Shown: one piece after another, positions 1 through 64,000 of the stretch | Numbering within the stretch: position 1 is the first letter of the stretch | Layout of the letters: the number at the start of each line of letters is the position of its first letter | Source of the DNA: Rhodocyclaceae bacterium | GTDB taxonomy: Bacteria; Pseudomonadota; Gammaproteobacteria; Burkholderiales; Rhodocyclaceae | Direction: 5' to 3' | Length of the DNA: 64,000 bases | Assembly: GCA_019455325.1 (NCBI GenBank) | Contig: JACFMQ010000013.1 | Coordinates: forward strand, 32,525-96,524 | Notes under the pieces: model-generated | The model's database searches: none | The model's input: the letters and a program-made list of their open reading frames with translations, nothing else | Told to the model about the DNA's origin: nothing | Program-made: the position numbers and the translations under genes

Positions 1-21
1 CCGCAAGACAACGGAGCAACA

Positions 22-98
22 ATGAACCCCCACGCTCACATTCGTTCGCTGCCCCCCGGGGGGGCGCATGCCTCCTTCGGGGCGGCCCTTCAGGAGGC
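22..98 (+). repeat. GC-rich dispersed intergenic repeat with two hairpins
   Basis: This stretch before the first gene contains a run of C followed by a run of G (51-65) that folds on itself, then a second inverted repeat, GCCTCCT at 70-76 with AGGAGGC at 92-98. From memory it resembles a common dispersed repeat of betaproteobacterial genomes, with the same short opening and C-run/G-run core; this was not checked. It could be misread as a small coding region because it begins with ATG, but it has no protein character. The second hairpin contains the ribosome binding site of the next gene. Confidence 0.55.
70..98 (+). promoter_or_regulatory. Hairpin that hides the Shine-Dalgarno of the response regulator
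   Basis: GCCTCCT (70-76) pairs perfectly over 7 bp with AGGAGGC (92-98), and AGGAGG at 92-97 is the only good ribosome binding site for the gene starting at 105 (7-nt spacing). In the folded mRNA this site would be paired. The sequence shows the pairing directly; an effect on translation is inference. Confidence 0.45.
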
Positions 99-104
99 AT
101 GGCC

Positions 105-1427
105 ATGAAACAAGGACGCATCCTGGTCGTCGACGACGAGGAAATCGCCCGCCGCAACCTGTCGCACGTGCTCGAACGCGAAGGCTACCGGGTGGACTGC
201 GCGCAGGACGGCGCCGCGGCGCTGGCGCTGCTCGCCGAGGGCGAATACCAGTTGGTGCTCACCGACCTGCGCATGCCCGGCATCGACGGCCTCGAACTGC
301 TGCGGCAGACGAAGCGCCGCTGGCCGGGCACCGAGGTGGTGATGATCACCGCGCACGCCAACGCCAGCTCGGCGGTCGAGGCGATGACCGCCGGCGCCTT
401 CTACTACGTCGAGAAGCCGTTCCGCCTGCCCGACGTCAGGAAGATCGTCGGCGAGGCCATCCAGAAGGCCATGCTGCGGCGCGAGAACGCTTCGCTGAAG
501 GCGGCGCTCGACCAGGCGACGGCGGCGCCGCGCATCATCTCCGGCAACCCGGACATGCTCGCCGTGCTCGGCACCGCCGACGGCGTCGCCGCCACCGACT
601 GCGGCGTGCTCATCGCCGGCGAATCGGGCACCGGCCGCGAGGCGCTGGCCCGCCACATCCACGAGAAGAGCGGCCGCAGCGGCGTCTTCGTCGTCGTCAA
701 CTGCGGCGCGCCGTCCGAGGAGGCGCTCGCCGCCGAGCTGTTCGGCCACGACGGCGCGCCCGGCGCCATCGAGGCGGCGGCCGGTGGCACCCTCTTCCTC
801 GACGAGGCGGCGGCGCTGCCGGCGACGCTGCAGCCGCGCCTGCTGCGCCTGGTGCAGGACGGCGAATTCGTCCACCAGGGCGGCGGCCCGACGCAGAAGG
901 CGGACGTGCGCATCGTCTCGGCGAGCGCGCAGGATCTCGCTGCGCTGGCCGAACAGGGCGTCTTCCGCCAGGATCTCTACTTCCGCCTGGCGGTGGTCAC
1001 GCTCACCCTGCCGCCGCTCAGGAAGCGCCGCGGCGACATCCCGCTGCTCGCCATGCACTTCCTGACGCGCGCCGCGCAGCGCATGGGCAAGCCCGTTTCC
1101 GAGATCGCCCCGGAAGCCTTCGACCGCCTGCTCGCCTACGGCTTTCCCGGCAACCTGCGCGAGCTGGAGAGCATCATCGAACGCGGCGTCGCGCTCGCCG
1201 GCGGCCACGCGCTGACCGCCGACCTGCTGCCGGCGACGCTCGGCGCCCCGGCCGATGCGGCCGCCGGCGAGGCGCCGGCGATCAAGACGCTGGAGGATCT
1301 GGAGCGCGAGCACATCCTCAAGGCGCTCGAACACACCGGCGGCAACCGCGCGCTCGCCGCGCAACTGCTCGGCATCGACCGCGTCTCGCTGTGGCGCAAG
1401 CTGCGGCGCTACAGCGAGGAAATCTGA
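105..1427 (+). CDS. NtrC-family response regulator with a degenerate sigma-54 activator domain
   Basis: A three-domain regulator of about 440 residues. It has an N-terminal receiver domain with phospho-acceptor Asp54 (TDLRMPG), a central AAA+ domain, and a C-terminal Fis-type helix-turn-helix (GGNRALAAQLLGIDRVSLW). The start at 105 is preferred over 99 because AGGAGG lies 7 nt before it. The AAA+ domain is unusual. The Walker A motif reads GESGTGRE, with Arg178 where family members have Lys, and the stretch between ELFGH and GGTLFLDE is about 12 residues shorter than normal, so the GAFTGA loop that contacts sigma-54 is absent. The arginine-finger region (GVFRQDLYFRL) is kept. It probably still binds DNA and accepts phosphate, but is unlikely to remodel sigma-54 polymerase. 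A partner kinase, if linked, lies outside the window. Confidence 0.85.
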   Translation: MKQGRILVVDDEEIARRNLSHVLEREGYRVDCAQDGAAALALLAEGEYQLVLTDLRMPGIDGLELLRQTKRRWPGTEVVMITAHANASSAVEAMTAGAFYYVEKPFRLPDVRKIVGEAIQKAMLRRENASLKAALDQATAAPRIISGNPDMLAVLGTADGVAATDCGVLIAGESGTGREALARHIHEKSGRSGVFVVVNCGAPSEEALAAELFGHDGAPGAIEAAAGGTLFLDEAAALPATLQPRLLRLVQDGEFVHQGGGPTQKADVRIVSASAQDLAALAEQGVFRQDLYFRLAVVTLTLPPLRKRRGDIPLLAMHFLTRAAQRMGKPVSEIAPEAFDRLLAYGFPGNLRELESIIERGVALAGGHALTADLLPATLGAPADAAAGEAPAIKTLEDLEREHILKALEHTGGNRALAAQLLGIDRVSLWRKLRRYSEEI

Positions 1428-1503
1428 GCAGGCTGGCAGCGACAAATCCTTAAACAACAAATTGTTACAAAACAACGCTCAGGCAGCAGGTTAAAATCCG
1501 CCG

Positions 1504-1941
1504 ATGAAACACGAACAGAAGCCGAACGCCTTCACCATCCCGGTGCGCATCTACTATGCCGAGACCGATGCCGGCGGCGTCGTCTACCACTCGAAATACC
1601 TCGATCTCTTCGAACGCTGCCGCACCGAATGGCTGCGCCAGCTCGGCCATAACCAGCAGAACCTGATCGACGAGCACAACATCGTCTTCGTCGTGCGATC
1701 CATCAACATCGACTACCTGCGCCCGGGGCGCCTCGACGACCTGCTGCAGATCGGGCTGGAGGTCGACCGGCTCGGCCGCAGCCAGATCGTCTTCCGCCAG
1801 CACGCGCGCCGGCAGGAGGCCGACGGCACCTGGACCGAACTGGCCGCGGCCACGGTCCAGATCGTCTGCATCGATTTCGCCAAATTCAAGTCCGCCCCGA
1901 TTCCCGACTGGCTGCGTGCGCGGCTGGAGACCCTGCAATGA
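1504..1941 (+). CDS. ybgC: YbgC acyl-CoA thioester hydrolase of the tol-pal cluster
   Basis: A 145-residue hot-dog-fold thioesterase. The family signature is near the N-terminus ([23 protein letters not shown]), where the Asp of ETDAGG is the expected catalytic residue. YbgC hydrolyses short-chain acyl-CoA or acyl-ACP thioesters in the cytoplasm and is the usual first gene of the tol-pal operon; its link to envelope work is not settled. The stop codon overlaps the tolQ start (ATGA), so translation is coupled. No Shine-Dalgarno is visible before the ATG. A TAAAAT box at 1492-1497 sits 6 nt before the start, so the mRNA may be leaderless. Length is normal for the family. Confidence 0.95.
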
Positions 1942-2615
1942 ACGTCACGCAAGACCTGTCGATCCTGCATCTGATTCTCAACGCCAGCGCCGTGGTGCAG
2001 GCGGTGATGCTGCTCCTGGCCGGCGTTTCCTTCATGAGCTGGTACTACATCTTCCGCAAGTACTTCGCGGTGAAGGTGCAGCGCGCGAAGACCGAGCGCT
2101 TCGAGCGCGACTTCTGGTCCGGCGGCGACCTCAACGCGCTGTACAACAGCGCGGTGAACGACCGCCACCGCGCCGGCAGCATGGAGCGCATCTTCGAGGC
2201 CGGCTTCCGCGAGTTCGCCAAGCTGCGCGGGCAGAAGAACCTGGAGGCGAAGGACGTCGTCGACGGCTCGCGCCGCGCCATGCGCGCCACCTATCAGCGC
2301 GAGCTGGACGAACTCGAATCGCACCTCGCCTTCCTCGCCTCGGTCGGCTCGGTGTCGCCGTACATCGGGCTGTTCGGCACGGTGTGGGGCATCATGCACG
2401 CCTTCCGCGCGCTCGCCGACGTCGGCCAGGCGACGCTCGCCTCGGTCGCCCCGGGCATCGCCGAGGCGCTGGTGGCCACCGCCATCGGCCTCTTCGCGGC
2501 GATTCCGGCGGTGCTCGCCTACAACCGCTTCGCGCACGAGATCGACCGGCTGGCGACGCGCTTCGAGTCCTTCCAGGAAGAGTTCTCGAACATCCTGCAG
2601 CGACAAATGAGATGA
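1938..2615 (+). CDS. tolQ: TolQ inner-membrane proton channel subunit
   Basis: A 225-residue MotA/TolQ/ExbB family protein with three hydrophobic segments, near residues 15-38, 130-155 and 165-190. The last two carry the conserved small-residue pattern ([19 protein letters not shown] and [20 protein letters not shown]). With TolR it forms the proton-driven motor that energises TolA and keeps the outer membrane constricted at the septum. It overlaps ybgC by 4 bp. Unlike most tol operons, tolR does not follow at once: a 91-bp gap with a 12-bp inverted repeat lies between the two genes. Confidence 0.97.
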
Positions 2616-2640
2616 ACGAACCAGAGATGAGCAAGGAGAG

Positions 2641-2682
2641 AGGAGTGAGGAGCAAAACCCCACCCGTCAACTCCTCACTCCT
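2641..2682. repeat. 12-bp inverted repeat between tolQ and tolR
   Basis: AGGAGTGAGGAG at 2641-2652 is perfectly complementary to CTCCTCACTCCT at 2671-2682, with an 18-nt loop. The surrounding 91 bp consists of reiterated GAG/GTGAG and CTC/CTCAC units, unlike the flanking coding DNA. It looks like an inserted short intergenic element. There is no T-run, so it is not a classic terminator. The only strong Shine-Dalgarno in the gap (AAGGAG near 2633) is over 60 nt from the tolR start. Confidence 0.75.
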
Positions 2683-2706
2683 CACTCATGACTCCTCACT
2701 GAACCT

Positions 2707-3111
2707 ATGCGTCCTCGCCGCCTGAAGAACGAAATCAACGTCGTGCCGTACATCGACGTCATGCTCGTGCTGCTCGTCATCTTCATGGTGGCGGCGCCGA
2801 TGATGACCACCGGCTCGGTCGACCTGCCGACCACGGGCAAGAGCGCGCAGGTGCCGGCCAACCCGACGCGCGTACTGGTCCGGGCCGACGGCTCGGTGGC
2901 GGTGAAGGACGCGAAGGGCGGCGACGTCGGCGTCGACCGCGCCGGGCTGGCCGGCTACCTGCGCGCCGAGCAGGCGAAGAACCCGGACCTGGCCGTGCTC
3001 GTCGCCGGCGACAGGAACGCCAGGTACGAGGCCGTGCTCGACGTGCTCGACGGCATCAAGGCGCTCGACATCAAGCGCGTCGGCCTGGAAACCGCCGTCC
3101 GCAGGCAATGA
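2707..3111 (+). CDS. tolR: TolR motor subunit
   Basis: A 134-residue ExbD/TolR protein. It has a short cytoplasmic N-terminus, one membrane helix ([19 protein letters not shown], about residues 16-36) whose Asp in PYIDVML is the conserved proton-path residue, and a periplasmic C-terminal domain. It works with TolQ and TolA. The start has no clear ribosome binding site because the DNA before it is the inserted repeat. The end overlaps tolA by 4 bp. Confidence 0.95.
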
Positions 3112-3917
3112 TCCAGCCGCCGCCACGGAACGAACGGGAACGCTGGAAGTCGCTGGCGCTCGCCGCCGGCGTCCATCTCGCGCTCGTCGCCGCGCTCTTC
3201 GTCGGCGTGCAGTGGAAGAGCAATCCGCCCGCCGCCGTCGAGGTCGAGCTGTGGGACCGCGTGCCGGTCCAGCCGGCGCCGCCGCCCCCGCCGCCGCCCG
3301 AACCGAAGCCGGAACCCAAGCCCGAGCCTGAACCGCCGCCCCCGCCGCCGCCGAAGGTCGAGCCGAAGCCGGAGCCGAAGCCCGACATCGCGATCAAGGA
3401 AGAGAAGAAAAAGAAGCCCGAGCCGCCGAAAAAGCCCGAGCCGCCGAAGAAGGAAGAGGTGAAAAAGCCCGAGCCGAAGAAGCCGGCGCCGCCGCGCCCG
3501 TCCTTCGACGAGGAACTGCGGCGCGATCAGCAGCAGCTCGACCAGCAGCGGCAGATTCAGCAGCAGCAGGCGCGCGCCGACGCCGAAGCGCGCGCGTTGG
3601 CCGAGGCGCGCGCCGAGCAGGCCGCCGCCGCGCGCAGCCGCGGTCTGGCCGACTACGCGGCGAAGATTCGCGGCAAGATCCGCGGCAACATCGTGCTGCC
3701 GCCGGCGATCCAGGGGAACCCGGAGGCCGTGTTCGCGGTCACGCAACTGCCGTCGGGCGAGGTCATCGCCGTGCGCATGCGGCGCTCCAGCGGCAACGCC
3801 AATCTCGATGCGGCGATCGAGCGCGCGATCCTCAAGTCGTCGCCGCTGCCCAAGCCCGACCAGCCGGAGCTTTTCCAGCGCGAGCTGGAGATCAAGTACC
3901 GGCCGTTCGACGAGTAA
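3108..3917 (+). CDS. tolA: TolA periplasm-spanning protein
   Basis: A 269-residue protein with an N-terminal membrane anchor (about residues 14-36), a long Pro/Glu/Lys-rich extension (about 50-130), a Gln/Ala-rich predicted coiled coil (about 138-185) and a C-terminal TolA/TonB-like globular domain ([22 protein letters not shown] onward). TolA links the TolQR motor to TolB and Pal at the outer membrane. The extension resembles TonB linkers more than the Ala-Lys helix of enteric TolA, as is common in betaproteobacteria. It is translationally coupled to tolR. Confidence 0.94.
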
Positions 3918-3954
3918 GTATCGATATAATCACGCTTTTCCGGAGAACCTCCCG

Positions 3955-5229
3955 ATGAACCGCCATTTCCGCCAGCTCGCCGTCGCCTGCGCGGCGGCCT
4001 TCAGCCTCGCGGCGCATGCGCAGCTCTCGATCGAAGTGACCGGCGCCGGCGCCAACCGCATTCCGGTGACCATCGCCGACTTCGGCGGCGAGCCGGGCGT
4101 CGCGCGCGCGCTGACCTCGGTCGTGCGCGGCGACCTGGAGCGCTCCGGCATGTTCAGCCTGGTCGAGCAGTCGCAGTCGCCGCTGACCGAGGCCAGCACC
4201 ATCGACTTTGCCGCCGCCCGCGGCCGCGGCGCCGACGCCGTCGCCGCCGGCAGCATCGGCGGCGGTGGCGACGGCCGCTACGAATCGCGCTTCCGCCTGT
4301 TCGACGTGAACAAGCAGGAGCAGATCGCCGGCGCCGCCTTCGTCACCGGCGTGCCGCAGCTCCGCGCCGCCGGCCACCGTATCGCCGACGTCATCTACGA
4401 GAAGCTGACCGGCGAGCCCGGCGTCTTCTCGACGCGCATCGCCTACGTCGTCAAGGCCGGCCCGGGGCGCTACGAACTGCAGATCGCCGACGCCGACGGG
4501 CAGAACGCCCAGGCCGCGCTGATCTCGCGCGAGCCGATCATCTCGCCGGCCTGGTCGCCGGACGGCGGGCGGCTCGCCTACGTCTCGTTCGAGAACAAGA
4601 AGCCGGTGATCTACGTGCATTCGCTGGCCTCCGGCAAGCGCGTCGTCGTCGCCAACTTCAAGGGCTCGAACTCGGCGCCGGCCTGGTCGCCGGACGGCCG
4701 CCGGCTGGCCGTGGTGCTGACCAAGGACGGCGGCTCGCAGATCTTCACGATCAATGCCGACGGCTCCGGCGTGCAGCGCCTCGCCTCGTCCGGCGCCATC
4801 GACACCGAACCGCAGTTCTCGCACGACGGGCAGCACATCTACTTCACCTCGGACCGCGGCGGCAGCCCGCAGATCTACCGCATCGGCGTCAGCGGCGGCG
4901 AAGTGCAGCGCGTCACCTTCGAGGGCAGCTACAACGTTACCCCGCGCCTCTCCCCGGACGGCCGGACGATGGCCTTCATCAGCCGGCGCGAGGGCGCCTT
5001 CCGCCTCGCCGTGATGGACCTCGCCAGCCGCCAGGTACAGGTGCTGACCAACTCGTTCAAGGACGAGTCGCCCAGTTTCGCCCCCAACGGCCGCATGGTC
5101 CTGATCGCCACCGAGGTCGGCGGCCGCGGCGTGCTCTCCGCCGTTTCCGTCGACGGCCGCATCAGGCAGCGCCTGTCGGTCGCCGCCGGCGACGTGCGCG
5201 AGCCGGCCTGGGGGCCGTTCCAGAAGTAA
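3955..5229 (+). CDS. tolB: TolB periplasmic beta-propeller protein
   Basis: A 424-residue protein. The start is set by CGGAGA about 9 nt upstream and a Sec signal peptide (residues 1-22, ending AAHA). After an N-terminal alpha/beta domain come repeated WD40-like propeller blades ([45 protein letters not shown]). TolB binds Pal and TolA in the periplasm and shuttles between them. A TATAAT hexamer at 3925-3930 in the short gap before the gene could serve a secondary promoter, as tolB has in other bacteria, but no matching -35 is clear. Confidence 0.97.
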
Positions 5230-5283
5230 GTGTCAAGTGTTTCATCCCTCCCTACCCCTACCCTTCTCCAGGAGAACGTTTCC

Positions 5284-5811
5284 ATGAAAAAACTGATCGT
5301 CCCCGTGCTGCTCGCCGTCCTGCTCGGTGCCTGCAGCTCCTCCCCCGACACCGGCGCCGAACAGACCGGCGCCCCGGTCGAGAGCCGCAGCAGCGACGGC
5401 GTCAAGACCGTCACCGCCGGCGACGTCGGCGGCACGAAGCTGCCGGCGATCCTCACCGATCCGAAGAGCATTCTCTCCAAGCGCAGCGTCTACTTCGACT
5501 ACGACCGCTTCGACATCAAGCCGGAGTTCAAGGATCTCGTCGCCGCGCACGCCAAGTTCCTGGTCGACAACCGCCAGTTCAAGATGCTGATCCAGGGCCA
5601 CACCGACGAGCGCGGCAGCCGCGAGTACAACCTCGCGCTCGGCCAGAAGCGCGCCGACGCGATCAAGAAGGCGATGCTCCTGCTCGGCGTCCGCGAAGAC
5701 CAGATCGAGTCCGTCAGCCTCGGCGAAGAGAAGCCGTCCTGCATCGAGCAGAGCGAGTCCTGCTGGTCGAAGAACCGTCGCGGCGACATGCTCTACGCCG
5801 GCGAGTTCTGA
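5284..5811 (+). CDS. pal: Pal peptidoglycan-associated lipoprotein
   Basis: A 175-residue lipoprotein. The signal peptide ends in a lipobox (LLGAC) with acylated Cys17. The C-terminal OmpA-like domain (about residues 65-175) contains the peptidoglycan-binding pattern (QGHTDERGSREYNLALGQKRADAIKKAM). It is anchored in the outer membrane and binds meso-diaminopimelate in the cell wall and TolB. The ATG at 5284 has AGGAGA 6-7 nt upstream. cpoB follows almost immediately. Confidence 0.97.
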   Translation: MKKLIVPVLLAVLLGACSSSPDTGAEQTGAPVESRSSDGVKTVTAGDVGGTKLPAILTDPKSILSKRSVYFDYDRFDIKPEFKDLVAAHAKFLVDNRQFKMLIQGHTDERGSREYNLALGQKRADAIKKAMLLLGVREDQIESVSLGEEKPSCIEQSESCWSKNRRGDMLYAGEF

Positions 5812-5813
5812 TC

Positions 5814-6581
5814 GTGAGCCGGGCCGGAGTGCGCCGCGCCGCCTTCGTCCTCGCCGCCGCCGGCGCCTTCGCCGGCGCGGCGCCGGCCTGGGCGCTGTTC
5901 GACGACGACGAGGCGCGGCGGCAGATCGCCGAGCTGCGCGCGCGCAGCAACGAACGCTTCGACACGCAGGGCCGGGCGCAGATCGAGCTCGCCAACCAGA
6001 TCGAACAGTTGAAGGGCGAGGTCGCGCGCCTGCGCGGCCAGGTGGAAACCCTGAGCTACGAGCTGGAAACGACGAAGAAGCGGCAGCAGGACTTCTACAT
6101 CGACCTCGACGGCCGCCTGCGCAAGGTGGAGACCGCGCCGCAGGCAGCGGCGCCGGCCGCGCCCGACGCGGCGGCCGAGGCGCCGGCGCCGGCGAGGAAG
6201 ACCGACCCGGCCGAGGATGCGCGCGTCTACGAGGCCGCGCTGAACCAGTTCAAGGCCGGCAAGTACAAGGATTCGGCGGCCGCCTTCGAGACCTTCGTCC
6301 GCGAGCGCCCGGACAGCGATCTGGCGCCGTCGGCGCAGTACTGGCTCGGCAATTCCTACTACGGCCAGCGCGAGTGCAAGAAGGCGATCGACGCGCAGAA
6401 GGTCGTCCTCACCCGCTGGGGCACGCACCCGAAGGCCGCCGACGCGCTGCTCAACATCGCCTCCTGCCAGCAGGAGCTGGGCGAGGCGAAAACCGCCCGG
6501 CAGACGCTGGAGCAGGTGGTCGCCAAGTATCCCGGCTCGCCGGCCGCGGAAACCGCCGCCAAGCGCCTGCAGCGGAAGTGA
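5814..6581 (+). CDS. cpoB: CpoB (YbgF) cell division coordinator
   Basis: A 255-residue periplasmic protein starting with GTG 2 nt after pal. A signal peptide (residues 1 to about 27, ending AWA) is followed by an N-terminal coiled coil (about 33-100), an Ala/Pro linker (about 110-130) and a C-terminal TPR domain (YEAALNQFKAGKYKDSAAAF and further repeats). CpoB links peptidoglycan synthesis by PBP1B to Tol-driven outer membrane constriction. Layout and length fit the family. The stop overlaps the GTG start of queE. Confidence 0.94.
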   Translation: MSRAGVRRAAFVLAAAGAFAGAAPAWALFDDDEARRQIAELRARSNERFDTQGRAQIELANQIEQLKGEVARLRGQVETLSYELETTKKRQQDFYIDLDGRLRKVETAPQAAAPAAPDAAAEAPAPARKTDPAEDARVYEAALNQFKAGKYKDSAAAFETFVRERPDSDLAPSAQYWLGNSYYGQRECKKAIDAQKVVLTRWGTHPKAADALLNIASCQQELGEAKTARQTLEQVVAKYPGSPAAETAAKRLQRK

Positions 6582-7246
6582 GCCGGACCGCCGTCTCGCC
6601 GACGCCGCCGACGGTGCGCGTCAGCGAGATCTTCTTTTCGCTGCAGGGGGAAAGCTCGCGCGTCGGGCTACCCACCGTCTTCGTCCGCCTCACCGGCTGC
6701 CCGCTGCGCTGCGTCTGGTGCGACACCGAGCACGCCTTCACCGGCGGCGCGCCGATGACGATCGCCGAGATCGTCGCCGAGGTCGGCCGCCACGGCGCGC
6801 GCACGGTCTGCGTCACCGGCGGCGAGCCGCTGGCGCAGAAGCACTGCCTGCCGCTGCTTTCCGCGCTGTGCGACGCCGGCTTCGACGTCTCGCTGGAAAC
6901 CTCCGGCGCGCTCGACGTCGGCGGCGTCGACGCGCGCGTCTCGCGCATCGTGGACCTGAAGGCGCCGGGCTCCGGCGAGGCGGACAGGAACCGCTGGCAG
7001 AACCTGCCGCTGCTCACCGCGCGCGACGAAGTGAAGATCGTGCTGGCCGACCGCGCCGACTACGAATGGGCGCGCGCCGCCATCGCCGGGCACCGCCTGG
7101 CCGAGCGCTGTCCGGTGCTGCTCTCGCCGGTGCAGGACCGGCTGGCGCCGGCCGAGCTGGCCGAGTGGATCCTCGCCGACCGCCTGCCGGTGCGCTTCCA
7201 GCTGCAACTGCACAAGGTGCTTTGGGGTAACATGCGGGGCAAATAG
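6578..7246 (+). CDS. queE: QueE 7-carboxy-7-deazaguanine synthase
   Basis: A 222-residue radical SAM enzyme that makes 7-carboxy-7-deazaguanine from 6-carboxytetrahydropterin, in the queuosine pathway. The cluster-binding motif is CPLRCVWC (CX3CX2C), with the substrate motif FFSLQGES before it and TGGEPL after it. The GTG start overlaps the cpoB stop (GTGA). An open frame further upstream runs through cpoB in another frame and is not the start. Finding queE at the end of tol-pal is common in betaproteobacteria. queC, for a following step, is about 6.7 kb away. Confidence 0.94.
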   Translation: MSRTAVSPTPPTVRVSEIFFSLQGESSRVGLPTVFVRLTGCPLRCVWCDTEHAFTGGAPMTIAEIVAEVGRHGARTVCVTGGEPLAQKHCLPLLSALCDAGFDVSLETSGALDVGGVDARVSRIVDLKAPGSGEADRNRWQNLPLLTARDEVKIVLADRADYEWARAAIAGHRLAERCPVLLSPVQDRLAPAELAEWILADRLPVRFQLQLHKVLWGNMRGK

Positions 7247-7267
7247 CCTGCCGCCAGGAGCGCCGCC

Positions 7268-7651
7268 ATGTCCACCGCCAACGCCGCCGCCAACCGCCGC
7301 CACTTCTCCCGCGTCGCCTTCCACGCCCCGGGGCAGCTCGTTTGCGCCGGCGGCACCGACGACATCATCGTCCTCGACCTGTCGCTGAAGGGTGCGCTGC
7401 TGCGCCGCAAGCCGCCGGCGCCGGCGCTGCCGGTCGGCGGCAACTGCACGCTGCGCGTGCGCCTCGGCGAGCTCGACGCGGTGATCCGCATGCAGGGCAC
7501 CGTCGCCCACGTCGACGGCCCCTTCCTCGGGCTGGCCTGCAACAACATCGACCTCGACAGCGCCACGCACCTGCGCCGGCTGGTCGAACTCAACCTCGGC
7601 AAGCCGCAACTGCTTGAACGCGAACTCGCCGCGCTGATCGGCGAGGAATAG
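7268..7651 (+). CDS. PilZ domain protein, probable c-di-GMP receptor
   Basis: A 127-residue single-domain protein. The PilZ ligand motifs are present: an RRxxxR element near the N-terminus (RRHFSR, about residues 11-16) and DLSLKG (about 38-43), which together bind cyclic di-GMP. AGGAG lies 6 nt before the ATG. It follows queE by about 20 bp and ends 6 bp from the convergent livF gene. The window also encodes two GGDEF proteins, but nothing ties them to this receptor. The target is not predictable. Confidence 0.88.
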   Translation: MSTANAAANRRHFSRVAFHAPGQLVCAGGTDDIIVLDLSLKGALLRRKPPAPALPVGGNCTLRVRLGELDAVIRMQGTVAHVDGPFLGLACNNIDLDSATHLRRLVELNLGKPQLLERELAALIGEE

Positions 7652-7657
7652 GCGGCG

Positions 7658-8377
7658 CTAGACGCCGAGGTAGCGGTGCCAGACGCCGTGATCGGCGTCG
7701 AGTTCCGTCGACGTGCCCCGCCAGACGACGCGGCCGCGCTCAATGAGCGTGTGCCGGTCGGCGAGCCGGATCAGCCGCTCCACGTACTTGTCCACCACCA
7801 GCGTCGTCTGCCCGGCGGCGCGCAGTTGCGCCAGGCATTGCCAGATCTCCTCGCGCACCAGCGGCGCCAGCCCTTCGGTTGCCTCGTCGAGGATCAGGAG
7901 GCGCGGGTTGGTCATCAATGCGCGGCCGATCGCCAGCATCTGCTGCTCGCCGCCGGAAAGCTGGTTGCCCATGTTCCGTTGGCGCTCGGCGAGCCGCGGG
8001 AAGAGGGCGAAGACGCGTTCCAGCGTCCACGGTTCGGCGACGTCCCGCCGATTCGCCGCGAAGGCGACGAGGTGCTCGCGCACCGTCAGGTTGGGGAAGA
8101 TCTGCCGGCCTTCCGGCACCAGCGCGACGCCGGCGCGGCCGATGCGGTCCGGCGCGCGGCCGGCGACATCCTCGCCGGCGAAGCGGATCGAGCCGGCGAG
8201 AATGCCGGCCGGCGCCGGCGACAGGCCGCACAGCGTGCGCAGCGTCGTCGACTTGCCCATGCCGTTGCGCCCGAGCAGCGTCGCCACCTCGCCCTCGGCG
8301 AGCGTCAGGTCGATGCCGAAGAGCACCTGGCTGGGGCCGTAGGCGACTTCGAGGCCGGCGATTTCGAGGAGGTTCAT
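7658..8377 (-). CDS. livF: LivF-type ABC transporter ATP-binding protein
   Basis: About 239 residues. It has Walker A (GRNGMGKST), the signature LSGGEQQMLAIGRAL, Walker B (LLILDEATEGLAP) and a switch region (TTLVVDKYVERLI). In LivF the switch His is usually in a VEQN-type motif; here the position reads VDKYV, a variant. It is the last gene of the liv cluster. The start at 8377 (MNLLEIAGLEV) is preferred over an upstream ATG at 8392. It is separated from livG by a large palindromic repeat. The substrate is presumably a branched-chain or other amino acid or short amide. Confidence 0.92.
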   Translation of the reverse strand: MNLLEIAGLEVAYGPSQVLFGIDLTLAEGEVATLLGRNGMGKSTTLRTLCGLSPAPAGILAGSIRFAGEDVAGRAPDRIGRAGVALVPEGRQIFPNLTVREHLVAFAANRRDVAEPWTLERVFALFPRLAERQRNMGNQLSGGEQQMLAIGRALMTNPRLLILDEATEGLAPLVREEIWQCLAQLRAAGQTTLVVDKYVERLIRLADRHTLIERGRVVWRGTSTELDADHGVWHRYLGV

Positions 8378-8394
8378 GGGGAGGACCAACACCT

Positions 8395-8478
8395 ACCGCA
8401 GAGGCGCAGAGGCGCAGAGAAAACGCAGAGAAATTGGGGTTTTCTCTGCGAACCTCTGCGTCTCTGCGCCTCTGCGGT
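8395..8478. repeat. 84-nt imperfect palindrome of the GCAGAG type inside the liv operon
   Basis: Left arm 8395-8433 and right arm 8440-8478 are complementary over about 39 nt with a few mismatches. Each arm is built from reiterated CGCAGAG (or CTCTGCG) units, beginning ACCGCAGAGG and ending CCTCTGCGGT. It lies between the start of livF and the end of livG. From memory, similar CGCAGAG palindromes are dispersed in many proteobacterial genomes. It has no coding character and would form a very stable stem in the polycistronic mRNA. Confidence 0.85.
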
Positions 8479-8496
8479 GGACTTTCTTCACGTTGT

Positions 8497-9258
8497 TCAA
8501 ACCAGCTCCTCCCCGAGATAGGCTTTCTTCACCTCGGGATGCGCGCGCACCTCGTCCGGCAGGCCGGTGAAGATCAGCCGCCCGCCGACCAGCACGGAGA
8601 CGCGGTCGGCCAGCCGGAAGACCGCGTCCATGTCGTGCTCGACCAGCAGCAGCGTCACCTTGCGGCCGAGGTGTTCGATCAGCCCGACGACGCGCTCCGA
8701 CTCCTCCGGCCCCATGCCGGCCATCGGCTCGTCGAGCAGCAGCAGGCGCGGCTTCGTCGCCAGCGCCAGCGCCAGTTCCAGCTGTCGCTGCTCGCCGTGC
8801 GCCAGACTGCCGGCGATCGCCGCCTCGCGGCCGGCCAGGCCGACCTCGGCGAGCCAGGCCGCGGCTTCGTCGACGATCGCCCGCTCGGCGTCGGCCGGCA
8901 CCCAGAAGCGGAAGCTGCCGCCCCAGTCGCGTCGCCGCCCCTGCACGGCCAGCGCCACGTTGTCGAGCGCCGAGAAGCGGGCGAAGACGTTCGTCACCTG
9001 CCAGGAACGGGCGATGCCGCGCGTGACGCGGGTGTGCATCGACAGGCGCGTGACGTCCTCGCCGGCGAAGCGGATGGTGCCGGCATCCGGCGTCTGCGCG
9101 CCGGAGATCTGGTGGATCAGCGTCGTCTTGCCGGCGCCGTTCGGGCCGATCAGCGCGTGCACCTCGCCTTCGGTGACGCGCAGCGAAACGTCGCTCAACG
9201 CGTGCACACCGCCGAAATGGCGGCCGACGCCGGCGACGTCGAGCAGGCCGCCGCTCAT
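8497..9258 (-). CDS. livG: LivG-type ABC transporter ATP-binding protein
   Basis: 253 residues with Walker A (GPNGAGKTT), a degenerate signature (SLAHGEQRQLELALAL), Walker B (LLLLDEPMAGMGP) and the switch His (LLLVEHDMDAV). The AHGEQRQLE form of the signature is normal for the LivG branch. It pairs with LivF on the LivHM permease. Its start overlaps the end of livM by 4 bp. A roughly 100-bp gap holding the GCAGAG palindrome separates it from livF. Confidence 0.94.
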   Translation of the reverse strand: MSGGLLDVAGVGRHFGGVHALSDVSLRVTEGEVHALIGPNGAGKTTLIHQISGAQTPDAGTIRFAGEDVTRLSMHTRVTRGIARSWQVTNVFARFSALDNVALAVQGRRRDWGGSFRFWVPADAERAIVDEAAAWLAEVGLAGREAAIAGSLAHGEQRQLELALALATKPRLLLLDEPMAGMGPEESERVVGLIEHLGRKVTLLLVEHDMDAVFRLADRVSVLVGGRLIFTGLPDEVRAHPEVKKAYLGEELV

Positions 9259-10235
9259 TTCGCGCCTCTGCGCGAGAACAGCCCGTGCAGCCAGGCGGCG
9301 ACGCCGCGCGGCGCGCGGAAGACGACGACGAGCAGCAGCAGGCCGAGCGCCATGTGCCAGTGCACGGTGAAGCCGGCCAGGATCTCTTCGAGCAGCAGCA
9401 GCGTCAGCGCGCCGGCGAAGCCGCCGTAGAGCGCGCCGACGCCGCCGACGATGACCATCACCAGCAGCGTGCCGGACTGCGTCCAGTGCAGCAGGTTCGG
9501 GCTGGCCAGCAGACCGTGGTTGGCGATCAGCGCGCCGGCGAGACCGGCCAGCGTGCCGCCGATGACGAAGCAGGCCAGCTTGTAGGCGGCTACGGGATAG
9601 CCGAGCGCCTCCATGCGCGACTCGTTCTCGCGGATGGCCTGCAGCACGCGGCCGAAGCGTGCGTGCGCGACGCGGTCGAGCAGGAACAGCGCGCCGGCGA
9701 GGCAGGCGAGCGCCACCCAGTAGAAGGCCGCGTCGTCGCCCAGATCGAGCGGACCGAACGAAGAGCGCGCCATCAGCGGCAGCCCGTCGTCGCCGCCCCA
9801 GGCCTGCAGCGAGACGAACAGGTAGTAGATCATCTGCGCGAAGGCGAGCGTGATCATGATGAAGTAGACGCCGCGCGTGCGCAGGCTGACGGCGCCGACG
9901 GCGAGCGAGAGCAGCCCGGCGAGCGCGGCCGCCGCCGGCCAGGCGACGAAGGCCGAGACGACGCCGCGCTCGGCGAGGATGGCCACGGCGTAGGCGCCGG
10001 CGCCGAAGAACGCGGCGTGGCCGAAGGCGACCATGCCGCCGAAGCCGACGATGAAGTTGAGGCTGGTCGCGGCCAGCGCGAAGATCAGGATGCGCGCCGC
10101 GAAGCTGACGTAGAAATCCTGGCCGAGCGCCTGCAGCAGCGGCGGCAGCGCCGCCAGCACGAGCAGCGCGACGACAGCCAGCGCGCGGCGGCGGGCGCTC
10201 TGCCGGTAGAGGGCGCTTTTCTCGCTCGCCGCCAT
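9255..10235 (-). CDS. livM: LivM-type ABC permease
   Basis: 326 residues with about nine hydrophobic segments. It carries the family motif near the middle (YPVAAYKLACFVIGGTLAGLAGALIANHGLL), which contacts the ATPases, preceded by RENESRMEALGYP. It is an inner-membrane permease for branched-chain amino acid type substrates. Its stop overlaps the livG start, and its own start overlaps the livH stop by one base, so the permease and ATPase genes are translated as a unit. Confidence 0.94.
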   Translation of the reverse strand: MAASEKSALYRQSARRRALAVVALLVLAALPPLLQALGQDFYVSFAARILIFALAATSLNFIVGFGGMVAFGHAAFFGAGAYAVAILAERGVVSAFVAWPAAAALAGLLSLAVGAVSLRTRGVYFIMITLAFAQMIYYLFVSLQAWGGDDGLPLMARSSFGPLDLGDDAAFYWVALACLAGALFLLDRVAHARFGRVLQAIRENESRMEALGYPVAAYKLACFVIGGTLAGLAGALIANHGLLASPNLLHWTQSGTLLVMVIVGGVGALYGGFAGALTLLLLEEILAGFTVHWHMALGLLLLVVVFRAPRGVAAWLHGLFSRRGAK

Positions 10236-11149
10236 CAGCCGCGCGCCGGAAAGAGGCCGGCCGGTTTCCAGAAGAGGATCGCCGCCATCAGGAGGTAGAT
10301 GAGGATCGCCGCCAGCGCCGGTCCGAGGTTGGAGGCGACTTCCGCCGGCAGGAATTCACGCAGCAGCCAGGGCAGCAGCGCACGGCCGAGTGTATCGACG
10401 ACGCCGACCAGCAGGCTGCCGACCAGCGCGCCGCGGATCGAGCCGATGCCGCCGATGACGATGACGACGAAGGCGAGGATCAGGATGCTCTCGCCCATGC
10501 CCACCTGCACCGCCAGCAGCGGCCCGAGCATGGCGCCGGCGAGCGCGCAGAGGCCGGCGCCGAAGGCGAAGACGAGGGTGAACAGGCGCTTCACGTTCAC
10601 GCCGAGGGCCTCGGTCATCTCGCGGTTCGACGCGCCGGCGCGCACCCACATGCCGACGCGCGTCTTCGTCACGACGACGTAGAGGGCGAGCGCGACGACG
10701 GCGCCGACGGCGATGATCAGCAGCCGGTAGGCGGGGTAGGCGAAGCCGCCGATCTCCACCGGCCCGGCGAGCGCCTCGGGCGCATTGAGTTGCATCGGCT
10801 GGTCGCCCCAGAGCATGCGCACCGCCTCGTTGGCGACCAGGATCAGCGCGAAGGTGGCGAGCACCTGCGCCAGGTGGTCGCGCGCGTAGAGCCGGCGCAG
10901 CACGGCGACTTCGAGCAGCGCGCCGACGAGCGCCGTGCCGGCCACCGCCGCCAGCGCGCCGACGACGAACGAGCCGGACGCCGCCGCCGCGGCCGCCGCC
11001 AGGTAGGCGCCGACCATGTACAGCGAGCCGTGCGCCAGGTTGATCATGTCCATGATGCCGAAGACGAGCGTCAGCCCGGCCGCCAGCAGGAAGAGCATGA
11101 GGCCGAACTGAAGGCCGTTCATGGCCTGTTCGAGGATCAGTTGCGTCAT
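10235..11149 (-). CDS. livH: LivH-type ABC permease
   Basis: 304 residues, highly hydrophobic, with the LivH signature at the N-terminus (QFGLMLFLLAAGLTLVFGIMDMINLAHGS). It forms the transport channel with LivM. The start codon overlaps the stop of the preceding Fic gene (ATGA), so the permease appears translationally coupled to a gene unrelated to transport. Confidence 0.94.
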   Translation of the reverse strand: MTQLILEQAMNGLQFGLMLFLLAAGLTLVFGIMDMINLAHGSLYMVGAYLAAAAAAASGSFVVGALAAVAGTALVGALLEVAVLRRLYARDHLAQVLATFALILVANEAVRMLWGDQPMQLNAPEALAGPVEIGGFAYPAYRLLIIAVGAVVALALYVVVTKTRVGMWVRAGASNREMTEALGVNVKRLFTLVFAFGAGLCALAGAMLGPLLAVQVGMGESILILAFVVIVIGGIGSIRGALVGSLLVGVVDTLGRALLPWLLREFLPAEVASNLGPALAAILIYLLMAAILFWKPAGLFPARG

Positions 11150-12498
11150 GCCGGCACGCTCGCCAAGCCGGCCAGGCGCTCGCGCAGGTCGGCCGGTGCG
11201 AAGAAGAGGAAGGCGTTGCCCTGCCGCGTCTTTTCGAGCAGGCCCACGGCTTCCAGTTCCAGCAGGTCGCGTCGGGCGGTCTGGTAGACGACGCCGTGCG
11301 AGCGCTGGTGCGCATCGACCCGATAGGCCTCGCCGGCGTTGCGCAGCGCGTGGTTGAGCAGGGCGACCTGGCGGTGGTTGAAGCGCCCGCGCAGATTCGG
11401 CGAGGCCGCCAGCAGGCGCTCGGTCTCCTTCTGCTCGCGCGATTTCCGCGCCACGTAGGCGTGCAGCGCGGCGATCGCCTGGCGAATGGTCTGCAACTGG
11501 TGCAGCAGGAAGTAGGTCGCGTCGTTCTTGTCGGTTTCGCTATGCAGGTAGGCGCGCATGTAGCGGGCCGGCGCCTTGCGCAGAATGTGGCTGATCGACG
11601 TGTATTCCATCAGCCAGTAGCCGCTTTTCGCCATCGACCAATAGAAGAGGGCGCGCGCCGTGCGGCCGTTGCCGTCGGCGAAGGGATGGTCGTAGCCGAT
11701 CATGAAATGCAGCAGGATGGCGCGCAGCACCGGATGGACGAAGGGCTCCGAGGTCTCGCCGGCATTGGCGAAGTCGCACAGGCGCTGCATGCGTTCCGGC
11801 AGTTCGGCATGGACGGGCGGCACGTGCAGCGGCGTATTGTCGCGCGCGTCGACCACCTGCACGTCGTCGTCGCGCCGGTAGCGGCCGGCGTCCTCCGGGT
11901 TGGCCAGCGTGTCCTCGGTCAGGATGCGATGCAGTTCGAGCACGTGTCCGGGCGTCAGCTTCACGTCGCGCAGCGCGCGCAGGTGTTCCATCGCCTGATG
12001 GTTGTTGAAGATCATCCGCTCGCTCAGGTCCTTTGGCCGGCGGCCGCTTCTGAGCATGGCCGCGGCCACCTTGCGCGTCGTCGACGCGCCTTCCAGCTGG
12101 CTGGAGGTGATCGCCTCCTCGATCAGGGAACTGATCAGATAGCGTTGTGAATCCTCGTGCAGCGGCGCCTCGGCCGCCGCGCGGATGTAGCCGGCGGCAT
12201 CCCGGTCGATGTGGTGCAGGTCGATCGCCACCGGGCTGGGCGTGGCGAACACGAAAGCTTCGCCGCGCTTGTCGAGCAGCGGCAGGGCCTGAAACAGCGA
12301 CGCCCGCGACAGCGTCACCGCCGCCCACCATTCCTCGTGCGTCAGCCCTGCCGGCGCCGGACGCCGGCGCAGTTCGTCCCAGTGCAGGTACTTCCCCGCC
12401 GGCAGCGGGCCGGCGTGCTCCATCAACAGGCCGGGCCGCGCCGATGCGAGCCTGGCCAGCGCTGTTTGCAGCGCGGGCGCGTTTTCCGGAAGACGCAT
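11146..12498 (-). CDS. Fic family protein (probable AMPylase) with an N-terminal inhibitory motif
   Basis: 450 residues. The active-site motif HPFADGNGRTAR is in the central Fic domain (about residues 260-275), the signature of enzymes that transfer AMP or a related group to Ser, Thr or Tyr. Upstream, SSQLEG (about residue 130) matches the S/TxxxE(G/N) inhibitory helix of class II Fic proteins, whose Glu blocks ATP binding, so basal activity is probably low. The C-terminal part (LLNHALRNAGEAYRVDAHQ to the end) looks like a winged helix, suggesting DNA binding. It lies between livK and livH on the same strand and overlaps livH by 4 bp. Two palindromes with the same half-site sit just upstream. 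A target protein cannot be named. Confidence 0.9.
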   Translation of the reverse strand: MRLPENAPALQTALARLASARPGLLMEHAGPLPAGKYLHWDELRRRPAPAGLTHEEWWAAVTLSRASLFQALPLLDKRGEAFVFATPSPVAIDLHHIDRDAAGYIRAAAEAPLHEDSQRYLISSLIEEAITSSQLEGASTTRKVAAAMLRSGRRPKDLSERMIFNNHQAMEHLRALRDVKLTPGHVLELHRILTEDTLANPEDAGRYRRDDDVQVVDARDNTPLHVPPVHAELPERMQRLCDFANAGETSEPFVHPVLRAILLHFMIGYDHPFADGNGRTARALFYWSMAKSGYWLMEYTSISHILRKAPARYMRAYLHSETDKNDATYFLLHQLQTIRQAIAALHAYVARKSREQKETERLLAASPNLRGRFNHRQVALLNHALRNAGEAYRVDAHQRSHGVVYQTARRDLLELEAVGLLEKTRQGNAFLFFAPADLRERLAGLASVPA

Positions 12499-12500
12499 TG

Positions 12501-12528
12501 TCTACTAATTAACCAGTGGATTAGTAGA
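12501..12528. promoter_or_regulatory. Palindrome next to the fic start, candidate operator 1
   Basis: TCTACTAAT (12501-12509) and ATTAGTAGA (12520-12528) are perfect inverted repeats with a 10-nt spacer, immediately upstream of the fic start codon (12498). The same half-site occurs in a second palindrome about 60 bp further upstream. Binding by the Fic protein's own winged helix is inferred. Confidence 0.6.
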
Positions 12529-12556
12529 GATTAGTATAGGTAAGACGGCCTCTCAG

Positions 12557-12588
12557 TGTCTACTAAATCAACGTCAGTTTAGTAGACA
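12557..12588. promoter_or_regulatory. Palindrome between fic and livK, candidate operator 2
   Basis: TGTCTACTAAA (12557-12567) and TTTAGTAGACA (12578-12588) are perfect 11-bp inverted repeats with a 10-nt spacer. The core TCTACTAA/TTAGTAGA and the spacer length match those of the palindrome at 12501-12528. The livK stop lies 28 bp further. There is no T-run, so an operator is more likely than a terminator. Confidence 0.6.
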
Positions 12589-12616
12589 TTGGTAGAGGCT
12601 GGCGCCGACCGCGGCA

Positions 12617-13795
12617 TCACTTCATCTTGCAGGCGCCGGCGTAGGCATCCGCGTGGTTGGCGAAGATCGTCCCCATCGTCTTGTTCGTGACGCGGCCCTG
12701 CGCGTCCTTGCCGATCACGCGCAGCACGTAGTTCTGCACCGGATAGTGGTTGCCGTTGAACTTGAACTCGCCGCGCACCGACTTGAAGCGCTTGGCTTCC
12801 AGCGCCTTCTGCAGCGCCGCCTTGTCGCCGAGATTGCCCTTGACGTCGCGCACCGCGGCATCGATCAGGAGCGCCGCGTCGTAGCCCTGCGACGCGTAGA
12901 GCGAGGGCAGCCGCCCGTATTCCTTCTCGAAGGCGGCGACGAAGCGCTTGTTCTCGGCGTTGTCGAAGTCGTGCGCCCAGTGCGAGGAATTGAACATGCC
13001 GAGCATCGGCGCGCCGACGGCCTTGATCACGTCCTCGTCGGCCGAGAAGCCGGGAGCGAAGAGTTGGATGTCCTTCGAGAGACCGGCGCCGACGAACTGC
13101 TTGACGAAGTTGATGCCCATGCCGCCCGGCAGGAAGAAGAACAGCGCGTCCGGCTTCATGGCGCGGATCTGCGCCAGCTCCGCGGCGTAGTCGAGCTGGC
13201 CCATCTTGGTGTAGACCTCCTCCGCCTTGCCCTGGTAGAAGCGCTTGAAGCCGGAAACCGCGTCTTTGCCGCCGGGATAGTTCGGCGCGACGATGACGAC
13301 GTTGCGGAAGCCCTTGTCCTGCACGTGCTTGCCGATCGCCTCGTGCAGGTTGTCGTTCTGCCAGGCGACGTTGAAGAAGAACGGGCTGCACTGCTCGCCG
13401 GCGAGCTGCGACGGGCCGGCGTTGGCCGAGATGAAGAAGGTCTTGTTGGCGAAGACCTGCGGGCCGACCGCCAGCATCAGGTTGGAGAAGACGATGCCGG
13501 TCATGAAGTCGACCTTTTCGCGCTTCAGGAATTTCTCGGTCTCGGCCTTGGCCACGTCCGGCTTCTGCTGGTCGTCGGCGACCAGCACCTCGGCCGGCAG
13601 GCCGCCGAGCTTGCCGTCGAGCTGCTTCACCGCCAGGCTGAAGCCGTCGCGGATGTCCACGCCGAGGCCGGCGCCGGGGCCGGACAGCGTCGACAGGAAG
13701 CCGACCTTGACCCGGTCGTTGGCCGGGGCGGCGTGGGCGGAAGCGGCGAGCAGCAGGGCGGCGGCGAGCATGCTCAGGGCGGCGGTCGGACGCAT
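12617..13795 (-). CDS. livK: LivK-type periplasmic amino acid binding protein
   Basis: 392 residues. A Sec signal peptide (about 1-22, ending ASAHA) precedes a type I periplasmic binding fold (VKVGFLSTLSGPGAGLGVDIRDGF). It captures the substrate for the LivHMGF importer. It is transcribed first, with fic and then livHMGF downstream on the same strand. GGAGGAGATT lies just before the ATG. Binding proteins of this branch (Peripla_BP_6) take branched-chain amino acids, amides, urea or aromatic compounds; the substrate cannot be told from sequence. Confidence 0.93.
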   Translation of the reverse strand: MRPTAALSMLAAALLLAASAHAAPANDRVKVGFLSTLSGPGAGLGVDIRDGFSLAVKQLDGKLGGLPAEVLVADDQQKPDVAKAETEKFLKREKVDFMTGIVFSNLMLAVGPQVFANKTFFISANAGPSQLAGEQCSPFFFNVAWQNDNLHEAIGKHVQDKGFRNVVIVAPNYPGGKDAVSGFKRFYQGKAEEVYTKMGQLDYAAELAQIRAMKPDALFFFLPGGMGINFVKQFVGAGLSKDIQLFAPGFSADEDVIKAVGAPMLGMFNSSHWAHDFDNAENKRFVAAFEKEYGRLPSLYASQGYDAALLIDAAVRDVKGNLGDKAALQKALEAKRFKSVRGEFKFNGNHYPVQNYVLRVIGKDAQGRVTNKTMGTIFANHADAYAGACKMK

Positions 13796-13911
13796 CGGGA
13801 ATCTCCTCCGGGTGTCGTTGTGTTCGGTCTCGACGAAAGGCCGGATTGTAGCGCAGGAACAAGCAGATACCGCCGCACGCCAAGGGGAATTCGAGGTATA
13901 TTCGCCGACCC

Positions 13912-14586
13912 ATGACGCAGAAAGCCATCGTTCTCCTCTCCGGCGGACTCGATTCGGCGACGACGCTGGCCATCGCCGGCGCCGCCGGCTTCGCCTGCCA
14001 CTGCCTGTCCGTCGACTACGGCCAGCGCCACCGCGCCGAACTCGCGGCCGCCGCGCGCGTCGCCGCCGCGCAGCGCGCCGCCGGGCACCGCGTGCTCAAG
14101 CTCGACCTCGCCCAGTTCGGCGGCTCGGCGCTCACCGACACGGCCATCGACGTACCGGTCGCCGGCGTGCAGCCGGGCATCCCGGTCACCTACGTGCCGG
14201 CGCGCAACACCATCATGCTGTCGCTGGCGCTGGCCTGGGCCGAGGTGCTCGACGCGCGCGACATCTTCGTCGGCGTGAACGCCGTCGACTACTCCGGCTA
14301 TCCCGACTGCCGGCCGGCGTTCGTCGCCGCCTTCGAGACGCTGGCCAACCTCGCCACCAAGGCCGGCGTCGAGGGCAGAAAGCTCTGCGTGCACGCGCCG
14401 CTGATCGACCTCTCCAAGGCCGACATCGTCCGCCGCGGCGCCGACCTCGGCGTCGACTACGGCCTCACCGTCTCCTGCTACCAGGCCGACGACGACGGCC
14501 GCGCCTGCGGCGCCTGCGACTCCTGCCGACTGCGCCGCGAGGGCTTCGCCGCCGCCGGCCTCGCCGATCCGACCCGCTACCGATGA
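13912..14586 (+). CDS. queC: QueC 7-cyano-7-deazaguanine synthase
   Basis: 224 residues. It converts 7-carboxy-7-deazaguanine to preQ0 using ATP and ammonia. The PP-loop motif SGGLDSAT is at about residues 10-17, and the C-terminal zinc site is CGACDSC plus an upstream Cys ([18 protein letters not shown]). Length is normal. The gene is divergent from livK. No Shine-Dalgarno is apparent, and a TATATT box lies 9 nt before the start. It overlaps the following transporter gene by 4 bp. Confidence 0.96.
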
Positions 14587-15674
14587 GCGCCACGACCATC
14601 CTCCTCCTCGCCTTCGCCCTCGGGCTGGCCTTCGGCGCCCTCAGCCAGAAGACGCATTTCTGCACCATGGGCGCCGTCGCCGACGTCATCAACATGGAGG
14701 ACTGGAGCCGCGCGCGCATGTGGCTGCTGGCCGTCGCCGTCGCCGTCCTCGGCAGCGCCGCGCTGCACGGTGCCGGGCTGATCGACCTGAACAAGTCGAT
14801 CTACCGCGGGCAGAACCTGCCCTGGCTGTCGCACCTGGTCGGAGGCCTGCTCTTCGGCGTCGGCATGGTGCTGGCGTCGGGCTGCGGCGCGCGTACGCTG
14901 ACGCGCATCGGCGCCGGCAACCTGAAGTCGCTGGTCGTCTTCCTGGTTCTCGGCCTCACCGCCTACATGACGCTGCGCGGCGTGCTCGGCGTGCTGCGCG
15001 TCAATACGCTCGACCGCATCGCCGTCCAGTTCCCCGGCGGCCAGGATCTGCCGGCGCTGCTCGCCGCCGCCGGCGTCGCGCCGGGCACGGCGCTCGCCGT
15101 CTGCGCGCTGGCCCTCGGCGGCGGCCTGCTCGCCTTCTGCTGCCTGCGCCGCGATTTCCTCACCGTCGACAACGTGCTCGGCGGCCTCGCCGTCGGCGCC
15201 ATCGTCGTCGCCGGCTGGTACGTCAGCGGCCACCTCGGCTACCTCGCCGAGGATCCGGAGACGCTGCAGGAAGCCTTCCTCGCCACCGACAGCGGGCGCA
15301 TGGAATCGCTCTCCTTCGTCGCGCCGCAGGCGTATACGCTCGACCTGCTGCTGCTCTGGTCGGACAGCAGCCGCCGGCTCAGCTTCGGCGTGGCGCTGGC
15401 GCTCGGCGTCGTCGCCGGCTCGACGGCCTGGGCGCTCCTCACGCGCAACTTCCGCTGGGAAGGCTTCCGCGACGTCGCCGACCTCGTCCGCCATCTGGTC
15501 GGCGGCGCGCTGATGGGCTTCGGCGGCGTCACCGCCATGGGCTGCACGATCGGCCAGGGCGTCACCGGCGTATCCACGCTGGCGCTCGGCTCGCTGCTCA
15601 CCGCCGCGGCCATCGTCGTCGGCGCCGCGGCGACGCTGAAATACGAGTACTGGAAGCTGATGCGGGAGGGTTGA
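14583..15674 (+). CDS. YeeE/YedE family sulfur-compound transporter
   Basis: 363 residues with about nine to ten hydrophobic segments. Conserved cysteines occur in two internally related motifs, [20 protein letters not shown] near the N-terminal half and [20 protein letters not shown] near the C-terminus, plus FCTMGAVAD at the N-terminus. YeeE/YedE proteins move thiosulfate or related sulfur species across the inner membrane through relayed Cys residues. It overlaps queC by 4 bp, so the two are co-translated, although no functional link between them is established. Confidence 0.88.
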
Positions 15675-15708
15675 GCCGGACCGGCCCGCGAAAAATGGCA
15701 CGGCGCGT

Positions 15709-15738
15709 TTGACAGCGAAACGACGCCCCGCCTATAAT
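15709..15738 (+). promoter_or_regulatory. Near-consensus sigma-70 promoter for the tRNA-Lys pair
   Basis: TTGACA at 15709-15714 and TATAAT at 15733-15738 are both perfect hexamers with an 18-bp spacer. Transcription would start near 15745, about 20 nt before the first tRNA. This strength is typical of stable-RNA genes. Confidence 0.92.
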
Positions 15739-15763
15739 CCGCGCTCGCGTTTTCCAGAGCGAC

Positions 15764-15839
15764 GGGTCGTTAGCTCAGTTGGTAGAGCAGCGGACTTTTA
15801 ATCCGTTGGTCGCAGGTTCGAATCCTGCACGGCCTACCA
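15764..15839 (+). tRNA. tRNA-Lys (anticodon UUU)
   Basis: A 76-nt cloverleaf with encoded CCA. The D-arm is TAGCTCAGTTGGTAGAGC, the anticodon loop CTTTTAA has anticodon TTT at 15797-15799, and the T-arm is GGTTCGAATCC. The first acceptor pair is G-U (G1 with U72) rather than G-C; the other six pairs are intact. It forms one transcription unit with the next tRNA. Confidence 0.96.
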
Positions 15840-15869
15840 GCCACGGAAAGGCACGAAATCGCAGCACAC

Positions 15870-15945
15870 GGGTTGTTAGCTCAGTTGGTAGAGCAGCGGA
15901 CTCTTAATCCGTAGGTCGTAGGTTCGATCCCTACACAACCCACCA
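15870..15945 (+). tRNA. tRNA-Lys (anticodon CUU)
   Basis: A 76-nt cloverleaf with encoded CCA, 30 nt after the UUU isoacceptor. The anticodon loop is CTCTTAA with anticodon CTT at 15903-15905. The acceptor stem is fully paired (GGGTTGT with ACAACCC) and the T-arm reads GGTTCGATCCC. The D-arm and the 5' part of the anticodon stem match the first tRNA, indicating tandem duplication followed by divergence. Confidence 0.96.
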
Positions 15946-15952
15946 GATTCCC

Positions 15953-15990
15953 CGGCGACGGCCTCCAGTGATGGAGGCCGTCGCCGTTTA
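15953..15990 (+). terminator. Strong terminator after the tRNA-Lys pair
   Basis: A perfect 15-bp stem (15953-15967 with 15972-15986) with a GTGA loop, followed by TTTA. It directly follows the second CCA end and closes the tRNA transcription unit. Confidence 0.85.
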
Positions 15991-16114
15991 CGCGCGCTCC
16001 CGCCGTATGCCGCGATGCTGCGAAATCCCGCAAGAAGGGAGTAGTATCGCTGACGTCGTCATGAAAATCCGAACCGCGCCTGCACCGTCAACGCCATCCG
16101 GGGGAATCCGACCG

Positions 16115-17911
16115 ATGACCGCATCCGAGCCCGCCCGTGCCGGCCCGCCTGCCTCCGCTTCGCCTCAGGTCGCCGACCTGATCGTCGCTTATCTCGAACA
16201 ACTGGGCATCGACTACGTCTTCGGCGTTCCCGGCGGCGCCATCGAACCGCTCTACAACGCGCTGGCGCGCAGCCAGCGGCGCGGCGGACCGCGGCCGGTG
16301 CTCGCCCGGCACGAATCCGGCGCGGCCTTCATGGCCGACGGCTACGCCCGCGAGACCGGGAAGATCGGCGTCTGCTGCGCCACCTCCGGGCCGGGCGCGA
16401 CCAACCTGCTTACCGGCGTCGCCTGCGCCTACGACAACGGCGTGCCGATGCTCGCCATCACCGGCCAGCCGGCGCTGCCTTCCTTCGGCCGGCGGGCGCT
16501 GCAGGAGTCGGCGTGCACCGGCGTGAACACTCTCGGCATGTTCCTCCACTGCACGCGCTACGACACGCTCGTCTCCCATCCGGAACAGGCCGAGCACAAG
16601 CTGGCGACCGCGCTGCTGCGCGCCGCCAACGTGCCGCACGGGCCGGCGCACCTGTCGTTCCCGGTGGACGTCCTGCGCGCGCCGCTGGCCAGCGCCGTCC
16701 CCGCCTACGACGTGGCTGCGCTGCTGCGGCAGCGGCCGTCGCTGGTCGACGAGACGCAACTGGCGGCGTTGCTCGCCGTCATCCGGCAGGCGCAGCGCCG
16801 GGTCATCCTCGTCGGCGGCAGCCACGCCTGCGGCGAGGCGGCCGACGCCATCGTGCGCCTCGCCGAAGCCACCGACACGCCCTTCGTCACCTCGCCCGAC
16901 GGCAAGGGCCTGGTCGACCCGCGGCACCGCCTGTACCGCGGCGTCTTCGGCTTCGCCGGCCACGCCACGGCCGACGCGCTGCTGCGGACCGAACCGGACC
17001 TGATCCTGGCGATCGGCGTCAACCTCGGCGAATGGACCAGCGGCGCCTGGTCGGCGACGCTGCTCAACCGGCGGCTGGTGCACATCGACGCCTCGGAGGA
17101 ACACCTGCTGCGCTCGCCGATGGCGCGCCTGCACGTGCGCGGCGATATCCGGGCGGTGTGCGAGCGGCTGCTCGGTGCGCTCGCCGGGCCGCGGCCGCCG
17201 GCGGAGATGCGGAACGGCCAGGGCGAGCCGCAATACGCGCTGCGCGATCCGGCCGGCTTCGTTTCCGAGGCGGCGCCGATCAAGCCGCAGCGGCTGATGC
17301 ACGAGCTTTCCCGCCGTTTCCCGCCGGGCACCCGCTTCCTCGCCGACGCCGGCAACAGCACTGCCTGGGCGATCCATTACCTGCAGCCGAACGACCGGCG
17401 GACCGTGCGGCGGAACGATTTCGACGGCGACCGCCGGCAGCGCCGGGGCGACGCGAGCTGGCTGCGCGTGCTCATGGATTTCGCGCCGATGGGCTGGGCC
17501 ATCGGCGCCGCCGTCGGCGTCGCCCGCGGCAACCCGACGGTGCCGGTGGTGTGCGTCACCGGCGACGGCAGCTATCTGATGAACGGGCAGGAAATCTCGG
17601 CGGCCGCCGCCGAGGGGCTGTGCGTCGTCTTCGTCGTCCTCAACGACGGCGCGTACGGCATGGTCAAGCACGGCCAGCGCATGGCCGGCGCCGAGCCGAT
17701 CGCCTTCGCGCTGCCGGCGGTGGACTTCCGCCGGCAGGCCGAGGCCATGGGCATTCCCGGCTTCGTCGTGCGCTCGCCGGAGGACATGGCCGCCCTCGAC
17801 ATCGAGGCCATCCTTGCCCGCCGCGGGCCGACGCTGCTCGACGTGCGCATCGACGGCGAGGCGGTGCCGCCGATCGGACTGCGCCTGCAGGTACTCGGAG
17901 GAGCGACATGA
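16115..17911 (+). CDS. Thiamine diphosphate-dependent enzyme, acetolactate-synthase-like
   Basis: 598 residues with the three-domain layout of the acetolactate synthase / pyruvate oxidase superfamily. The N-terminal PYR domain carries the expected cofactor Glu (ARHESGAAFMADGYARETG), a central domain follows, and the C-terminal PP domain has the diphosphate motif GDGSYLMNGQE...NDGAYG. The start is set by GGGGAA 8 nt before 16115. It is followed with 4-bp overlaps by two small citrate-synthase-fold genes, so the three form one operon. It is not a typical IlvB: no IlvN-like subunit follows, and the partners suggest a carboligation or acyl-CoA step of unknown substrate. The reaction cannot be named. 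Confidence 0.85.
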   Translation: MTASEPARAGPPASASPQVADLIVAYLEQLGIDYVFGVPGGAIEPLYNALARSQRRGGPRPVLARHESGAAFMADGYARETGKIGVCCATSGPGATNLLTGVACAYDNGVPMLAITGQPALPSFGRRALQESACTGVNTLGMFLHCTRYDTLVSHPEQAEHKLATALLRAANVPHGPAHLSFPVDVLRAPLASAVPAYDVAALLRQRPSLVDETQLAALLAVIRQAQRRVILVGGSHACGEAADAIVRLAEATDTPFVTSPDGKGLVDPRHRLYRGVFGFAGHATADALLRTEPDLILAIGVNLGEWTSGAWSATLLNRRLVHIDASEEHLLRSPMARLHVRGDIRAVCERLLGALAGPRPPAEMRNGQGEPQYALRDPAGFVSEAAPIKPQRLMHELSRRFPPGTRFLADAGNSTAWAIHYLQPNDRRTVRRNDFDGDRRQRRGDASWLRVLMDFAPMGWAIGAAVGVARGNPTVPVVCVTGDGSYLMNGQEISAAAAEGLCVVFVVLNDGAYGMVKHGQRMAGAEPIAFALPAVDFRRQAEAMGIPGFVVRSPEDMAALDIEAILARRGPTLLDVRIDGEAVPPIGLRLQVLGGAT

Positions 17912-18711
17912 GCGACGACCGGAAACAGGCGATCCGCACCCGCATCTGGCAGGAATCGCCGGAGGCCGACGACCCCTTTGCCGTGCGCGCTGCCCGCTGC
18001 CGCGGCTACGACGTCTACGGCGAAATGCTCGGCCGCGCACGCTGGGTGGAGATGCTCTACCTGCTCTTCCGCGGCGAGGCGCCGTCGCCGGCGGCGGCCG
18101 ACCTCCTCGAGGCGCTGGCCGTGGCGCTGGCCAACCCCGGCCCGCGCGACGCTTCGGTGCATGCCGCCATGTGCGGCGGCGTCGGCGGCTCGACTGCCGC
18201 CGCCTGCCTGATGGCCGCGCTCGCCGCCGGCGCCGGCAGCCTCGCCGGCGGCCGCGAGGTGTTCCTGACGATGCGCGCCTGGGCCGACTGCGGCACCGAC
18301 CTCGACGCCTGGCAGCGGCGCCTGGCATCGCCGCCGGCCGAGGTCGCCTCGGTCTGGCCGGCGGCGCAGCATCCGCCCGGCTTCGACCCGAACGGCGTGC
18401 GCACGGCGACGACGGTGCGGCAGACCCTCGCCTGCCTCGCCGACAACCCGGCGGCGCAGCGCCTGCGCTGGCTGGCCGAGACGCGCACGGCGCTGGAGGC
18501 GGCCGCCGGCCGGCCGCTGGCGCTCGCCGGCGTCGCCGCCGCCGCCTTCGCCGACCTGGGTTTCGCCGCCGAGGAGGGCGAGATGCTGCACCTCCTGCTG
18601 CGCCTGCCCGGTGCCGCGGCGCACGCGCTGGAACAGCGCGCCTACGGGTACAAGCGCTTTCCCTTTTACGAGATCGAACTGACCGACCCGGTGACGAAGG
18701 AGACACCATGA
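17908..18711 (+). CDS. Small citrate-synthase-fold protein 1 (citryl-CoA-lyase-like)
   Basis: 267 residues. The order of motifs follows short citrate synthase / citryl-CoA lyase proteins: an N-terminal DPFAVRAARCRGYDVYGEMLGR segment, a Gly/Ala-rich helix region (MCGGVGGSTAAACLMAALAAGAGSLAGG), and a C-terminal RLPGAAAHALEQRAYGYKRFP that matches the AHxxEE region. By eye, the HGGA motif carrying the first catalytic His reads LAGG here, and the Asp of the C-terminal catalytic region appears to be Ala, so classic condensing chemistry is doubtful. It overlaps the genes on both sides by 4 bp and may form a heteromer with the next protein. Confidence 0.7.
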   Translation: MSDDRKQAIRTRIWQESPEADDPFAVRAARCRGYDVYGEMLGRARWVEMLYLLFRGEAPSPAAADLLEALAVALANPGPRDASVHAAMCGGVGGSTAAACLMAALAAGAGSLAGGREVFLTMRAWADCGTDLDAWQRRLASPPAEVASVWPAAQHPPGFDPNGVRTATTVRQTLACLADNPAAQRLRWLAETRTALEAAAGRPLALAGVAAAAFADLGFAAEEGEMLHLLLRLPGAAAHALEQRAYGYKRFPFYEIELTDPVTKETP

Positions 18712-19511
18712 GCGGACCCGATTCGCTGCGCGAACGCGTGGGCCGGCTGCGTACGCGGATGGGCGCGTTCTTTCCCGGCAGTCACGTCGTCTTCCGCGGG
18801 CATGATCTGCACGCCGAGCTGAAGGACATGGATTTTCTCCGGCTCTACGTCTTCGGCGTCACCGGTCGCAGCTTCTCCCCGCCGCAACTGGACCTGATGC
18901 GCGCGCTGTGGACCTACACCAGCTATCCCGACGCGCGCATCTGGAACAACCGCGTGGCGGCGCTCGCCGGCAGCGCGCGCAGCACCGGCAGCCTCGGCAT
19001 GGCGGCGGCGCTGGCGGTTTCCGAGGCGCACATCTACGGGCGCGGCAGCGAAATTCAGGCACTCCGCTTCTTCATCGCCGCGCGCCGCGCCCTCGATGCC
19101 GGCGATACGCTCGACGCCTGCCTGCGCCGCGAGATGGAAACGCACGGCCGGATCGCCGGCTACGGCCGGCCGCTGATCAACGCCGACGAGCGCATCGCAC
19201 CGATCATGGCGCACGCCGAGTCGCTCGGCCTCGCCGACGGCCCGCACATCACGCTCGCCTTCGCCGTCGAGCGCCATCTCCTCGACAACGGTCGCAACCT
19301 GCGCATGAACTACGGCGCCGTCGTCTCCGCCTTCGGCGCCGACCTCGGCCTGTCGCCGCGCGAGTTCTATTTGTTCATGTTCCCCTCTCTCCTCGCCGGC
19401 ATGCCGCCGTGCTTCATCGACGCCGCCGACGGACCGGAAGGCGGCCTCTTCCCCGTTCCCTGCGACGGCGTGGACTACGAGGGACCGGCGCAACGGCCGT
19501 GGATTCGCTGA
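18708..19511 (+). CDS. Small citrate-synthase-fold protein 2
   Basis: 267 residues. It begins with FRGHDLHAELKDMDFLRLYVFGVTGRSFSP, typical of the citrate synthase large-domain entry, followed by SARSTGSLGMAAALAVSEAHIYG. The C-terminal stretch (ERHLLDNGRNLRMNYGAVVSAFGADLGLSPREFYLFMFPSLLAGM) tracks the citrate synthase C-terminus including the terminal RP (QRPWIR). The catalytic Asp of the NVDFYSG motif is not conserved (NLRMNYG). It is as long as its neighbour but clearly different in sequence, so this is an ancient pair rather than a recent duplication. Substrate unknown. Confidence 0.65.
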   Translation: MSGPDSLRERVGRLRTRMGAFFPGSHVVFRGHDLHAELKDMDFLRLYVFGVTGRSFSPPQLDLMRALWTYTSYPDARIWNNRVAALAGSARSTGSLGMAAALAVSEAHIYGRGSEIQALRFFIAARRALDAGDTLDACLRREMETHGRIAGYGRPLINADERIAPIMAHAESLGLADGPHITLAFAVERHLLDNGRNLRMNYGAVVSAFGADLGLSPREFYLFMFPSLLAGMPPCFIDAADGPEGGLFPVPCDGVDYEGPAQRPWIR

Positions 19512-19585
19512 ACCGCCGATTCGGCAAGGGCGTATTTTTCGATTACCCTTCACGAAAACGTCGCCGTACTCGGGGGGAGGAAACC

Positions 19586-21664
19586 GTGAATCGTTATCAT
19601 GCCCTGGCAGCATCCGTGCTGCTGCTGCAGGCCGCCGCGGTCGCGGCGCAGGGCGCCGAGGAAGAGGAAGACCTGGCGATGACCTACGGCGACAAGTCGT
19701 TCGTCACCATCGCCACCGGTGCTCCCGTACCGCTGCACCGCGCGCCGTCCATGGCGACGGTGATCACCGCCGAGGACATCGCCGCCATCGGCGCCACCGA
19801 CCTCGACGAGGTGCTGGAAACGGTGCCGGGCCTGCACGTCGCCCGCTCGTCGCAGGCCAACGCTCCGGTCTACGTGATCCGCGGTATCCACCGCGACGCC
19901 AACCCGCAGGTATTGATGCTGGAGAACGGCATCCCGGTTTCCGGCGTCTTCGCCGGCAACCGCGGCAGCATCTGGGGCGGCATGCCGCTCGAAAGCATCG
20001 CCCGCATCGAGGTGATCCGTGGCCCCGGCTCCGCCGCCTACGGTGCCGACGCCTTTGCCGGCGTCATCAACATCATCACGAAGACTGCGGCCGAGATCGA
20101 CGGCACCGAGGTCGGCGTGCGCGCCGGCTCCTTCCGCACTGGCGACGCCTGGGTGCTGCACGGCGGCAAGGTGGGCTCGCTCGACGTCGCCGCCTATTTC
20201 CGCGCCGGCACCACCGACGGCCACGAGCGCAAGGTGCGCGCCGATGCGCAGACCAGCCTGGACCGTCTGTTCGGCACCGCCGCCTCGCTCGCCCCCGGCC
20301 CGATCAGCACCGGCCGCAGGGCAGTCGATGGGCGGCTGGACCTCGGCTACGACAAGTGGCGCCTGCGCCTCGGCTACAAGGAGCGCGACGACGTCGGCAC
20401 CGGGACCGGTACTGCCTCGGCGCTCGATCCGGTCGGCAGCAACTACAGCCAGCGCATCACCGGCGACCTCACCTACCTGGACAAGGATTTCGCCCGCAAC
20501 TGGGAAGTTACGGCGCAGGCGAGCTTCATGCACTACAAGGAGTTCTCCGACCTCGTGCTCTATCCCGCCGGCACCAATCTCGGCGGCGGCGCCTTCGCCG
20601 ACGGCATGATCGGCAATCCCTACAAGTGGGAGCGACACGGGCGCTTCAATGCCTCGGCCTTCTATACCGGCTTCGCCAACCACCGCATTCGCCTCGGTGC
20701 CGGTATGGAAAAGGCGGAGATTTACCGGACGCGGGAAAGCAAGAACTTCAATCCGGACTTCTCGCCGATCGGCACCGGCTCCTACGCCGACGTCACGGAT
20801 GTTTCCGACACCGCGCCCTTCCTCAGGCCGCACAGCCGCATCGTCCGCTACGCCTATCTGCAGGACGAATGGAACCTCGCCCGGGACTGGACGCTGACTG
20901 CCGGCATCCGCCACGACCGCTACAACGACTTCGGCAGCACCACCAACCCGCGCCTGGCGCTGGCTTGGGAGGCGGCCTACAACCTGACGGCGAAGGTGCT
21001 CTACGGCACCGCGTTCCGGGCGCCGTCGTTTACCGAGCAGTTCGCGATCAACAACCCGGTCGCGGTCGGCAACGCCAACCTCAAGCCGGAGCGGATGAGG
21101 ACGCTGGAAGCGGCGGTTTCCTGGCAGCCGGCGAACACCCTGCATCTGAGCATGAACGTCTTCCGCTACGAGATGAAGGACGCCATCCAGTTGGTCAATG
21201 CCGTCTACAGCAACGCCGGCGAGCAGACCGGCAGGGGCCTGGAGTTCGAGGCTGCCTGGGATGCGACGCGGAACCTGCGCCTGGCCGGCAGCTACAGCCG
21301 CCAGCGCTCGCTCGACGAGACCACGAACAAGGATGCCGGCATGGCGCCGCGCAATCGCATCTACCTGCGCGCCGACTGGCGCTTCGTTCCCGGCTGGCTG
21401 GCCAACGCGCAGGTCAACTGGGTCGCCGACCGCAAACGCGCCGCCGGCGACACGCGACCGGACATCGACGACTACGCGACGGTCGACCTGACCGTGCGCA
21501 CGCAGCGCGGGAAGGACAAGTGGAACCTGGCCTTCTCGGTGCGCAACCTGTTCAATGCCGACGCACGCGAGCCCAGCCTGTTCGGCAGTCCCTTCGTTCC
21601 GCTTCCCTATGACATCCCCCTGGCGGGTCGCGCGTTTTTCGCGCAGGCCAGCTACCGCATGTAA
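19586..21664 (+). CDS. TonB-dependent outer membrane receptor
   Basis: 692 residues from a GTG start with a strong GGGGGGAGG site 5 nt upstream. A signal peptide (about 1-22) is followed by a plug domain (about 50-160: PSMATVITAEDIAAIGATDLDEVL, VYVIRGI, IEVIRGPGSAAYGADAFAGVINI) and a 22-strand type beta-barrel with the TonB-box-III-like C-terminus (KWNLAFSVRNLFNADAREP). The last residue is Met rather than the usual aromatic residue. It resembles siderophore, vitamin or colicin I type receptors, but the ligand cannot be assigned. It follows the citrate-synthase-fold operon by 74 bp, so a link to a metabolite made or used there is possible. Confidence 0.9.
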   Translation: MNRYHALAASVLLLQAAAVAAQGAEEEEDLAMTYGDKSFVTIATGAPVPLHRAPSMATVITAEDIAAIGATDLDEVLETVPGLHVARSSQANAPVYVIRGIHRDANPQVLMLENGIPVSGVFAGNRGSIWGGMPLESIARIEVIRGPGSAAYGADAFAGVINIITKTAAEIDGTEVGVRAGSFRTGDAWVLHGGKVGSLDVAAYFRAGTTDGHERKVRADAQTSLDRLFGTAASLAPGPISTGRRAVDGRLDLGYDKWRLRLGYKERDDVGTGTGTASALDPVGSNYSQRITGDLTYLDKDFARNWEVTAQASFMHYKEFSDLVLYPAGTNLGGGAFADGMIGNPYKWERHGRFNASAFYTGFANHRIRLGAGMEKAEIYRTRESKNFNPDFSPIGTGSYADVTDVSDTAPFLRPHSRIVRYAYLQDEWNLARDWTLTAGIRHDRYNDFGSTTNPRLALAWEAAYNLTAKVLYGTAFRAPSFTEQFAINNPVAVGNANLKPERMRTLEAAVSWQPANTLHLSMNVFRYEMKDAIQLVNAVYSNAGEQTGRGLEFEAAWDATRNLRLAGSYSRQRSLDETTNKDAGMAPRNRIYLRADWRFVPGWLANAQVNWVADRKRAAGDTRPDIDDYATVDLTVRTQRGKDKWNLAFSVRNLFNADAREPSLFGSPFVPLPYDIPLAGRAFFAQASYRM

Positions 21665-21675
21665 GGAAAAAAAAC

Positions 21676-22428
21676 GTGCAGAAACTCACAGGCAAGACCG
21701 CCCTCGTCACCGGCGGCAACAGCGGCATCGGCCTGGCGACGGCCCGGCTGTTCATCGAGCACGGCGCGCGCGTCGCGATCACCGGCCGCGACCCGGAGAC
21801 GCTGCGCCAGGCGCAGGAACTGCTCGGCGGCGATGCGCTGGCGCTGCAAAGCGACGCCGGCAGCATCGAGGACATCGAACGGGCGCTGGCCGCCGTACGC
21901 GAACGCTTCGGCCGGCTCGACGTGCTCGTCGCCAATGCCGCCGTCGCGCAGCCGACGCCGTTCGAGCAGGTCAGCGAACAGCAGTTCGACGAGATCAACG
22001 CGATCAATTACAAAGGCGTCTTCTTCACCATCCAGAAGGCGCTGCCGCTGCTCGAACCGGGGGCTTCGGTGATCGTCACGACGTCGATCTCGAACGCCGC
22101 CGGCGCCCCGCACTTCAGCGTGTACGCCGCCGGCAAGGCGGCGCTGCGCTCGCTGGTGCGGTCGCTCGCGCTGGAACTGATCGGCCGCGGCATCCGGGTC
22201 AATGCCGTCAGCCCCGGCCCGATCGATACCCCGGGCTTCGGCCGTTGGGGGCTGCCGGCGGAAGCCGTGCAGGCGATCCGCGACGAATTCGTGCGCAAGT
22301 CGCCGGCCGGGCGCTTCGGCCATGCCGACGAAGTCGCTCAGGTCGCGCTGTTCCTCGCTTCGGCCGACGCGTCCTACGTCGTCGGCGCCGAAATCGTTGT
22401 CGATGGAGGATTCAGTCTGCCGCTCTGA
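21676..22428 (+). CDS. SDR family oxidoreductase
   Basis: 250 residues, GTG start 11 bp after the receptor gene. This is a classical short-chain dehydrogenase: cofactor motif TGGNSGIG (about residues 11-18), NAAVAQP, catalytic Ser in TTSISNAAG, and YAAGK with the catalytic Tyr and Lys. The PG motif (SPGPIDTPGF) and C-terminal GAEIVVDGGFS are present. The substrate is unknown. Arg in TGRD suggests NADP(H) preference. Position suggests co-transcription with the TonB receptor. Confidence 0.93.
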   Translation: MQKLTGKTALVTGGNSGIGLATARLFIEHGARVAITGRDPETLRQAQELLGGDALALQSDAGSIEDIERALAAVRERFGRLDVLVANAAVAQPTPFEQVSEQQFDEINAINYKGVFFTIQKALPLLEPGASVIVTTSISNAAGAPHFSVYAAGKAALRSLVRSLALELIGRGIRVNAVSPGPIDTPGFGRWGLPAEAVQAIRDEFVRKSPAGRFGHADEVAQVALFLASADASYVVGAEIVVDGGFSLPL

Positions 22429-22475
22429 GGTGCCGACGTCCGCGCCGCGTCAATGCCGGCGGCAAGCATACGGCC

Positions 22476-22481
22476 TATAAT
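22476..22481 (+). promoter_or_regulatory. Candidate -10 box placing the start site at the ATG
   Basis: TATAAT is followed by CCGCCA and then the start codon at 22488. A transcript starting 7 nt after the box would begin at or next to the A of ATG. No Shine-Dalgarno precedes the gene. No convincing -35 hexamer is visible. Confidence 0.4.
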
Positions 22482-22487
22482 CCGCCA

Positions 22488-23606
22488 ATGACAAAGTCCT
22501 TGCGCCGACTTCTGCTGCCGCTGTTCCTGGCCGCCGCCTGCGTTGCCGGCGCCGCACAGGTACGTGCCGCGGACGCCGTCGCGGCGGGCGGGGAGGCCGC
22601 TGCCGGCGGGATGCGGCGACCGGCGGCCGAGACGCTTCGCGTCGCGCTGGACGATGGCCGGGAGCGCCCCGCGGCGCAGCAGGCATCGTCCGCGAACCGC
22701 GCCGGCGCGGCGGCGACCCGTTCGGCGACGATCGCCGGCAGCAAATCGATCGCAGTCCTCTACCCGGACATCGGCGAACCCTATCGCAGCGTCTTTGCCA
22801 GGATCATCGAAGGCATCGAGGAGCGAGCGAAGAGCCCTATCACCAGCTACGCCGTCGGCGGCAGCTTCAACGCGCAGGAACTCGCCGGCGAGCTGAGGCG
22901 GAACGAGATACAGGTGGTGATCGCGCTCGGCCGCAACGGCCTGAAGGCTGCCGGCAGCCTCGACAAGGGCGTCGGCGTCGTGGTCGGCGGCATCATCTCG
23001 GCATCGGAGGCGGACGTGCGTGGCAGCGCGGTGCTCAGTCTGGCGCCCGACCCGGGGCTGCTTTTCACCCGGCTGAAGAGCATCGCGCCGCGCATCCAGC
23101 GCGTCTACGTGGTCTACAACCCGCACCAGAACGGCTGGCTGGCCCGTCTGGCGCACGAGGCGGCGCACAGCCACGGCATCGAACTGGTCGCGCAGGAGGC
23201 CGGCGACCTGAAGACGGCGCTCGGCCTCTACCAGAAGATCCTCGCCGGCAGCGACCCGCGCCGCGATGCGCTCTGGCTGCCGCAGGACGGCGCCACCGTC
23301 GACGATTCCACGGTGCTGCCGCTGGTCCTGCAGGAATCGTGGACGAGGAGCCTCGTCGTCTTCTCCAGCAACGTCTCGCACGTGCGCCGCGGCGCGCTCT
23401 TCGCCCTCTACCCGGACAACGTCGGCCTCGGCCGCAGCCTCGCCGAGGCCGCGCTCGGCGTCATCGCCGGCGAGCCGGCCGGCCGCGCGCCGCAGCCGCT
23501 GCGCGAGGTGCTGACCGCGTTCAACACGCGCACCGCCAGCCACCTCGGCCTCAACCTGTCGCCGGTGCAGTTGCGCACCTTCGACCTGCTCTTCCCGGAA
23601 CAATGA
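22488..23606 (+). CDS. ABC-type periplasmic binding protein, partner of the adjacent sensor kinase
   Basis: 372 residues. A signal peptide (about 1-28, ending VRA) and an Ala/Gly/Arg-rich low-complexity linker (about 29-85) precede a two-lobed binding fold of the ABC_sub_bind (TrpX-like, PF04392) type: SIAVLYPDIGEPYRSVFARIIEGIE, VVIALGRNGLKA, VYVVYNPHQNGWLARLA. No permease or ATPase gene is nearby. Instead the gene ends 4 bp before a membrane-bound hybrid kinase, so it probably senses a ligand for that kinase rather than feeding an importer. The long linker before the fold is unusual. Confidence 0.82.
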   Translation: MTKSLRRLLLPLFLAAACVAGAAQVRAADAVAAGGEAAAGGMRRPAAETLRVALDDGRERPAAQQASSANRAGAAATRSATIAGSKSIAVLYPDIGEPYRSVFARIIEGIEERAKSPITSYAVGGSFNAQELAGELRRNEIQVVIALGRNGLKAAGSLDKGVGVVVGGIISASEADVRGSAVLSLAPDPGLLFTRLKSIAPRIQRVYVVYNPHQNGWLARLAHEAAHSHGIELVAQEAGDLKTALGLYQKILAGSDPRRDALWLPQDGATVDDSTVLPLVLQESWTRSLVVFSSNVSHVRRGALFALYPDNVGLGRSLAEAALGVIAGEPAGRAPQPLREVLTAFNTRTASHLGLNLSPVQLRTFDLLFPEQ

Positions 23607-23610
23607 CGCC

Positions 23611-26600
23611 ATGACCTGGATGAGCCGCCTGCGCCGGGCCGACTTCCGCAGCCAACTGACCCTGCTCGCCGCCTCCGGCGTGCTCTGCGTGTCGCTGCTC
23701 TCGGCGCTGGCCACGTCCTGGCAGGGCGGCCGGCAACTGCATGCCGACAAGCTGCTGGAAGGCACGCGCATCGCCCAGAGCCTGGCCGCGCAGAGCCGGC
23801 TGGCGCTGATCTTCGGTTCGACCGAGAACGCTGCCGAAGCGGTGACCGCGGCCTACACCTTCCCCGACGTCGTCCGCGTCGAGATCCGCTACGCCGACGG
23901 CCGCCTGCTGCTCGAACAGGGCGCGCCGGCGACCAGCGGCGGCAACCGCGACGCGCCGGCGCGCGATACCCGCGAAGCCTACCTGGAGGACGAGGACGCC
24001 GGCGGCTGGCGCTTCGTCGCGCCGGTGTGGGCGAGTTCCGGCCCGGATTCGCCGTTCGAGGCCACCGAGCGTCGGGAGGTTCTCCTCGGCTTCGTCCGCA
24101 TCGATCAGAGCAAGGCGACGCTGACGCGGCTGGTGCGCGAGGTGTTCGCGGTGAACTTCACCGCCGGGCTGGCCTTCGCGCTGCTCTTCCTGCTTGCGCT
24201 GCGCCTGCTGACGCGGCGCCTGACGCGGCCGCTGGCCGCGCTGTCGGAGACCATGGCGCGCGCCGAGAAGGGCGAGAGCGGGCTGCGCGCCGACCTCTCC
24301 GGCCCGCGCGACCTGGCCGAGATGGCGCACGCCTTCAACAGCATGATGGAGGCGCTCGAACAGCGCGAGCGCGAGCTGCGCACGGCGCGCGACAGCGCGC
24401 TGCACTTCGCCAAGCTGAAGGCCGACTTCGCGGCCACGGTCAGCCACGAGATCCGCACGCCGCTGAACGGCGTCATCGGCACGCTCGACATGCTGAAGAC
24501 CGGCAAGCTCGGCCGCGAGCAGCGCGAATTGCTCGATCTCGCCTGGGATTCGTCGCAGTACCTGCTCGAACTGATCAACAACATCCTCGACTTCTCCCGC
24601 CTGGAAGCCGGGCGCATGCACGCCGACGCGCGCGACTTCGAGCTGCGGCCGCTGATCGACGCGATCGCCGCGATGTTCCAGCCGCAGGCCGCCGCCAAGA
24701 AGGTCGAGCTGAACGTGCTCATCGCCGCCGACGTGCCGCCGGTGCTGAGCGGCGATCCGACGCGCATCCGCCAGGTGCTGGTCAACCTCGTCGGCAACGC
24801 CGTCAAGTTCACCGAGCGCGGTTCGGTGACGCTGACCGTCGAGCGCGCCGACCACGGCCACAGCCTGCGCTTCGGCGTGCGCGACACCGGCATCGGCATC
24901 GCTGCCGAGCACCAGGTGTCGATCTTCGACTCCTTCACCCAGGCCGATACCTCGACCACCCGCCGCTACGCCGGCAGCGGCCTCGGCCTGGCGATCAGCA
25001 AGCAGATCGTCGGGCTGCTCGGCGGCGAGATCGGCGTCGTCAGCGCCGAGGGCCGGGGCAGCCACTTCTGGTTCACGCTGCCGTGCACGGAAGGGCGGAC
25101 GCCGCCGGCCGCGGTGCCGGCGCGTCCGACGGGGCAGCCGCGCACCAGCCACATCCTGATCGCCGAGGACAACCGCACCAACCAGCGCGTCGCCATCGGC
25201 ATGCTCAACATGCTCGGCTGCTGGACCGGCATCGCCGGCAACGGCGCCGAGGCCGTCGCCGCGTGGCAGGCCAGCGACTGGGACATGATCCTGATGGACT
25301 GCTCGATGCCGGAGATGGACGGCTTCGAAGCCTGCGCCCGCATCCGCGAGCTGGAGGCGGACAGCGGCCGGCGCATCCCGATCATCGCCATGACCGCCAA
25401 CACGCAGCAGGTCGACGTCGAGCGCTGCCTGGCCGCCGGCATGGACGGCCACCTGCCGAAGCCGCTGACGCTGGAGGCGCTGGCCGCGCAGCTCGAACGC
25501 TGGCTGCACTGGCGGCCGTCGCCGGAATCCGCCGACGGCGGCGAGGCCGGCCGCCCGGTCGACCCGGCGGCGATCGGCCGGCTGCGGGACATCCTCGGCG
25601 ACGCGGTCGACGAAGCCATCCTTCCCTTCCTCGAAGACATGCCGCGCTACCTCGCGCAGCTCGACGCCGCCGCCGGCAGTGGCGACGCGACGACGCTGCG
25701 GCAGGTGGCGCACGTCGTCAAGGGCGCTGCCGCCAACCTCGGCGCGACGGCGATGGCCGAGCTGGCCCGCGAGCTGGAGCTGTGCGCCGAGGCTGATCCG
25801 CCCGCCGATGCCGGCGAGCTGGTCCGGCGCCTGCGCACCGAGTTCGCCGTCGTCGAACCGATGCTGGCGGCCGAGCTGGGCGGCAGCCGCCACGATGCGT
25901 CGCCGGAACCGCAGATCGACGCGCCCGTCGTCCTCGTCGTCGACGACGACCGCAGCACGCGCTCCGCGCTGCGTCATGCGCTGCGCCTCTCCGGCTTTCG
26001 CGTCGAGGAGGCGGGCGACGGCGCCAGCGCGCTTGCCTGGCTGGAAAAGGCCGGCGCCGACGTCGTCCTGATGGACGCGATGATGCCGGTGCTGGACGGC
26101 TTCGCCGCCTGCCGCAGGCTCAAGCAGCACCCGCGGCTGAAGGACGTGCCGGTGCTGATGATCACCGCCCTCGACGACCGGCAGTCGATCGAGCGCGCCT
26201 TCGACGCCGGCGCCAGCGACTTCATTCCGAAGCCGATCCACCTTTCCGTCGTCAACCAGCGCGTGCGCCGCGTCATCGACGCCACCCGCGCCGAGCGCCA
26301 CGTCCGCCACCTCGCCTACAACGACGCGCTGACCGGCCTGCCCAACCGCATGCTGTTCCTCGACCACCTGACGCAGTCGATCGAGCTGGCCGCCGGCGCC
26401 GGCGGCCAGCTCGCCATCCTCTTCCTCGACCTCGACCGCTTCAAGTACGTGAACGACACGCTCGGCCACGAGGCCGGCGATCAACTGCTGGCGACCATGG
26501 CGCAGCGCCTGAAGGGCTGCGTGCGCGCCGACGACTGCGTCGCCCGCTTCGGCGGCGACGAATTCGCCGTCCTCCTCGACGCGCTGCCGAACGTCGGCGT

Positions 26601-27615
26601 CGCCGCCAGCGTCGCCCAGAACATCTGCCGCACCATCTCCGCGCCGCTGATCATCAACGGCAACGAGATCGTCGTCACCGCCAGCGTCGGCATCTCCATC
26701 TATCCGGCCGACGGCCGCGACGTCAGCACCCTGCTGCGCCACGCCGACACCGCGATGTACCGGGCCAAGCAGAGCGGCGCCGGTGTCTGCTACTACGAGG
26801 CGGCGATGGAGGCGGCGCTGGCCGACCGCCTGAAGACCGAGAACGCGCTGCGCCGGGCGCTCGAACGCGGCGAGATCGCCGTCTTCTACCAGCCGGTGAT
26901 CGACGCCGGCAGCGGCCGCGTCGCCGGCGTCGAGGCGCTGGCGCGCTGGCGACATCCGGAGCGCGGCCTGGTGGCGCCGGCCGAGTTCATCCCCCTGGCC
27001 GAGGAAACCGGGCTCATCCTGCCGCTCGGCGAACTCGTCCTGCGCAGCGCCTGCGCCCAGGCCAAGGCCTGGCTGGACGCCGGCCAGCCCGATTTCCACG
27101 TCGCCGTGAACCTCTCGGCGAAGCAGATGGAACAACCGAACCTGCGCGACATCGTTCTCGACGCCCTCGAGGAAAGCGGCCTGCCGCCGGCGTCGCTGGT
27201 CCTCGAGATCACCGAGAGCGTGCTCATGGAACGCACCTGCGAACCGATCGGCATCCTCGACGAACTGCGCGCGCTCGGCGTGCGCGTGTCGATCGACGAC
27301 TTCGGCACCGGCTATTCCTCGCTCGCCTACCTCAAGCACCTGCCGGCGGACAACCTGAAGATCGACCGTTCCTTCATCCAGGATCTGCCCGACGACGACG
27401 CCGTCTCCATCGTCACCGGCATCATCGCGCTCGCCCACAGCCTGCGCATGAAGGTCGTCGCCGAAGGCGTCGAAACGCCGGCGCAGCGCGACGTGCTGCT
27501 CGGCCTCGGCTGCGACGTGCTGCAGGGCTTCCTGTTCTCCAAGCCGGAGCCGGGCGAGATCATCGAGGCGCAACTGATCGCCTCCGGCCGCAACGGGCCG
27601 ACGCCGCCGCCGTGA
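23611..27615 (+). CDS. Hybrid histidine kinase fused to Hpt, second receiver, GGDEF and EAL domains
   Basis: 1334 residues. The order is membrane helix (about 15-36), periplasmic sensor (about 37-178), second helix (about 180-200), HAMP (about 200-253), HisKA with His279 (TVSHEIRTPLNG), HATPase (DTGIGI, GSGLGLAI), receiver 1 (Asp563), Hpt (His701 in HVVKGAAANLG), receiver 2 (Asp822), GGDEF with intact GGDEF at 981-985, and EAL with intact EALAR from 1108. A whole phosphorelay is thus wired in one chain to a cyclic di-GMP output with both synthetic and degrading domains. The catalytic motifs of the output domains look intact, so it may be bifunctional or switch. It is 4 bp downstream of the binding protein gene. 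Confidence 0.93.
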   Translation: MTWMSRLRRADFRSQLTLLAASGVLCVSLLSALATSWQGGRQLHADKLLEGTRIAQSLAAQSRLALIFGSTENAAEAVTAAYTFPDVVRVEIRYADGRLLLEQGAPATSGGNRDAPARDTREAYLEDEDAGGWRFVAPVWASSGPDSPFEATERREVLLGFVRIDQSKATLTRLVREVFAVNFTAGLAFALLFLLALRLLTRRLTRPLAALSETMARAEKGESGLRADLSGPRDLAEMAHAFNSMMEALEQRERELRTARDSALHFAKLKADFAATVSHEIRTPLNGVIGTLDMLKTGKLGREQRELLDLAWDSSQYLLELINNILDFSRLEAGRMHADARDFELRPLIDAIAAMFQPQAAAKKVELNVLIAADVPPVLSGDPTRIRQVLVNLVGNAVKFTERGSVTLTVERADHGHSLRFGVRDTGIGIAAEHQVSIFDSFTQADTSTTRRYAGSGLGLAISKQIVGLLGGEIGVVSAEGRGSHFWFTLPCTEGRTPPAAVPARPTGQPRTSHILIAEDNRTNQRVAIGMLNMLGCWTGIAGNGAEAVAAWQASDWDMILMDCSMPEMDGFEACARIRELEADSGRRIPIIAMTANTQQVDVERCLAAGMDGHLPKPLTLEALAAQLERWLHWRPSPESADGGEAGRPVDPAAIGRLRDILGDAVDEAILPFLEDMPRYLAQLDAAAGSGDATTLRQVAHVVKGAAANLGATAMAELARELELCAEADPPADAGELVRRLRTEFAVVEPMLAAELGGSRHDASPEPQIDAPVVLVVDDDRSTRSALRHALRLSGFRVEEAGDGASALAWLEKAGADVVLMDAMMPVLDGFAACRRLKQHPRLKDVPVLMITALDDRQSIERAFDAGASDFIPKPIHLSVVNQRVRRVIDATRAERHVRHLAYNDALTGLPNRMLFLDHLTQSIELAAGAGGQLAILFLDLDRFKYVNDTLGHEAGDQLLATMAQRLKGCVRADDCVARFGGDEFAVLLDALPNVGVAASVAQNICRTISAPLIINGNEIVVTASVGISIYPADGRDVSTLLRHADTAMYRAKQSGAGVCYYEAAMEAALADRLKTENALRRALERGEIAVFYQPVIDAGSGRVAGVEALARWRHPERGLVAPAEFIPLAEETGLILPLGELVLRSACAQAKAWLDAGQPDFHVAVNLSAKQMEQPNLRDIVLDALEESGLPPASLVLEITESVLMERTCEPIGILDELRALGVRVSIDDFGTGYSSLAYLKHLPADNLKIDRSFIQDLPDDDAVSIVTGIIALAHSLRMKVVAEGVETPAQRDVLLGLGCDVLQGFLFSKPEPGEIIEAQLIASGRNGPTPPP

Positions 27616-27721
27616 GCGGCCTCGCCCCCGGTGCCCGGGCCTGCCGGCCGGGCTCTGCTAGAATGGCCCGTTCGTTAAACACCTTGGCCATGCGCGGTCG
27701 CCGCGTCGGATGGCCAACACC

Positions 27722-29047
27722 ATGGACATAGTCTTACTGCTCCTGCTCATTCTCATCAACGCCGCCTTCGCCATGTCGGAGATGGCGGTCGTCTCCTCCC
27801 GCAAGTCCCGCCTGCAAAGCCTGGCCGAGGACGGCAGCATCGGCGCCGAAGCGGCGCTCAAGCTGCACCAGGAACCCTCGAATTTCCTGTCGACCATCCA
27901 GGTCGGCATCACCAGCGTCGGCATCCTCAGCGGCGCCATCGGCGAGGCCGTGCTCGCCGACCCGCTGTCCGCCTGGCTCGGCGCCGTCCCGCTGCTCGAA
28001 CCGTACGCGCGCGGCATCGCGCTGACCATCACCGTCGTCGGCCTGACCTACTTCTCGGTGGTCATCGGCGAACTGGTGCCGAAGCAGCTCGCGCTGCTCG
28101 CGCCGGAAGGCATCGCCTCGCTGATCGCGCGGCCGATGCAGCTCCTCGCCGGCGTCACGCACCCGCTGGTGGTCGTGCTGTCCACCTCCTCGTCGGTCGT
28201 CCTGCGCCTCTTCGGCGCCCGCCGCAAGGAAGAGCCGCCGGTCACCGACGACGAGATCAAGGTGCTCATGGAGCAGGGCGCCGAGGCCGGCGTCTTCCAC
28301 GAGAGCGAGCAGGCCATCGTCTCCAACGTGCTGCGCCTCGACGAGCAGCGCATCGCGGCGATCATGACGCCGCGCCGCGAGATGTGCGTGGTCGACCTCG
28401 ACGACGGCGAGGAGGCGGTGCGCCAGCAGATCATGGACAGCGAGTTCTCGCGCCTGGTCATCTGCCGCGACGGGCTGGACCACATCCTCGGCGTGCTGCA
28501 GAAGGGCGACCTGCTGAAGAAGGCGCTGCCCGGCCATCCGATCGGCATCGCCGACGTCGAGACCGTGCTGCACCCGCCGCTCTACGTGCCGGAGTCGGTG
28601 TCGACGACGCAGCTCCTGGAGAACTTCCGCCGCGCCCGCCTGCAGTTCGCGCTGATCGTCGACGAGTACGGCGAGGTGCAGGGCCTGGTGACGCTGACCG
28701 ACGTGCTGTCGTCGATCGTCGGCGAGCTGATCGAGCCGGAGGCGCCGGAGGACCGCGACATCATCCAGCGCGAGAACGGTTCCTGGCTGGTCGACGGCGA
28801 CGTCGGCATCGAGCGCCTGAAGAGCGAGCTGGACATCGCCGACGAGCTGCCCGGCGAGGAGGAGAACAACTTCCACACGCTCGGCGGCTTCGTCATGCAC
28901 ATGCTCGGCCGCATCCCGGCGCCGGCCGACAGCTTCCTCGCCGCCGGCCTGCGCTTCGAGGTCATGGACATGGACCGCAACCGCGTGGACAAGGTGCTGA
29001 TCAGCGTCGCGCTGCCGCCGGCCGAGGAGGCGGTCGCCGCCGACTGA
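27722..29047 (+). CDS. CNNM/CorC-type transporter with CBS domains
   Basis: About 441 residues. The N-terminal DUF21 membrane domain (about 1-190, three to four helices, including VVIGELVPKQLAL) is followed by two CBS domains (about 205-325, AAIMTPRREMCVVDLDD and ALIVDEYGEVQGLVTLTDVL) and a C-terminal CorC_HlyC domain (about 345-430). Members are linked to magnesium or cobalt efflux and to resistance phenotypes; hemolysin labels on homologues are historical. An alternative ATG at 27710 adds four residues. Upstream, TAGAAT near 27658-27663 could be a -10 box. Confidence 0.9.
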   Translation: MDIVLLLLLILINAAFAMSEMAVVSSRKSRLQSLAEDGSIGAEAALKLHQEPSNFLSTIQVGITSVGILSGAIGEAVLADPLSAWLGAVPLLEPYARGIALTITVVGLTYFSVVIGELVPKQLALLAPEGIASLIARPMQLLAGVTHPLVVVLSTSSSVVLRLFGARRKEEPPVTDDEIKVLMEQGAEAGVFHESEQAIVSNVLRLDEQRIAAIMTPRREMCVVDLDDGEEAVRQQIMDSEFSRLVICRDGLDHILGVLQKGDLLKKALPGHPIGIADVETVLHPPLYVPESVSTTQLLENFRRARLQFALIVDEYGEVQGLVTLTDVLSSIVGELIEPEAPEDRDIIQRENGSWLVDGDVGIERLKSELDIADELPGEEENNFHTLGGFVMHMLGRIPAPADSFLAAGLRFEVMDMDRNRVDKVLISVALPPAEEAVAAD

Positions 29048-29234
29048 GGCCGGCGCCGCGGCGGCCTCGCCGCTCGCCCGACCGCCCCCGCCGGGCGGCA
29101 TCCGCATCCGCCGAAGACGGCGCCACGGCGCGCCGCACGGGGCATCCGGGGCCATAAGCATATGCGTAAACCTTGTTTGTGGGCCGCCGCGGACGGGGCA
29201 TATGATGCAGGAAATTCCTGCTGGGTCGACGGGT

Positions 29235-29462
29235 ATGCTGAAAGCCATTCTTGACGTCAAGGGCCTGAATTGCCCGCTGCCGATCATTCGCGCCCGCAAG
29301 GCGATGCAGGGGCTCGAAATCGGCGCCGTGCTGGAGATCCACACCACCGACCCGGCCTCGATCCGGGATTTCGGCGCCCTGTGCCGCTCCTCCGGCCACG
29401 AGGTCATCGATCAGAGCGAGGAAGAAGGCGTGTACACCTTCCTCATCCGGAAGGGGACGTGA
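29235..29462 (+). CDS. TusA/SirA-like sulfur carrier protein
   Basis: About 75 residues. The family motif CPLPIIRARKAM includes the single conserved Cys that carries persulfide in TusA (GLNCPLP, about residues 11-17). TusA-like proteins pass sulfur to tRNA thiolation or to oxidative sulfur metabolism. An in-frame ATG at 29202 would give 11 more residues. 29235 is chosen because homology begins there, but neither start has a strong ribosome site. It is followed at 46 bp by a PAS-GGDEF gene. Confidence 0.85.
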   Translation: MLKAILDVKGLNCPLPIIRARKAMQGLEIGAVLEIHTTDPASIRDFGALCRSSGHEVIDQSEEEGVYTFLIRKGT

Positions 29463-29508
29463 ACGCGACCCGCCGGCGTCCTGTCCGGCGCGAACCGGAG
29501 CGCACGGC

Positions 29509-30411
29509 ATGAAGCTGAGCCTCGCCACGCTGGAACACATGTTTTCGCAGGACCACCGCCTGCGTGTGTTCAACGACACGGTGCCGGCCGGCATCCTGGT
29601 CATCTCGATCGACGATGGCCGCATGGTGTTCTCCAACCGTTTCTTCAACGAGGTGCTGGAGGTGGATACGGCGTCCATCCTCGGCCACGGCTGGCAGGAG
29701 CTGTTCGTCGACCACGAGGAGCGCAACCGCATCCTGGAGGTTTTCGCCGAACAGGGCGAAGTGCGCAATTTCGAGCTGCGCCTGCGGCGGCGCGACGGGC
29801 GGCAGATCTGGGGGCTGGCCTCGATGTCGGAAATCCCGATCGAGGAGGAGGGGCTGCTGCTCTTCGCCTTCGTCGACATCACCGCGCTCAAGGAGGCCGA
29901 GGCGGAGCTGCGCGCCCTGGCCGACCACGACGCCCTCACCGGCCTGCTCAGCCTGCGCCGCTTCCGCCAGGAGATCGAAAGGGCCAAGGCCAGGGCCGAG
30001 CGCCACGCCTCGCGTTTCGCCGTGATGTTCATCGACCTCGACCGCTTCAAGGCGATCAACGACACCCTGGGGCACGAGGCCGGCGACCTGGTGCTGAAGG
30101 AAGCCGCCCGCCGGCTGCGCGAAAGCATCCGCAGCGCCGACACCGCCGCCCGCATCGGCGGCGACGAGTTCGTCGTGCTGGCCGAAGGCATCACGCCGGA
30201 ACTGGCGGAAGCCATCGCCGAACGCATCGTCGCCAGCATCGGCCGGGTCTTTCTTCTGCCCCATGGCACGGCCTGCATCGGCGCCAGCGTGGGCATCGCC
30301 CTGCATCCGGATCACGGAGCCGACCCGCTCGCCCTGGTCAAGGCGGCCGACCGCGCCATGTACACGGTCAAGCGCGCGAGCCGCGGAGCCGTGGCTTTCG
30401 CCGGGCGCTGA
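29509..30411 (+). CDS. PAS-GGDEF diguanylate cyclase
   Basis: 300 residues, cytoplasmic, with no membrane segment. A PAS domain (about 12-125: VPAGILVISIDDGRMVFSN) precedes a GGDEF domain (about 135-300) with an intact active site (IGGDEFVVLAE) and the ALTGL and FIDLDRFKAINDTLGHEAGD hallmarks. The inhibitory RxxD site is not obvious. It makes cyclic di-GMP, probably in response to a ligand or redox cue at the PAS domain. This is the last gene with clear backbone character before the ICE. Confidence 0.92.
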   Translation: MKLSLATLEHMFSQDHRLRVFNDTVPAGILVISIDDGRMVFSNRFFNEVLEVDTASILGHGWQELFVDHEERNRILEVFAEQGEVRNFELRLRRRDGRQIWGLASMSEIPIEEEGLLLFAFVDITALKEAEAELRALADHDALTGLLSLRRFRQEIERAKARAERHASRFAVMFIDLDRFKAINDTLGHEAGDLVLKEAARRLRESIRSADTAARIGGDEFVVLAEGITPELAEAIAERIVASIGRVFLLPHGTACIGASVGIALHPDHGADPLALVKAADRAMYTVKRASRGAVAFAGR

Positions 30412-30720
30412 AACAGCGAAGAGGAATTCCGTCTGTTGCGGTGACTTGATTCGGGCCGTCCCCGGATGTCCGCGGAACGCGATGGTGCGGTGAAGTGGAG
30501 CGGGCGATGGGAACATCACGCCGCACTCAAATCTTTGATTGATAACGGATTTCTTCCGTTGGCGCTACGGAATTAGGCCAGATTATGTACCTGTAGCGAG
30601 CCCTCGGCAACTCGGCGTGACCGTTGCTGCCGCATTGGCTCACCCAGAGCCTTCAGACACTGCCCAGTGCCAGATGCAACAGCCCCAGCCTATCCCAGGC
30701 TCATCCAGCCACCTCACGTC
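30412..30720. other. Junction region between backbone and ICE
   Basis: About 309 bp with no convincing gene. Base composition falls from about 30520 (AT-rich stretch 30520-30590). A short inverted repeat, AACGGA (30544-30549) with TCCGTT (30555-30560), lies here. No tRNA 3' end or duplicated attachment core was recognised, so the exact ICE end is not defined. Confidence 0.5.
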
Positions 30721-31575
30721 TCACACAGGGGCAACGCCGTCCGGCAGGAAGCCGCCATGTTCATCGTCATGCAGGCTGAGGTACTCAAGTCGCCATTGAT
30801 CCACACGCCGAAGGTCGGCGAGGGTCATGTGTGTATCCGGGACTGGCTCGCAGGCATCGAGGGCGATTTCCGTTGCCGCATCAGGAGGGCCGTACGCTTC
30901 GATGAAAAGCTCTCGCAATTGTCGCACTACGCTTTCGGCGGACTCACGCGCACCTGGCCCACCTTCGATGGCGTCATAGGCCACCGATATGGACAGCGCA
31001 TAGGGTTCACCATCAGAAGCCTCGATGCCCCGCTGGTCGCCCAGATCGAAGAACAATCCCACCAGATGTCTGGCTTCGGGAGCGAGGATGCGGGCGATCC
31101 GGCTCTTGACATCTCTCTTGCCGACACGCTTCGCTAGCCGGTTCTCGAAGGTATTGGGAAATGCGGGCCGGCCATAGCGTGCCGCCAGCCATTGCTTCAG
31201 GGTGCGCTTCGACTCATCCGAAAGCGACGCTTCAAGAAACCGAGACGCGCCCCGGCCAAACTCGACTCTCGGGATGAACCTTTTCTCCGCATGCCGCAAC
31301 TCCAGCACCATCGATCCTCCATCCGCCTTGTCATACGCAAGATGCAGCCGCCGGGGGTTCTTGGCATGAGAGAGTTGCGGATCCTCACGGGCATCGCCGA
31401 TCAAGTCCGCCACGATGACCTCAATGCAGGGTTCGTGCGGGTGGGGAATGTCACAGTCGTGGGAGATCACGACAGCCAAACGGCCGTGCTCGGGCGATTC
31501 GATCAGCCCCAACTGTAGTGAAGCATCGCTGGTCAGCAAATCTCCCTGCCGCCATGACGTCTCCCGGCCCAGCAT
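30721..31575 (-). CDS. Unknown protein with an SHDCD motif, last gene of a leftward accessory operon
   Basis: 284 residues, not recognised. The N-terminal part reads RQGDLLTSDASLQLGLIESP followed by AVVISHDCDIPHPHEPCIEV. The His/Cys/Asp cluster could bind metal and recalls DCD-containing proteins of accessory operons, but no function is assigned. No signal peptide or membrane segment is seen. It follows the XRE-type gene by 15 bp on the same strand, with GGGGAT 8 nt before the start. Codon use is less GC-biased than in the backbone. Confidence 0.65.
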   Translation of the reverse strand: MLGRETSWRQGDLLTSDASLQLGLIESPEHGRLAVVISHDCDIPHPHEPCIEVIVADLIGDAREDPQLSHAKNPRRLHLAYDKADGGSMVLELRHAEKRFIPRVEFGRGASRFLEASLSDESKRTLKQWLAARYGRPAFPNTFENRLAKRVGKRDVKSRIARILAPEARHLVGLFFDLGDQRGIEASDGEPYALSISVAYDAIEGGPGARESAESVVRQLRELFIEAYGPPDAATEIALDACEPVPDTHMTLADLRRVDQWRLEYLSLHDDEHGGFLPDGVAPV

Positions 31576-31590
31576 CGCGCGATCCCCGAA

Positions 31591-32235
31591 TCACTGCTCG
31601 GGATAGCCAGGAATGGAAGCAGCGGAACGCCAATCATCCGTTGGCGCGGCCTTGCTCTTGGCCAGTCCCGACCTTTCGTATGCCGCATCCATGGCCTGAG
31701 CCTCTGAAATCAGCGTTTGGACATGCTCCATGACATTCTGGTTTGCAGCGATGAGATCCAGGAGAGACCTGCCGTCAAACGCCTTCATCTTCAGCATCAT
31801 TGGCGCCCGTTTGACGCCTGCTTCGCGAAAGGCGTCGGCCACTTGGCTGAGTGCCTGTATCCGGGCGAAGTTGTCCGCTTCTGGCGTCGACTCCCCCCCC
31901 AGCCATTTGTAGATCGCTTGCCGGGAAACGCCAAAGGTCCCGGCGAGATCGGCGATTGCTGGACTGAGCACCTCACGGATGTTGGCCAGATGCTCCGAAG
32001 CGCTTCGCAGATCGGGACGGGCTGCCTCCTCGCCATCCACCTCGATTTCGACGTGAATGGGAGTCCGCGCCTCCACCAGCCTGCGCCATTCCCCCGCCCG
32101 GGTCACATCGAACACGCTGCCAGTACCGCCAACCAACTGCGTGATCCCCATCAGGGCGAAGGCGGCCGTGGCCGCAACCCGAACGGGCACGATCGACGGC
32201 GAAGTCCTGATTGTTGGGAACGTCTCGGTGTACAT
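31591..32235 (-). CDS. XRE-type regulator with an internal helix-turn-helix
   Basis: About 214 residues. The helix-turn-helix is in the middle (LAGTFGVSRQAIYKWLGGESTP, about 95-118), preceded by a hydrophobic stretch (AATAAFALMGITQLVGG, about 20-38) and a Val/Glu-rich segment (IHVEIEVDGEE). The start at 32235 (MYTETF) is preferred over 32259 because GGAG lies 6 nt upstream. It sits between the TIGR04255 gene and the unknown gene, 14 bp from the former. It probably controls this operon, and the N-terminal part may sense something at the membrane. Confidence 0.7.
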   Translation of the reverse strand: MYTETFPTIRTSPSIVPVRVAATAAFALMGITQLVGGTGSVFDVTRAGEWRRLVEARTPIHVEIEVDGEEAARPDLRSASEHLANIREVLSPAIADLAGTFGVSRQAIYKWLGGESTPEADNFARIQALSQVADAFREAGVKRAPMMLKMKAFDGRSLLDLIAANQNVMEHVQTLISEAQAMDAAYERSGLAKSKAAPTDDWRSAASIPGYPEQ

Positions 32236-32249
32236 GTGGGTCTCCAGTG

Positions 32250-33038
32250 CTACGCCCATGCCCGGCGCGCATGGTCCGTGGTGGTCGCCTCAAACACGGA
32301 CTTGATCGGGGCATGCAACGAGCGCAGTTGTTCTTCGAGCTTGCCGAGGTCGATAGGCATGCGACCTTCGCAAAAATGGTCGGTATCGAGCACACCATGC
32401 TCGCGTGGCGCAGTCATGGCGAAACGCGGATTCAGTGCCAGCCCGTTCGGCAACATGTCGGGAGGAAAACCAAGCTGCGCCGTTGCCCTGTATACCCTTG
32501 CAACCAAGGTTCCGACTGGAACGAGTGGACCAACATCGGTCGTGAACACGGATTCACTCATTGCGTGCCGGCGAACCGCGTCGAATTCCACCCCATGGAC
32601 GCCACCGACAAGGTACTGTTCGACGGATTCCCCGTCTGCCGGCACCACCGCATCCAGGTAGCGCAACCCAAGCCGCCCCACGTGGTCAAGGCCGACTGCC
32701 TCATGCACGGCATCCAACCCACGCAGTAATTCCGGAATGAATGTCTTGTGGGTGTCGTAATGCGTCGTATGAAACGTGATTGTCGAAGGGGACAGGATGA
32801 AGCCCGCAGATCGATCGCTCCTGGTCAGGAGCCAGGATACCGTTTGCTGGATCTTTGGTTCGGCTTGTTGTGCCTGGCCTGGCCCGGACACGACCAAGTG
32901 AGTGACCTGCTGCGGCTCGAACAAGGGGTACCCTTCACGACGCAGTCGATCTTGTATTTGGTCGACATACTTGACCATGGCCGCCACCGGATTGAAATGC
33001 GCCTGTGCCAGCGCGTAGTACACCGGCGCATTGGACAT
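32250..33038 (-). CDS. TIGR04255 family protein
   Basis: About 262 residues. It opens with APVYYALAQAHFNPVAAM, the hallmark of the sporadically distributed TIGR04255 family, whose function is unknown. In-frame starts at 33062 and 33077 (GTG) would add 8 or 13 residues; 33038 is chosen because family homology begins at MSNAPVYY. The patchy distribution of the family, in accessory DNA next to regulators, fits a defence or stress role, which is inference. Two direct repeats of GGTTGACA (33069-33076 and 33100-33107) lie upstream. Confidence 0.7.
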   Translation of the reverse strand: MSNAPVYYALAQAHFNPVAAMVKYVDQIQDRLRREGYPLFEPQQVTHLVVSGPGQAQQAEPKIQQTVSWLLTRSDRSAGFILSPSTITFHTTHYDTHKTFIPELLRGLDAVHEAVGLDHVGRLGLRYLDAVVPADGESVEQYLVGGVHGVEFDAVRRHAMSESVFTTDVGPLVPVGTLVARVYRATAQLGFPPDMLPNGLALNPRFAMTAPREHGVLDTDHFCEGRMPIDLGKLEEQLRSLHAPIKSVFEATTTDHARRAWA

Positions 33039-33172
33039 TCGTTCGCTCACAGGCCGCTCCATCTTCTCGGTTGACACTTCAGTTGCCAGTTTACACCATG
33101 GTTGACATCCATTCCAGGGGACTTGCTCAATGCGGCTGGATCAGGGGGACGCAAGCTGAGGAGAAGGCGCCG

Positions 33173-33592
33173 TCAAAAGCCTTCCATTACGTCGACACTC
33201 CCGCTCGCGCCACCATCGCCGGCTCCCGACGTTCGCCCAGCCGGCTGCCCTTGCCTGCGGGAAACGCTGCGCACCCGCTGTGGCAACAATTCCCGCACCA
33301 GTTCCATGCCAAGGGCGTCCTTCTCCAGGGTCATCGCCCTTGACAGGTCATCGAGCCGGCCCAGCACGTGCAGCGCGCGCAGGAAGGTGTGCAGCGCGGT
33401 GCCGGGATAGCCTTCTTCCATGCGCCTGACGGTGCTCAGGGACGTGCCGATGCGCTGCGCCAGGTCTTCCTGGCTCAGGCGGCGCATGCGCCGCGCCGCC
33501 GAGATGTCCTGCCCCAGGCGGCGCAGCGCATGCGCGATGGGCTGCGGCATCGCCACCTGCGCTCCAGAGCGCTTCTGACCGGAAGAGGACAT
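33173..33592 (-). CDS. HipB-like helix-turn-helix regulator without a HipA partner
   Basis: 139 residues. The HTH lies at about 27-80 (ISAARRMRRLSQEDLAQRIGTSLSTVRRMEEG), in the style of HipB antitoxins. Such genes are normally followed at once by the hipA kinase gene. Here the next gene on the strand is the TIGR04255 gene 95 bp away, and no HipA-like frame is visible. It may be an orphan antitoxin or may serve the three genes after it. The promoter region (33593-33660) is AT-rich and holds an 18-bp perfect palindrome. Confidence 0.75.
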   Translation of the reverse strand: MSSSGQKRSGAQVAMPQPIAHALRRLGQDISAARRMRRLSQEDLAQRIGTSLSTVRRMEEGYPGTALHTFLRALHVLGRLDDLSRAMTLEKDALGMELVRELLPQRVRSVSRRQGQPAGRTSGAGDGGASGSVDVMEGF

Positions 33593-33609
33593 GAATTAAG
33601 CCGCAAATA

Positions 33610-33647
33610 TGAATTTAATTCAGCAATAAGCATTCAAATTTGAATGC
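33610..33647. promoter_or_regulatory. Palindromic operator region upstream of the HipB-like gene
   Basis: GCATTCAAATTTGAATGC at 33630-33647 is an 18-bp perfect palindrome. A second, weaker one (TGAAT at 33610-33614 with ATTCA at 33618-33622) shares the TGAAT/ATTCA half-site. Both are just upstream of the start at 33592 in a locally AT-rich segment. Binding by the HipB-like protein is inferred from position. Confidence 0.6.
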
Positions 33648-34337
33648 ATAAGTATGGTCTAGTCAACAAGCCCAAGTTTGGAATTAATAGGCCATGAAAA
33701 GGCTGGCTTCTGTCGGTCCGCTGCTACCCCGCTTGCAGTTCTGGGGACCGCGCTGCGCCATCGCGCTGTCTGATCGCTGCATGACGATCAGGCCACCAAT
33801 GTCCAATGAGACCCGACAGGCAATCCCCTCGTCATCGCTCAGTCCTGTCGTCGGAACTACCCAATCGCTCCTTCCCATGAGTGCGGAACCGGACTGTCAT
33901 GCTTTGTCGATCTAGAGGCAGACCTCCCGCGTCTTGCCCGAAACCTCGCCGCACCCCGTCGAAGCGCCATCGCCACGCCTGTTTCTGCCCGAACTGTGTC
34001 TCCTGATAGACCGTCGCTGTCTTGCACGCCGGTAACGCCCAGACTCGAACGCGAGAAGACCGAATCCGTCTTTCGCCGCGATGGCGTCTGTAGCAAAACC
34101 TCGTTATCGAGCCATCCTGCCATGTGCAGTCAACCGCTTGAAGCATACCGCCACGCAGAGGCTCGGTGCTGGTGGACAAGCGCCATATCGACAGGCGGCT
34201 GCTCTGCTGAACATCCGTCATCCCGGCCGTTGCCACAAGCCAGGCCGCCACCGTCTCCCCGTGAAGGCGCGTCCCGGCAGCGATTCCAATCAACGAGAGG
34301 AAACAGATGTCCTGAATCCGGTTACCAGGGAGCAGCC
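33648..34337. other. 690-bp intergenic stretch with no convincing gene
   Basis: Short open frames exist on both strands (for example 33694-33915 plus and 33857-34123 minus), but none has a good ribosome site, a recognisable motif or consistent codon use. The region separates the leftward accessory genes from the rightward ICE core, so it may hold divergent promoters or decayed genes. Confidence 0.45.
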
Positions 34338-35099
34338 ATGAGAAAGTCATTTTCTTCCGGCGCCCAAGCCAAGGTCTTCTACCGTCCAATCGAGGCGGCC
34401 ATCCAGTGGGCAGGGCTGTCGCGTTTCGAGCGTCGCATCCTCGATGTCGCCAAGGGGATGAACCGCTTGCCGGACCACCCCGAACTGGCACGCTGGCCAC
34501 AGCTTCGCCTGAACGCGGAACGGATCTACGACGCACTGGTGCATCTCGACCTGCCCTACGGCAAGGATGGCATCACGAGCAACGACCCCGCCTTGCTCAA
34601 TGACCCTGGCCTTACGATCCGCCACGTCGATCTGAAGGCTTGGATGATCCGTTTCTATCCCGACCAGCGACCGGCCTTCCTGTTCGATGCGTTCGAGCGT
34701 CACGTGCATCCGGCCGTCAGTGCCGATGCTGTGCAGGCACTGGTCATGGATCGCGAGGCGTTGAAGCTCCAGCTTGCCGACAAGGTGCAAGCCTGGGACG
34801 CGCTCTATGAGCAGTTCCAGACGCTCAGCCAGGAGCACAAGGCGCGCACGGAGCACGAGAAGCGGTCCGGGATGCCGGGCGCCCGCAGTGAATCCACCTA
34901 CCTGAATATCGTTGGCGGTCTTCTGACCCTGCTGTTGGGCAAGTCACCCAATGGCGTTCCCTATTCGTCTTTCGAGACGCTGGAATCGGTCATCAGTGCG
35001 CTGGTTGCCCATTACGGCGACAAATCCGGAATCAGCGAGCGAACGCTGTGGGCGAAGTTTTCGGCAGCCAAGCGTCACCTCGCCACTCAGGACCGCTGA
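34338..35099 (+). CDS. ICE protein of unknown function at the start of the maintenance module
   Basis: 253 residues, not recognised as a named family. It is a basic, soluble protein opening KSFSSGAQAKVFYRPIEAAIQWAGLSRFE, with a predicted coiled-coil middle (about 135-185: DREALKLQLADKVQAWDALYEQF) and a C-terminal helix-rich part (SSFETLESVISALVAHYGDKSGISERTLWAKFSAAKRHL). The ATG has GGGAGC 5 nt upstream. Its position before the AlpA and ParA genes is typical for PFGI-1-class elements, and the final segment could be a DNA-binding or multimerisation region. Confidence 0.75.
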   Translation: MRKSFSSGAQAKVFYRPIEAAIQWAGLSRFERRILDVAKGMNRLPDHPELARWPQLRLNAERIYDALVHLDLPYGKDGITSNDPALLNDPGLTIRHVDLKAWMIRFYPDQRPAFLFDAFERHVHPAVSADAVQALVMDREALKLQLADKVQAWDALYEQFQTLSQEHKARTEHEKRSGMPGARSESTYLNIVGGLLTLLLGKSPNGVPYSSFETLESVISALVAHYGDKSGISERTLWAKFSAAKRHLATQDR

Positions 35100-35209
35100 C
35101 TGCAAGTGCAGACGGCGTGTCTGCACTTGCGGTGACTGCGCGGGAACCGCGCTATTGAATACGGGGCACTTCCATCACCGCCGCTACACAGCGCCAAGGA
35201 GTGTCCCTC

Positions 35210-35428
35210 GTGACTGCCAAGACCATCGCCACCGCGACGCCGAACGAACACCGCATCCTGCGCCGCGCGGAAGTCGAGGCCAAGACCGGCTTCAAACGCG
35301 CCCACATCTACAACCTGATCAAGGAGGGCAAGTTTCCCAAGCCCCTGCGCCTCGGGGTACGCGCCATCGGCTGGGATTCGGTGGAGATCGATCAGTGGAT
35401 CACCGATCGACTCAGGGAACGGGCGTGA
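35210..35428 (+). CDS. AlpA family phage-type regulator
   Basis: 72 residues. It has a winged helix-turn-helix of the MerR/AlpA type (RILRRAEVEAKTGFKRAHIYNLIKEGKFPKPLRLGVRAIGWDSVEIDQWI). GTG at 35210 is chosen because AAGGAG ends 8 nt before it; GTG at 35201 overlaps that site. AlpA proteins activate excision or integrase expression in other elements. Here it precedes parA by 41 bp and may regulate the ICE core operon. Confidence 0.9.
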   Translation: MTAKTIATATPNEHRILRRAEVEAKTGFKRAHIYNLIKEGKFPKPLRLGVRAIGWDSVEIDQWITDRLRERA

Positions 35429-35469
35429 GCCCGCGCTCCCCCGGAATCCCTTCCACGAGGAGTCGCGCC

Positions 35470-36336
35470 ATGCAGGTGGTATCCATCATTTCGACCAAGG
35501 GAGGCGTCGGCAAGACGACCACTGCAGCGAACCTGGGCGGTTTCATCGCCGATGCGGGACTGCGCGTGCTGCTGCTGGACTTGGACGTACAGCCCACCTT
35601 GTCGAGCTACTTCACGCTCGGCACGCGTGCGCCTGCCGGCATCTACGAGATGCTGGCCTTCAACGAGCAGCGTATCGAGCAATTGGCTTCGCAGACCGCT
35701 GTGGCGGGTCTCGACCTGGTGGTGTCGAACGACCACCGCGGCGAACTGAACACACTGCTGCTGCACGCGCCCGACGGTCGGCTGCGCCTGCGTCACCTGC
35801 TCCCCGCGCTGGCGTCGCACTACGACCTGCTGCTGATCGATACCCAGGGCGCGCGCAGTGTGCTGCTGGAGATGGCGGTACTGGCTTCCAACCTGGCGCT
35901 GTCACCGGTGACGCCGGAAATCCTGGCGGCGCGTGAACTGAGGCGCGGCACGCTGCAACTGATCGAGGACATCGCTCCGTATCGGCACCTCGGCATCGAG
36001 CCGCCACCGCTGCGCTTGCTCATCAACCGTGTGCATCCGGTTTCGTCGAACGCCCGACTGATCCAGCAGGCCCTGCGACAAGTGTTCCAGGCGCACGCTG
36101 GCATACAGGTCCTGAACACCGACGTCCCGGCCATCGAGGCCTACCCACGTGCCGCTACACGGGGACTGCCAGTGCATCGCGTCGAATACCGGCAACCAGT
36201 GGGCCGTACTGCGCCAGCGGCGTTGGAGACGATGCGTACGCTGGCTGGAGAGCTGTTCCCGGCATGGCGGGAACGCTTTGCGTGCGTTACCGGCAGAGAC
36301 CGCGCAGTGGGAGCCAGTCATGGCGAACGCGCATGA
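35470..36336 (+). CDS. parA: ParA family partition ATPase of the ICE
   Basis: 288 residues. It has the deviant Walker A motif at the N-terminus (STKGGVGKTTTAANLG), Walker B-like LLLIDTQGA and LLLDLDVQP. It keeps the excised, replicating ICE in dividing cells together with ParB. In PAPI-1-type elements the equivalent soj gene is required for ICE maintenance. The 3' end overlaps the next small gene by 17 bp. Confidence 0.94.
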   Translation: MQVVSIISTKGGVGKTTTAANLGGFIADAGLRVLLLDLDVQPTLSSYFTLGTRAPAGIYEMLAFNEQRIEQLASQTAVAGLDLVVSNDHRGELNTLLLHAPDGRLRLRHLLPALASHYDLLLIDTQGARSVLLEMAVLASNLALSPVTPEILAARELRRGTLQLIEDIAPYRHLGIEPPPLRLLINRVHPVSSNARLIQQALRQVFQAHAGIQVLNTDVPAIEAYPRAATRGLPVHRVEYRQPVGRTAPAALETMRTLAGELFPAWRERFACVTGRDRAVGASHGERA

Positions 36337-36568
36337 ACTGGCCCGCGGCCATGCGCGGCTGCGCGCGCTGATCCAGTTCGCGCTGGGCGAAGGCTGGCGC
36401 GTGAAGCGCACGCGCGGCGGGCACCTGATGTTCACCAAGCCTGGCTGCGCCGCGATCTACACCAGTTCGACCGCGAGCGATCACCGCGCCAGCCGCAACG
36501 CTCGTGCGCAGCTTCGCCGCGCTGATCGACAGGCACTGACGGCATCTCGGGAGAGCAGCGATGGCTGA
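36320..36568 (+). CDS. HicA-like small protein between parA and parB
   Basis: 82 residues. The central motif WRVKRTRGGHLMFTKPG resembles the HicA mRNA interferase fold, where a conserved His in a G(S/G)H motif is catalytic. The start overlaps the parA end by 17 bp and the stop overlaps the parB start by 8 bp, so the gene is embedded in the partition operon. No HicB-like antitoxin is adjacent. It could be a toxin kept in check by a partition protein, or a dsRNA-binding-fold protein recruited for another role. Confidence 0.7.
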   Translation: MANAHELARGHARLRALIQFALGEGWRVKRTRGGHLMFTKPGCAAIYTSSTASDHRASRNARAQLRRADRQALTASRESSDG

Positions 36569-38198
36569 TCCGACGCCGCAGGACATGGCCGCCAAGCTGC
36601 TGGCCAAGGGCTTCGAACGCAGCGGTCCTTCGGCCGCGGCGTTGACCGACCCCATCGCCGACACGCCGATGGTGGTGACGCTGGACGAACTGCGCCCCTA
36701 TGAACATGACCCGCGCGTGACGCGCAACCCGGCCTACGAGGAAATCAAGGCTTCGATCCGCGAGCGCGGGCTCGACGCGCCGCCCGCGATCACGCGCCGG
36801 CCGGGCGAGGCGCACTACATCATCAGGAACGGTGGCAATACGCGGCTCGCGATCCTGCGCGAATTGTGGAGCGAGACCAAGGAGGAGCGCTTCTTCCGCA
36901 TTGCGTGCCTGTTCCGCCCGTGGCCGGCGCGCGGCGAAATCGTGGCGCTGACCGGGCATCTGGCCGAGAACGAACTGCGCGGCGGGCTGACCTTCATCGA
37001 GCGGGCCTTGGGCATCGAGAAGGCGCGCGAGTTCTACGAGCAGGAAAGCGGCCAGGCGCTGTCGCAGAGCGAACTCGCGCGACGGCTGACGGCCGACGGC
37101 TATCCCGTGCCGCAGTCGCACATCAGTCGTATGGCCGATGCGGTGCGCTACCTGCTGCCCGCGATACCGAACCTGCTCTACGGCGGGTTGGGCCGGCATC
37201 AGGTGGACCGGCTCGCGGTACTGCGCAAGGCGTGCGAACGCACTTGGAAACGGCGTGCGCTGGGCCGCACAGTGACTGTGGACTTCGCCACCTTGTTTCA
37301 GGACGTGCTGACGCAGTTCGACACACAGCCGGACGACTTCTCGCCGCAGCGGGTGCAGGACGAACTGGTGGGCCAGATGGCCGAGTTGCTGGAGGCGGAC
37401 TACGACACGCTGGCGCTGGAGATCAACGACAGCGAAAGCCGCCAGCGTGCGCTGACCAGCGAACCGGTGCCTGTCGTGCTTGCTGCTCCTTCCGCACCGG
37501 TCTCCGCGCCTCAGCAGCCACCCGTGTCGTCCGGTCCGCGCGACACCACGCCGGTCTCGCCTGCGGCGTCAGCAGCGCCACCGCCTGCATCGCCCGAAGC
37601 GCCGCAGGACCAGCACGGACAACGCGACGAGCGCCTGCAAGGGCACATCGTGACACCGGCACCGACCACCGAGCGCCTGCAGTCCATCCAGCGGATGGTC
37701 GCCGACCAGCTCGGCGACAAGCTGCCCGACTTCGAGGCCGATGCGCTGCGTGCGATCCCCGTGCAGGCGGGCGGGCTCTATCCCATCTCGGACGTCTGGT
37801 ACATCGAGCCGAGCTTGGACGTGCCGGATCGCCTGCGTGTGCACATCGCGCAGTTCGCGCGCGAAATCGGCGAGGAAGCGGCGGTCGCCGACCACATCGA
37901 GGCCAGCGTCGGCGGCATCGGCTTCGTCTGCGCGGCGTCGGTTGTGGGCCAGGCGAAGGCGCTGCCGGCGTTCGCGCGGGCGGTGCTGACCCTGCTGCAT
38001 GTGCTGAGTGCGGCGCCGCCCTCCGCGAACGGAGTGGACCGCGCGCGGCTGGCCGACGAGCTGGCGGCGCTGCTCCATGGCCATGGCGGCTCGGCTACAC
38101 GCCTGAGCGATGCTGCGCTGGTGAAGCTGTTCCGTCTGCTGCGCCTGGCGCGCCGGCTGCTGGATCTGGAAGCCGGCGTAGCGAGCCAGAATTCCTGA
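36561..38198 (+). CDS. parB: ParB family protein of PFGI-1-class ICEs
   Basis: 545 residues. The N-terminal ParB nuclease-like domain (about 38-140) contains VVTLDELRPYEHDPR, IRERGLDAPP and the GGNTRLAIL box in place of the usual GERR. A KorB-type helix-turn-helix follows (SQSELARRLTADGYPVPQSHISRM). Then come a Pro/Ala-rich linker (about 300-355) and a C-terminal domain. It matches the ICE-specific ParB family (TIGR03764). It pairs with ParA. The centromere site is unknown; the repeated 17-bp palindromes at 39983, 41350 and 43269 are candidates. Confidence 0.9.
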   Translation: MADPTPQDMAAKLLAKGFERSGPSAAALTDPIADTPMVVTLDELRPYEHDPRVTRNPAYEEIKASIRERGLDAPPAITRRPGEAHYIIRNGGNTRLAILRELWSETKEERFFRIACLFRPWPARGEIVALTGHLAENELRGGLTFIERALGIEKAREFYEQESGQALSQSELARRLTADGYPVPQSHISRMADAVRYLLPAIPNLLYGGLGRHQVDRLAVLRKACERTWKRRALGRTVTVDFATLFQDVLTQFDTQPDDFSPQRVQDELVGQMAELLEADYDTLALEINDSESRQRALTSEPVPVVLAAPSAPVSAPQQPPVSSGPRDTTPVSPAASAAPPPASPEAPQDQHGQRDERLQGHIVTPAPTTERLQSIQRMVADQLGDKLPDFEADALRAIPVQAGGLYPISDVWYIEPSLDVPDRLRVHIAQFAREIGEEAAVADHIEASVGGIGFVCAASVVGQAKALPAFARAVLTLLHVLSAAPPSANGVDRARLADELAALLHGHGGSATRLSDAALVKLFRLLRLARRLLDLEAGVASQNS

Positions 38199-38215
38199 GC
38201 GCAGGAGGCTTCCGC

Positions 38216-38776
38216 ATGTCGGCACCGCACCCACTCAACCAAGCCGTGATCGCCCAGGCCCTGCATGACTTGCGCAACGGCCAGTTGCGCCGCTGCAAGG
38301 CCATGGGCTTCGGCGAGGAAGAGCTGGATGCGCTGAAGCACCCCGAACTCGTGAGCATGCTGGTGAATGCCACGGTATCGTGGTGTTCGGTGTCGGTGAA
38401 CCGGGATGTGTTGAAGCGGCTGCTGAGCCAGATGCACGACGTGGAGCGGGAGATCGCCACGGTGGACCGCATGCTGCGCCTGGGAGCGAGCACGGAGATG
38501 GTCAGCAAGTTCTACGGCCTCACGCATCAGGAAGTGGCGCTGCGCCGCGACATCCTTGGGCTGCCCAAGCGCAAGGGCCGGCATCCGGTGCTCGACGAGG
38601 CGCAGGACGTGGCCTTGTGGGAGCGCTGGAAGGCCGGCATCTCCGAGCGCCATATCGCCCTGACCGACGACATGGCGATGCTGGAGCTGACCATGGATCT
38701 GGCCGAGGCCATGACTCTGCCCATGTCGGTGATCTGGTCGGCGATACGGAACTGGATCGACCAGGAGCTGGTGTAG
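38216..38776 (+). CDS. DUF2857 family ICE protein
   Basis: 186 residues, with AGGAGG 7 nt before the ATG. Family features are the opening NQAVIAQALHDLRNGQLRRCKAMGF and RMLRLGASTEMVSKFYGLTHQEVALRRDILGL, which reads like a helix-turn-helix. This gives it the look of a transcription regulator. It lies between parB and the STY4528-type gene, the standard place in SPI-7 and PFGI-1 elements. Exact role unknown. Confidence 0.82.
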   Translation: MSAPHPLNQAVIAQALHDLRNGQLRRCKAMGFGEEELDALKHPELVSMLVNATVSWCSVSVNRDVLKRLLSQMHDVEREIATVDRMLRLGASTEMVSKFYGLTHQEVALRRDILGLPKRKGRHPVLDEAQDVALWERWKAGISERHIALTDDMAMLELTMDLAEAMTLPMSVIWSAIRNWIDQELV

Positions 38777-38778
38777 CC

Positions 38779-39981
38779 ATGACCACGGGCAGCGCATCAC
38801 GGCGCGATGGCCCGGTTGCGCTGTCGGCGTTGTTCGACGAGGCGCTGCGGCACCTTGAGTCGAAGGAACCGGCGCAGGGCATGGCGCCGGCCGCCGACGG
38901 CTTCCTCTACAGCGGCAACCGCCATGAGAGCGTGCCGCGCCGACTGTTCATCGACCGACGCCTGACGCCGCTGGAGCGCAACGCCTGGCAGGTGTTTCGC
39001 CTGCAGCTCAACGACGACGGCGTGACCGCCTTTCCCACCTACGACCAACTCCGCCCCTATCTGGCGTCCATGCCCTGTGCGGCGCAAGCCTCGCACGAGA
39101 CCGTGGCGCGCGCCTTGACGCTGCTGCGGCTGACGCGCTGGCTCAGCCTGGTGCGGCGGCGGCGCGATCCCAAGACCGGCCGCATCCAGGGGAACCTCTA
39201 CGTGCTGCACGACGAACCGCTGTCGCCCTTCGAGGCGATGCAGCTCGACCCCGACTATCTGGGCCTGGTGAGCCAAGCGCTCACGCACGCGGCGAAGGCG
39301 GTGCAGGTCGTGGGCATGAACACGCTGCGGGAGATCGCTGAAGACCCGCTGCTCAGCGGGCGCACGCTGCCGACCCGCTTGCAGGTGCTCGCGCAGCGCA
39401 TGGTGCGGCATGGCTGGACGACGCCAGGTTATCCACAGGAGGGTGCGGACCACGAATCCGAAGAAGGCCAGGAAGCCCTGCTTCGGAATGGCGCACGCCC
39501 GTCTTCGGAATCCGAAGCAGGGCCGAAACCCGCGCCGGACGGCTCTCTTCGGATTCCGAAGGAGGACCGTACAGTACGTAATGATCGTATAAATGAAGTA
39601 CGTACAGTACCGCGCGCGAGGGCCCTGCAGAACCTGCGGCTGCCGGAGCGTTTCCTGCGCTTGAAGGACGAACAGCAGGCCGGCGCGCTGGTGGCGCTGC
39701 AGCAGGTGGACGAAGCGCAGCGGCAGGCCGTTCTCGACGAGTGGGCGGCACGCTGCCACAACAGCGCGGTGCGCAACCCGGCCGGCTACCTGTTCGGCAT
39801 CATCCAGAAGGCGATCCGCGGAGAGTTCAAGGCGTGGGCGGGCACCGACGCAGCAGCGCCGCTCGCGCCGCGAGCTGCGGGGCCCGCGTCATCGTCGTCG
39901 CCTTCGGCCTCCCGCCCAGCCGACCCCGAGGTGGCGCGCGTCTACCTCGCACGGCTGCGTTCAGCCTTGCGCGATCCCTGA
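38779..39981 (+). CDS. STY4528 family ICE replication-associated protein
   Basis: 400 residues. The N-terminal half (PRRLFIDRRLTPLERNAWQVFRLQL, FPTYDQLRPYLASMPC, HETVARALTLLRLTRWLSLVRRRRD) looks like a winged-helix replication initiator. The C-terminal part (RLPERFLRLKDEQQAGALVALQQV and NPAGYLFGIIQKAIRGEFKAW) is conserved in the family. The linker (about 215-275) is rich in Glu, Ser and Pro, and its DNA is repetitive (TTCGGAATCCGAAG-like units near 39440-39560). It is thought to take part in replication of the excised element. Confidence 0.82.
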   Translation: MTTGSASRRDGPVALSALFDEALRHLESKEPAQGMAPAADGFLYSGNRHESVPRRLFIDRRLTPLERNAWQVFRLQLNDDGVTAFPTYDQLRPYLASMPCAAQASHETVARALTLLRLTRWLSLVRRRRDPKTGRIQGNLYVLHDEPLSPFEAMQLDPDYLGLVSQALTHAAKAVQVVGMNTLREIAEDPLLSGRTLPTRLQVLAQRMVRHGWTTPGYPQEGADHESEEGQEALLRNGARPSSESEAGPKPAPDGSLRIPKEDRTVRNDRINEVRTVPRARALQNLRLPERFLRLKDEQQAGALVALQQVDEAQRQAVLDEWAARCHNSAVRNPAGYLFGIIQKAIRGEFKAWAGTDAAAPLAPRAAGPASSSSPSASRPADPEVARVYLARLRSALRDP

Positions 39982-39982
39982 G

Positions 39983-39999
39983 CTATCCCCAGGGGATAG
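39983..39999. repeat. 17-bp ICE palindrome, copy 1
   Basis: CTATCCCCAGGGGATAG has perfect 8-bp arms around a central A. It lies 1 bp after the STY4528-type gene and 33 bp before the end of the nuclease gene. The next 30 bp (CGGAACA, then GCCTTCCGTG) resemble those after copy 2. Confidence 0.85.
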
Positions 40000-40032
40000 A
40001 CGGAACAGGTCGCCTTCCGTGGGGTGATCCGG

Positions 40033-41250
40033 TCAGGTCGCGGCTTCGTCTTCTTCCGTTTCCCGCCAATAGGCGTAGTTGAACAGTGCATCCAGCTCCG
40101 TGAAGTCGTCCAGGCCCAACGATCGTCTGACCGTATCGGCATGCCCGCAGTACCTTGCGTAGCTTTCCGCACTGACGTTCTGCTTGGTTGGATGCAGTGG
40201 GTAGTCCCGGATGCCGGCGAGCGCCAGTCCCGACACCGCGTTCTGGTTCATCACGGCGAACCGCTTGTTGTCCAGCGCGTGCAGAATCTCAGTCAGCAGG
40301 TTGATGCCTGCTCCGGTGATGGCGCCGAAATGTCCATGTAGAACGGTAAACGCTTCGGCAGGCGAGAGGTTGCGCCGGTCAAGGATGTCCGCCACTGCGG
40401 CCACGAACTGCCCTGGGTGGTTGGCGATCCGGCTCTTGCTGCGGTGCAGCCCGCCGGAATGGAACAGGCCGATCAGCGCGTCGTAGTTACTCGAAAAGTC
40501 CCGCCTGGCATTGCTGCTCAGGGCCGCCAGCTCTGCCAGCCTGCGCCTTGCCTGGCGCAGGTTTCCCTTGCGGCCGTTCTTCTGCGCAGTGAATCCATGC
40601 GCTGAATCGTCGCTTTTCATCAGCTCCAGGAGGTCGGCCAGGATCGTGAAGTCCGACCCCTTGGTTCGGCTCGCCTTCTGCGCGCGCTTCTTGGCCACCT
40701 TCCGGCAAGTGTCGTGGATGATGTATTCCCGCTCGTAGGCATCAATCCGGGGCTTGGTCGCTGGCACGAGAATCCTGTCCGCGACCAGCGCATCGAGGTG
40801 TCGCGTGACAGATGCCATCAGCGCGCCGCTCGCGTCGTCGATGAGGGCCGATGCCTCGTAGTTTCCGTAGAAGCCTCCGTGGGTGAGGTTGGCCGAGCCG
40901 ACGATCACCGAGCATTGCTTGCCATTCTGGAAGGCGTAGATCTTCGGGTGGAAGGTGTCGCTGGCGTTGCTGAGGTACAGGACGAGCGCGTGCTTCTCGG
41001 CGAGCGCAAAGAGCTGTCGGAGTGCTTCGGGTTCGGTCAGGTAGAAGTCCAGACCTATCGCAAACCTGGCCTTCAATCCGCTTTCCAGCGCCTTGCGCAA
41101 GGGCTTCAACAAGTCGCCGAGGGCCGAGGTCTTCGCGAACGCCACCAGGCATTCCAGGCGTTCCGCCCGCTTCAGCAGCTTCTCGACCACGTGGCCGTGC
41201 CCGTGCTCTTCCTCGTTCAACAGCAACTGAACGGCTTTCCCATCCTGCAT
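40033..41250 (-). CDS. Phospholipase-D-fold nuclease-like protein, ICE cargo
   Basis: 405 residues. The single HKD-type motif, FHPKIYAF...SVIVGSANLTHGG (about residues 98-125), places it with PLD-fold nucleases, including those of restriction systems. The C-terminal half (after about 180) is unassigned, with a Lys/Arg-rich helical region (KKRAQKASRTKG) suited to nucleic-acid binding. It is the only minus-strand gene in this part of the ICE and is flanked by two copies of a 17-bp palindrome, so it looks inserted. A defence or anti-element role is plausible but unproven. It has no adjacent methylase. Confidence 0.75.
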   Translation of the reverse strand: MQDGKAVQLLLNEEEHGHGHVVEKLLKRAERLECLVAFAKTSALGDLLKPLRKALESGLKARFAIGLDFYLTEPEALRQLFALAEKHALVLYLSNASDTFHPKIYAFQNGKQCSVIVGSANLTHGGFYGNYEASALIDDASGALMASVTRHLDALVADRILVPATKPRIDAYEREYIIHDTCRKVAKKRAQKASRTKGSDFTILADLLELMKSDDSAHGFTAQKNGRKGNLRQARRRLAELAALSSNARRDFSSNYDALIGLFHSGGLHRSKSRIANHPGQFVAAVADILDRRNLSPAEAFTVLHGHFGAITGAGINLLTEILHALDNKRFAVMNQNAVSGLALAGIRDYPLHPTKQNVSAESYARYCGHADTVRRSLGLDDFTELDALFNYAYWRETEEDEAAT

Positions 41251-41349
41251 GTTTTCCCCTCGTTCTTCTGCGCAGCAACCCCAGGTGCGATGCGCCCCCA
41301 GTCATTGTCATGGTTCAAGCCCCGACATCAAGCATTGGTGGCTCAAGAC

Positions 41350-41366
41350 CTATCCCCAGGGGATAG
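41350..41366. repeat. 17-bp ICE palindrome, copy 2
   Basis: Identical to the copy at 39983-39999. It lies about 100 bp beyond the 5' end of the nuclease gene and 122 bp before the TIGR03761 gene. The downstream GCCTTCCGTGCGGAA forms a small extra inverted repeat. Confidence 0.85.
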
Positions 41367-41487
41367 CCGGCACACACAGCCTTCCGTGCGGAACAAACCG
41401 GGCGCGCATGGGCTGCGGTTTGTTGACTGACGGCCTTCCGGCCGATGCCGATGCTGGCGACTCGCCCCTTCACCGCGAGTCGCTCCC

Positions 41488-42276
41488 ATGGCCAACGAAC
41501 GCACAGAACCCCTGCAACTGAATCTCGGATCGCTGCGCAGCGCGATGTCGCTGACGCTGCACACGCACCATGCATCGCGCATCTGGCATGGCCGCGCGCC
41601 GACCGAGGGGCGCCCGGGCATCATCGGTCTCAACGGCTTCATCGGCGCCATGAACAAAATGAAGCGCGGCGCCGAGCAGGACGACCCCTACTCGGACTGG
41701 TGGATGCTGCGGATCGAGGACAAGCTCGCCGACACCAAGACCCGTCTGCAGACCCTGCGCGAACAGGTGGATCATGCCTTGGCCGATGTGCCAGCGGCGC
41801 TGTCCCTGGGCGAGAACATGAACGTGCAGCCGGTAAAGCTGCCGCTGTTCGTGAACGCCCAGCTCGGGTTCATGGCGGTGTATCTGCTGGCCGACTACGA
41901 CGACCTGGCACGCAAACTCATCCTGGCGCACCACACGGCGCTGATCGACCGCAGCGCCTTGGAGCGCTGGCTCAATGATGGTGCGCACGCGCTGCGCAGC
42001 CTGTTCTCGCTGGCCCAGCAGTACCGCTACTCGGGCACGACGCGCGACGACTTCGCGGCGAAGAACGCGGCGGCGCGAGCGGCGCTGGAGAAGTTCGGCG
42101 AGTTGCCGCAGGACGTGCTGGAAGGCACACGCCGCTCGCGTTTCGCGCCACCCATCGCGCGGCGGACGACCAAGCCCGGCACGCCGCCTGCTGCGCCCGC
42201 CATCAAGCCCGATGCGCCGGCTCACAAGGATGGCGCAGCCAATCCGGCGACGGGTAATGAGGGTGCTGACGCATGA
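41488..42276 (+). CDS. PFL_4669 / TIGR03761 family ICE protein
   Basis: 262 residues. It opens MANERTEPLQLNLGSLRSAMSLTLHTHHASRIWHGR and continues with GIIGLNGFIGAMNKMK, the signature of this ICE-only family. Its role is unknown, probably in replication or DNA processing given its place between the STY4528-type and SSB genes. The tail (about 215-262) is Pro/Ala-rich and likely disordered. It overlaps the next gene by 4 bp. Confidence 0.88.
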   Translation: MANERTEPLQLNLGSLRSAMSLTLHTHHASRIWHGRAPTEGRPGIIGLNGFIGAMNKMKRGAEQDDPYSDWWMLRIEDKLADTKTRLQTLREQVDHALADVPAALSLGENMNVQPVKLPLFVNAQLGFMAVYLLADYDDLARKLILAHHTALIDRSALERWLNDGAHALRSLFSLAQQYRYSGTTRDDFAAKNAAARAALEKFGELPQDVLEGTRRSRFAPPIARRTTKPGTPPAAPAIKPDAPAHKDGAANPATGNEGADA

Positions 42277-42821
42277 CGGCATCGCCCCCCATCGGTCACT
42301 CCACGCGCTTCGTGGCGCTGGAACAAGCGGACTTCCAGCGGCTGGAACACGCAGGCTACCTAAAAGGCCTTTTACAGCCCTTTAAGGGTAAGGGGAGTCT
42401 GGGGACCTGGGCCAGCCAGTGCGCAGCGCTGCGCGACGACGTGATTGGCCTGGCGCAGCAGCGTGTACTTCCCCAGGCACGCGCCTACCCCTTCAGCCTG
42501 CTCGACGTGCAACTGGCCCAGCAGGCCACTGGCGCAGGGACGACCTTTCTGCGCTGGCGCAACCTCGACCGTTCCTCCATGGGCGTGGCGTTGTGGGAGG
42601 CCCTGCTGGCCAACCCCGCGACGCCGGGCTCGCTGATCGACGAGCTGTACGCGATCGAACTGCAGCGCATCGTGCTGAACATGCAGATCAGCCTGACCCA
42701 CAGCATCGCTCGCCAAGCCCTGGAATGCGCCAACAAGGCCGCGCAGGCCGAAGCGGCTTACCTGCGGCGCGTCCACGGGCGTACCGCGTCCGTTCCACCC
42801 ACCACCAAGGAGTCACCATGA
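42273..42821 (+). CDS. DUF3158 family ICE protein
   Basis: 182 residues, ATGA-coupled to the gene before it and to ssb after it. The family pattern is FVALEQADFQRLEHAGYLKGLLQPFKGKGSL at the N-terminus and ALWEALLANPATPGSLIDELYAIELQRIVLNMQ in the middle. No catalytic motif is visible. Coupling on both sides suggests a stoichiometric relation with SSB and the TIGR03761 protein. Confidence 0.87.
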   Translation: MTASPPIGHSTRFVALEQADFQRLEHAGYLKGLLQPFKGKGSLGTWASQCAALRDDVIGLAQQRVLPQARAYPFSLLDVQLAQQATGAGTTFLRWRNLDRSSMGVALWEALLANPATPGSLIDELYAIELQRIVLNMQISLTHSIARQALECANKAAQAEAAYLRRVHGRTASVPPTTKESP

Positions 42822-43201
42822 GCACGCACTTCGTCGGCGAGGGCAACATCGGTTCTGCGCCGGACTACCGCGAATTTCCGAACGGCAACGACGAGCCGCG
42901 CCGGCTGCTTCGCCTGAACGTCTACTTCGACAACCCGATCCCGAGGAAGGACGGCGAGTACGAAGATCGCGGCGGCTTCTGGGCGCCCGTGGAGCTGTGG
43001 CATCGCGACGCCGAGCACTGGAAGACGCTGTACCAGAAAGGCATGCGGGTGCTGGTCGAGGGCCGCACCGTGCGCGACGAATGGGAGGACGCCGACGAGA
43101 ACGAGCGCGTGACTTTCAAGGTCGAGGCGCGGCGCGTGGGCATCCTGCCGTACCGCATCGAGTCGGTGGCGCTCAGCGCCAAGCCGGCCGGCGGACAGTA
43201 A
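42818..43201 (+). CDS. ssb: ICE single-stranded DNA-binding protein
   Basis: 127 residues, one OB fold (FVGEGNIGSAPDYREFPNGN ... LRLNVYFDNPIPRKDGEYEDRGGFWAPVELWHRDAEHWKTLYQKGMRVLVEGRTV). It lacks the acidic C-terminal tip (DDDIPF) of chromosomal SSB that recruits repair proteins, ending instead in AKPAGGQ. AAGGAG lies 6 nt before the ATG. It would coat ICE single strands during replication or transfer. It overlaps DUF3158 by 4 bp. Confidence 0.88.
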   Translation: MSTHFVGEGNIGSAPDYREFPNGNDEPRRLLRLNVYFDNPIPRKDGEYEDRGGFWAPVELWHRDAEHWKTLYQKGMRVLVEGRTVRDEWEDADENERVTFKVEARRVGILPYRIESVALSAKPAGGQ

Positions 43202-43268
43202 TTCGCCCATCGCCGTTCTCCCAAGGGCGGCTGTAGCAACCGTCATACGCCCGCGATGCACCAGCGAG

Positions 43269-43285
43269 CTATCCCCAGGGGATAG
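43269..43285. repeat. 17-bp ICE palindrome, copy 3
   Basis: Identical to the copies at 39983 and 41350. It is in the 294-bp gap between ssb and topB, which otherwise shows no gene. The sequence after it differs from that after copies 1 and 2. Confidence 0.85.
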
Positions 43286-43495
43286 TTCCAAGGTCGTCCA
43301 CAGCGTCCCAGCCGCGCTCCCGAAACGACGCTCTTGCTGTGCCAGCTCCTGCGGTCTATGCGCACCGCTGCGGCAACGGACCGCCTGCCGATCAAAAAGC
43401 GGTGTCTGCACCAATCAGCTTCCTTGCTGACGGCATCTCCTGGCCCCGCCAAGCTGACGCCCATCCGATGAACCGCACATTTCCAAGGAGACTTC

Positions 43496-45511
43496 ATGCG
43501 CGTGTTCCTGTGCGAGAAGCCGTCCCAGGGCAAGGACATCGCCCGTGTGCTGGGTGCCGGTCAACGCGGCAATGGCTGCTACAGCGGCGCGGGTGTCGTC
43601 GTGACCTGGTGCATCGGTCATCTGGTGGAGGCGGTTCCACCCGAAGGCTACGGTGAGCAATACAAGCGCTGGGCCATCGAGCAACTGCCCATTCTTCCTG
43701 AGCGTTGGCGTGTCGAGCCCAAGGCGGCGACCGCAGCGCAATTCAAGGTCGTGCAGCAGCTCGTCGCCAAGGCGGGCGAGCTGGTGATTGCGACCGACGC
43801 CGACCGCGAGGGCGAGATGATCGCCCGTGAGATCATCGAGCTATGCGGCTACTGCGGGCCGATTCAGCGTCTGTGGCTGTCGGCGCTCAACGATGCGTCC
43901 ATCCGCAAGGCGCTGGGTGCGCTCAAGCCGTCCGCCGAGACGCTGCCGCTGTATTTCTCCGCACTCGCCCGATCGCGCGCCGACTGGCTGATCGGCATGA
44001 ACCTGAGCCGCTTGTTCACACTGCTGGGGCGCCAGGCCGGCTATACCGGCGTGCTGTCGGTGGGGCGCGTGCAGACGCCGACGCTGAAGTTGGTCGTCGA
44101 TCGTGATCGCGAGATCGCGCGATTCGTCTGCGTACCGTTCTGGGCCATCGAGGTTGCGCTTTCGCATGCCGGCCAATCCTTCATCGCAAGTTGGACGCCG
44201 CCGCAAGGCAGCACCGACGATGCGGGCCGTTGCCTGCAACAGCCGGTCGCCCAGCAGGCCGCCGACCGCATGCGCGCCGCCGGCTCCGCCCAGGTGCTGC
44301 CGGTAGAAACCGAGCGCGTTCGCGAAGGGCCGCCGCTGCCGTTCGACCTGGGCACGCTGCAGGAGGTGTGCTCCAAGCAGTTGGGCCTCGACGTGCAGGA
44401 GACGCTGGACATTGCCCAGGCGCTGTACGAGACGCACAAGGCGACAACGTATCCGCGCTCGGATTCGGGCTACCTGCCCGAGAGCATGCTGGCCGAGGTA
44501 CCGACCGTACTCGACAGCCTAGTCAAGACCGACCCCAGCCTGCGGCCGCTGATCGAGCGCCTGGATCGCCAACAGCGTTCGCGTGCGTGGAACGACGGCA
44601 AGGTGTCGGCTCACCACGGCATCATCCCGACGCTGGAGCCCGCCAACCTGTCGGCCATGAACGAGAAGGAGCTGGCCGTCTACCGGCTGATCCGCGCCCA
44701 TTACCTCGCGCAGTTCCTCCCGCACCATGAGTTCGACCGGACGGTGGCGCAGTTCTCGTGCGGCAGTCAGTCGCTGGTGGCCGTGGGCAAGCAGATCGCC
44801 GTCATCGGCTGGCGTGAGGTGCTGGCGACGCCGGGGCCGGACGATGCCGGTGGCGAGGATGCGCAGCGCAGCCAGGTGCTGCCCGCCCTGCATGCGGGCC
44901 TGTCCTGCCCGGTCGGAAAGGTGGATCTCAAGGCGCTGAAGATGCTGCCGCCCAAACCCTACACGCAGGGCGAGCTGATCAAGGCCATGAAGACCGTCGC
45001 CAAGTTCGTGACCGACCCGCGCCTGAAACAGAAGCTGCGAGATACCACCGGCATCGGCACCGAGGCGACACGCGCCAACATCATCAACGGTCTGATCGGT
45101 CGCGGCTACCTGGTCAAGAAAGGCCGCGCCGTCCGCGCTTCCGACGCGGCATTCACGCTCATCGACGCGGTGCCCTCGGCCATCGCCGACCCCGGCACCA
45201 CGGCGGTGTGGGAGCAGGCGCTCGACATGATCGAGGCCGGCCAGATGGCGCTGGACGCCTTCATCGAGAAGCAGTCCGTGTGGGTCGGCCAGCTCGTGCA
45301 GCAGTATCGCGGCGCAACGCTCTCGCTCAAGCTGCCGCCGGCGCCGGCCTGCCCGCAGTGCGGCGCACCGATGCAGCAGCGCACGGGCAAGAGCGGCGCG
45401 TTCTGGTCCTGCTCGCGCTACCCGGACTGCAAGGGCACGTTGCCGATCGAGTCCCCGACGGGCCGGCGCAGCGCACCGCGCAAGCGGCGCGCTGCCTCCA
45501 AGGTGTCCTGA
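43496..45511 (+). CDS. topB: DNA topoisomerase III of the ICE
   Basis: 671 residues, type IA topoisomerase. The N-terminal Toprim region begins MRVFLCEKPSQGKDIARVLG, with the acidic triad in DADREGEMIAREI. The catalytic Tyr is in KATTYPRSDS, and VLSVGRVQTPTLKLVVDRD is conserved. A C-terminal zinc ribbon (CPQCGAPMQQRTGKSGAFWSCSRYPDC) is followed by a basic tail. It probably decatenates or resolves ICE replication and transfer intermediates. AAGGAG lies 7 nt before the start. Confidence 0.95.
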   Translation: MRVFLCEKPSQGKDIARVLGAGQRGNGCYSGAGVVVTWCIGHLVEAVPPEGYGEQYKRWAIEQLPILPERWRVEPKAATAAQFKVVQQLVAKAGELVIATDADREGEMIAREIIELCGYCGPIQRLWLSALNDASIRKALGALKPSAETLPLYFSALARSRADWLIGMNLSRLFTLLGRQAGYTGVLSVGRVQTPTLKLVVDRDREIARFVCVPFWAIEVALSHAGQSFIASWTPPQGSTDDAGRCLQQPVAQQAADRMRAAGSAQVLPVETERVREGPPLPFDLGTLQEVCSKQLGLDVQETLDIAQALYETHKATTYPRSDSGYLPESMLAEVPTVLDSLVKTDPSLRPLIERLDRQQRSRAWNDGKVSAHHGIIPTLEPANLSAMNEKELAVYRLIRAHYLAQFLPHHEFDRTVAQFSCGSQSLVAVGKQIAVIGWREVLATPGPDDAGGEDAQRSQVLPALHAGLSCPVGKVDLKALKMLPPKPYTQGELIKAMKTVAKFVTDPRLKQKLRDTTGIGTEATRANIINGLIGRGYLVKKGRAVRASDAAFTLIDAVPSAIADPGTTAVWEQALDMIEAGQMALDAFIEKQSVWVGQLVQQYRGATLSLKLPPAPACPQCGAPMQQRTGKSGAFWSCSRYPDCKGTLPIESPTGRRSAPRKRRAASKVS

Positions 45512-46287
45512 TCCTCGCTTCCCCCTGCCGCGCCGGCCACTTCACTGGCGGCGAGGCAAACGTCCCGCACCGCGCGGGACTCCAAAGCGCGCGTCTCCTT
45601 CTGCAACGGTGTGCGCGCCCCGTCTGCCCGCCATCGGGCGACGGGCGAGAAGGTCATTGCTCCACGAATCGCGCCCGCCGCCATTCCCTTGATCGGTGTG
45701 CCTTGCCTCCGTCATGAGGGGCTTCCTGACGCCTTGCCGCCGCGCGAGCCGTGAGGAGGCCCCTTGGGCTGAGGGTATTCCGTGCCGGTGCCCGCCGGCG
45801 GAACAACGGGCTCCCTTTGTGCGCGTATGCGTGCCAAAGGTTTCCGGCCCCAGCCACGAAACGGGCCGGGTGCGATTGCTGACGCAGCGGATGGCTTTGA
45901 CGACGGCCCGCGCTGACGCAGCCCACAGGTGGTTTTCCTTCCTCTCCAGCCGAAGGTCCGCGTGGCCTTCGGCGCCCTGGTCCTTGCCTTGTCCCGTGAC
46001 GCGGGCCTGCCTAAAGCGGGCCGTCCGCGATTCGGTTTTCCCTGCGACGACAGCCATGCTGCGCGCCCATCCTCACGCCATGCGTTGCTGACAGTCGTCA
46101 GCGGCATGCCCTGGCAGTCTCGGTCTTCAAGACTGCAACGCGGTTCGCCGCGTTGACCGATCCAGTCCGCCTCGCATCGCCCACCGCGGACGCTCGCCGG
46201 CCTGGCGACGATGCACTTTTCTCAACCACCCGAGGGGAACCCATCCCCTGCGGGATGCGTGCTCCCCGACCCACCAAGGAGCACGGC
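45512..46287. other. 776-bp ICE intergenic region
   Basis: Open frames occur on both strands (for example 45696-46091 plus and 45542-46057 minus), but none has a ribosome site, a motif or convincing codon use. Inverted repeats include CCGAAGG (45950-45956) with CCTTCGG (45966-45972). The end holds the first triple-hairpin element (46087-46154) and a small hairpin (46233-46249). It could carry an origin of transfer or replication, but no such site was identified. Confidence 0.5.
46087..46154 (+). repeat. Triple-hairpin element, copy A
   Basis: Three stems in series. GCTGAC (46087-46092) pairs with GTCAGC (46097-46102). GCAGTCT (46114-46120) pairs with AGACTGC (46130-46136). AACGCGG (46137-46143) pairs with CCGCGTT (46148-46154) around a TTCG loop. 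The 11-nt spacer between stems 1 and 2 is GGCATGCCCTG. Copies B, C and D keep the same layout with compensating stem changes. Confidence 0.85.
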
Positions 46288-46524
46288 ATGTCTGAACCTT
46301 CCGCATCTTCCTCTGCAACCGCAGTGGGCAGTGGTGCGCTGGCGCTGGCCTGGACCCGCAAGCGTTTGCCGCTACAGGTGCTGCGCAGCGCGGCCGGCCA
46401 CTACATCGGCACGCAAGACGACGAAGGCCCGGTATCGCGGGAGTCCGTCGAGTATTTCCCGAACCACCTCGCAGCACAGCGTGCCCTGGATACCCATGCC
46501 TGGACACAGCGCGCTCACCCCTGA
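46288..46524 (+). CDS. Small ICE protein of unknown function
   Basis: 78 residues, with AAGGAGC 6 nt before the ATG. It has a Ser-rich N-terminus and a middle QVLRSAAGHYIGTQDDEGPVSRESVEYFPNHLAAQRAL that reads like a small beta-rich fold followed by a helix. It is not recognised as a named family. It is the first gene of the series of small ICE genes and is followed at 25 bp by another unknown gene. Confidence 0.7.
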   Translation: MSEPSASSSATAVGSGALALAWTRKRLPLQVLRSAAGHYIGTQDDEGPVSRESVEYFPNHLAAQRALDTHAWTQRAHP

Positions 46525-46549
46525 TTCCCACCCTTCAAGGAGTTCTCTC

Positions 46550-46942
46550 ATGAATCTGTCTTTACCCGAAGACGTGCTCGATCAGATGGCGCTGGAACAG
46601 GCGCACTTCGACGCTGCACCGCAGGCCTTCTTCCAGGCCTGGAAGCGCGGCGCGCAGATCGCCGGCCACGAGTGGTTCGGCGACGGCACACGCGAAGGTC
46701 TGCAGCGTGCCACCACCAAGTGGGACCTGCGGCCCAACATGCTGATGCTCAACGACGCCCTGGGCGTGCTGAGCAGCGGTCAACGCATGTTCCTGTCCGC
46801 GATGGTGAGCTTCTACAACTCCCGCGAGGGCGGCGCGATGCTCAAGCGTTGCGGCTTCGAGGGGCTGTCCGACTTCGGCGGCCTCGATCTGGAACGGCGC
46901 CAGGTCATCGCTGACCTCACGCTGCACTACAACGGCTGGTGA
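46550..46942 (+). CDS. ICE protein of unknown function
   Basis: 130 residues, with AAGGAG about 9 nt before the ATG. It is predominantly helical: LPEDVLDQMALEQAHFDAAPQAFFQAWKRGAQIAGHEWFGDG, then MFLSAMVSFYNSREGGAMLKRCGFEGLSDFGGLDLERRQVIADL. No catalytic motif is seen. Conserved placement between topB and DUF3577-type genes suggests a core ICE role in DNA handling rather than cargo, but this is inference. Confidence 0.72.
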   Translation: MNLSLPEDVLDQMALEQAHFDAAPQAFFQAWKRGAQIAGHEWFGDGTREGLQRATTKWDLRPNMLMLNDALGVLSSGQRMFLSAMVSFYNSREGGAMLKRCGFEGLSDFGGLDLERRQVIADLTLHYNGW

Positions 46943-46982
46943 GCCGCGCCTGGCAACCCACCGTCCATTCATCCCACCCCAC

Positions 46983-47026
46983 GAGGGACATGCGTCCCCG
47001 TTCGGGGCCATGTCCCTCCTTCTTTT
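46983..47026 (+). terminator. Compound hairpin with a T-rich tail
   Basis: GAGGGACATG (46983-46992) pairs with CATGTCCCTC (47009-47018), with an inner CCCC/GGGG stem around GTTC. It is followed by CTTCTTTTC. It may terminate the unit ending at 46942. It is followed at once by a ribosome site and a minimal reading frame. Confidence 0.6.
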
Positions 47027-47039
47027 CGCAGGAGCGGCC

Positions 47040-47066
47040 ATGTCCCGAATCACCATCTTCCACTGA
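47040..47066 (+). other. Eight-codon reading frame with a good ribosome site
   Basis: AGGAG at 47030-47034 precedes ATG at 47040, and the frame reads MSRITIFH then TGA. It is too short for a functional domain. It could be a leader peptide for the gene at 47193 or the remnant of a gene cut by a mutation. Translation is unproven. Confidence 0.3.
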
Positions 47067-47192
47067 CCTGCACCGCCCGCCACCAGGGCGGCCCGACGCC
47101 GCGGCCGGCTGACCGGCTGCCACTTCATCCACTCACTGGGGTTCAATCCCCGGCAGGGGATTGCCTCGGCCATCCTCTGCTGGAGGAATCCC

Positions 47193-47909
47193 ATGTCTCA
47201 TTCCAAAAACCCCTTCGTCCGAGGCTACGATGGCCTGTCCGTGCAGCGGCTGTTGGCGATTTCCTACGACGACGACTGCCCGCTGAGCTATCTGCCGCTG
47301 CACGTCTCGCAGTCGCACCTGCTGGACAGCCAGGTCGAGCGCCATGCCTGCGTCTTCTGCGACGACTTCGCGCTGATCACGGAAGGCCAGAACGTGCCGC
47401 CCGAGCTGGACGCGCAGTGTCCCAGCCACGGCATCGCCCGAAACCTCGTCTACGCCGTCATGGCCGAAGAAGCCGGCCAACCGCTGCACGTCGGCGATAC
47501 CCACTCCGAGGAAGCCGCGCGCGAGGTGGTGCGGCGCCTGCGCTTCGAGACCGGCTTCTACAGCCGTGCCTGGGAAATCAGTTCGGCGCACATCACCGAG
47601 GAGGCCGGCCGCTTCCTCGCCGAACTGGCGGACGTCGCTACGCCGAGCGGCTTTCTGTTCGTCGCCTTCCGCATTCCCTACAGCCCGGCGGTCGGCGTGA
47701 AGCTGATCGCCACCCCCTGGACGGATGCGAACCCGCAGCATGTCGAGGGCATCACTGCCGAAGAGCTGCGGCAGGAGCACCGGGCCAAGGGCGTGCCGGA
47801 GTCCCTCGTGGAGGTGTTGCACCTGGCTGCGCGCGCCGACGTGCGGCTGCTGATCTTCGATGCCGACGCGCCCGTGCTGGACGGACTGACGCTCTACGAC
47901 GACGAGTAA
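47193..47909 (+). CDS. ICE protein of unknown function, possibly DUF5983-like
   Basis: 238 residues. The first half has a Cys/His-containing stretch (ERHACVFCDDFALI and QCPSHGIARN) that could form a small metal site. The second half contains YSRAWEISSAHITEEAGRFLAELAD, which recalls proteins labelled DUF5983, though this match is from memory. A GGAGGA site precedes the ATG by 6-7 nt. It ends at a good terminator. No enzymatic motif. Confidence 0.68.
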   Translation: MSHSKNPFVRGYDGLSVQRLLAISYDDDCPLSYLPLHVSQSHLLDSQVERHACVFCDDFALITEGQNVPPELDAQCPSHGIARNLVYAVMAEEAGQPLHVGDTHSEEAAREVVRRLRFETGFYSRAWEISSAHITEEAGRFLAELADVATPSGFLFVAFRIPYSPAVGVKLIATPWTDANPQHVEGITAEELRQEHRAKGVPESLVEVLHLAARADVRLLIFDADAPVLDGLTLYDDE

Positions 47910-47923
47910 CCCGCAACCCATTC

Positions 47924-47951
47924 GAGCCCCCACGTCGGGGCTCTTCTTTTT
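47924..47951 (+). terminator. Rho-independent terminator after the 238-residue ICE gene
   Basis: GAGCCCC (47924-47930) pairs with GGGGCTC (47937-47943), followed by TTCTTTTT. It lies 15 bp after the stop codon. Confidence 0.8.
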
Positions 47952-48028
47952 CGCGGAACGCGGTGCCGGCGCATTGCCGATTCCCAACGGACGGCCGCAG
48001 CCATGTGCCGCACGCTGGCCGCATGTTC

Positions 48029-48095
48029 GCTGGCGTTGCCGGCAGCATGCCCAGGCAGTCGAGACCTTCGAGACTGCGGCGCGGTTCGCCGTGCT
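48029..48095 (+). repeat. Triple-hairpin element, copy B
   Basis: Stem 1 is GCTGGC (48029-48034) with GCCGGC (48038-48043). Stem 2 is GCAGTC (48055-48060) with GACTGC (48072-48077). Stem 3 is GGCGCGG (48078-48084) with CCGTGCT (48089-48095) around TTCG, using G-U pairs where copy A has Watson-Crick pairs. The spacer between stems 1 and 2 is AGCATGCCCAG. Confidence 0.85.
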
Positions 48096-48137
48096 GGTTG
48101 CTTCGTTCTCCGGGCGCACTCGCGTCCATCCACCTCA

Positions 48138-48165
48138 CCCTCAAGGGATCGACCTCCCTTGAGGG
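48138..48165 (+). promoter_or_regulatory. 10-bp leader hairpin before the 265-residue ICE gene
   Basis: CCCTCAAGGG (48138-48147) pairs perfectly with CCCTTGAGGG (48156-48165) over an 8-nt loop. It is about 20 nt before the AAGGAG of the gene at 48200. No T-run follows. Confidence 0.7.
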
Positions 48166-48199
48166 CGGGAGTCCCTTGGTTGCCACAAGGAGTCTCCCC

Positions 48200-48997
48200 A
48201 TGGATACCCAAGCCATCCGCGCACAGATGCCGACGCTCGTCGTCGGTCATGTGCCTTCCAACGTCCGTTCGTTCAAGTTCAACATCTTCGACGGCCAGCC
48301 CAAGGTTTCGACGCTGGGCTTTCACATAGACCCGAAGCCTTTCGAGGGCAAGGTCATCGCCACCACCGACGAGGCCATCATAGTCAAGACGGCACGGGCC
48401 GAGTTCGCGGTGCTTGATCGCACCCTCGTGACCGAAGTGCCCGACGAGGGCGCCAAGGTGCAGGTCGAACCCTATGTCAGACGCCGCTTCGACGGTCAGC
48501 GGGCGGACACGCCCGAGGAGCAGACCGAGTTCACCGCCGACGGCCAGCCCTACACGGTGAAGCGGTTCGTGCTCGGTTCCGCACCGGCGAAGCTGCCGAT
48601 CCCCGAGCCGCGCTGCCCCGAGCTGCAGGAACTGATCGTCCAACTGGAGCAGTTGCCCGCTCCCGATGGTTTCCGGCGCATCACCCACCTGTTGGTGGAT
48701 GCCGGTGCGCGGGACATCACCTGGGTCGATCCGCTGCCTGCCGACATCATCCGCACGCCACCGGCCATCGGCTTCACCGTCGACACGATGAAGTTCCAGG
48801 GTCGCGTCACCGTGCTGTATGAGCGTGGCCTCGACCTCTACGCGGTGGAGCTGCGCCGCGACGGCGAGCTGGTCGAACGGGTCGATGAGGTGTTCTTCGA
48901 CACCCTCGGCGAGACGCTGGAACGGCTGATTGACGACGGGAGCTGGAGGCGCATCCGCGTGCAGTGCCTGTCGAGTCGCAAGGCTGTCCGGCACTGA
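48200..48997 (+). CDS. ICE protein of unknown function, 265 residues
   Basis: AAGGAG lies 7-8 nt before the ATG at 48200; an open frame extends far upstream but has no start signals there. The protein is soluble and beta-rich (SFKFNIFDGQPKVSTLGFHIDPKPFEGKVIATTDEAIIVKTARAEFAVLDRTLV), with a C-terminal half of similar style (VTVLYERGLDLYAVELRRDGELVERVDEVFFDTLGETLERLI). This may indicate two related domains. It is not recognised as a named family. It is followed by a strong terminator-like hairpin 10 bp after the stop. Confidence 0.7.
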   Translation: MDTQAIRAQMPTLVVGHVPSNVRSFKFNIFDGQPKVSTLGFHIDPKPFEGKVIATTDEAIIVKTARAEFAVLDRTLVTEVPDEGAKVQVEPYVRRRFDGQRADTPEEQTEFTADGQPYTVKRFVLGSAPAKLPIPEPRCPELQELIVQLEQLPAPDGFRRITHLLVDAGARDITWVDPLPADIIRTPPAIGFTVDTMKFQGRVTVLYERGLDLYAVELRRDGELVERVDEVFFDTLGETLERLIDDGSWRRIRVQCLSSRKAVRH

Positions 48998-49006
48998 CCT
49001 CTCAGC

Positions 49007-49039
49007 AGCTTCCCGCCCTCGCGGCGGGAAGCTTCTTTT
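49007..49039 (+). terminator. 11-bp stem terminator or attenuator
   Basis: AGCTTCCCGCC (49007-49017) pairs with GGCGGGAAGCT (49023-49033), followed by TCTTTTC. It lies between the stop at 48997 and the ribosome site of the gene at 49063. Confidence 0.75.
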
Positions 49040-49062
49040 CCTGCCCCCTGGAGATCACACCC

Positions 49063-49428
49063 ATGACTGTTCGATTCAAAGGCACGGAGCTGCGGCCCGT
49101 GCTCGCCGAAGCGGTGGCGAACCAATGCCGCGTCATCCTGGTCAAGGATCAGGGCGTGTACTTCCTGGCCGAGCGCGGCGAGCGCCGACCCGATGGTCGC
49201 CAGAAGACCATCGCCTATGCCGCCGGCTGCAACCCGGATGTCGATGGCTTCGACGACTGGTGGGAACTGGCGCGTGCCAAGTTCGGCGGCGATGACTTTG
49301 GCGAGTTCTTCGATCCGCAGGAGGGCGTGTTTGCGCGCATCCTGCGCAGCGAGGACGACCTCGACGTGTCCGCTACCACGACACACCTGTCGCTGCAGGC
49401 GGTTCCTTCCACGCCCAGCGGTAACTGA
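49063..49428 (+). CDS. DUF3085 family ICE protein
   Basis: 121 residues. The family signature is at the N-terminus: RFKGTELRPVLAEAVANQCRVILVKDQGVYFLAERGER. A conserved acidic and aromatic middle follows (NPDVDGFDDWWELARAKFGGDDFGEFF). Small single-domain protein of unknown function found in plasmids and ICEs. The ATG has CTGGAGA 9 nt upstream. Confidence 0.82.
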   Translation: MTVRFKGTELRPVLAEAVANQCRVILVKDQGVYFLAERGERRPDGRQKTIAYAAGCNPDVDGFDDWWELARAKFGGDDFGEFFDPQEGVFARILRSEDDLDVSATTTHLSLQAVPSTPSGN

Positions 49429-49547
49429 CCGCCCATCCCTGGCCCCCGCTCCGGGAGCCTCTTTCTTCCCGGCAATGTGGACAGCCGCGAGTGCCGATTG
49501 CCGCTCGCCTGCGCGCCATCCCGGCGCCACGCTTCCGGCCATGTTCC

Positions 49548-49617
49548 GCTGACGTCCGTCAGCGACATGCCCAGGCAGCCACGATCTTCAAGGCTGCGAC
49601 GCGGTTCCGACCGCGTT
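49548..49617 (+). repeat. Triple-hairpin element, copy C
   Basis: Stem 1 is GCTGAC (49548-49553) with GTCAGC (49558-49563). Stem 2 is GCAGCC (49575-49580) with GGCTGC (49592-49597), a T-A to C-G type double change relative to copies A and B. Stem 3 is ACGCGGT (49599-49605) with ACCGCGT (49610-49616). The spacer is GACATGCCCAG. Confidence 0.85.
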
Positions 49618-49772
49618 GATCACCCCAGTTCGCACCGGCATCCATGCGCGAACGGCCATCGGTTCTCGATGGCGATGCCACCAAGCTGTTCCATCAACCC
49701 ACGCGGGGGTTCCACACCTTCCCCGCCTTGGGTCGGGTGTGTCTCCGCCTCATTGTTCCCAGGAGATTCACC

Positions 49773-50324
49773 ATGACCACTTCCAACGAAAAATCCTACT
49801 TCGATCTGCACATCACAGGCCTCGGGTACCTCAATCGCATCCGCGAAGTGAAGCCCAAGAAAGGCGATGCGTTCCTGGCCTGCGACATCGCAGCCCTGAA
49901 CGGTCCCAGCGACGACGTCTCGTATGTGCGTTTCGACACGCGCGTATCGGGTTCGGAAGCGCAGCACCTGGTGCGCCGCTGCATTCAGGCGGTCGACGCC
50001 GAGAAGAAGGTGATGATTGGCTTCCGCCTGGGCGACCTGTGGACCGACACCTTCACCTACTCCAAGGGCAAGCGTGCCGGCGAGCAGGGGGTGAGCCTCA
50101 AGGCCCGCCTGCTGTTCGTCAGTTGGATCAAGGTCAACGGCAAGCTCGTCTACAAGGCCGAGCCCAAGCCGACCGAGACCGACGAGCGGGACCCGGAAGT
50201 CCCTGTGACGTCCGACGCGCCCGCTGCGCAGCAAGCCTCGGCACCAGAGCCTTCGGAGCCCGTCGCCGATGCTGCCGACGACGCAGCCGATGCCCCCGCA
50301 TTGGCCGTTGCCGAGTCGTTCTGA
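49773..50324 (+). CDS. STY4534 family (DUF3577) ICE replication protein
   Basis: 183 residues. The N-terminal domain (about 1-125) has the family features SYFDLHITGLGYLNRIREVKPKKGDAFLACDIAALNG and VRFDTRVSGSEAQHLVRRC. This resembles an OB-like single-strand DNA-binding fold. The C-terminal 55 residues are Ala/Pro/Glu-rich and end in an acidic, aromatic tip (ALAVAESF) reminiscent of SSB tails. CAGGAG lies 7-8 nt before the ATG. It is probably part of the ICE replication machinery. Confidence 0.85.
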   Translation: MTTSNEKSYFDLHITGLGYLNRIREVKPKKGDAFLACDIAALNGPSDDVSYVRFDTRVSGSEAQHLVRRCIQAVDAEKKVMIGFRLGDLWTDTFTYSKGKRAGEQGVSLKARLLFVSWIKVNGKLVYKAEPKPTETDERDPEVPVTSDAPAAQQASAPEPSEPVADAADDAADAPALAVAESF

Positions 50325-50329
50325 TCCGC

Positions 50330-50351
50330 AAGGCCCCATCCCCGGGGCCTT
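50330..50351 (+). promoter_or_regulatory. Leader hairpin before the DUF3275 gene
   Basis: AAGGCCCC (50330-50337) pairs with GGGGCCTT (50344-50351) over a 6-nt loop. The tail GTCTTCTCTTC is only partly T-rich, so it may be an attenuator rather than a full terminator. It starts 5 bp after the preceding stop. Confidence 0.65.
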
Positions 50352-50379
50352 GTCTTCTCTTCGTCAGCAGGAGACCTTC

Positions 50380-50991
50380 ATGATCACCATCCCCGGCCAA
50401 CTGGCCATCAAGACCATCCACGGCAGGAACGGCGACTTCAACGTCGGCCGCCTCGCGACCTCGATCGGCGAGTTCGTCGTGAAGAACGCCGAACTCGATC
50501 AGTACCGGGAGGGCAAGTACGACGGTGATTTCGCCATCGTCGAGATTCGCCCCTCCACGTACAACGCCAACGGTCGCATGGTCATCGAGATCCGCGCCCA
50601 TCTGGGCGGGATGACGCTGTCCAACATCGACGCCCTGAGCCGCGACGAAGCCCGCCGGCTGAGTCCGCAGGAAGTCGATCCCATCGACGAGGAAGCGCAG
50701 GTGCCCGCGCCGGCATCGCCCCCGGTCAAGCCGAAGGCGAAGTCGCGCAGTCCGCGCGATCCCCTGGTCGATACCACGCCGTTCGGCAGCGAGCCGGCCG
50801 CCGCATCCCCCGAGGCCTCGGCCGAGGCGGACGACGTCGCGCTCTTCGGTGCGCTCTGGCCGCTGGGCGAGATCGTCAAGCTCGACGCCACCGTCGATCG
50901 CCGCTTCCTGCGTCAGCAGCGCGACCGTCTCGGTGCCTTGGGCTACGAGTTCGCTCCACTGTCCCAAGACTGGCATCTCGCCACGGCCTGA
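50380..50991 (+). CDS. DUF3275 family ICE protein
   Basis: 203 residues, with AGGAG about 6-7 nt before the ATG. The N-terminal domain (about 1-85) reads ITIPGQLAIKTIHGRNGDFNVGRLATSIGEFVVKNAELDQYREGKYDGDFAIVEIRPS, the family signature. A charged linker (about 105-150) and a short C-terminal domain (DVALFGALWPLGEIVKLDATVDRRFLRQQRDRLGALGYEF) follow. Function unknown. It is conserved beside STY4534-type genes, which suggests work on ICE DNA. Confidence 0.85.
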   Translation: MITIPGQLAIKTIHGRNGDFNVGRLATSIGEFVVKNAELDQYREGKYDGDFAIVEIRPSTYNANGRMVIEIRAHLGGMTLSNIDALSRDEARRLSPQEVDPIDEEAQVPAPASPPVKPKAKSRSPRDPLVDTTPFGSEPAAASPEASAEADDVALFGALWPLGEIVKLDATVDRRFLRQQRDRLGALGYEFAPLSQDWHLATA

Positions 50992-51022
50992 CTCCAACCG
51001 CCGCGCCAGCGGCGTTCCACCA

Positions 51023-51047
51023 CCCACCGGGGTTCCTCCCCGGTGGG
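51023..51047 (+). promoter_or_regulatory. 10-bp leader hairpin before the DUF932 gene
   Basis: CCCACCGGGG (51023-51032) pairs perfectly with CCCCGGTGGG (51038-51047) around TTCCT. It lies about 20 nt before the AAGGAG of the gene at 51082 and is the clearest of the G-run/C-run leader hairpins. Confidence 0.75.
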
Positions 51048-51081
51048 GCGGGGCTCCGGTCTCTCATCCAAGGAGATCGTC

Positions 51082-51909
51082 ATGCAACTCTCATCCCGCT
51101 TCGCTTATCGCTCCCCAGTGCTGCGGTCGAATCACCCGCTGTCCGATGACCAGATTCGCACCGTCGCACCCTCCATCTTCGCGGACACACCGCACGAAAG
51201 CCGCTCCGGGCGGTACAGCTATATCCCCACGGCGGCAGTGCTGACCGAACTGCGCAAGGAAGGCTTCCAGCCGTTCATGGTGTGCCAGACCCGTGTGCGC
51301 CAGGAGGACCGCCGCGATTACACCAAGCACATGCTGCGGCTTCGCCACGCCAGCCAGATCAACGGCACCGAGGCCAATGAGATCATCCTGCTCAACTCGC
51401 ACGATGGCACCAGCAGCTACCAGATGCTGGCGGGCATGTTCCGCTTCGTCTGCCAGAACGGCCTGGTGTGCGGCGACACGTTCGCCGACGTGCGCGTACC
51501 TCACAAGGGCAACGTCACCGATCACGTGATCGAGGGCGCCTACGAGGTGCTGCATGGGTTCGAGCAGGTGCAGGACTCGCGCGACGCCATGCGTGCCATC
51601 ACACTCGACGACGGCGAGGCCGAGGTCTTCGCCAGATCGGCCCTGGTCCTCAAGTACGACGAACCCGGCAAGACCCTGCCGATCACGGAAAGCCAGATCC
51701 TGCGTCCCCGTCGTTTCGACGACAACCACGCGGACCTGTGGTCCACGTTCAACCGGGTCCAGGAGAATCTCGTCAAAGGCGGCCTGACTGGTCGCAGCGC
51801 CAACGGGCGCCAGCAGCGCACACGCCCCGTCCAGGGCATCGATCAGAACGTCCGGCTCAACCGGGCGCTCTGGCTGCTCGCGGAAGGCCTGCGCAAGCTG
51901 AAAGCCTGA
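51082..51909 (+). CDS. DUF932 family protein
   Basis: 275 residues. Family features are YSYIPTAAVLTELRKEGFQPFMVCQTRVR, then HMLRLRHASQ, EIILLNSHDGTSSYQMLAGMFRFVCQNGLVCGD, and the C-terminal NVRLNRALWLLAEGLRKL. DUF932 proteins (YfjQ-like) are widespread in plasmids, phages and ICEs, often beside anti-restriction genes, but their activity is not established. AAGGAG lies 8 nt before the ATG. It ends at a terminator-like hairpin. Confidence 0.87.
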   Translation: MQLSSRFAYRSPVLRSNHPLSDDQIRTVAPSIFADTPHESRSGRYSYIPTAAVLTELRKEGFQPFMVCQTRVRQEDRRDYTKHMLRLRHASQINGTEANEIILLNSHDGTSSYQMLAGMFRFVCQNGLVCGDTFADVRVPHKGNVTDHVIEGAYEVLHGFEQVQDSRDAMRAITLDDGEAEVFARSALVLKYDEPGKTLPITESQILRPRRFDDNHADLWSTFNRVQENLVKGGLTGRSANGRQQRTRPVQGIDQNVRLNRALWLLAEGLRKLKA

Positions 51910-51915
51910 CTCCCA

Positions 51916-51952
51916 GCGGATCGTGCCCATCGCGGCATGGTCCGCCTTTTCC
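51916..51952 (+). terminator. Terminator after the DUF932 gene
   Basis: GCGGA (51916-51920) pairs with TCCGC (51941-51945), with an inner TGCC/GGCA stem, followed by CTTTTCC. It is 6 bp after the stop. Confidence 0.6.
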
Positions 51953-52319
51953 TTCGCTGATCTGCGAGGTGGGCTTACGATCTCAAAATGACCCGTTGCT
52001 TCCATTCGAGCGTCACCGGCCAGCGTCTGCTTTGCAGGGCGTTATCGGTCACTTGCTCTCTCTAGCCAACTGACGATCTCGAGGGGGGCTGCAGCAGTTG
52101 GCGAGGCCAATAGGCTCGTCGTGATCCCGAGCACGTTTATGACCGCTGACGGCGTGTGACGGCATCGGCATGTGGCTTCCAGCCCGTCGCTTCAACGCCG
52201 GTCACTTCGTCTAGCCACGCGATTTGACCGGCACGTGAGGCCTGAATCGAACTTGCGCCCCGAAAGGCAGTATTGCTTACATGTAGCGGCGTAGACATCG
52301 TTTCGAAGAGCTCGCGACG
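51953..52319. other. Intergenic stretch at the left edge of an insertion
   Basis: About 370 bp without a supportable gene. Composition becomes less GC-rich than in the ICE core. It separates the DUF932 gene from the convergent 556-residue cargo gene and probably contains the left boundary of that insertion. No terminal inverted repeats or target duplications were recognised. Confidence 0.45.
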
Positions 52320-53990
52320 TTACGGCGGATCATCAGAATGCCGCCATGGGCCTAAACCATGCGCTTGCAGGTCAAGTTGGAACTGCTCCGGATCCACGAA
52401 GCGGAGGAGACGAAGCTGATCGGGCGCCCGCAGCATCGCATAGGCATCCATACCAGGCAGGTCTGATGGACTCCACCCGAAGAGCGCATCGCGGTAATAA
52501 AGGTGGTCCCTGAGCAGCTGATACGGCTTGACGGATGTGCCAACAATGGCCGGTCGCTTCCGTGCCATCTCCGACAGCCTAGCGCCAGCCTGGCGGGATT
52601 GGGTGATCAGGTTCTGCAAGCTTGCATCAAAGCGCTGCAGAGGATTACAGATCGCAGACACACTTGGTGCGTGAGTAATTTCGTTGAAGAAGGCCACGCA
52701 CTCCATCACGTGCGAGTCATAGAAGCTTGGTTCGGGGCGGGGGGACCAGTCCGAGAAGGGTGTCGGAATAGAGTCGATGCACATCTCCATCGACTGCGGC
52801 ATGTTGTCAATTCGCACGCGCAGCAGGGGATTTAGTGCCTCGAACATGAACGGGCCAGGCCCAGCGAGTCGCAGCGCGATTAGGATGCTCGCAGCGTCCG
52901 CAGCGATTTTGCCAAGTTGTCGGCCGTCAGCTCTCGCAACAACCCGATGTAAGCACTGCTGTGCTAATTCATTGCGGCCATGGTGAAGGTGACAGCGCCC
53001 CTCTGCGTAGTCGATGACAAACATCAACAAGCCCGACGAGGCGACCGCGTGCGAATCCGCACGCAACTTGTCGAAATTCGCTTCGTCCAGATCGTTCACC
53101 TGAGCGCCAAGCTGGTAGTACTCCTTTAATAGATTCAAATCAGGGTCGAGGTAGCCCCAGTACATGCGAATGCGGTTTTGCTGTGCTTCCTCTGGGGAGA
53201 CCCCGTCCCTGTCCCGGCCTGCAAGCAACTTACCGGCAGCTAGCGCAACAAGATCGCGCTCTGGAATAATCTCGGCGGCCATAGCGCACAGCCGCATCGT
53301 CGCCATGCCTGCGAGGTACAGCCGGCGAACCGCGTCAACCGCGGCGTCAAGTTCCTGCGAAGAGGAGTAGCTGCTCTGCATTTCAACGCGCAGGTTGGCG
53401 AGGTCCTGCTCGATGGACGAGTGCTTGCGCTGAGAGCGCTGATCCAGTCTGGCGAGCGTCGATCGGAACTCGGGGGCGTTCACGCCCTCAGGAATCGCTC
53501 GCTTGACCGAAGCCTTCCAGGTAGCTAAATAACTCATGGCGTCACCCGTGAGTGAAGCGGCATGCGCTTCAAGCAGCTGCCGAGCGCTGTCTAACACCGA
53601 CTCAGGGTGCTGGCGGGCAGCATCAAGCATCTGAGCAATCCATGGGGCCGCCCAGACCTCAATGAAGCGCCGCAGCCCTTCTGCCTCCGTCGCCTCAGTG
53701 ACCAGTGGGATAGACCTGGCATCGGTCAGTGCCGTTTCGGCGTCGAGCAGCCGGGCTTGTACAAGGCTTCGGAGCGCTTCGTTCGAGCCCGCGAGCAGAT
53801 CCAAGAGCCGGTCTTGGAGGCCAGAACGGTGGGTCGAGCCACTATAGGTGTCGATCCGGCCACCAAACGAGCCGAGGCTGGCGAGCGCATCCTCTTTGTT
53901 TCGTGCAATCCCAAGGCCAGAGGCCAAGCCGTCAATGACGGCGGAGAAGGTCGGCAAGCGTGCGTAGCCTGATGGCGTGGGGATGAGCAT
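52320..53990 (-). CDS. Unknown 556-residue ICE cargo protein
   Basis: Not recognised. The start at 53990 has GGAA 5 nt upstream; an in-frame ATG at 54071 would add 27 residues. The protein is mostly helical, with Leu/Ala-rich repeats (LQDRLLDLLAGSNEALRSLVQARLLDAETAL; RCHLHHGRNELAQQCLHRVVARADGRQLGKIAADAASILIAL) that look like TPR or other helical-repeat units. The C-terminal part (LLRDHLYYRDALFGWSPSDLPGMDAYAMLRAPDQLRLLRFVDPEQFQ) is distinctive. No signal peptide, membrane helix or nuclease motif is seen. It is transcribed against the ICE core and diverges from the 93-residue gene at 54149. It is a candidate defence or stress gene on position alone. Confidence 0.65.
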   Translation of the reverse strand: MLIPTPSGYARLPTFSAVIDGLASGLGIARNKEDALASLGSFGGRIDTYSGSTHRSGLQDRLLDLLAGSNEALRSLVQARLLDAETALTDARSIPLVTEATEAEGLRRFIEVWAAPWIAQMLDAARQHPESVLDSARQLLEAHAASLTGDAMSYLATWKASVKRAIPEGVNAPEFRSTLARLDQRSQRKHSSIEQDLANLRVEMQSSYSSSQELDAAVDAVRRLYLAGMATMRLCAMAAEIIPERDLVALAAGKLLAGRDRDGVSPEEAQQNRIRMYWGYLDPDLNLLKEYYQLGAQVNDLDEANFDKLRADSHAVASSGLLMFVIDYAEGRCHLHHGRNELAQQCLHRVVARADGRQLGKIAADAASILIALRLAGPGPFMFEALNPLLRVRIDNMPQSMEMCIDSIPTPFSDWSPRPEPSFYDSHVMECVAFFNEITHAPSVSAICNPLQRFDASLQNLITQSRQAGARLSEMARKRPAIVGTSVKPYQLLRDHLYYRDALFGWSPSDLPGMDAYAMLRAPDQLRLLRFVDPEQFQLDLQAHGLGPWRHSDDPP

Positions 53991-54148
53991 CGGTTTCCGT
54001 GATTTCCGGTGGAGCAGAACGGCGTGAGCGGCAAATATCGCATTGTCGACGCCCCGAGGTCGACGCGTCATCCAACCAGATGAAGCAAATGCAAATGCAG
54101 GGCCGGCGACGATACCGCGCCGACCCTACCTACATAAGGAGTAAACAT

Positions 54149-54430
54149 ATGCTCACGAACGTTGTCAAAACAGTTTCCGGCACTGCCGGTGAAGCGCTGG
54201 AAGTGCGAGCCTTTAATCGTCTGCAAGAGCGCTATCGCGATCCGCAGGTCGTGAAGGCGATTGTTGAACATGAGCTTGACGCAGCCGGCGAAACCTGGGA
54301 CAGCTTCAATACCTACATGCGGGTGAAGCAAAAGGTCCAGAACGACCAGATCAGCATCGTTCGCGCAGCCGAGGAGGCCGAATCGCTTGCGAAAAATTAC
54401 TTAGGAGCAGCCGGCTTCGGTGGGGCATAA
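54149..54430 (+). CDS. Unknown 93-residue protein, divergent partner of the cargo gene
   Basis: AAGGAG lies 7 nt before the ATG. It is helical and charged: EALEVRAFNRLQERYRDPQVVKAIVEHELDAAGETWDSFNTYMRVKQKVQNDQISIVRAAEEAESLAKNYLG, ending in a Gly-rich tail. It is not recognised. The gene starts 158 bp from the divergent 556-residue gene, so one control region may serve both. Lower GC in the start region than in neighbouring ICE genes supports a separate origin. Confidence 0.65.
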   Translation: MLTNVVKTVSGTAGEALEVRAFNRLQERYRDPQVVKAIVEHELDAAGETWDSFNTYMRVKQKVQNDQISIVRAAEEAESLAKNYLGAAGFGGA

Positions 54431-54689
54431 CACTCGCGGCTCACGCCAAAGTGCCTCCTAGCGGCAGTTACCGGCAGTTTAGACTGCAACGTCGGCGACT
54501 GTCCGCTTCTGGCGATCTGCCTTCGTCTCGCCCGGGTTGCCGAACCGCGCTACCGCGAACTGAGAAGAGGGCATTGCTGGCCAGCGCCCTCCTCAGGGTA
54601 TCGGGGCCAAGCAGGTGAACAAGGGCACGCTGCAAAGCGGTTTTTCGCTACGGCCCATTGATCACCTGAAGCAATCTGCCCTCATGTCC
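54431..54689. other. Right edge of the insertion, with a long hairpin
   Basis: No gene is supported. A long stem is present: CTGAGAAGAGGGC (54560-54572) pairs with GCCCTCCTCAG (54586-54596), with a two-base bulge and an inner GCTGGCCAGC. The fourth triple-hairpin element begins at 54690, where sequence typical of the ICE core resumes. Confidence 0.5.
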
Positions 54690-54755
54690 GTCGGCGTTGC
54701 CGACAACATACCCAGGTAGCCAAGACCTTTGAGGCTACGGTGCGTTGCGATGCAC
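54690..54755 (+). repeat. Triple-hairpin element, copy D
   Basis: Stem 1 is GTCGGC (54690-54695) with GCCGAC (54699-54704). Stem 2 is GTAGCC (54716-54721) with GGCTAC (54733-54738). Stem 3 is GTGC (54740-54743) with GCAC (54752-54755). The spacer is AACATACCCAG, 11 nt as in the other copies. Primary sequence has diverged most here, yet stems 1 and 2 stay fully paired. Confidence 0.8.
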
Positions 54756-54803
54756 AGGTCGTTCTCTTCGCCAAGCCGTTCCCGGCGCTTTCTTCCACCC
54801 CTT

Positions 54804-54820
54804 GGGGCAGCAATTGCCCC
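54804..54820 (+). promoter_or_regulatory. Leader hairpin before the 216-residue ICE gene
   Basis: GGGGCA (54804-54809) pairs with TGCCCC (54815-54820) over a 5-nt loop, about 30 nt before the ribosome site of the gene at 54861. Confidence 0.6.
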
Positions 54821-54860
54821 GGCGGGCGGTGCTGTCTCCGATTCCTTCGAGGACCACAGC

Positions 54861-55511
54861 ATGCCTGTCACCCATCCTTCCAAGACGCTGTACCGCATCG
54901 ACGAATGCCCCGACCTCATGGCCGACGGTTACGTCGGTGACGAGCAGGGCAATCTCGTCTTTCTCTCGATCTGGGCGCGCGACACCGCCGTTCAGGAGTT
55001 CCTCGCCCGCCTGACCCTCGGCCGGGATGAGCAGGGACTGGATCAGTTCCACGTCATCACCGAGCAGGGCGCATCCATCCCGGTCTTCGTCGGCAACGTC
55101 GAGAACCTGGAAAAGCGCATCACCCGCGCCTATCGGCGAACGCTGTTCGGTTCGCTGACGAATGTGTGGCTGTTCGATCGTCGCTGCGTGAAGCCAGACA
55201 AGGCCAACGCCAGCGCGCTGGCGCTTCTGCCCAGGGATTCCGCCCGCCGGCTCGACCGGCTGTGGACGCTGGTGCAGGACACCTGCCCGCTGCCACTGCT
55301 CGACCACTGGCGCGACACCGTGCTGGAGCTGTTGCAGACCCGGCGGATGCTGACCGGTCTTCCCTTTGCCCTCGGGCCGCTGGAAGGCCATCGGCTGGCC
55401 CTCGATGTCCCGTCGCTGACGAAGGCGTTGGGCGAGCTGTTCCGCAACGGCACCCTCGGCGCCACGCAGTACGAACTGGCCGCGAACGCACCGCTTCGGC
55501 GTGTGGCGTGA
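54861..55511 (+). CDS. ICE protein of unknown function, 216 residues
   Basis: CGAGGA lies about 10 nt before the ATG at 54861. It is a soluble protein with an N-terminal part reading TLYRIDECPDLMADGYVGDEQGNLVFLSIWARDTAVQEFLARLTLG and a helical C-terminal part (RRLDRLWTLVQDTCPLPLLDHWRDTVLELLQTRRML). It is not recognised as a named family. It precedes the DUF6094-like methyltransferase by 65 bp, a usual order in this ICE class, so a shared role in DNA modification is possible. Confidence 0.72.
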   Translation: MPVTHPSKTLYRIDECPDLMADGYVGDEQGNLVFLSIWARDTAVQEFLARLTLGRDEQGLDQFHVITEQGASIPVFVGNVENLEKRITRAYRRTLFGSLTNVWLFDRRCVKPDKANASALALLPRDSARRLDRLWTLVQDTCPLPLLDHWRDTVLELLQTRRMLTGLPFALGPLEGHRLALDVPSLTKALGELFRNGTLGATQYELAANAPLRRVA

Positions 55512-55521
55512 GCCATCCCCA

Positions 55522-55546
55522 CGGGCATGCGCGCCGCGCGTGCCCG
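55522..55546 (+). promoter_or_regulatory. Leader hairpin before the methyltransferase gene
   Basis: CGGGCA (55522-55527) pairs with TGCCCG (55541-55546), with an inner CGCG/CGCG pairing. It lies between the stop at 55511 and the CAGGAG site of the next gene. Confidence 0.6.
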
Positions 55547-55576
55547 CCTTCCCTCATCCATCACCAGGAGAAATCC

Positions 55577-56686
55577 ATGGCACTCATGTTTCCGCGCCTG
55601 GCGCGCAATTTCATCCGTAACGGCTACTTCCCCACCGACGAGCAGACGCTGGAGCGGGCCTTGTCCGCACTGGCGCCGTCTCCTGGCGCCATGGCCATCC
55701 TCGATCCCTGCGCCGGCGAAGGCGTGGCGATTGCCGAAGCCGCCCACGCCCTCGGGCGCGAGCAGGTCCAGGCCTTCGCCGTCGAGTACGACGCCGAGCG
55801 TGCCCGCCACGCACGGCAACTGGTCGATCGCTGCATCCACGGTGACCTGATGGACACGCTGATCTCGCGCCAGTCCTTCGGGCTGCTGTGGCTGAACCCG
55901 CCGTACGGCGACCTGAGCAAGGACGTGAACGGCAACATCGGCTATCAGGGCCAGGGCCGTGCGCGGCTGGAAAAGCTGTTCTATCAACGTGCGCTGCCGC
56001 TGCTGCAGTACGGCGGCGTGTTGATCTTCATCGTGCCGTCCTACGTGCTCGACGCCGAGCTGGTCGGATGGCTGACGCGCCACTTCGCCGACCTGCGTAT
56101 CTACCGTGCGGTGGAGACGCAGTTCAAGCAGGTGGTGATCTTCGGTCGCAGGATTCGCCAGCGCGACCAGGCATCGGAGTCGGTCAAGGCCGTGCGCGGT
56201 CTGCTGCTGCAGATCGGACAGGGCGACGCCGAGGCCGAGGAACTACCGCTCGAATGGCCGTTCCTGCCGTACAACGTCCCTGCCAGCCCGGCCGAGCCGG
56301 AGCACTTCTATCGCGTGACGATGGAGCCCGAGCAGTTCGCCGATGAAGTCGGCCGGCTACAAGGACTCTGGCCGGCGCTCGGTACGCACCTGGGCGCCGC
56401 GCAGCAATCGCTGCGTCCGCCCGCGCGGGCCTTGTCGCACTGGCATCTCGCCCTGGCCCTGGCCGCAGGCGCGATCTCCGGCGTGGTGAAGTCCAAGAGC
56501 GGGCGCGTGCTCGTCGTCAAAGGTGATACCCACAAGGAGAAGACCCTCCAGACGGAATACACCGAACGCGACGACGGCTCCGTGGCCGAGACGCGCATCC
56601 TCACCGACAAGTTCGTGCCGGTCATTCGTGCATGGGATCTGACGCCGGGCTCCGCCACGCGGGGCGAGGTGCTGACCATCCGCTGA
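55577..56686 (+). CDS. SAM-dependent methyltransferase, DUF6094-like
   Basis: 369 residues. The SAM-binding motif is ILDPCAGEGVAIAEAAHAL (about 36-55), with the acidic loop AVEYDAERARHARQL, and the catalytic NPPY in LLWLNPPYGDLSKDV (about 108-112). NPPY marks N6-adenine or N4-cytosine DNA (or Gln/rRNA) methyltransferases. The C-terminal third (about 250-369) is unassigned. ICE-borne adenine methylases can shield incoming DNA from restriction; that role is inferred. AGGAG lies 7-8 nt before the ATG. No restriction partner is adjacent. Confidence 0.88.
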   Translation: MALMFPRLARNFIRNGYFPTDEQTLERALSALAPSPGAMAILDPCAGEGVAIAEAAHALGREQVQAFAVEYDAERARHARQLVDRCIHGDLMDTLISRQSFGLLWLNPPYGDLSKDVNGNIGYQGQGRARLEKLFYQRALPLLQYGGVLIFIVPSYVLDAELVGWLTRHFADLRIYRAVETQFKQVVIFGRRIRQRDQASESVKAVRGLLLQIGQGDAEAEELPLEWPFLPYNVPASPAEPEHFYRVTMEPEQFADEVGRLQGLWPALGTHLGAAQQSLRPPARALSHWHLALALAAGAISGVVKSKSGRVLVVKGDTHKEKTLQTEYTERDDGSVAETRILTDKFVPVIRAWDLTPGSATRGEVLTIR

Positions 56687-56728
56687 TCGCTGTTCCCTGA
56701 CGGTTCGCCGTCGCTTTCATCCACCCAC

Positions 56729-56746
56729 CGGGGTCACGTTGCCCCG
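56729..56746 (+). promoter_or_regulatory. Leader hairpin before the 101-residue ICE gene
   Basis: CGGGG (56729-56733) pairs with CCCCG (56742-56746), followed by further G-run and C-run sequence up to 56764. It lies before the AAGGAG of the gene at 56789. Confidence 0.55.
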
Positions 56747-56788
56747 CTGGGGGTGCCGTGGCCCCTTCGTCCACAAGGAGAAACCACC

Positions 56789-57094
56789 ATGGCACTCGCA
56801 ATCCTCAACCTCGCATCACAAGCCCGCTTTTCGCCAGGGCAGGTCGTCATGACCGCCGGCGTCGACGAGTTGGTCCGACAGGGCCGGCTCAACCCCACGC
56901 CGTACCTGCGCCGCCATCTTCATGGCGACTGGGGCGACCTGGACGACAGCGATCGGCGGCAGAACGACGCCGCGCTGAAGTCCGGCGAGGATCGCCTGTT
57001 TTCGTCCTACCAGGTCACGCGCGACCTGAAGCTCTGGATCATCACTGAATGGGATCGCAGCGTCACCACGCTGCTGCTGCCCAGCGAGTACTGA
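56789..57094 (+). CDS. Small ICE or plasmid-type protein, 101 residues
   Basis: AAGGAG lies 8 nt before the ATG. Recognisable by content as the small ICE or plasmid-related protein whose homologues are sometimes mislabelled restriction subunits: FSPGQVVMTAGVDELVRQGRLNPTPYLRRHLHGDWGDLDDSDRRQNDAAL, then RLFSSYQVTRDLKLWIITEWDRSVTTLLLPSEY. It has an alpha/beta look and no catalytic motif. It lies between the methyltransferase and helicase genes and is likely co-expressed with them. Confidence 0.78.
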   Translation: MALAILNLASQARFSPGQVVMTAGVDELVRQGRLNPTPYLRRHLHGDWGDLDDSDRRQNDAALKSGEDRLFSSYQVTRDLKLWIITEWDRSVTTLLLPSEY

Positions 57095-57147
57095 TCCGCA
57101 TCCAGCGGCACCTACAGTTTTCTTTGCCGCGTCTTTCTTCCCACCCA

Positions 57148-57185
57148 GGGGCATGTCACCGCCCCGTGGGGGAGGTGCATGCCCC
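57148..57185 (+). promoter_or_regulatory. Compound leader hairpin before the helicase gene
   Basis: GGGGCATG (57148-57155) pairs with CATGCCCC (57178-57185), with an inner CCCC/GGGG stem (57162-57165 with 57168-57171). It ends about 7 nt before the TTGGAG ribosome site of the gene at 57206. Confidence 0.7.
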
Positions 57186-57205
57186 ATCTTCTTTGGAGCA
57201 TCACC

Positions 57206-59479
57206 ATGTCCCTCGATCTCGAAACCGTTCCCGAAACCGCTGTGCAGGGCGACCTGCTCGAAACGGCCGCTTCACCCCTCACGCTCAGCCTGCAGGACTT
57301 CGTATCGGAGTTCGGCGACGAGTTGCTCGATTCGCTCAACCGCGCCAATCCTCCGGTCTACACCGGCCAGGCGCGGGTGCATCGGCAACGGATCCTCACC
57401 GCGCTCAAGCGCAAGCTGTTCCCGGCGCAAGCCGATGTGGTCCATGCCGTCACCGAGCTGTTGGTCGATCGTGGCGAACGCGCCGCGATCGTCAATGGCG
57501 AGATGGGCTGCGGCAAGACGACGGTGGGTATTGCCACCGCCGCCGTGCTCAACGCCGAAGGCTACCGCCGCACCCTGGTGCTCTCGCCACCCCACCTGGT
57601 CTACAAGTGGCGGCGCGAAATCCAGGAGACGGTGGCAGGTGCCAAGGTCTGGGTGCTCAACGGCCCGGACACGCTGGTCAAGCTGCTGAAACTGCGCGAG
57701 CAGTTGGACGTGCCGGCCCAGGGCCAGGAGTTCTTCGTCCTGGGCCGCGTGCGGATGCGGATGGGGTTCCACTGGAAACCTGTCTTCGTTCGCCGACGCA
57801 CGCTTCACGGCGACGTGGCGGCGTGCCCGGATTGCGGGCATGTCATCACCGGCCTCGACGGCGAGCCGATCAACCCGGCCGAGCTGGAAGCCGAGGAGTT
57901 CCGCCGCAAGTGCAGCCACTGCCGTGCACCTCTGTGGTCCTTGATCCGTCCGAGAGGCCTGTCCGCCAGCGACCAGTCCTCGACCGTGCTCAAGGCACTG
58001 AAGCGTATTCCAACCATTGGCGAAGTGACAGCGCAGAAGCTGATGCAGAAGTTCGGTGACGCCTTCCTCGCGTCGATGCTCGGGGACAACATCCACGAGT
58101 TCATCAACCTGATGGACGACCGCGGCGAACTGGTCTTCTCGGACCGGCAAGCCCACCGGATGGAACGCGCGATGGCCAACATGGAGTTCGGCTTCGGCGA
58201 GGGCGGCTACCAGCCGTCCGAGTTCATCAAGAGACAGCTTCCCCAAGGCACGTTCGACCTGCTCATCGCCGACGAGGCGCACGAGTACAAGAACGGCGGC
58301 TCCGCCCAGGGCCAGGCCATGGGGGTGTTGGCGGCCAAGGCGCGCAAGACGCTGCTGCTCACCGGCACGCTGATGGGCGGCTACGGCGACGACCTGTTCC
58401 ACCTGCTGTTCCGAGCCCTGCCGGGGCGGATGATCGAAGACGGCTACCGGCCGACCAAAAGCGGCAGCATGACCTCGGCCGCGATGGCGTTCATGCGCGA
58501 TCACGGCGTGCTCAAGGACATCTATTCCGAGAGTACGGGCACGGCGCACAAGACGGCCAAGGGCACAAAGGTATCGGTGCGCACGGTCAAGGCGCCGGGC
58601 TTCGGTCCGAAGGGCGTGCTGCGTTGCGTCCTGCCGTTCACCGTCTTCCTCAAGTTGAAGGACATCGGTGGCAACGTGCTGCCGCCCTACGACGAGGAGT
58701 TCCGCGAAGTCGCCATGGACACGGCGCAGGCCGCGGCCTACCGCGATCTGGCGGGTCGGCTGACCCAGGAGCTGAAGCAGGCCCTGGCGAAGCGCGACAC
58801 GACGCTGCTCGGCGTGGTCCTCAACGTGCTGCTTGCCTGGCCGGACTGCTGCTTCCGATCGGAAACGGTGGTGCATCCGCGCACGCGCAACACCGTGGCG
58901 TTCGTCCCGGCTCAGTTCAACGAGCTGGAGGTGATGCCCAAGGAACGCGAGCTAATCGAGATCTGCAAGCAGGAGAAAGCAGAAGGTCGCAAGACCCTGG
59001 TCTATTCGGTCTACACCGGCACGCGCGACACCACGTCGCGCCTAAAGGTGCTGCTGGAGCAGGAAGGCTTCAAGGTGGCGGTACTGCGCGCGAGCGTGGA
59101 TGCCTCCCGCCGGGAAGACTGGATCGCCGAGCAGCTCGACCGAGGCATCGACGTGCTCATCACCAATCCCGAACTGGTGAAAACCGGCCTCGACCTGCTG
59201 GATTTCCCGACCATCGTGTTCCTCCAGTCCGGCTACAACGTGTATTCGTTGCAACAGGCGGCTCGCCGCTCGTGGCGCATCGGCCAGAAACAGCCGGTGC
59301 GCGTGATCTACCTCGGCTACGCCAACTCCTCGCAGATGACCTGCCTGGGGTTGATGGCCCGGAAGATCATGGTGTCGCAGAGCACGTCGGGCGACGTGCC
59401 GGAATCGGGGCTCGACGTCCTGAACCAGGACGGTGATTCCGTAGAAGTGGCATTGGCACGCCAGCTCGTGGCGGCATGA
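57206..59479 (+). CDS. SNF2/DEAD-like helicase of the ICE
   Basis: 757 residues. It is a superfamily 2 helicase: Walker A in NGEMGCGKTTVGIA (about 97-110), SPPHLVYKWRREI, DEAH box in LLIADEAHEYKNGGSAQG, motif III LLLTGTLMGG, then the C-terminal RecA-like domain with VLITNPELVKTGLDLLDFPTIVF and the SNF2-style QAARRSWRIGQKQPVRVIY. A zinc ribbon is inserted (CPDCGHVI ... CSHCRAPL, about 205-245). It may remodel ICE DNA or move on single strands. It is preceded by a hairpin and followed by the strongest terminator in the ICE. Confidence 0.9.
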   Translation: MSLDLETVPETAVQGDLLETAASPLTLSLQDFVSEFGDELLDSLNRANPPVYTGQARVHRQRILTALKRKLFPAQADVVHAVTELLVDRGERAAIVNGEMGCGKTTVGIATAAVLNAEGYRRTLVLSPPHLVYKWRREIQETVAGAKVWVLNGPDTLVKLLKLREQLDVPAQGQEFFVLGRVRMRMGFHWKPVFVRRRTLHGDVAACPDCGHVITGLDGEPINPAELEAEEFRRKCSHCRAPLWSLIRPRGLSASDQSSTVLKALKRIPTIGEVTAQKLMQKFGDAFLASMLGDNIHEFINLMDDRGELVFSDRQAHRMERAMANMEFGFGEGGYQPSEFIKRQLPQGTFDLLIADEAHEYKNGGSAQGQAMGVLAAKARKTLLLTGTLMGGYGDDLFHLLFRALPGRMIEDGYRPTKSGSMTSAAMAFMRDHGVLKDIYSESTGTAHKTAKGTKVSVRTVKAPGFGPKGVLRCVLPFTVFLKLKDIGGNVLPPYDEEFREVAMDTAQAAAYRDLAGRLTQELKQALAKRDTTLLGVVLNVLLAWPDCCFRSETVVHPRTRNTVAFVPAQFNELEVMPKERELIEICKQEKAEGRKTLVYSVYTGTRDTTSRLKVLLEQEGFKVAVLRASVDASRREDWIAEQLDRGIDVLITNPELVKTGLDLLDFPTIVFLQSGYNVYSLQQAARRSWRIGQKQPVRVIYLGYANSSQMTCLGLMARKIMVSQSTSGDVPESGLDVLNQDGDSVEVALARQLVAA

Positions 59480-59491
59480 TCCATGCCTTGC

Positions 59492-59524
59492 ATGCCGGCG
59501 ACCCTGTGGTCGCCGGCATTTTTT
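59492..59524 (+). terminator. Strong rho-independent terminator after the helicase gene
   Basis: ATGCCGGCGACC (59492-59503) pairs perfectly with GGTCGCCGGCAT (59508-59519) around CTGT, followed by five T. It separates the replication and processing genes from the transfer genes. Confidence 0.93.
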
Positions 59525-59619
59525 CCTGGCAAATCGGAAGCCGATGGATTCGCTTTGTTTGCTGCGGCAGAGGGCCGGCGCGGCGATGGTGATGACTCGT
59601 TGTTTCAGGACACCGATCC

Positions 59620-60204
59620 ATGCGCCCATCCTGCCAGTCCTTCCGTATCGCCGGACGCAGCAACCTGACCCGTTTGCCCGCTTTGCTCCTGGCCGCCATG
59701 GCCAGCGGTTGCGCGATGACGAACACCGCGCCATCGGCGCCCGCATCCGAAGCCATCGGCATCGCGCCCGAAGCCGTGACGGAGTTCGTGCCGGTGACGC
59801 GGTATGGTCGCTACACCCTGGTTGAACTCGCGCCGACGGCGGCCCAGTACGACCTGTTGCTGCAAGTGGTGGATGCGGAGATCCCCGGCACGCTGGGCGC
59901 CACCGTCGGGGATGCCCTCCGGCACCTCATCCTGCGTTCCGGCTACCGGCTGTGCGATGAACAGTCCCCCGATCTGCTGGCCTTGCCGCTGCCGGCGGCT
60001 CACTACGGGCTCGGCCCGGTCCTGCTGCGCGACGCGCTCTTGACCCTGGCCGGTCCCGCCTGGGATCTGCAGGTCGACGACGGCGAGCGGAAGGTGTGTT
60101 TCATCCGTAGCCTTCGGGAGGCCCGGACGCCGCACGAGCCCACACCACCCAAGACCAGCAATCCGGCGGAGACCCCTCCGCTGATCCGGGAGGTTTCGCC
60201 ATGA
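59620..60204 (+). CDS. PilL family ICE lipoprotein
   Basis: 194 residues. The N-terminal signal ends in a lipobox-like LLAAMASGC with a Cys near residue 31. The rest matches the PilL N-terminal domain of PFGI-1-class elements (VTRYGRYTLVELAPTAAQYDLLLQVVDAEIPGTLGATVGDALRHLILRSGYRLC). It belongs to the type IV pilus or secretin-associated part of the ICE transfer system at the outer membrane. The C-terminal tail is Pro/Thr-rich. It overlaps the next gene by 4 bp. Confidence 0.85.
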   Translation: MRPSCQSFRIAGRSNLTRLPALLLAAMASGCAMTNTAPSAPASEAIGIAPEAVTEFVPVTRYGRYTLVELAPTAAQYDLLLQVVDAEIPGTLGATVGDALRHLILRSGYRLCDEQSPDLLALPLPAAHYGLGPVLLRDALLTLAGPAWDLQVDDGERKVCFIRSLREARTPHEPTPPKTSNPAETPPLIREVSP

Positions 60205-60848
60205 CCATCCGGGACTCGGCGACTGGCCAGCGCACGACGCTGCTGCGGGTCGCGGCCGCAACCTGGTTGTTGCTCGTCAGCGCGGTGGTGCTGGTGGATC
60301 ACATGGCCTTGTCCGGGCTGGCTGAACAGACCCAGGCCTTCGCGCCCACCGCGCAGGTGTCCCTGCTCGAATCCCGAGTGGATGGCCTATCGCATCGGGT
60401 CGAACAACGCCATACTCAGCCCGCCGCCTTGCCGCAGGCGTGCTACGAGCAGGACACCGCGGCGTTGGACCAGCGGCTGGCGGCGATCGAGCTGGCGCAG
60501 GCCCAATACGCCGCCACCGATGCGCTGCACGCATTGGAAACCCGCGTCACGCGACTGGAAGCCCGCCCGGGCTCGCGCCAGCCCAAGCTGCCCGCACCAC
60601 GGCCATCCCAACCTGTGGCGGCCCAACCCAAGCCTGTTGAGCCTTCATTCCGCCTGATCGGAGTGGAACTGCGTGCGGGAGAACACTTCGTGTCGGTGAT
60701 GCCTGCCGATGGCACCGGTTTGGCCGATGTCCGCCTGCTGCGCGCCGGAGAGTCGGAGGGTGGCTGGCGACTGGACGGGATCGAGCGCGATGGCGCCGTC
60801 TTCCGGCAGGGAGACGAGATCCGCAGGCTGCCCATCCCGCCCCGATAA
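60201..60848 (+). CDS. PilP-like inner-membrane ICE protein
   Basis: 215 residues. A single membrane helix near the N-terminus (LLRVAAATWLLLVSAVVLVDHMAL, about 13-36) is followed by a predicted coiled coil (about 50-120), a Pro-rich linker (about 122-145) and a C-terminal beta-rich domain (FRLIGVELRAGEHFVSVMPADGTGLADVRLLRAGESEGGWRLDGIERDGAVF). That domain recalls PilP or GspC domains that link the inner membrane to the secretin. The assignment is by architecture, not by a known family match. Confidence 0.68.
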   Translation: MTIRDSATGQRTTLLRVAAATWLLLVSAVVLVDHMALSGLAEQTQAFAPTAQVSLLESRVDGLSHRVEQRHTQPAALPQACYEQDTAALDQRLAAIELAQAQYAATDALHALETRVTRLEARPGSRQPKLPAPRPSQPVAAQPKPVEPSFRLIGVELRAGEHFVSVMPADGTGLADVRLLRAGESEGGWRLDGIERDGAVFRQGDEIRRLPIPPR

Positions 60849-60862
60849 GGAGGCCCACACCG

Positions 60863-61609
60863 ATGGTCCCGCGCCACTTGACCCCGACGTTGCTGGTTGC
60901 ATTGCTGGCCGCCTCCGCCATGCAGGCGGCGCTCGCGCAGCCCACCGGCGCAACCACCGCGGCCAGGACGGCGCCGAGCCGTGAAGCTCCTGCGGCCATC
61001 GCTCGCAGCGACGAACAGCGGGCGCAGGACTGGGGGCTGCGCACGGATGAATGGACGCGCTATCGCGAGTTGATGCAGGGGCCGCTGGGCGTCTACTCGC
61101 CCAGCCTCGACCCGCTCACCGCCCTTGGCATCGAAGCACGTTCCGACGAGGAGCGCCGCCGCTACGCGGAATTGCAGGTTCGGGCCGAAGCCCGGCGGGT
61201 CGAGAAGACGCTGGCCTACCAGCGTGCCTACGACGCCGCCTGGCAACGGATCGCGCCGGGCATGGCGAGGGTCAACCTACCCGGGGCCAAGCCGACCGGC
61301 GCGGGCACCGCCATCGCATCAGGCACCGACCGAACCGCCATCTTCGTGAAGGACGGCTGTACCGCCTGCGACCAGGCCGTGCAGCGGCTGCAGGCGTCGG
61401 GCGTCGAGTTCGATGTCTATGTCGTCGGCAGTCGCGCCGACGACGCGCGCATCCGTGAATGGGCACGCCGGGCCCGTATCGACCCGGCGAAAGTGCGCGC
61501 CCGGTACATCACTCTCAACCATGACGGTGGCCGCTGGCTGTCCCTCGGCCTGCAGGGCGAACTGCCCGCCGTCGTGCGCCAGGTCGGCGGCCAATGGCAG
61601 CGACAGTAG
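60863..61609 (+). CDS. TIGR03759 (PFL_4693) family ICE protein
   Basis: 248 residues. A signal peptide (about 1-25, ending ALAQ) is followed by LRTDEWTRYRELMQGPLGVYSPSLDPLTALGIEARSDEERRRYAELQVRAEARRVEKTLAYQRAYD, the family hallmark. The C-terminal half has a CxxC in a thioredoxin-like setting (IFVKDGCTACDQAVQRLQASGVEFDVYVVG). It is probably a periplasmic redox or scaffold protein of the conjugation machine. AAGGAGG lies 8 nt before the start. It overlaps the next gene by 16 bp. Confidence 0.88.
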   Translation: MVPRHLTPTLLVALLAASAMQAALAQPTGATTAARTAPSREAPAAIARSDEQRAQDWGLRTDEWTRYRELMQGPLGVYSPSLDPLTALGIEARSDEERRRYAELQVRAEARRVEKTLAYQRAYDAAWQRIAPGMARVNLPGAKPTGAGTAIASGTDRTAIFVKDGCTACDQAVQRLQASGVEFDVYVVGSRADDARIREWARRARIDPAKVRARYITLNHDGGRWLSLGLQGELPAVVRQVGGQWQRQ

Positions 61610-62172
61610 GCCTCGCGCGTCTCCCGCTCCTGCTGCTGGCTTGCTGGGCACTCGGCCAGGCGAAGGCGGGGGAGGTCCCGCCGCCGGCCTACCAGTTCGC
61701 GGCACAGCGCGCGGGCATCCCGGCGGAGGTGCTTTACGCCGTGGCCTTGCAGGAGAGTGGCGCCCAGTACCACGGCCGCCTCGTGCCCTGGCCCTGGACG
61801 CTCAACGTGGCCGGGGCATCGCGTCGATTCGCCACCCGTACCGAGGCCTGCGCCGGCCTGCACCAGGCATTGCGTGACGTGCCGCGCACCCGCATCGACG
61901 CTGGCCTGGGCCAGATCAATTTGGGCTACCAGCGTCACCGCTACGACCACCCCTGCGAACTGCTCGATCCCTATCGGAACCTGGCGCTGGCCGCGCAGAT
62001 CCTGCGCGAGCAGCACGCGCCTGGCCAGGACTGGCTGATCACGATCGGCCGCTACCACCGTCCCGCTGGTGGCGCACCCGCTGCGCGCTACCGCCAGAGT
62101 GTTGGCCGCCACTTGGCCCGCGTACTGGGCGAGCCAGCGCGGGGCTCGGATACCCGGAGAACCCTGCCATGA
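61594..62172 (+). CDS. Lytic transglycosylase (SLT domain) of the transfer system
   Basis: 192 residues. The signal peptide (about 1-26) precedes an SLT/goose-lysozyme-like domain: AAQRAGIPAEVLYAVALQESGAQY with the catalytic Glu in ALQESG, then GLGQINLGYQRHR and ITIGRYHRP. It opens peptidoglycan for assembly of the conjugation apparatus. It overlaps the genes before and after it (16 and 4 bp), indicating tight co-translation. Confidence 0.9.
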   Translation: MAATVGLARLPLLLLACWALGQAKAGEVPPPAYQFAAQRAGIPAEVLYAVALQESGAQYHGRLVPWPWTLNVAGASRRFATRTEACAGLHQALRDVPRTRIDAGLGQINLGYQRHRYDHPCELLDPYRNLALAAQILREQHAPGQDWLITIGRYHRPAGGAPAARYRQSVGRHLARVLGEPARGSDTRRTLP

Positions 62173-62720
62173 AGCCTCGAATCTTCCGTCCCGCTACGCG
62201 GTGGCTGATCGGCTTGCTGCCGCTCGTGTCCGTGCCAGCCGCTTTCGCACAATCGCCGCCCTTGATCGTCGTCGAGGATCACGGCGGTGCCTCCGCGTTG
62301 CCTTACTACCAAGCCCTGGACCTGCAACCGCGCACCGGAAGCAGGTCATCTCCCAGGATCGAGATGCCACGCCTGCCCGAAGGGCCTTCTGGCGAGGCGG
62401 CCATGCTGCCGGTGCGTTCGGCCCATTTGGCCCCTGGCGATGTGGCTCCCCGGGCGATCCAGGCGCCGGAGCTCACGCCGATGTTCCTGGTTGGTGATGA
62501 CCAGCGCTCCCATGCCTGGCTGCGCCAGCGTGCCCCGGCGCTGCGCGAGCTCGGGGCCGTGGGGTTGGTGGTCCAGGTCGAGTCACCGCAGGCACTGGCA
62601 GCGCTGCGTTCCCTGGCGCCCGGGCTGATGCTGGCACCGGCGTCCGGGGACGAACTGGCCGAGCGCCTGGGGCTGCGCCACTACCCGGTGCTGGTGACCG
62701 CCACCGGCATCGAACAGTGA
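62169..62720 (+). CDS. TIGR03765 (PFL_4695) family ICE protein
   Basis: 183 residues. A signal peptide (about 1-27, ending AFAQ) precedes SPPLIVVEDHGGASALPYYQALDLQ and the conserved end LTPMFLVGDDQRSHAWLRQRAPALRELGAVGLVVQVES ... LAPASGDELAERLGLRHYPVLVTATGIEQ. This ICE-only periplasmic family always neighbours traD in PFGI-1-class elements. Exact role unknown. It is coupled to the transglycosylase gene by a 4-bp overlap. Confidence 0.9.
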   Translation: MKPRIFRPATRWLIGLLPLVSVPAAFAQSPPLIVVEDHGGASALPYYQALDLQPRTGSRSSPRIEMPRLPEGPSGEAAMLPVRSAHLAPGDVAPRAIQAPELTPMFLVGDDQRSHAWLRQRAPALRELGAVGLVVQVESPQALAALRSLAPGLMLAPASGDELAERLGLRHYPVLVTATGIEQ

Positions 62721-62730
62721 GAACTGCCCG

Positions 62731-64000
62731 ATGGCCCAGCCGCACGCCGTCGAAGTCCTGCTGCGGCCAGCAGTGGAGCTATACACCGTTGCCGTATGCG
62801 CAGGCGCCGCGGTGGTGTGCGTGGTGGCACCGTGGTCGCTCGCGTTGAATCCGGTACTCGGCCTCGGCAGCGCGCTGGCCTTCCTGGCCTTCGGCGCGGT
62901 CCGCCTGCGCGACGCCTGGGCCATCCTGCGCTACCGCCGCCACATCCGTCGTCTGCCACGCTACGTGATGACGAGCCGCGACGTGCCAGTGAGCCAGTAC
63001 CGCCTGTTCGTTGGGCGTGGCTTCCGCTGGGAACAACGACACACCCATCGGCTAACGCAGACCTACAAGCCCGAGTTCCGGCGCTACGCCGAACCGACGA
63101 CGTTCTACCGCCTGGCGCGCCGCTTGGAGGAGCGGCTGGAGTTCGCGCCGCCGCCGCTGCCCAGGCTGGCGCGGGCATTGGCCTGGGACAACCCGCTCAA
63201 CCCGGTCCGGCCTTTGCCGCCAGTGGGTGGCATGCCGCGCCTGCATGGCATCGAGCCGCACGAGACCGACGTCACCCTGCCGCTGGGCGAGCGTGTGGGC
63301 CACACCCTGGTGCTCGGTACCACGCGCGTGGGCAAGACGCGCCTGGCCGAACTGTTCATCACGCAGGACATCCGCCGCAAGGTCCATGGCGAGCACGAGG
63401 TGGTGATCGTCTTCGATCCCAAGGGCGATGCCGACCTGCTCAAGCGCATGTATGTCGAGGCCCGGCGCGCCGGACGTGAAGGCGAGATGTACGTGTTCCA
63501 CCTGGGCTGGCCCGACATCTCGGCACGCTACAACGCCGTGGGCCGGTTCGGGCGCATCTCGGAAGTCGCCACCCGCATCGCGGGGCAGCTTTCCGGCGAA
63601 GGCAACAGCGCCGCGTTCCGAGAGTTCGCCTGGCGCTTCGTCAACATCATCGCGCGCGCCCTGGTGGAACTGGGGCAGCGCCCGGACTACCTGCTGATCC
63701 AGCGCCATGTCGTCAACATCGACGCGCTGTTCATCGAGTACGCCCAGCACTTCTTTGCCCGAACCGAGCCCAAGGCCTGGGAGGTGATCGTCCAGCTCGA
63801 AGGACGCCTCAACGACAAGACCATCCCGCGCCATATGGTCGGGCGAGAGAAGCGGGTGGTGGCACTGGAGCAGTACCTGTCGCAGACGCGAACCTATGAC
63901 GCGGTGCTCGACGGCCTGCGCTCCGCCGTGCGCTACGACCGCACCTACTTCGACAAGATCGTCGCTTCGCTGCTGCCGCTGCTGGAGAAGCTCACCACCG
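62731..64000 (+). CDS. traD: TraD-type conjugative coupling protein, cut by the window edge
   Basis: The first 423 residues are present and the frame is still open at the right edge. Two membrane helices near the N-terminus (about 12-55) are followed by a Walker A-like nucleotide site in LVLGTTRVGKTRLAELF (about 190-206) and Walker B-like VVIVFDPKGDADLL. This matches the SXT/PFGI-1 TraD family, the ATPase that brings the relaxase-DNA complex to the type IV secretion channel. It starts 10 bp after the TIGR03765 gene. The remaining transfer genes, relaxase and integrase would lie to the right. Confidence 0.9.
   Translation, partial: MAQPHAVEVLLRPAVELYTVAVCAGAAVVCVVAPWSLALNPVLGLGSALAFLAFGAVRLRDAWAILRYRRHIRRLPRYVMTSRDVPVSQYRLFVGRGFRWEQRHTHRLTQTYKPEFRRYAEPTTFYRLARRLEERLEFAPPPLPRLARALAWDNPLNPVRPLPPVGGMPRLHGIEPHETDVTLPLGERVGHTLVLGTTRVGKTRLAELFITQDIRRKVHGEHEVVIVFDPKGDADLLKRMYVEARRAGREGEMYVFHLGWPDISARYNAVGRFGRISEVATRIAGQLSGEGNSAAFREFAWRFVNIIARALVELGQRPDYLLIQRHVVNIDALFIEYAQHFFARTEPKAWEVIVQLEGRLNDKTIPRHMVGREKRVVALEQYLSQTRTYDAVLDGLRSAVRYDRTYFDKIVASLLPLLEKLTT

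Follow-up and report, generated by a model that had tools for sequence, protein, structure and literature searches.

The put RNA of phage HK022, about 70 nt of hairpins lying just 3′ of the promoter putL, suppresses transcription termination (PMC9378689), and is similar in this respect to what we propose below for radC RNA, although put comprises two stem-loops and the word "pseudoknot" is absent from PMC9378689. In canT of Tn916 (PMC11658703) and conAn of pLS20 (PMC8955417), an RNA likewise lies close to where a conjugation operon begins, and the operon contains internal terminators, as we propose for radC-headed units; such terminators have been described as a good indication of an antitermination system, sited near the operon start (PMC8955417). 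Both are Gram-positive systems, unlike radC RNA; moreover, canT was studied as a 452-bp fragment and conAn requires a protein besides its RNA, whereas radC RNA is short and occurs in as many as four copies per locus. The radC RNA family (Rfam RF01754) was published in 2010 (Weinberg et al., PMC2864571), is of type Cis-reg and lies upstream of genes of Proteobacteria. We found no function for it in the literature searched, a limited search that does not prove that none is in print.

The window analyzed here is a 64,000-nt stretch of a Rhodocyclaceae bacterium contig (JACFMQ010000013.1), in which a sequence-only reading had described four triple-hairpin elements, here A to D, between genes of an integrative and conjugative element (ICE). 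A covariance-model search identified all four as full-length matches to RF01754, the curated bit-score cut-off of which is 40:

46069..46214, + strand: element A, radC RNA (RF01754), 121.3 bits
48012..48169, + strand: element B, radC RNA (RF01754), 102.2 bits
49530..49678, + strand: element C, radC RNA (RF01754), 131.1 bits
54673..54817, + strand: element D, radC RNA (RF01754), 83.5 bits

These scores put the four structures beyond chance, and the elements are indeed intergenic and in one orientation, but the extents first assigned to them (46087-46154, 48029-48095, 49548-49617 and 54690-54755) were too short, as the RF01754 model spans more. The suggestion of novelty fails because the Rfam search that had been proposed as its check returns a described family for all four; elements A to D are members of radC RNA, and a new RNA family is ruled out. 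No fifth copy was found in the window, even at E ≤ 1. Copies had also been expected in related ICEs, and were found there: 210 were counted across the window, 80 loci of related ICEs and four plasmid loci, every one in gene-strand orientation, and 6 diverged loci provided 15 further copies above the cut-off. A locus contains up to four. STAXI RNAs, which had been offered as an analogue, resemble the radC RNA elements in adjoining DNA-handling genes, but they are a different family of repeated pseudoknots (PMC2864571), and the identity was rejected, the window showing no STAXI match at E ≤ 1. A search for homology to put, with the radC model run without filters over positions 20000-40000 of HK022 (half of the genome), gave no significant match (best E 0.28); put was not located in the record.

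The elements show the same order of helices as the published family, to which a predicted pseudoknot can be added, formed by the stem-2 loop and the bases 3′ of stem 3 (helices from the sequence, pseudoknots from loop/tail complementarity):

Element A, + strand: stem 1 46087-46102; linker 46103-46113; stem 2 46114-46136; stem 3 46137-46154; predicted pseudoknot 46122-46125 with 46155-46158
Element B, + strand: stem 1 48029-48043; linker 48044-48054; stem 2 48055-48077; stem 3 48078-48095; predicted pseudoknot 48063-48066 with 48096-48099
Element C, + strand: stem 1 49548-49563; linker 49564-49574; stem 2 49575-49597; stem 3 49598-49617; predicted pseudoknot 49583-49586 with 49618-49621
Element D, + strand: stem 1 54690-54704; linker 54705-54715; stem 2 54716-54738; stem 3 54739-54756; predicted pseudoknot 54724-54727 with 54757-54760

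Sequence and folding bear out the stem arms as originally read, namely GCTGAC/GTCAGC (A, C), GCTGGC/GCCGGC (B, with one G-U) and GTCGGC/GCCGAC (D) in stem 1, and GCAGTC/GACTGC (A, B), GCAGCC/GGCTGC (C) and GTAGCC/GGCTAC (D) in stem 2, as well as the 11-nt spacer between these stems in all four copies (GGCATGCCCTG, AGCATGCCCAG, GACATGCCCAG and AACATACCCAG). The selection on folding deduced from these paired substitutions is supported by an alignment of the best 150 of the 210 matches (62 distinct rows, fitted to the model), in which 98.6% of stem cells are paired, 10 of 19 pairs change on both sides, and the observed values of the five measures are reached by none of 500 shuffles. On the mRNA-sense strand, the stem cells hold 194 G-U against 11 A-C, and this is therefore the folding strand. 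The structured regulatory RNA that had been listed among the possible roles is likewise supported. Unpaired bases of the linker and stem-2 loop are also conserved (alignment A2, which retains 20 of 24 rows and omits L012:9169, L019:9169, L040:7227 and L036:7650). A CsrA site was considered and dropped, since no GGA was seen by eye in the loops.

Covariation argues strongly for the pseudoknot. Of the 248 cells that alignment A3 has for its four core pairs, 247 are standard, the two middle pairs show 15 and 16 double changes, and complementarity is full in 41 of the 47 distinct loop/tail combinations absent from the model's own alignment; a companion count gave 51/57, against a shuffled mean of 34.8 and maximum of 42. 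PMC7657543 places radC/RF01754 among families gaining covarying pairs absent from databases, and this pseudoknot may thus already be implied there. Beyond the family as published, our analysis would add the pseudoknot, a promoter, a predicted start at CATG and the terminator-like hairpins considered below.

Upstream regions were drawn from those of the 210 copies with 150 upstream bases and thinned at 68% identity to 57 representatives. In 52 of these 57 diverged regions, a 28-nt inverted-repeat motif, or box, has its 3′ end 43-46 nt upstream of stem 1 (log-likelihood 469, compared to 96-102 in five mononucleotide-shuffled sets), and 49 of the 52 carry xANNCT 25-27 nt after it (41 at offset 26, 7 at 27 and 1 at 25, with no more than 2 at each remaining offset in the range 0-35). 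The corresponding predicted features of the window, assigned by score and geometry, are:

46013..46040, + strand: promoter box of A, 25.8 bits; −10-like CATCCT 46068-46073; CATG 46079
47957..47984, + strand: promoter box of B, 23.5 bits; −10-like CACGCT 48011-48016; CATG 48022
49474..49501, + strand: promoter box of C, 27.1 bits; −10-like CACGCT 49528-49533; CATG 49540
54618..54645, + strand: promoter box of D, 18.9 bits; −10-like CAATCT 54672-54677; CATG 54683
41396..41423, + strand: box without radC RNA, 5′ of the AcaB-family gene 41488-42276 (Pfam AcaB), 17.0 bits; −10-like hexamer at +26
59531..59558, + strand: box without radC RNA, 5′ of type IV secretion genes (PilL2 at 59620, TIGR03748), 17.5 bits; −10-like hexamer at +26
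38237..38764, + strand: gene for a DUF2857 domain (E 1.5e-64)

Standalone boxes of this kind gave 53 + strand matches at ≥ 17 bits, many of them orthologous, and none on the − strand. At 11 copies on four Stutzerimonas and P. veronii plasmids, of which loci L089-L091 are close relatives, the box gives way to sigma-70 promoters (TTGACA or TTGACT, 17 nt, then a −10 that is poor, AAATCT, in 3 of the 11), and the −10 has its 3′ end 12-13 nt upstream of stem 1, matching the position of the −10-like hexamer in the box copies. Because the box promoters of most diverged copies and the sigma-70 promoters of these plasmid copies both place the predicted start at the CATG with which the RNA begins, radC RNA is probably, for most copies, the 5′ end of the transcript. 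Exceptions are copy L080:7611, which has the −10-like hexamer and no box, and the copies before the radC gene (L088, L092, L094, L095 and the G262 copy), which sit within a secretion operon and show no recognizable promoter. The CCGATT of the box resembles a FliA −10, but a sigma-28-like reading was rejected, as the conserved −10-like hexamer sits 26 nt further downstream; a generic promoter scan yielded nothing useful (1 match against 2.4 expected). Two observations on ICEclc count against the explanation offered below. In PMC9286271, 9 of 18 upstream ICEclc fragments tested, including UR89247 and UR84835 of this region, were without a subpopulation promoter; these fragments may or may not hold radC copies. 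The RACE start of inrR at 96,204 (PMC2892462) seems, by our own arithmetic, to lie about 200 nt 5′ of its first gene, whereas the window box predicts about 26 nt.

The box is probably bound by BisDC, the FlhDC-like activator of this ICE family. In ICEclc, the BisC subunit of BisDC is reported to carry DUF2857 (PMC7423338), a domain also encoded in the window, and the standalone boxes precede the same kinds of operon as the reported bistable promoters of the BisDC regulon (PMC9286271, PMC7423338). Going by length (27 bp published, 28 nt here) and context, the two motifs may be one. Co-occurrence of BisC and box in 11 records is uninformative, because DUF2857 is also encoded on the sigma-70-promoter plasmids (W04, W05, W06, W08), while it is absent from three records (W01, W07, W09), one of which, Enterobacter W01 (locus L086), has boxes. 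The promoters of the FlhDC-type activator AcaCD on IncA/C plasmids and SGI1 are similarly activator-dependent and without an obvious −35, as proposed here, but their core motif GCCCAAAATGGGC is unlike our box (PMC5058578).

Within the units headed by radC RNA, several intergenic gaps contain a hairpin followed by a T-rich tail:

46983..47027, + strand: terminator-like hairpin and T-rich tail, unit A, between gene 46550-46942 and DUF5983 (−26.5 kcal/mol)
49007..49043, + strand: terminator-like hairpin and tail, unit B, in the 65-nt gap between 48200-48997 and DUF3085
50328..50363, + strand: terminator-like hairpin and tail, unit C, in the 55-nt gap between STY4534 and DUF3275
51027..51068, + strand: terminator-like hairpin and tail, unit C, between DUF3275 and DUF932

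In diverged relatives, the STY4534-DUF3275 gap holds such a hairpin in 8 of 17 cases (16/170 shuffles) and the DUF3275-DUF932 gap in 18 of 20 (38/200 shuffles). Overall, hairpins occur in 54 of 105 distinct gaps of radC-headed units, compared to 21/420 shuffles and to 6 of 80 chromosomal co-directional gaps, and, among gaps of ≤ 120 nt, in 40/83 compared to 4/47. The associated p-values (6e-11 for 54/105 against 6/80, and 2e-6 for the short-gap comparison) are both too small, because the 105 gaps come from a restricted set of homologous positions, and likely unit ends are among them (26 gaps, 10 with a hairpin, lie beyond 15 kb in their loci). In these short gaps, the tail ends < 40 nt before the next start in 32/83 radC-unit and 2/47 chromosomal cases, such that many unit-internal hairpins would appear too near the next gene for a promoter between. 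We note that the T tracts are often interrupted by C and some hairpins may therefore terminate weakly, and that genes lacking radC RNA also have terminator-like hairpins in their leaders; box promoters without radC RNA, which make the fair comparison, provide only 7 distinct gaps, 2 with a hairpin. A smaller control found hairpins in 1 of 9 gaps in window positions 1-30000, in 2 of 8 in the secretion region of G262, and in 0 of 4 at 43400-59600. The last figure reflects the simple gene caller, by which genes of that stretch were merged or missed; with genes set by hand or with none, hairpins were found there. The mRNAs of the corresponding region of ICEclc are polycistronic (PMC2892462).

Our best guess, which we advance tentatively and at somewhat less than even confidence, is that in elements A to D the radC RNA heads its mRNA and acts as a cis antiterminator, like put or canT. 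Transcription would start at, or a base or two from, the CATG before stem 1, from a promoter made up of the inverted-repeat box (probably bound by BisDC), a poor −35 and the −10-like CANNCT. In the nascent RNA, stem 1 would fold, followed by stem 2, the loop of which would pair behind stem 3, and the folded RNA would stay in cis with the elongating RNA polymerase, allowing it to pass the intrinsic terminators between operon genes, as with put, canT and conAn2. Stray transcription would halt at these terminators, and full expression of the operon would therefore depend on its own promoter. The sequence itself supports the family assignment, the strand that folds, the pseudoknot, the geometry of the promoter and the density of terminator-like hairpins; binding by BisDC, the exact start base and antitermination are what we infer.

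The main rival, itself a real possibility, is a 5′ leader with a protein, small RNA or ligand as its binding partner, which would act on the first gene alone, through its translation or through local attenuation. The genes concerned in the window are:

46288..46524, + strand: first gene after A, 78 aa, no family
48200..48997, + strand: first gene after B, 265 aa, no family; possibly ICEclc ORF88400 by spacing from topB (PMC2892462), other ORF spacings fitting less well
49773..50324, + strand: first gene after C, STY4534 family ICE replication protein (DUF3577; NF040584 201.6 bits, Pfam)
54861..55511, + strand: first gene after D, 216 aa, no family; a DUF6094 methyltransferase gene comes next

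A same-strand start codon follows 209 of the 210 copies, at a distance that is near constant for most copies of a type (about 130, 100, 151 and 100 nt), other values stemming from in-frame alternative starts and missed small first genes. Such leader control is also favored by the conserved unpaired bases of the linker and stem-2 loop, and by a strong hairpin in the stretch that separates the RNA from the Shine-Dalgarno site (mean −20.5 kcal/mol in 45 representatives, −13.8 when shuffled); the operon-internal copies fit it as well as they fit antitermination. A test for a bistable 1-2/1-4 leader hairpin showed no more than modest enrichment (19/45 against 381/1800 shuffles). However, the radC RNA core and the ribosome site do not overlap, the first genes are unrelated to each other, and the hairpins further down the operon would be left unexplained.

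It is less likely, though still conceivable, that the element serves stability or processing, either as a folded 5′ end protecting the mRNA or as a cleavage site yielding shorter mRNAs. Base pairing is possible between the linker and the predicted start of the RNA, with all four pairs available in 114 of 120 distinct rows if placement may slide by a base or two, and in 69 of 119 at one fixed offset, and processing of ICEclc transcripts has been suspected where coverage jumps yet cloned fragments are without a promoter (PMC9286271). A plain protective hairpin, however, needs neither conserved unpaired bases nor a pseudoknot, and the internal copies lie away from any predicted 5′ end.

We consider it very improbable that the + strand folds as single-stranded DNA during transfer, as a primase or protein loading site: all 210 copies share one orientation and DNA tolerates G-T pairs to some degree, but the fixed geometry to promoters and start codons indicates RNA. 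In single-strand promoters of the Frpo type, the folded strand is the template strand, and they are sited in the leading region, on the transferred strand. This earlier suggestion is scarcely credible here, despite the position of the copies among ICE DNA-handling genes, because the mRNA-sense strand keeps the pairs (the template strand would hold 194 A-C mismatches against 11 G-T) and ordinary promoter hexamers lie upstream of the hairpins.

Returning to cis antitermination, its broader form, to which we give qualified and still minority credence, is that radC RNA may be a widespread processive antiterminator of Gram-negative ICEs, beginning roughly where transcription from transfer-regulon promoters begins, licensing passage of gene-insulating terminators and present in up to four copies per element. 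The orphan family thereby gains a testable question, namely how an ICE of the ICEclc type is silent when integrated and has whole operons read when activated. If antitermination is true, the orphan family would have a function, as an RNA of the same kind as put and canT that works without a protein partner, and radC RNA would be a point at which a common route of gene spread is controlled.

The four triple-hairpin elements (A-D) that the sequence-only reading described among the ICE genes are present as described, as judged by reading and folding the sequence, and each is a full-length match to the Rfam radC RNA (RF01754, type Cis-reg, cut-off 40 bits), so that the suggested novelty of the RNA family falls away:

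46069-46214, + strand, radC RNA A, 121.3 bits
48012-48169, + strand, radC RNA B, 102.2 bits
49530-49678, + strand, radC RNA C, 131.1 bits
54673-54817, + strand, radC RNA D, 83.5 bits

No fifth copy was found within the window at E ≤ 1, and a whole-genome search returned the same four. The family goes back to Weinberg et al. 2010 (PMC2864571), where the available passage gives the radC table row as "Y, y, ?, Proteobacteria", the meaning of the columns lying outside that passage; no function was found in the literature on the radC motif, RF01754 or radC RNA. One other feature of the window is:

15764-15942, two tandem tRNA genes

Using the DUF3275 product as a protein query, we obtained 159 confirmed relatives, the best 80 of which were kept as loci (the nearest among these being from Cupriavidus cauae), and added four plasmid loci. 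A covariance model built from 20 copies then detected 210 radC RNA copies in 85 sources (the window contributing 4, the 80 loci 196 and the plasmid loci 10), every one on the + strand, with orientation set by the protein for the 80 loci and by one radC match each for the plasmids. At least one copy occurs in 77 of these best 80 relatives, and the 57 loci of at least 20 kb carry one to four each. Under strict filters, the RNA was found in 2 of 369 sampled genomes of the class (that of the window and a second one, G262), and it is also present on Alphaproteobacteria plasmids (L087, L094, L095). We note that an IncF-type plasmid of Enterobacter ludwigii (L086:13618-20095) has four radC RNAs before unlike genes in an ICE-like block, and that a related ICE locus of Castellaniella defragrans contains a fluoride riboswitch (L025:5867-5932, minus strand).

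Across the 62 distinct rows obtained from the 150 best of the 210 copies (alignment A3), standard pairs fill 98.6% of cells, changes on both sides occur in 10/19 pairs, and the observed pairing values were reached by 0/500 shuffles; the model itself guided this alignment, and substitutions track copy types, so that cells outnumber independent events. In 126 distinct rows, the stem cells comprise 2122 Watson-Crick pairs, 194 G-U pairs, 11 A-C mismatches, 51 other mismatches and 16 gaps, and the large excess of G-U over A-C identifies the mRNA-sense strand as the one under selection which, with the covarying stems, supports the proposal that the elements act as RNA. In addition, the stem-2 loop pairs with four bases behind stem 3 (GGTC/GACC, GATC/GATC or GACC/GGTC) to form a pseudoknot, with 247/248 core cells paired and a possible fifth pair holding in 24/62 rows of A3. 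At loci outside model building, loop and tail are fully complementary in 51/57 distinct combinations (shuffled mean 34.8, maximum 42), as are 41 of the 47 combinations wholly absent from the model's alignment, and several exceptions resemble one-base alignment offsets. Since the part of PMC7657543 available lists radC/RF01754 among families gaining covarying pairs, the pseudoknot may already be implied in print.

A same-strand start codon lies downstream of 209/210 copies, at a near-constant distance for most copies of a type. Upstream, 52/57 diverged sequences share a 28-nt inverted-repeat box, AAtGCGG...TGCcGATTgC (log-likelihood 469, vs 96-102 in five mononucleotide-shuffled sets), ending 43-46 nt before stem 1. 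The hexamer xANNCT follows it by 25-27 nt in 49/52 cases (offset 26, n = 41; 27, n = 7; 25, n = 1), with at most 2 at any other offset from 0 to 35, and the transcript is thus predicted from sequence to start at the CATG opening the radC RNA. In eleven copies, carried by four plasmids of Stutzerimonas and P. veronii, a second promoter type takes its place (TTGACA or TTGACT, 17 nt, then a -10 that ends 12-13 nt ahead of stem 1, at the position seen in the box type); three of these copies have poor -10s (AAATCT) and three of the plasmids are close relatives, and a -35 of this kind occurs in only 3/52 box-type upstreams. Two unlike promoter types agree on one predicted start. Copies that precede the radC gene within the secretion operon (L088, L092, L094, L095 and a G262 copy) and L080:7611 depart from this pattern. 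The earlier suggestion of a single-strand promoter is disfavored by these upstream promoter elements together with the G-U count on the mRNA-sense strand. The stretch of ~2.7 kb that separates the DUF932 gene from the element D promoter (51910-54617) looks like cargo inserted directly upstream of a radC-headed promoter, and holds two ORFs:

52320-54071, minus strand, ORF, no Pfam match
54149-54430, plus strand, small ORF, no Pfam match

The box also occurs without a radC RNA, with 53 gene-strand matches at ≥17 bits (many of them one orthologous site) against 0 on the other strand, and 80 against 15 at 13 bits. Two such sites are in the window:

41396, + strand, standalone box upstream of an AcaB-family gene (Pfam)
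59531, + strand, standalone box upstream of the PilL2 gene

The G262 ICE region has nine gene-strand matches at ≥11 bits, three before radC RNAs, and in 7/9 a -10-like hexamer follows at offset 26 or 27. Two similar boxes there, ~1.5 kb apart (17387 and 18852 in the reverse complement of 1330001-1425000), are perhaps a local duplication, the second standing directly before a gene that matches the AcaB-type operon in place. Standalone sites are alike in kind to the ICEclc bistable promoters, assigned to the BisDC regulon in the available parts of PMC9286271 and PMC7423338, and DUF2857, the BisC domain, is present in a protein encoded by the window. By analogy, we infer that the 28-nt box may mark BisDC-regulon promoters, for which the published motif is 27 bp long. 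Promoters of AcaCD, an activator of the same type, also lack an obvious -35, but their core motif is unlike the box (PMC5058578, in part). Two ICEclc observations disagree: the inrR RACE start (96,204; PMC2892462) is apparently more distant from the gene than expected from the box, and 9/18 tested upstream fragments, including UR89247 and UR84835, which may or may not carry a radC RNA, gave no subpopulation promoter (PMC9286271).

Downstream, 54/105 distinct co-directional gaps of radC-headed units in the 57 loci (173/301 before thinning) contain a terminator-like hairpin, vs 21/420 in shuffled controls and 6/80 co-directional chromosomal gaps (320 kb of G262 and the window's genome). Some of the 105 gaps are homologous to one another, and likely unit ends are among them (26 gaps beyond 15 kb, 10 with a hairpin); we therefore restricted the count to gaps of ≤120 nt, obtaining 40/83 vs 4/47 in the control. 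In 32/83 vs 2/47 (separate count 33/54) fewer than 40 nt separate the tail from the next start codon, leaving no space for a further promoter behind the hairpin. In the gap that follows DUF3275, 18/20 diverged relatives have a hairpin, vs 38/200 shuffles. As RT-PCR and Northern analysis show polycistronic ICEclc transcripts for this region (PMC2892462), read-through of these hairpins is likely needed.

The main rival to antitermination is that the radC RNA controls how the first gene is translated or locally attenuated, a reading favored by the strong hairpin that separates the RNA from the ribosome site; radC-leader hairpin strength exceeds shuffles, with only modest support for a two-state fold. 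Against antitermination, T tracts are often interrupted, internal radC RNA copies exist, and box promoters without the RNA (hairpin in 2/7 gaps) offer too small a comparison. Strong GC-rich hairpins, in which one segment (e.g., CAAGGG) has two possible downstream pairing partners, were read in the window sequence directly upstream of the ribosome sites of several genes:

47130-47170, GC-rich hairpin
48140-48180, GC-rich hairpin
49700-49750, GC-rich hairpin
51020-51068, GC-rich hairpin
54795-54845, GC-rich hairpin
56725-56770, GC-rich hairpin
57145-57190, GC-rich hairpin

The known antiterminators put (PMC9378689), canT (PMC11658703) and conAn (PMC8955417) are, in the available parts of these papers, likewise near the operon start. 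What is new here is the placement at a predicted transcript start, the pseudoknot (if not already implied), which copies outside model building also support, and the antitermination model, to which we give somewhat less than an even chance, and in which a radC RNA at the operon start would let transcription cross the terminator-like hairpins.
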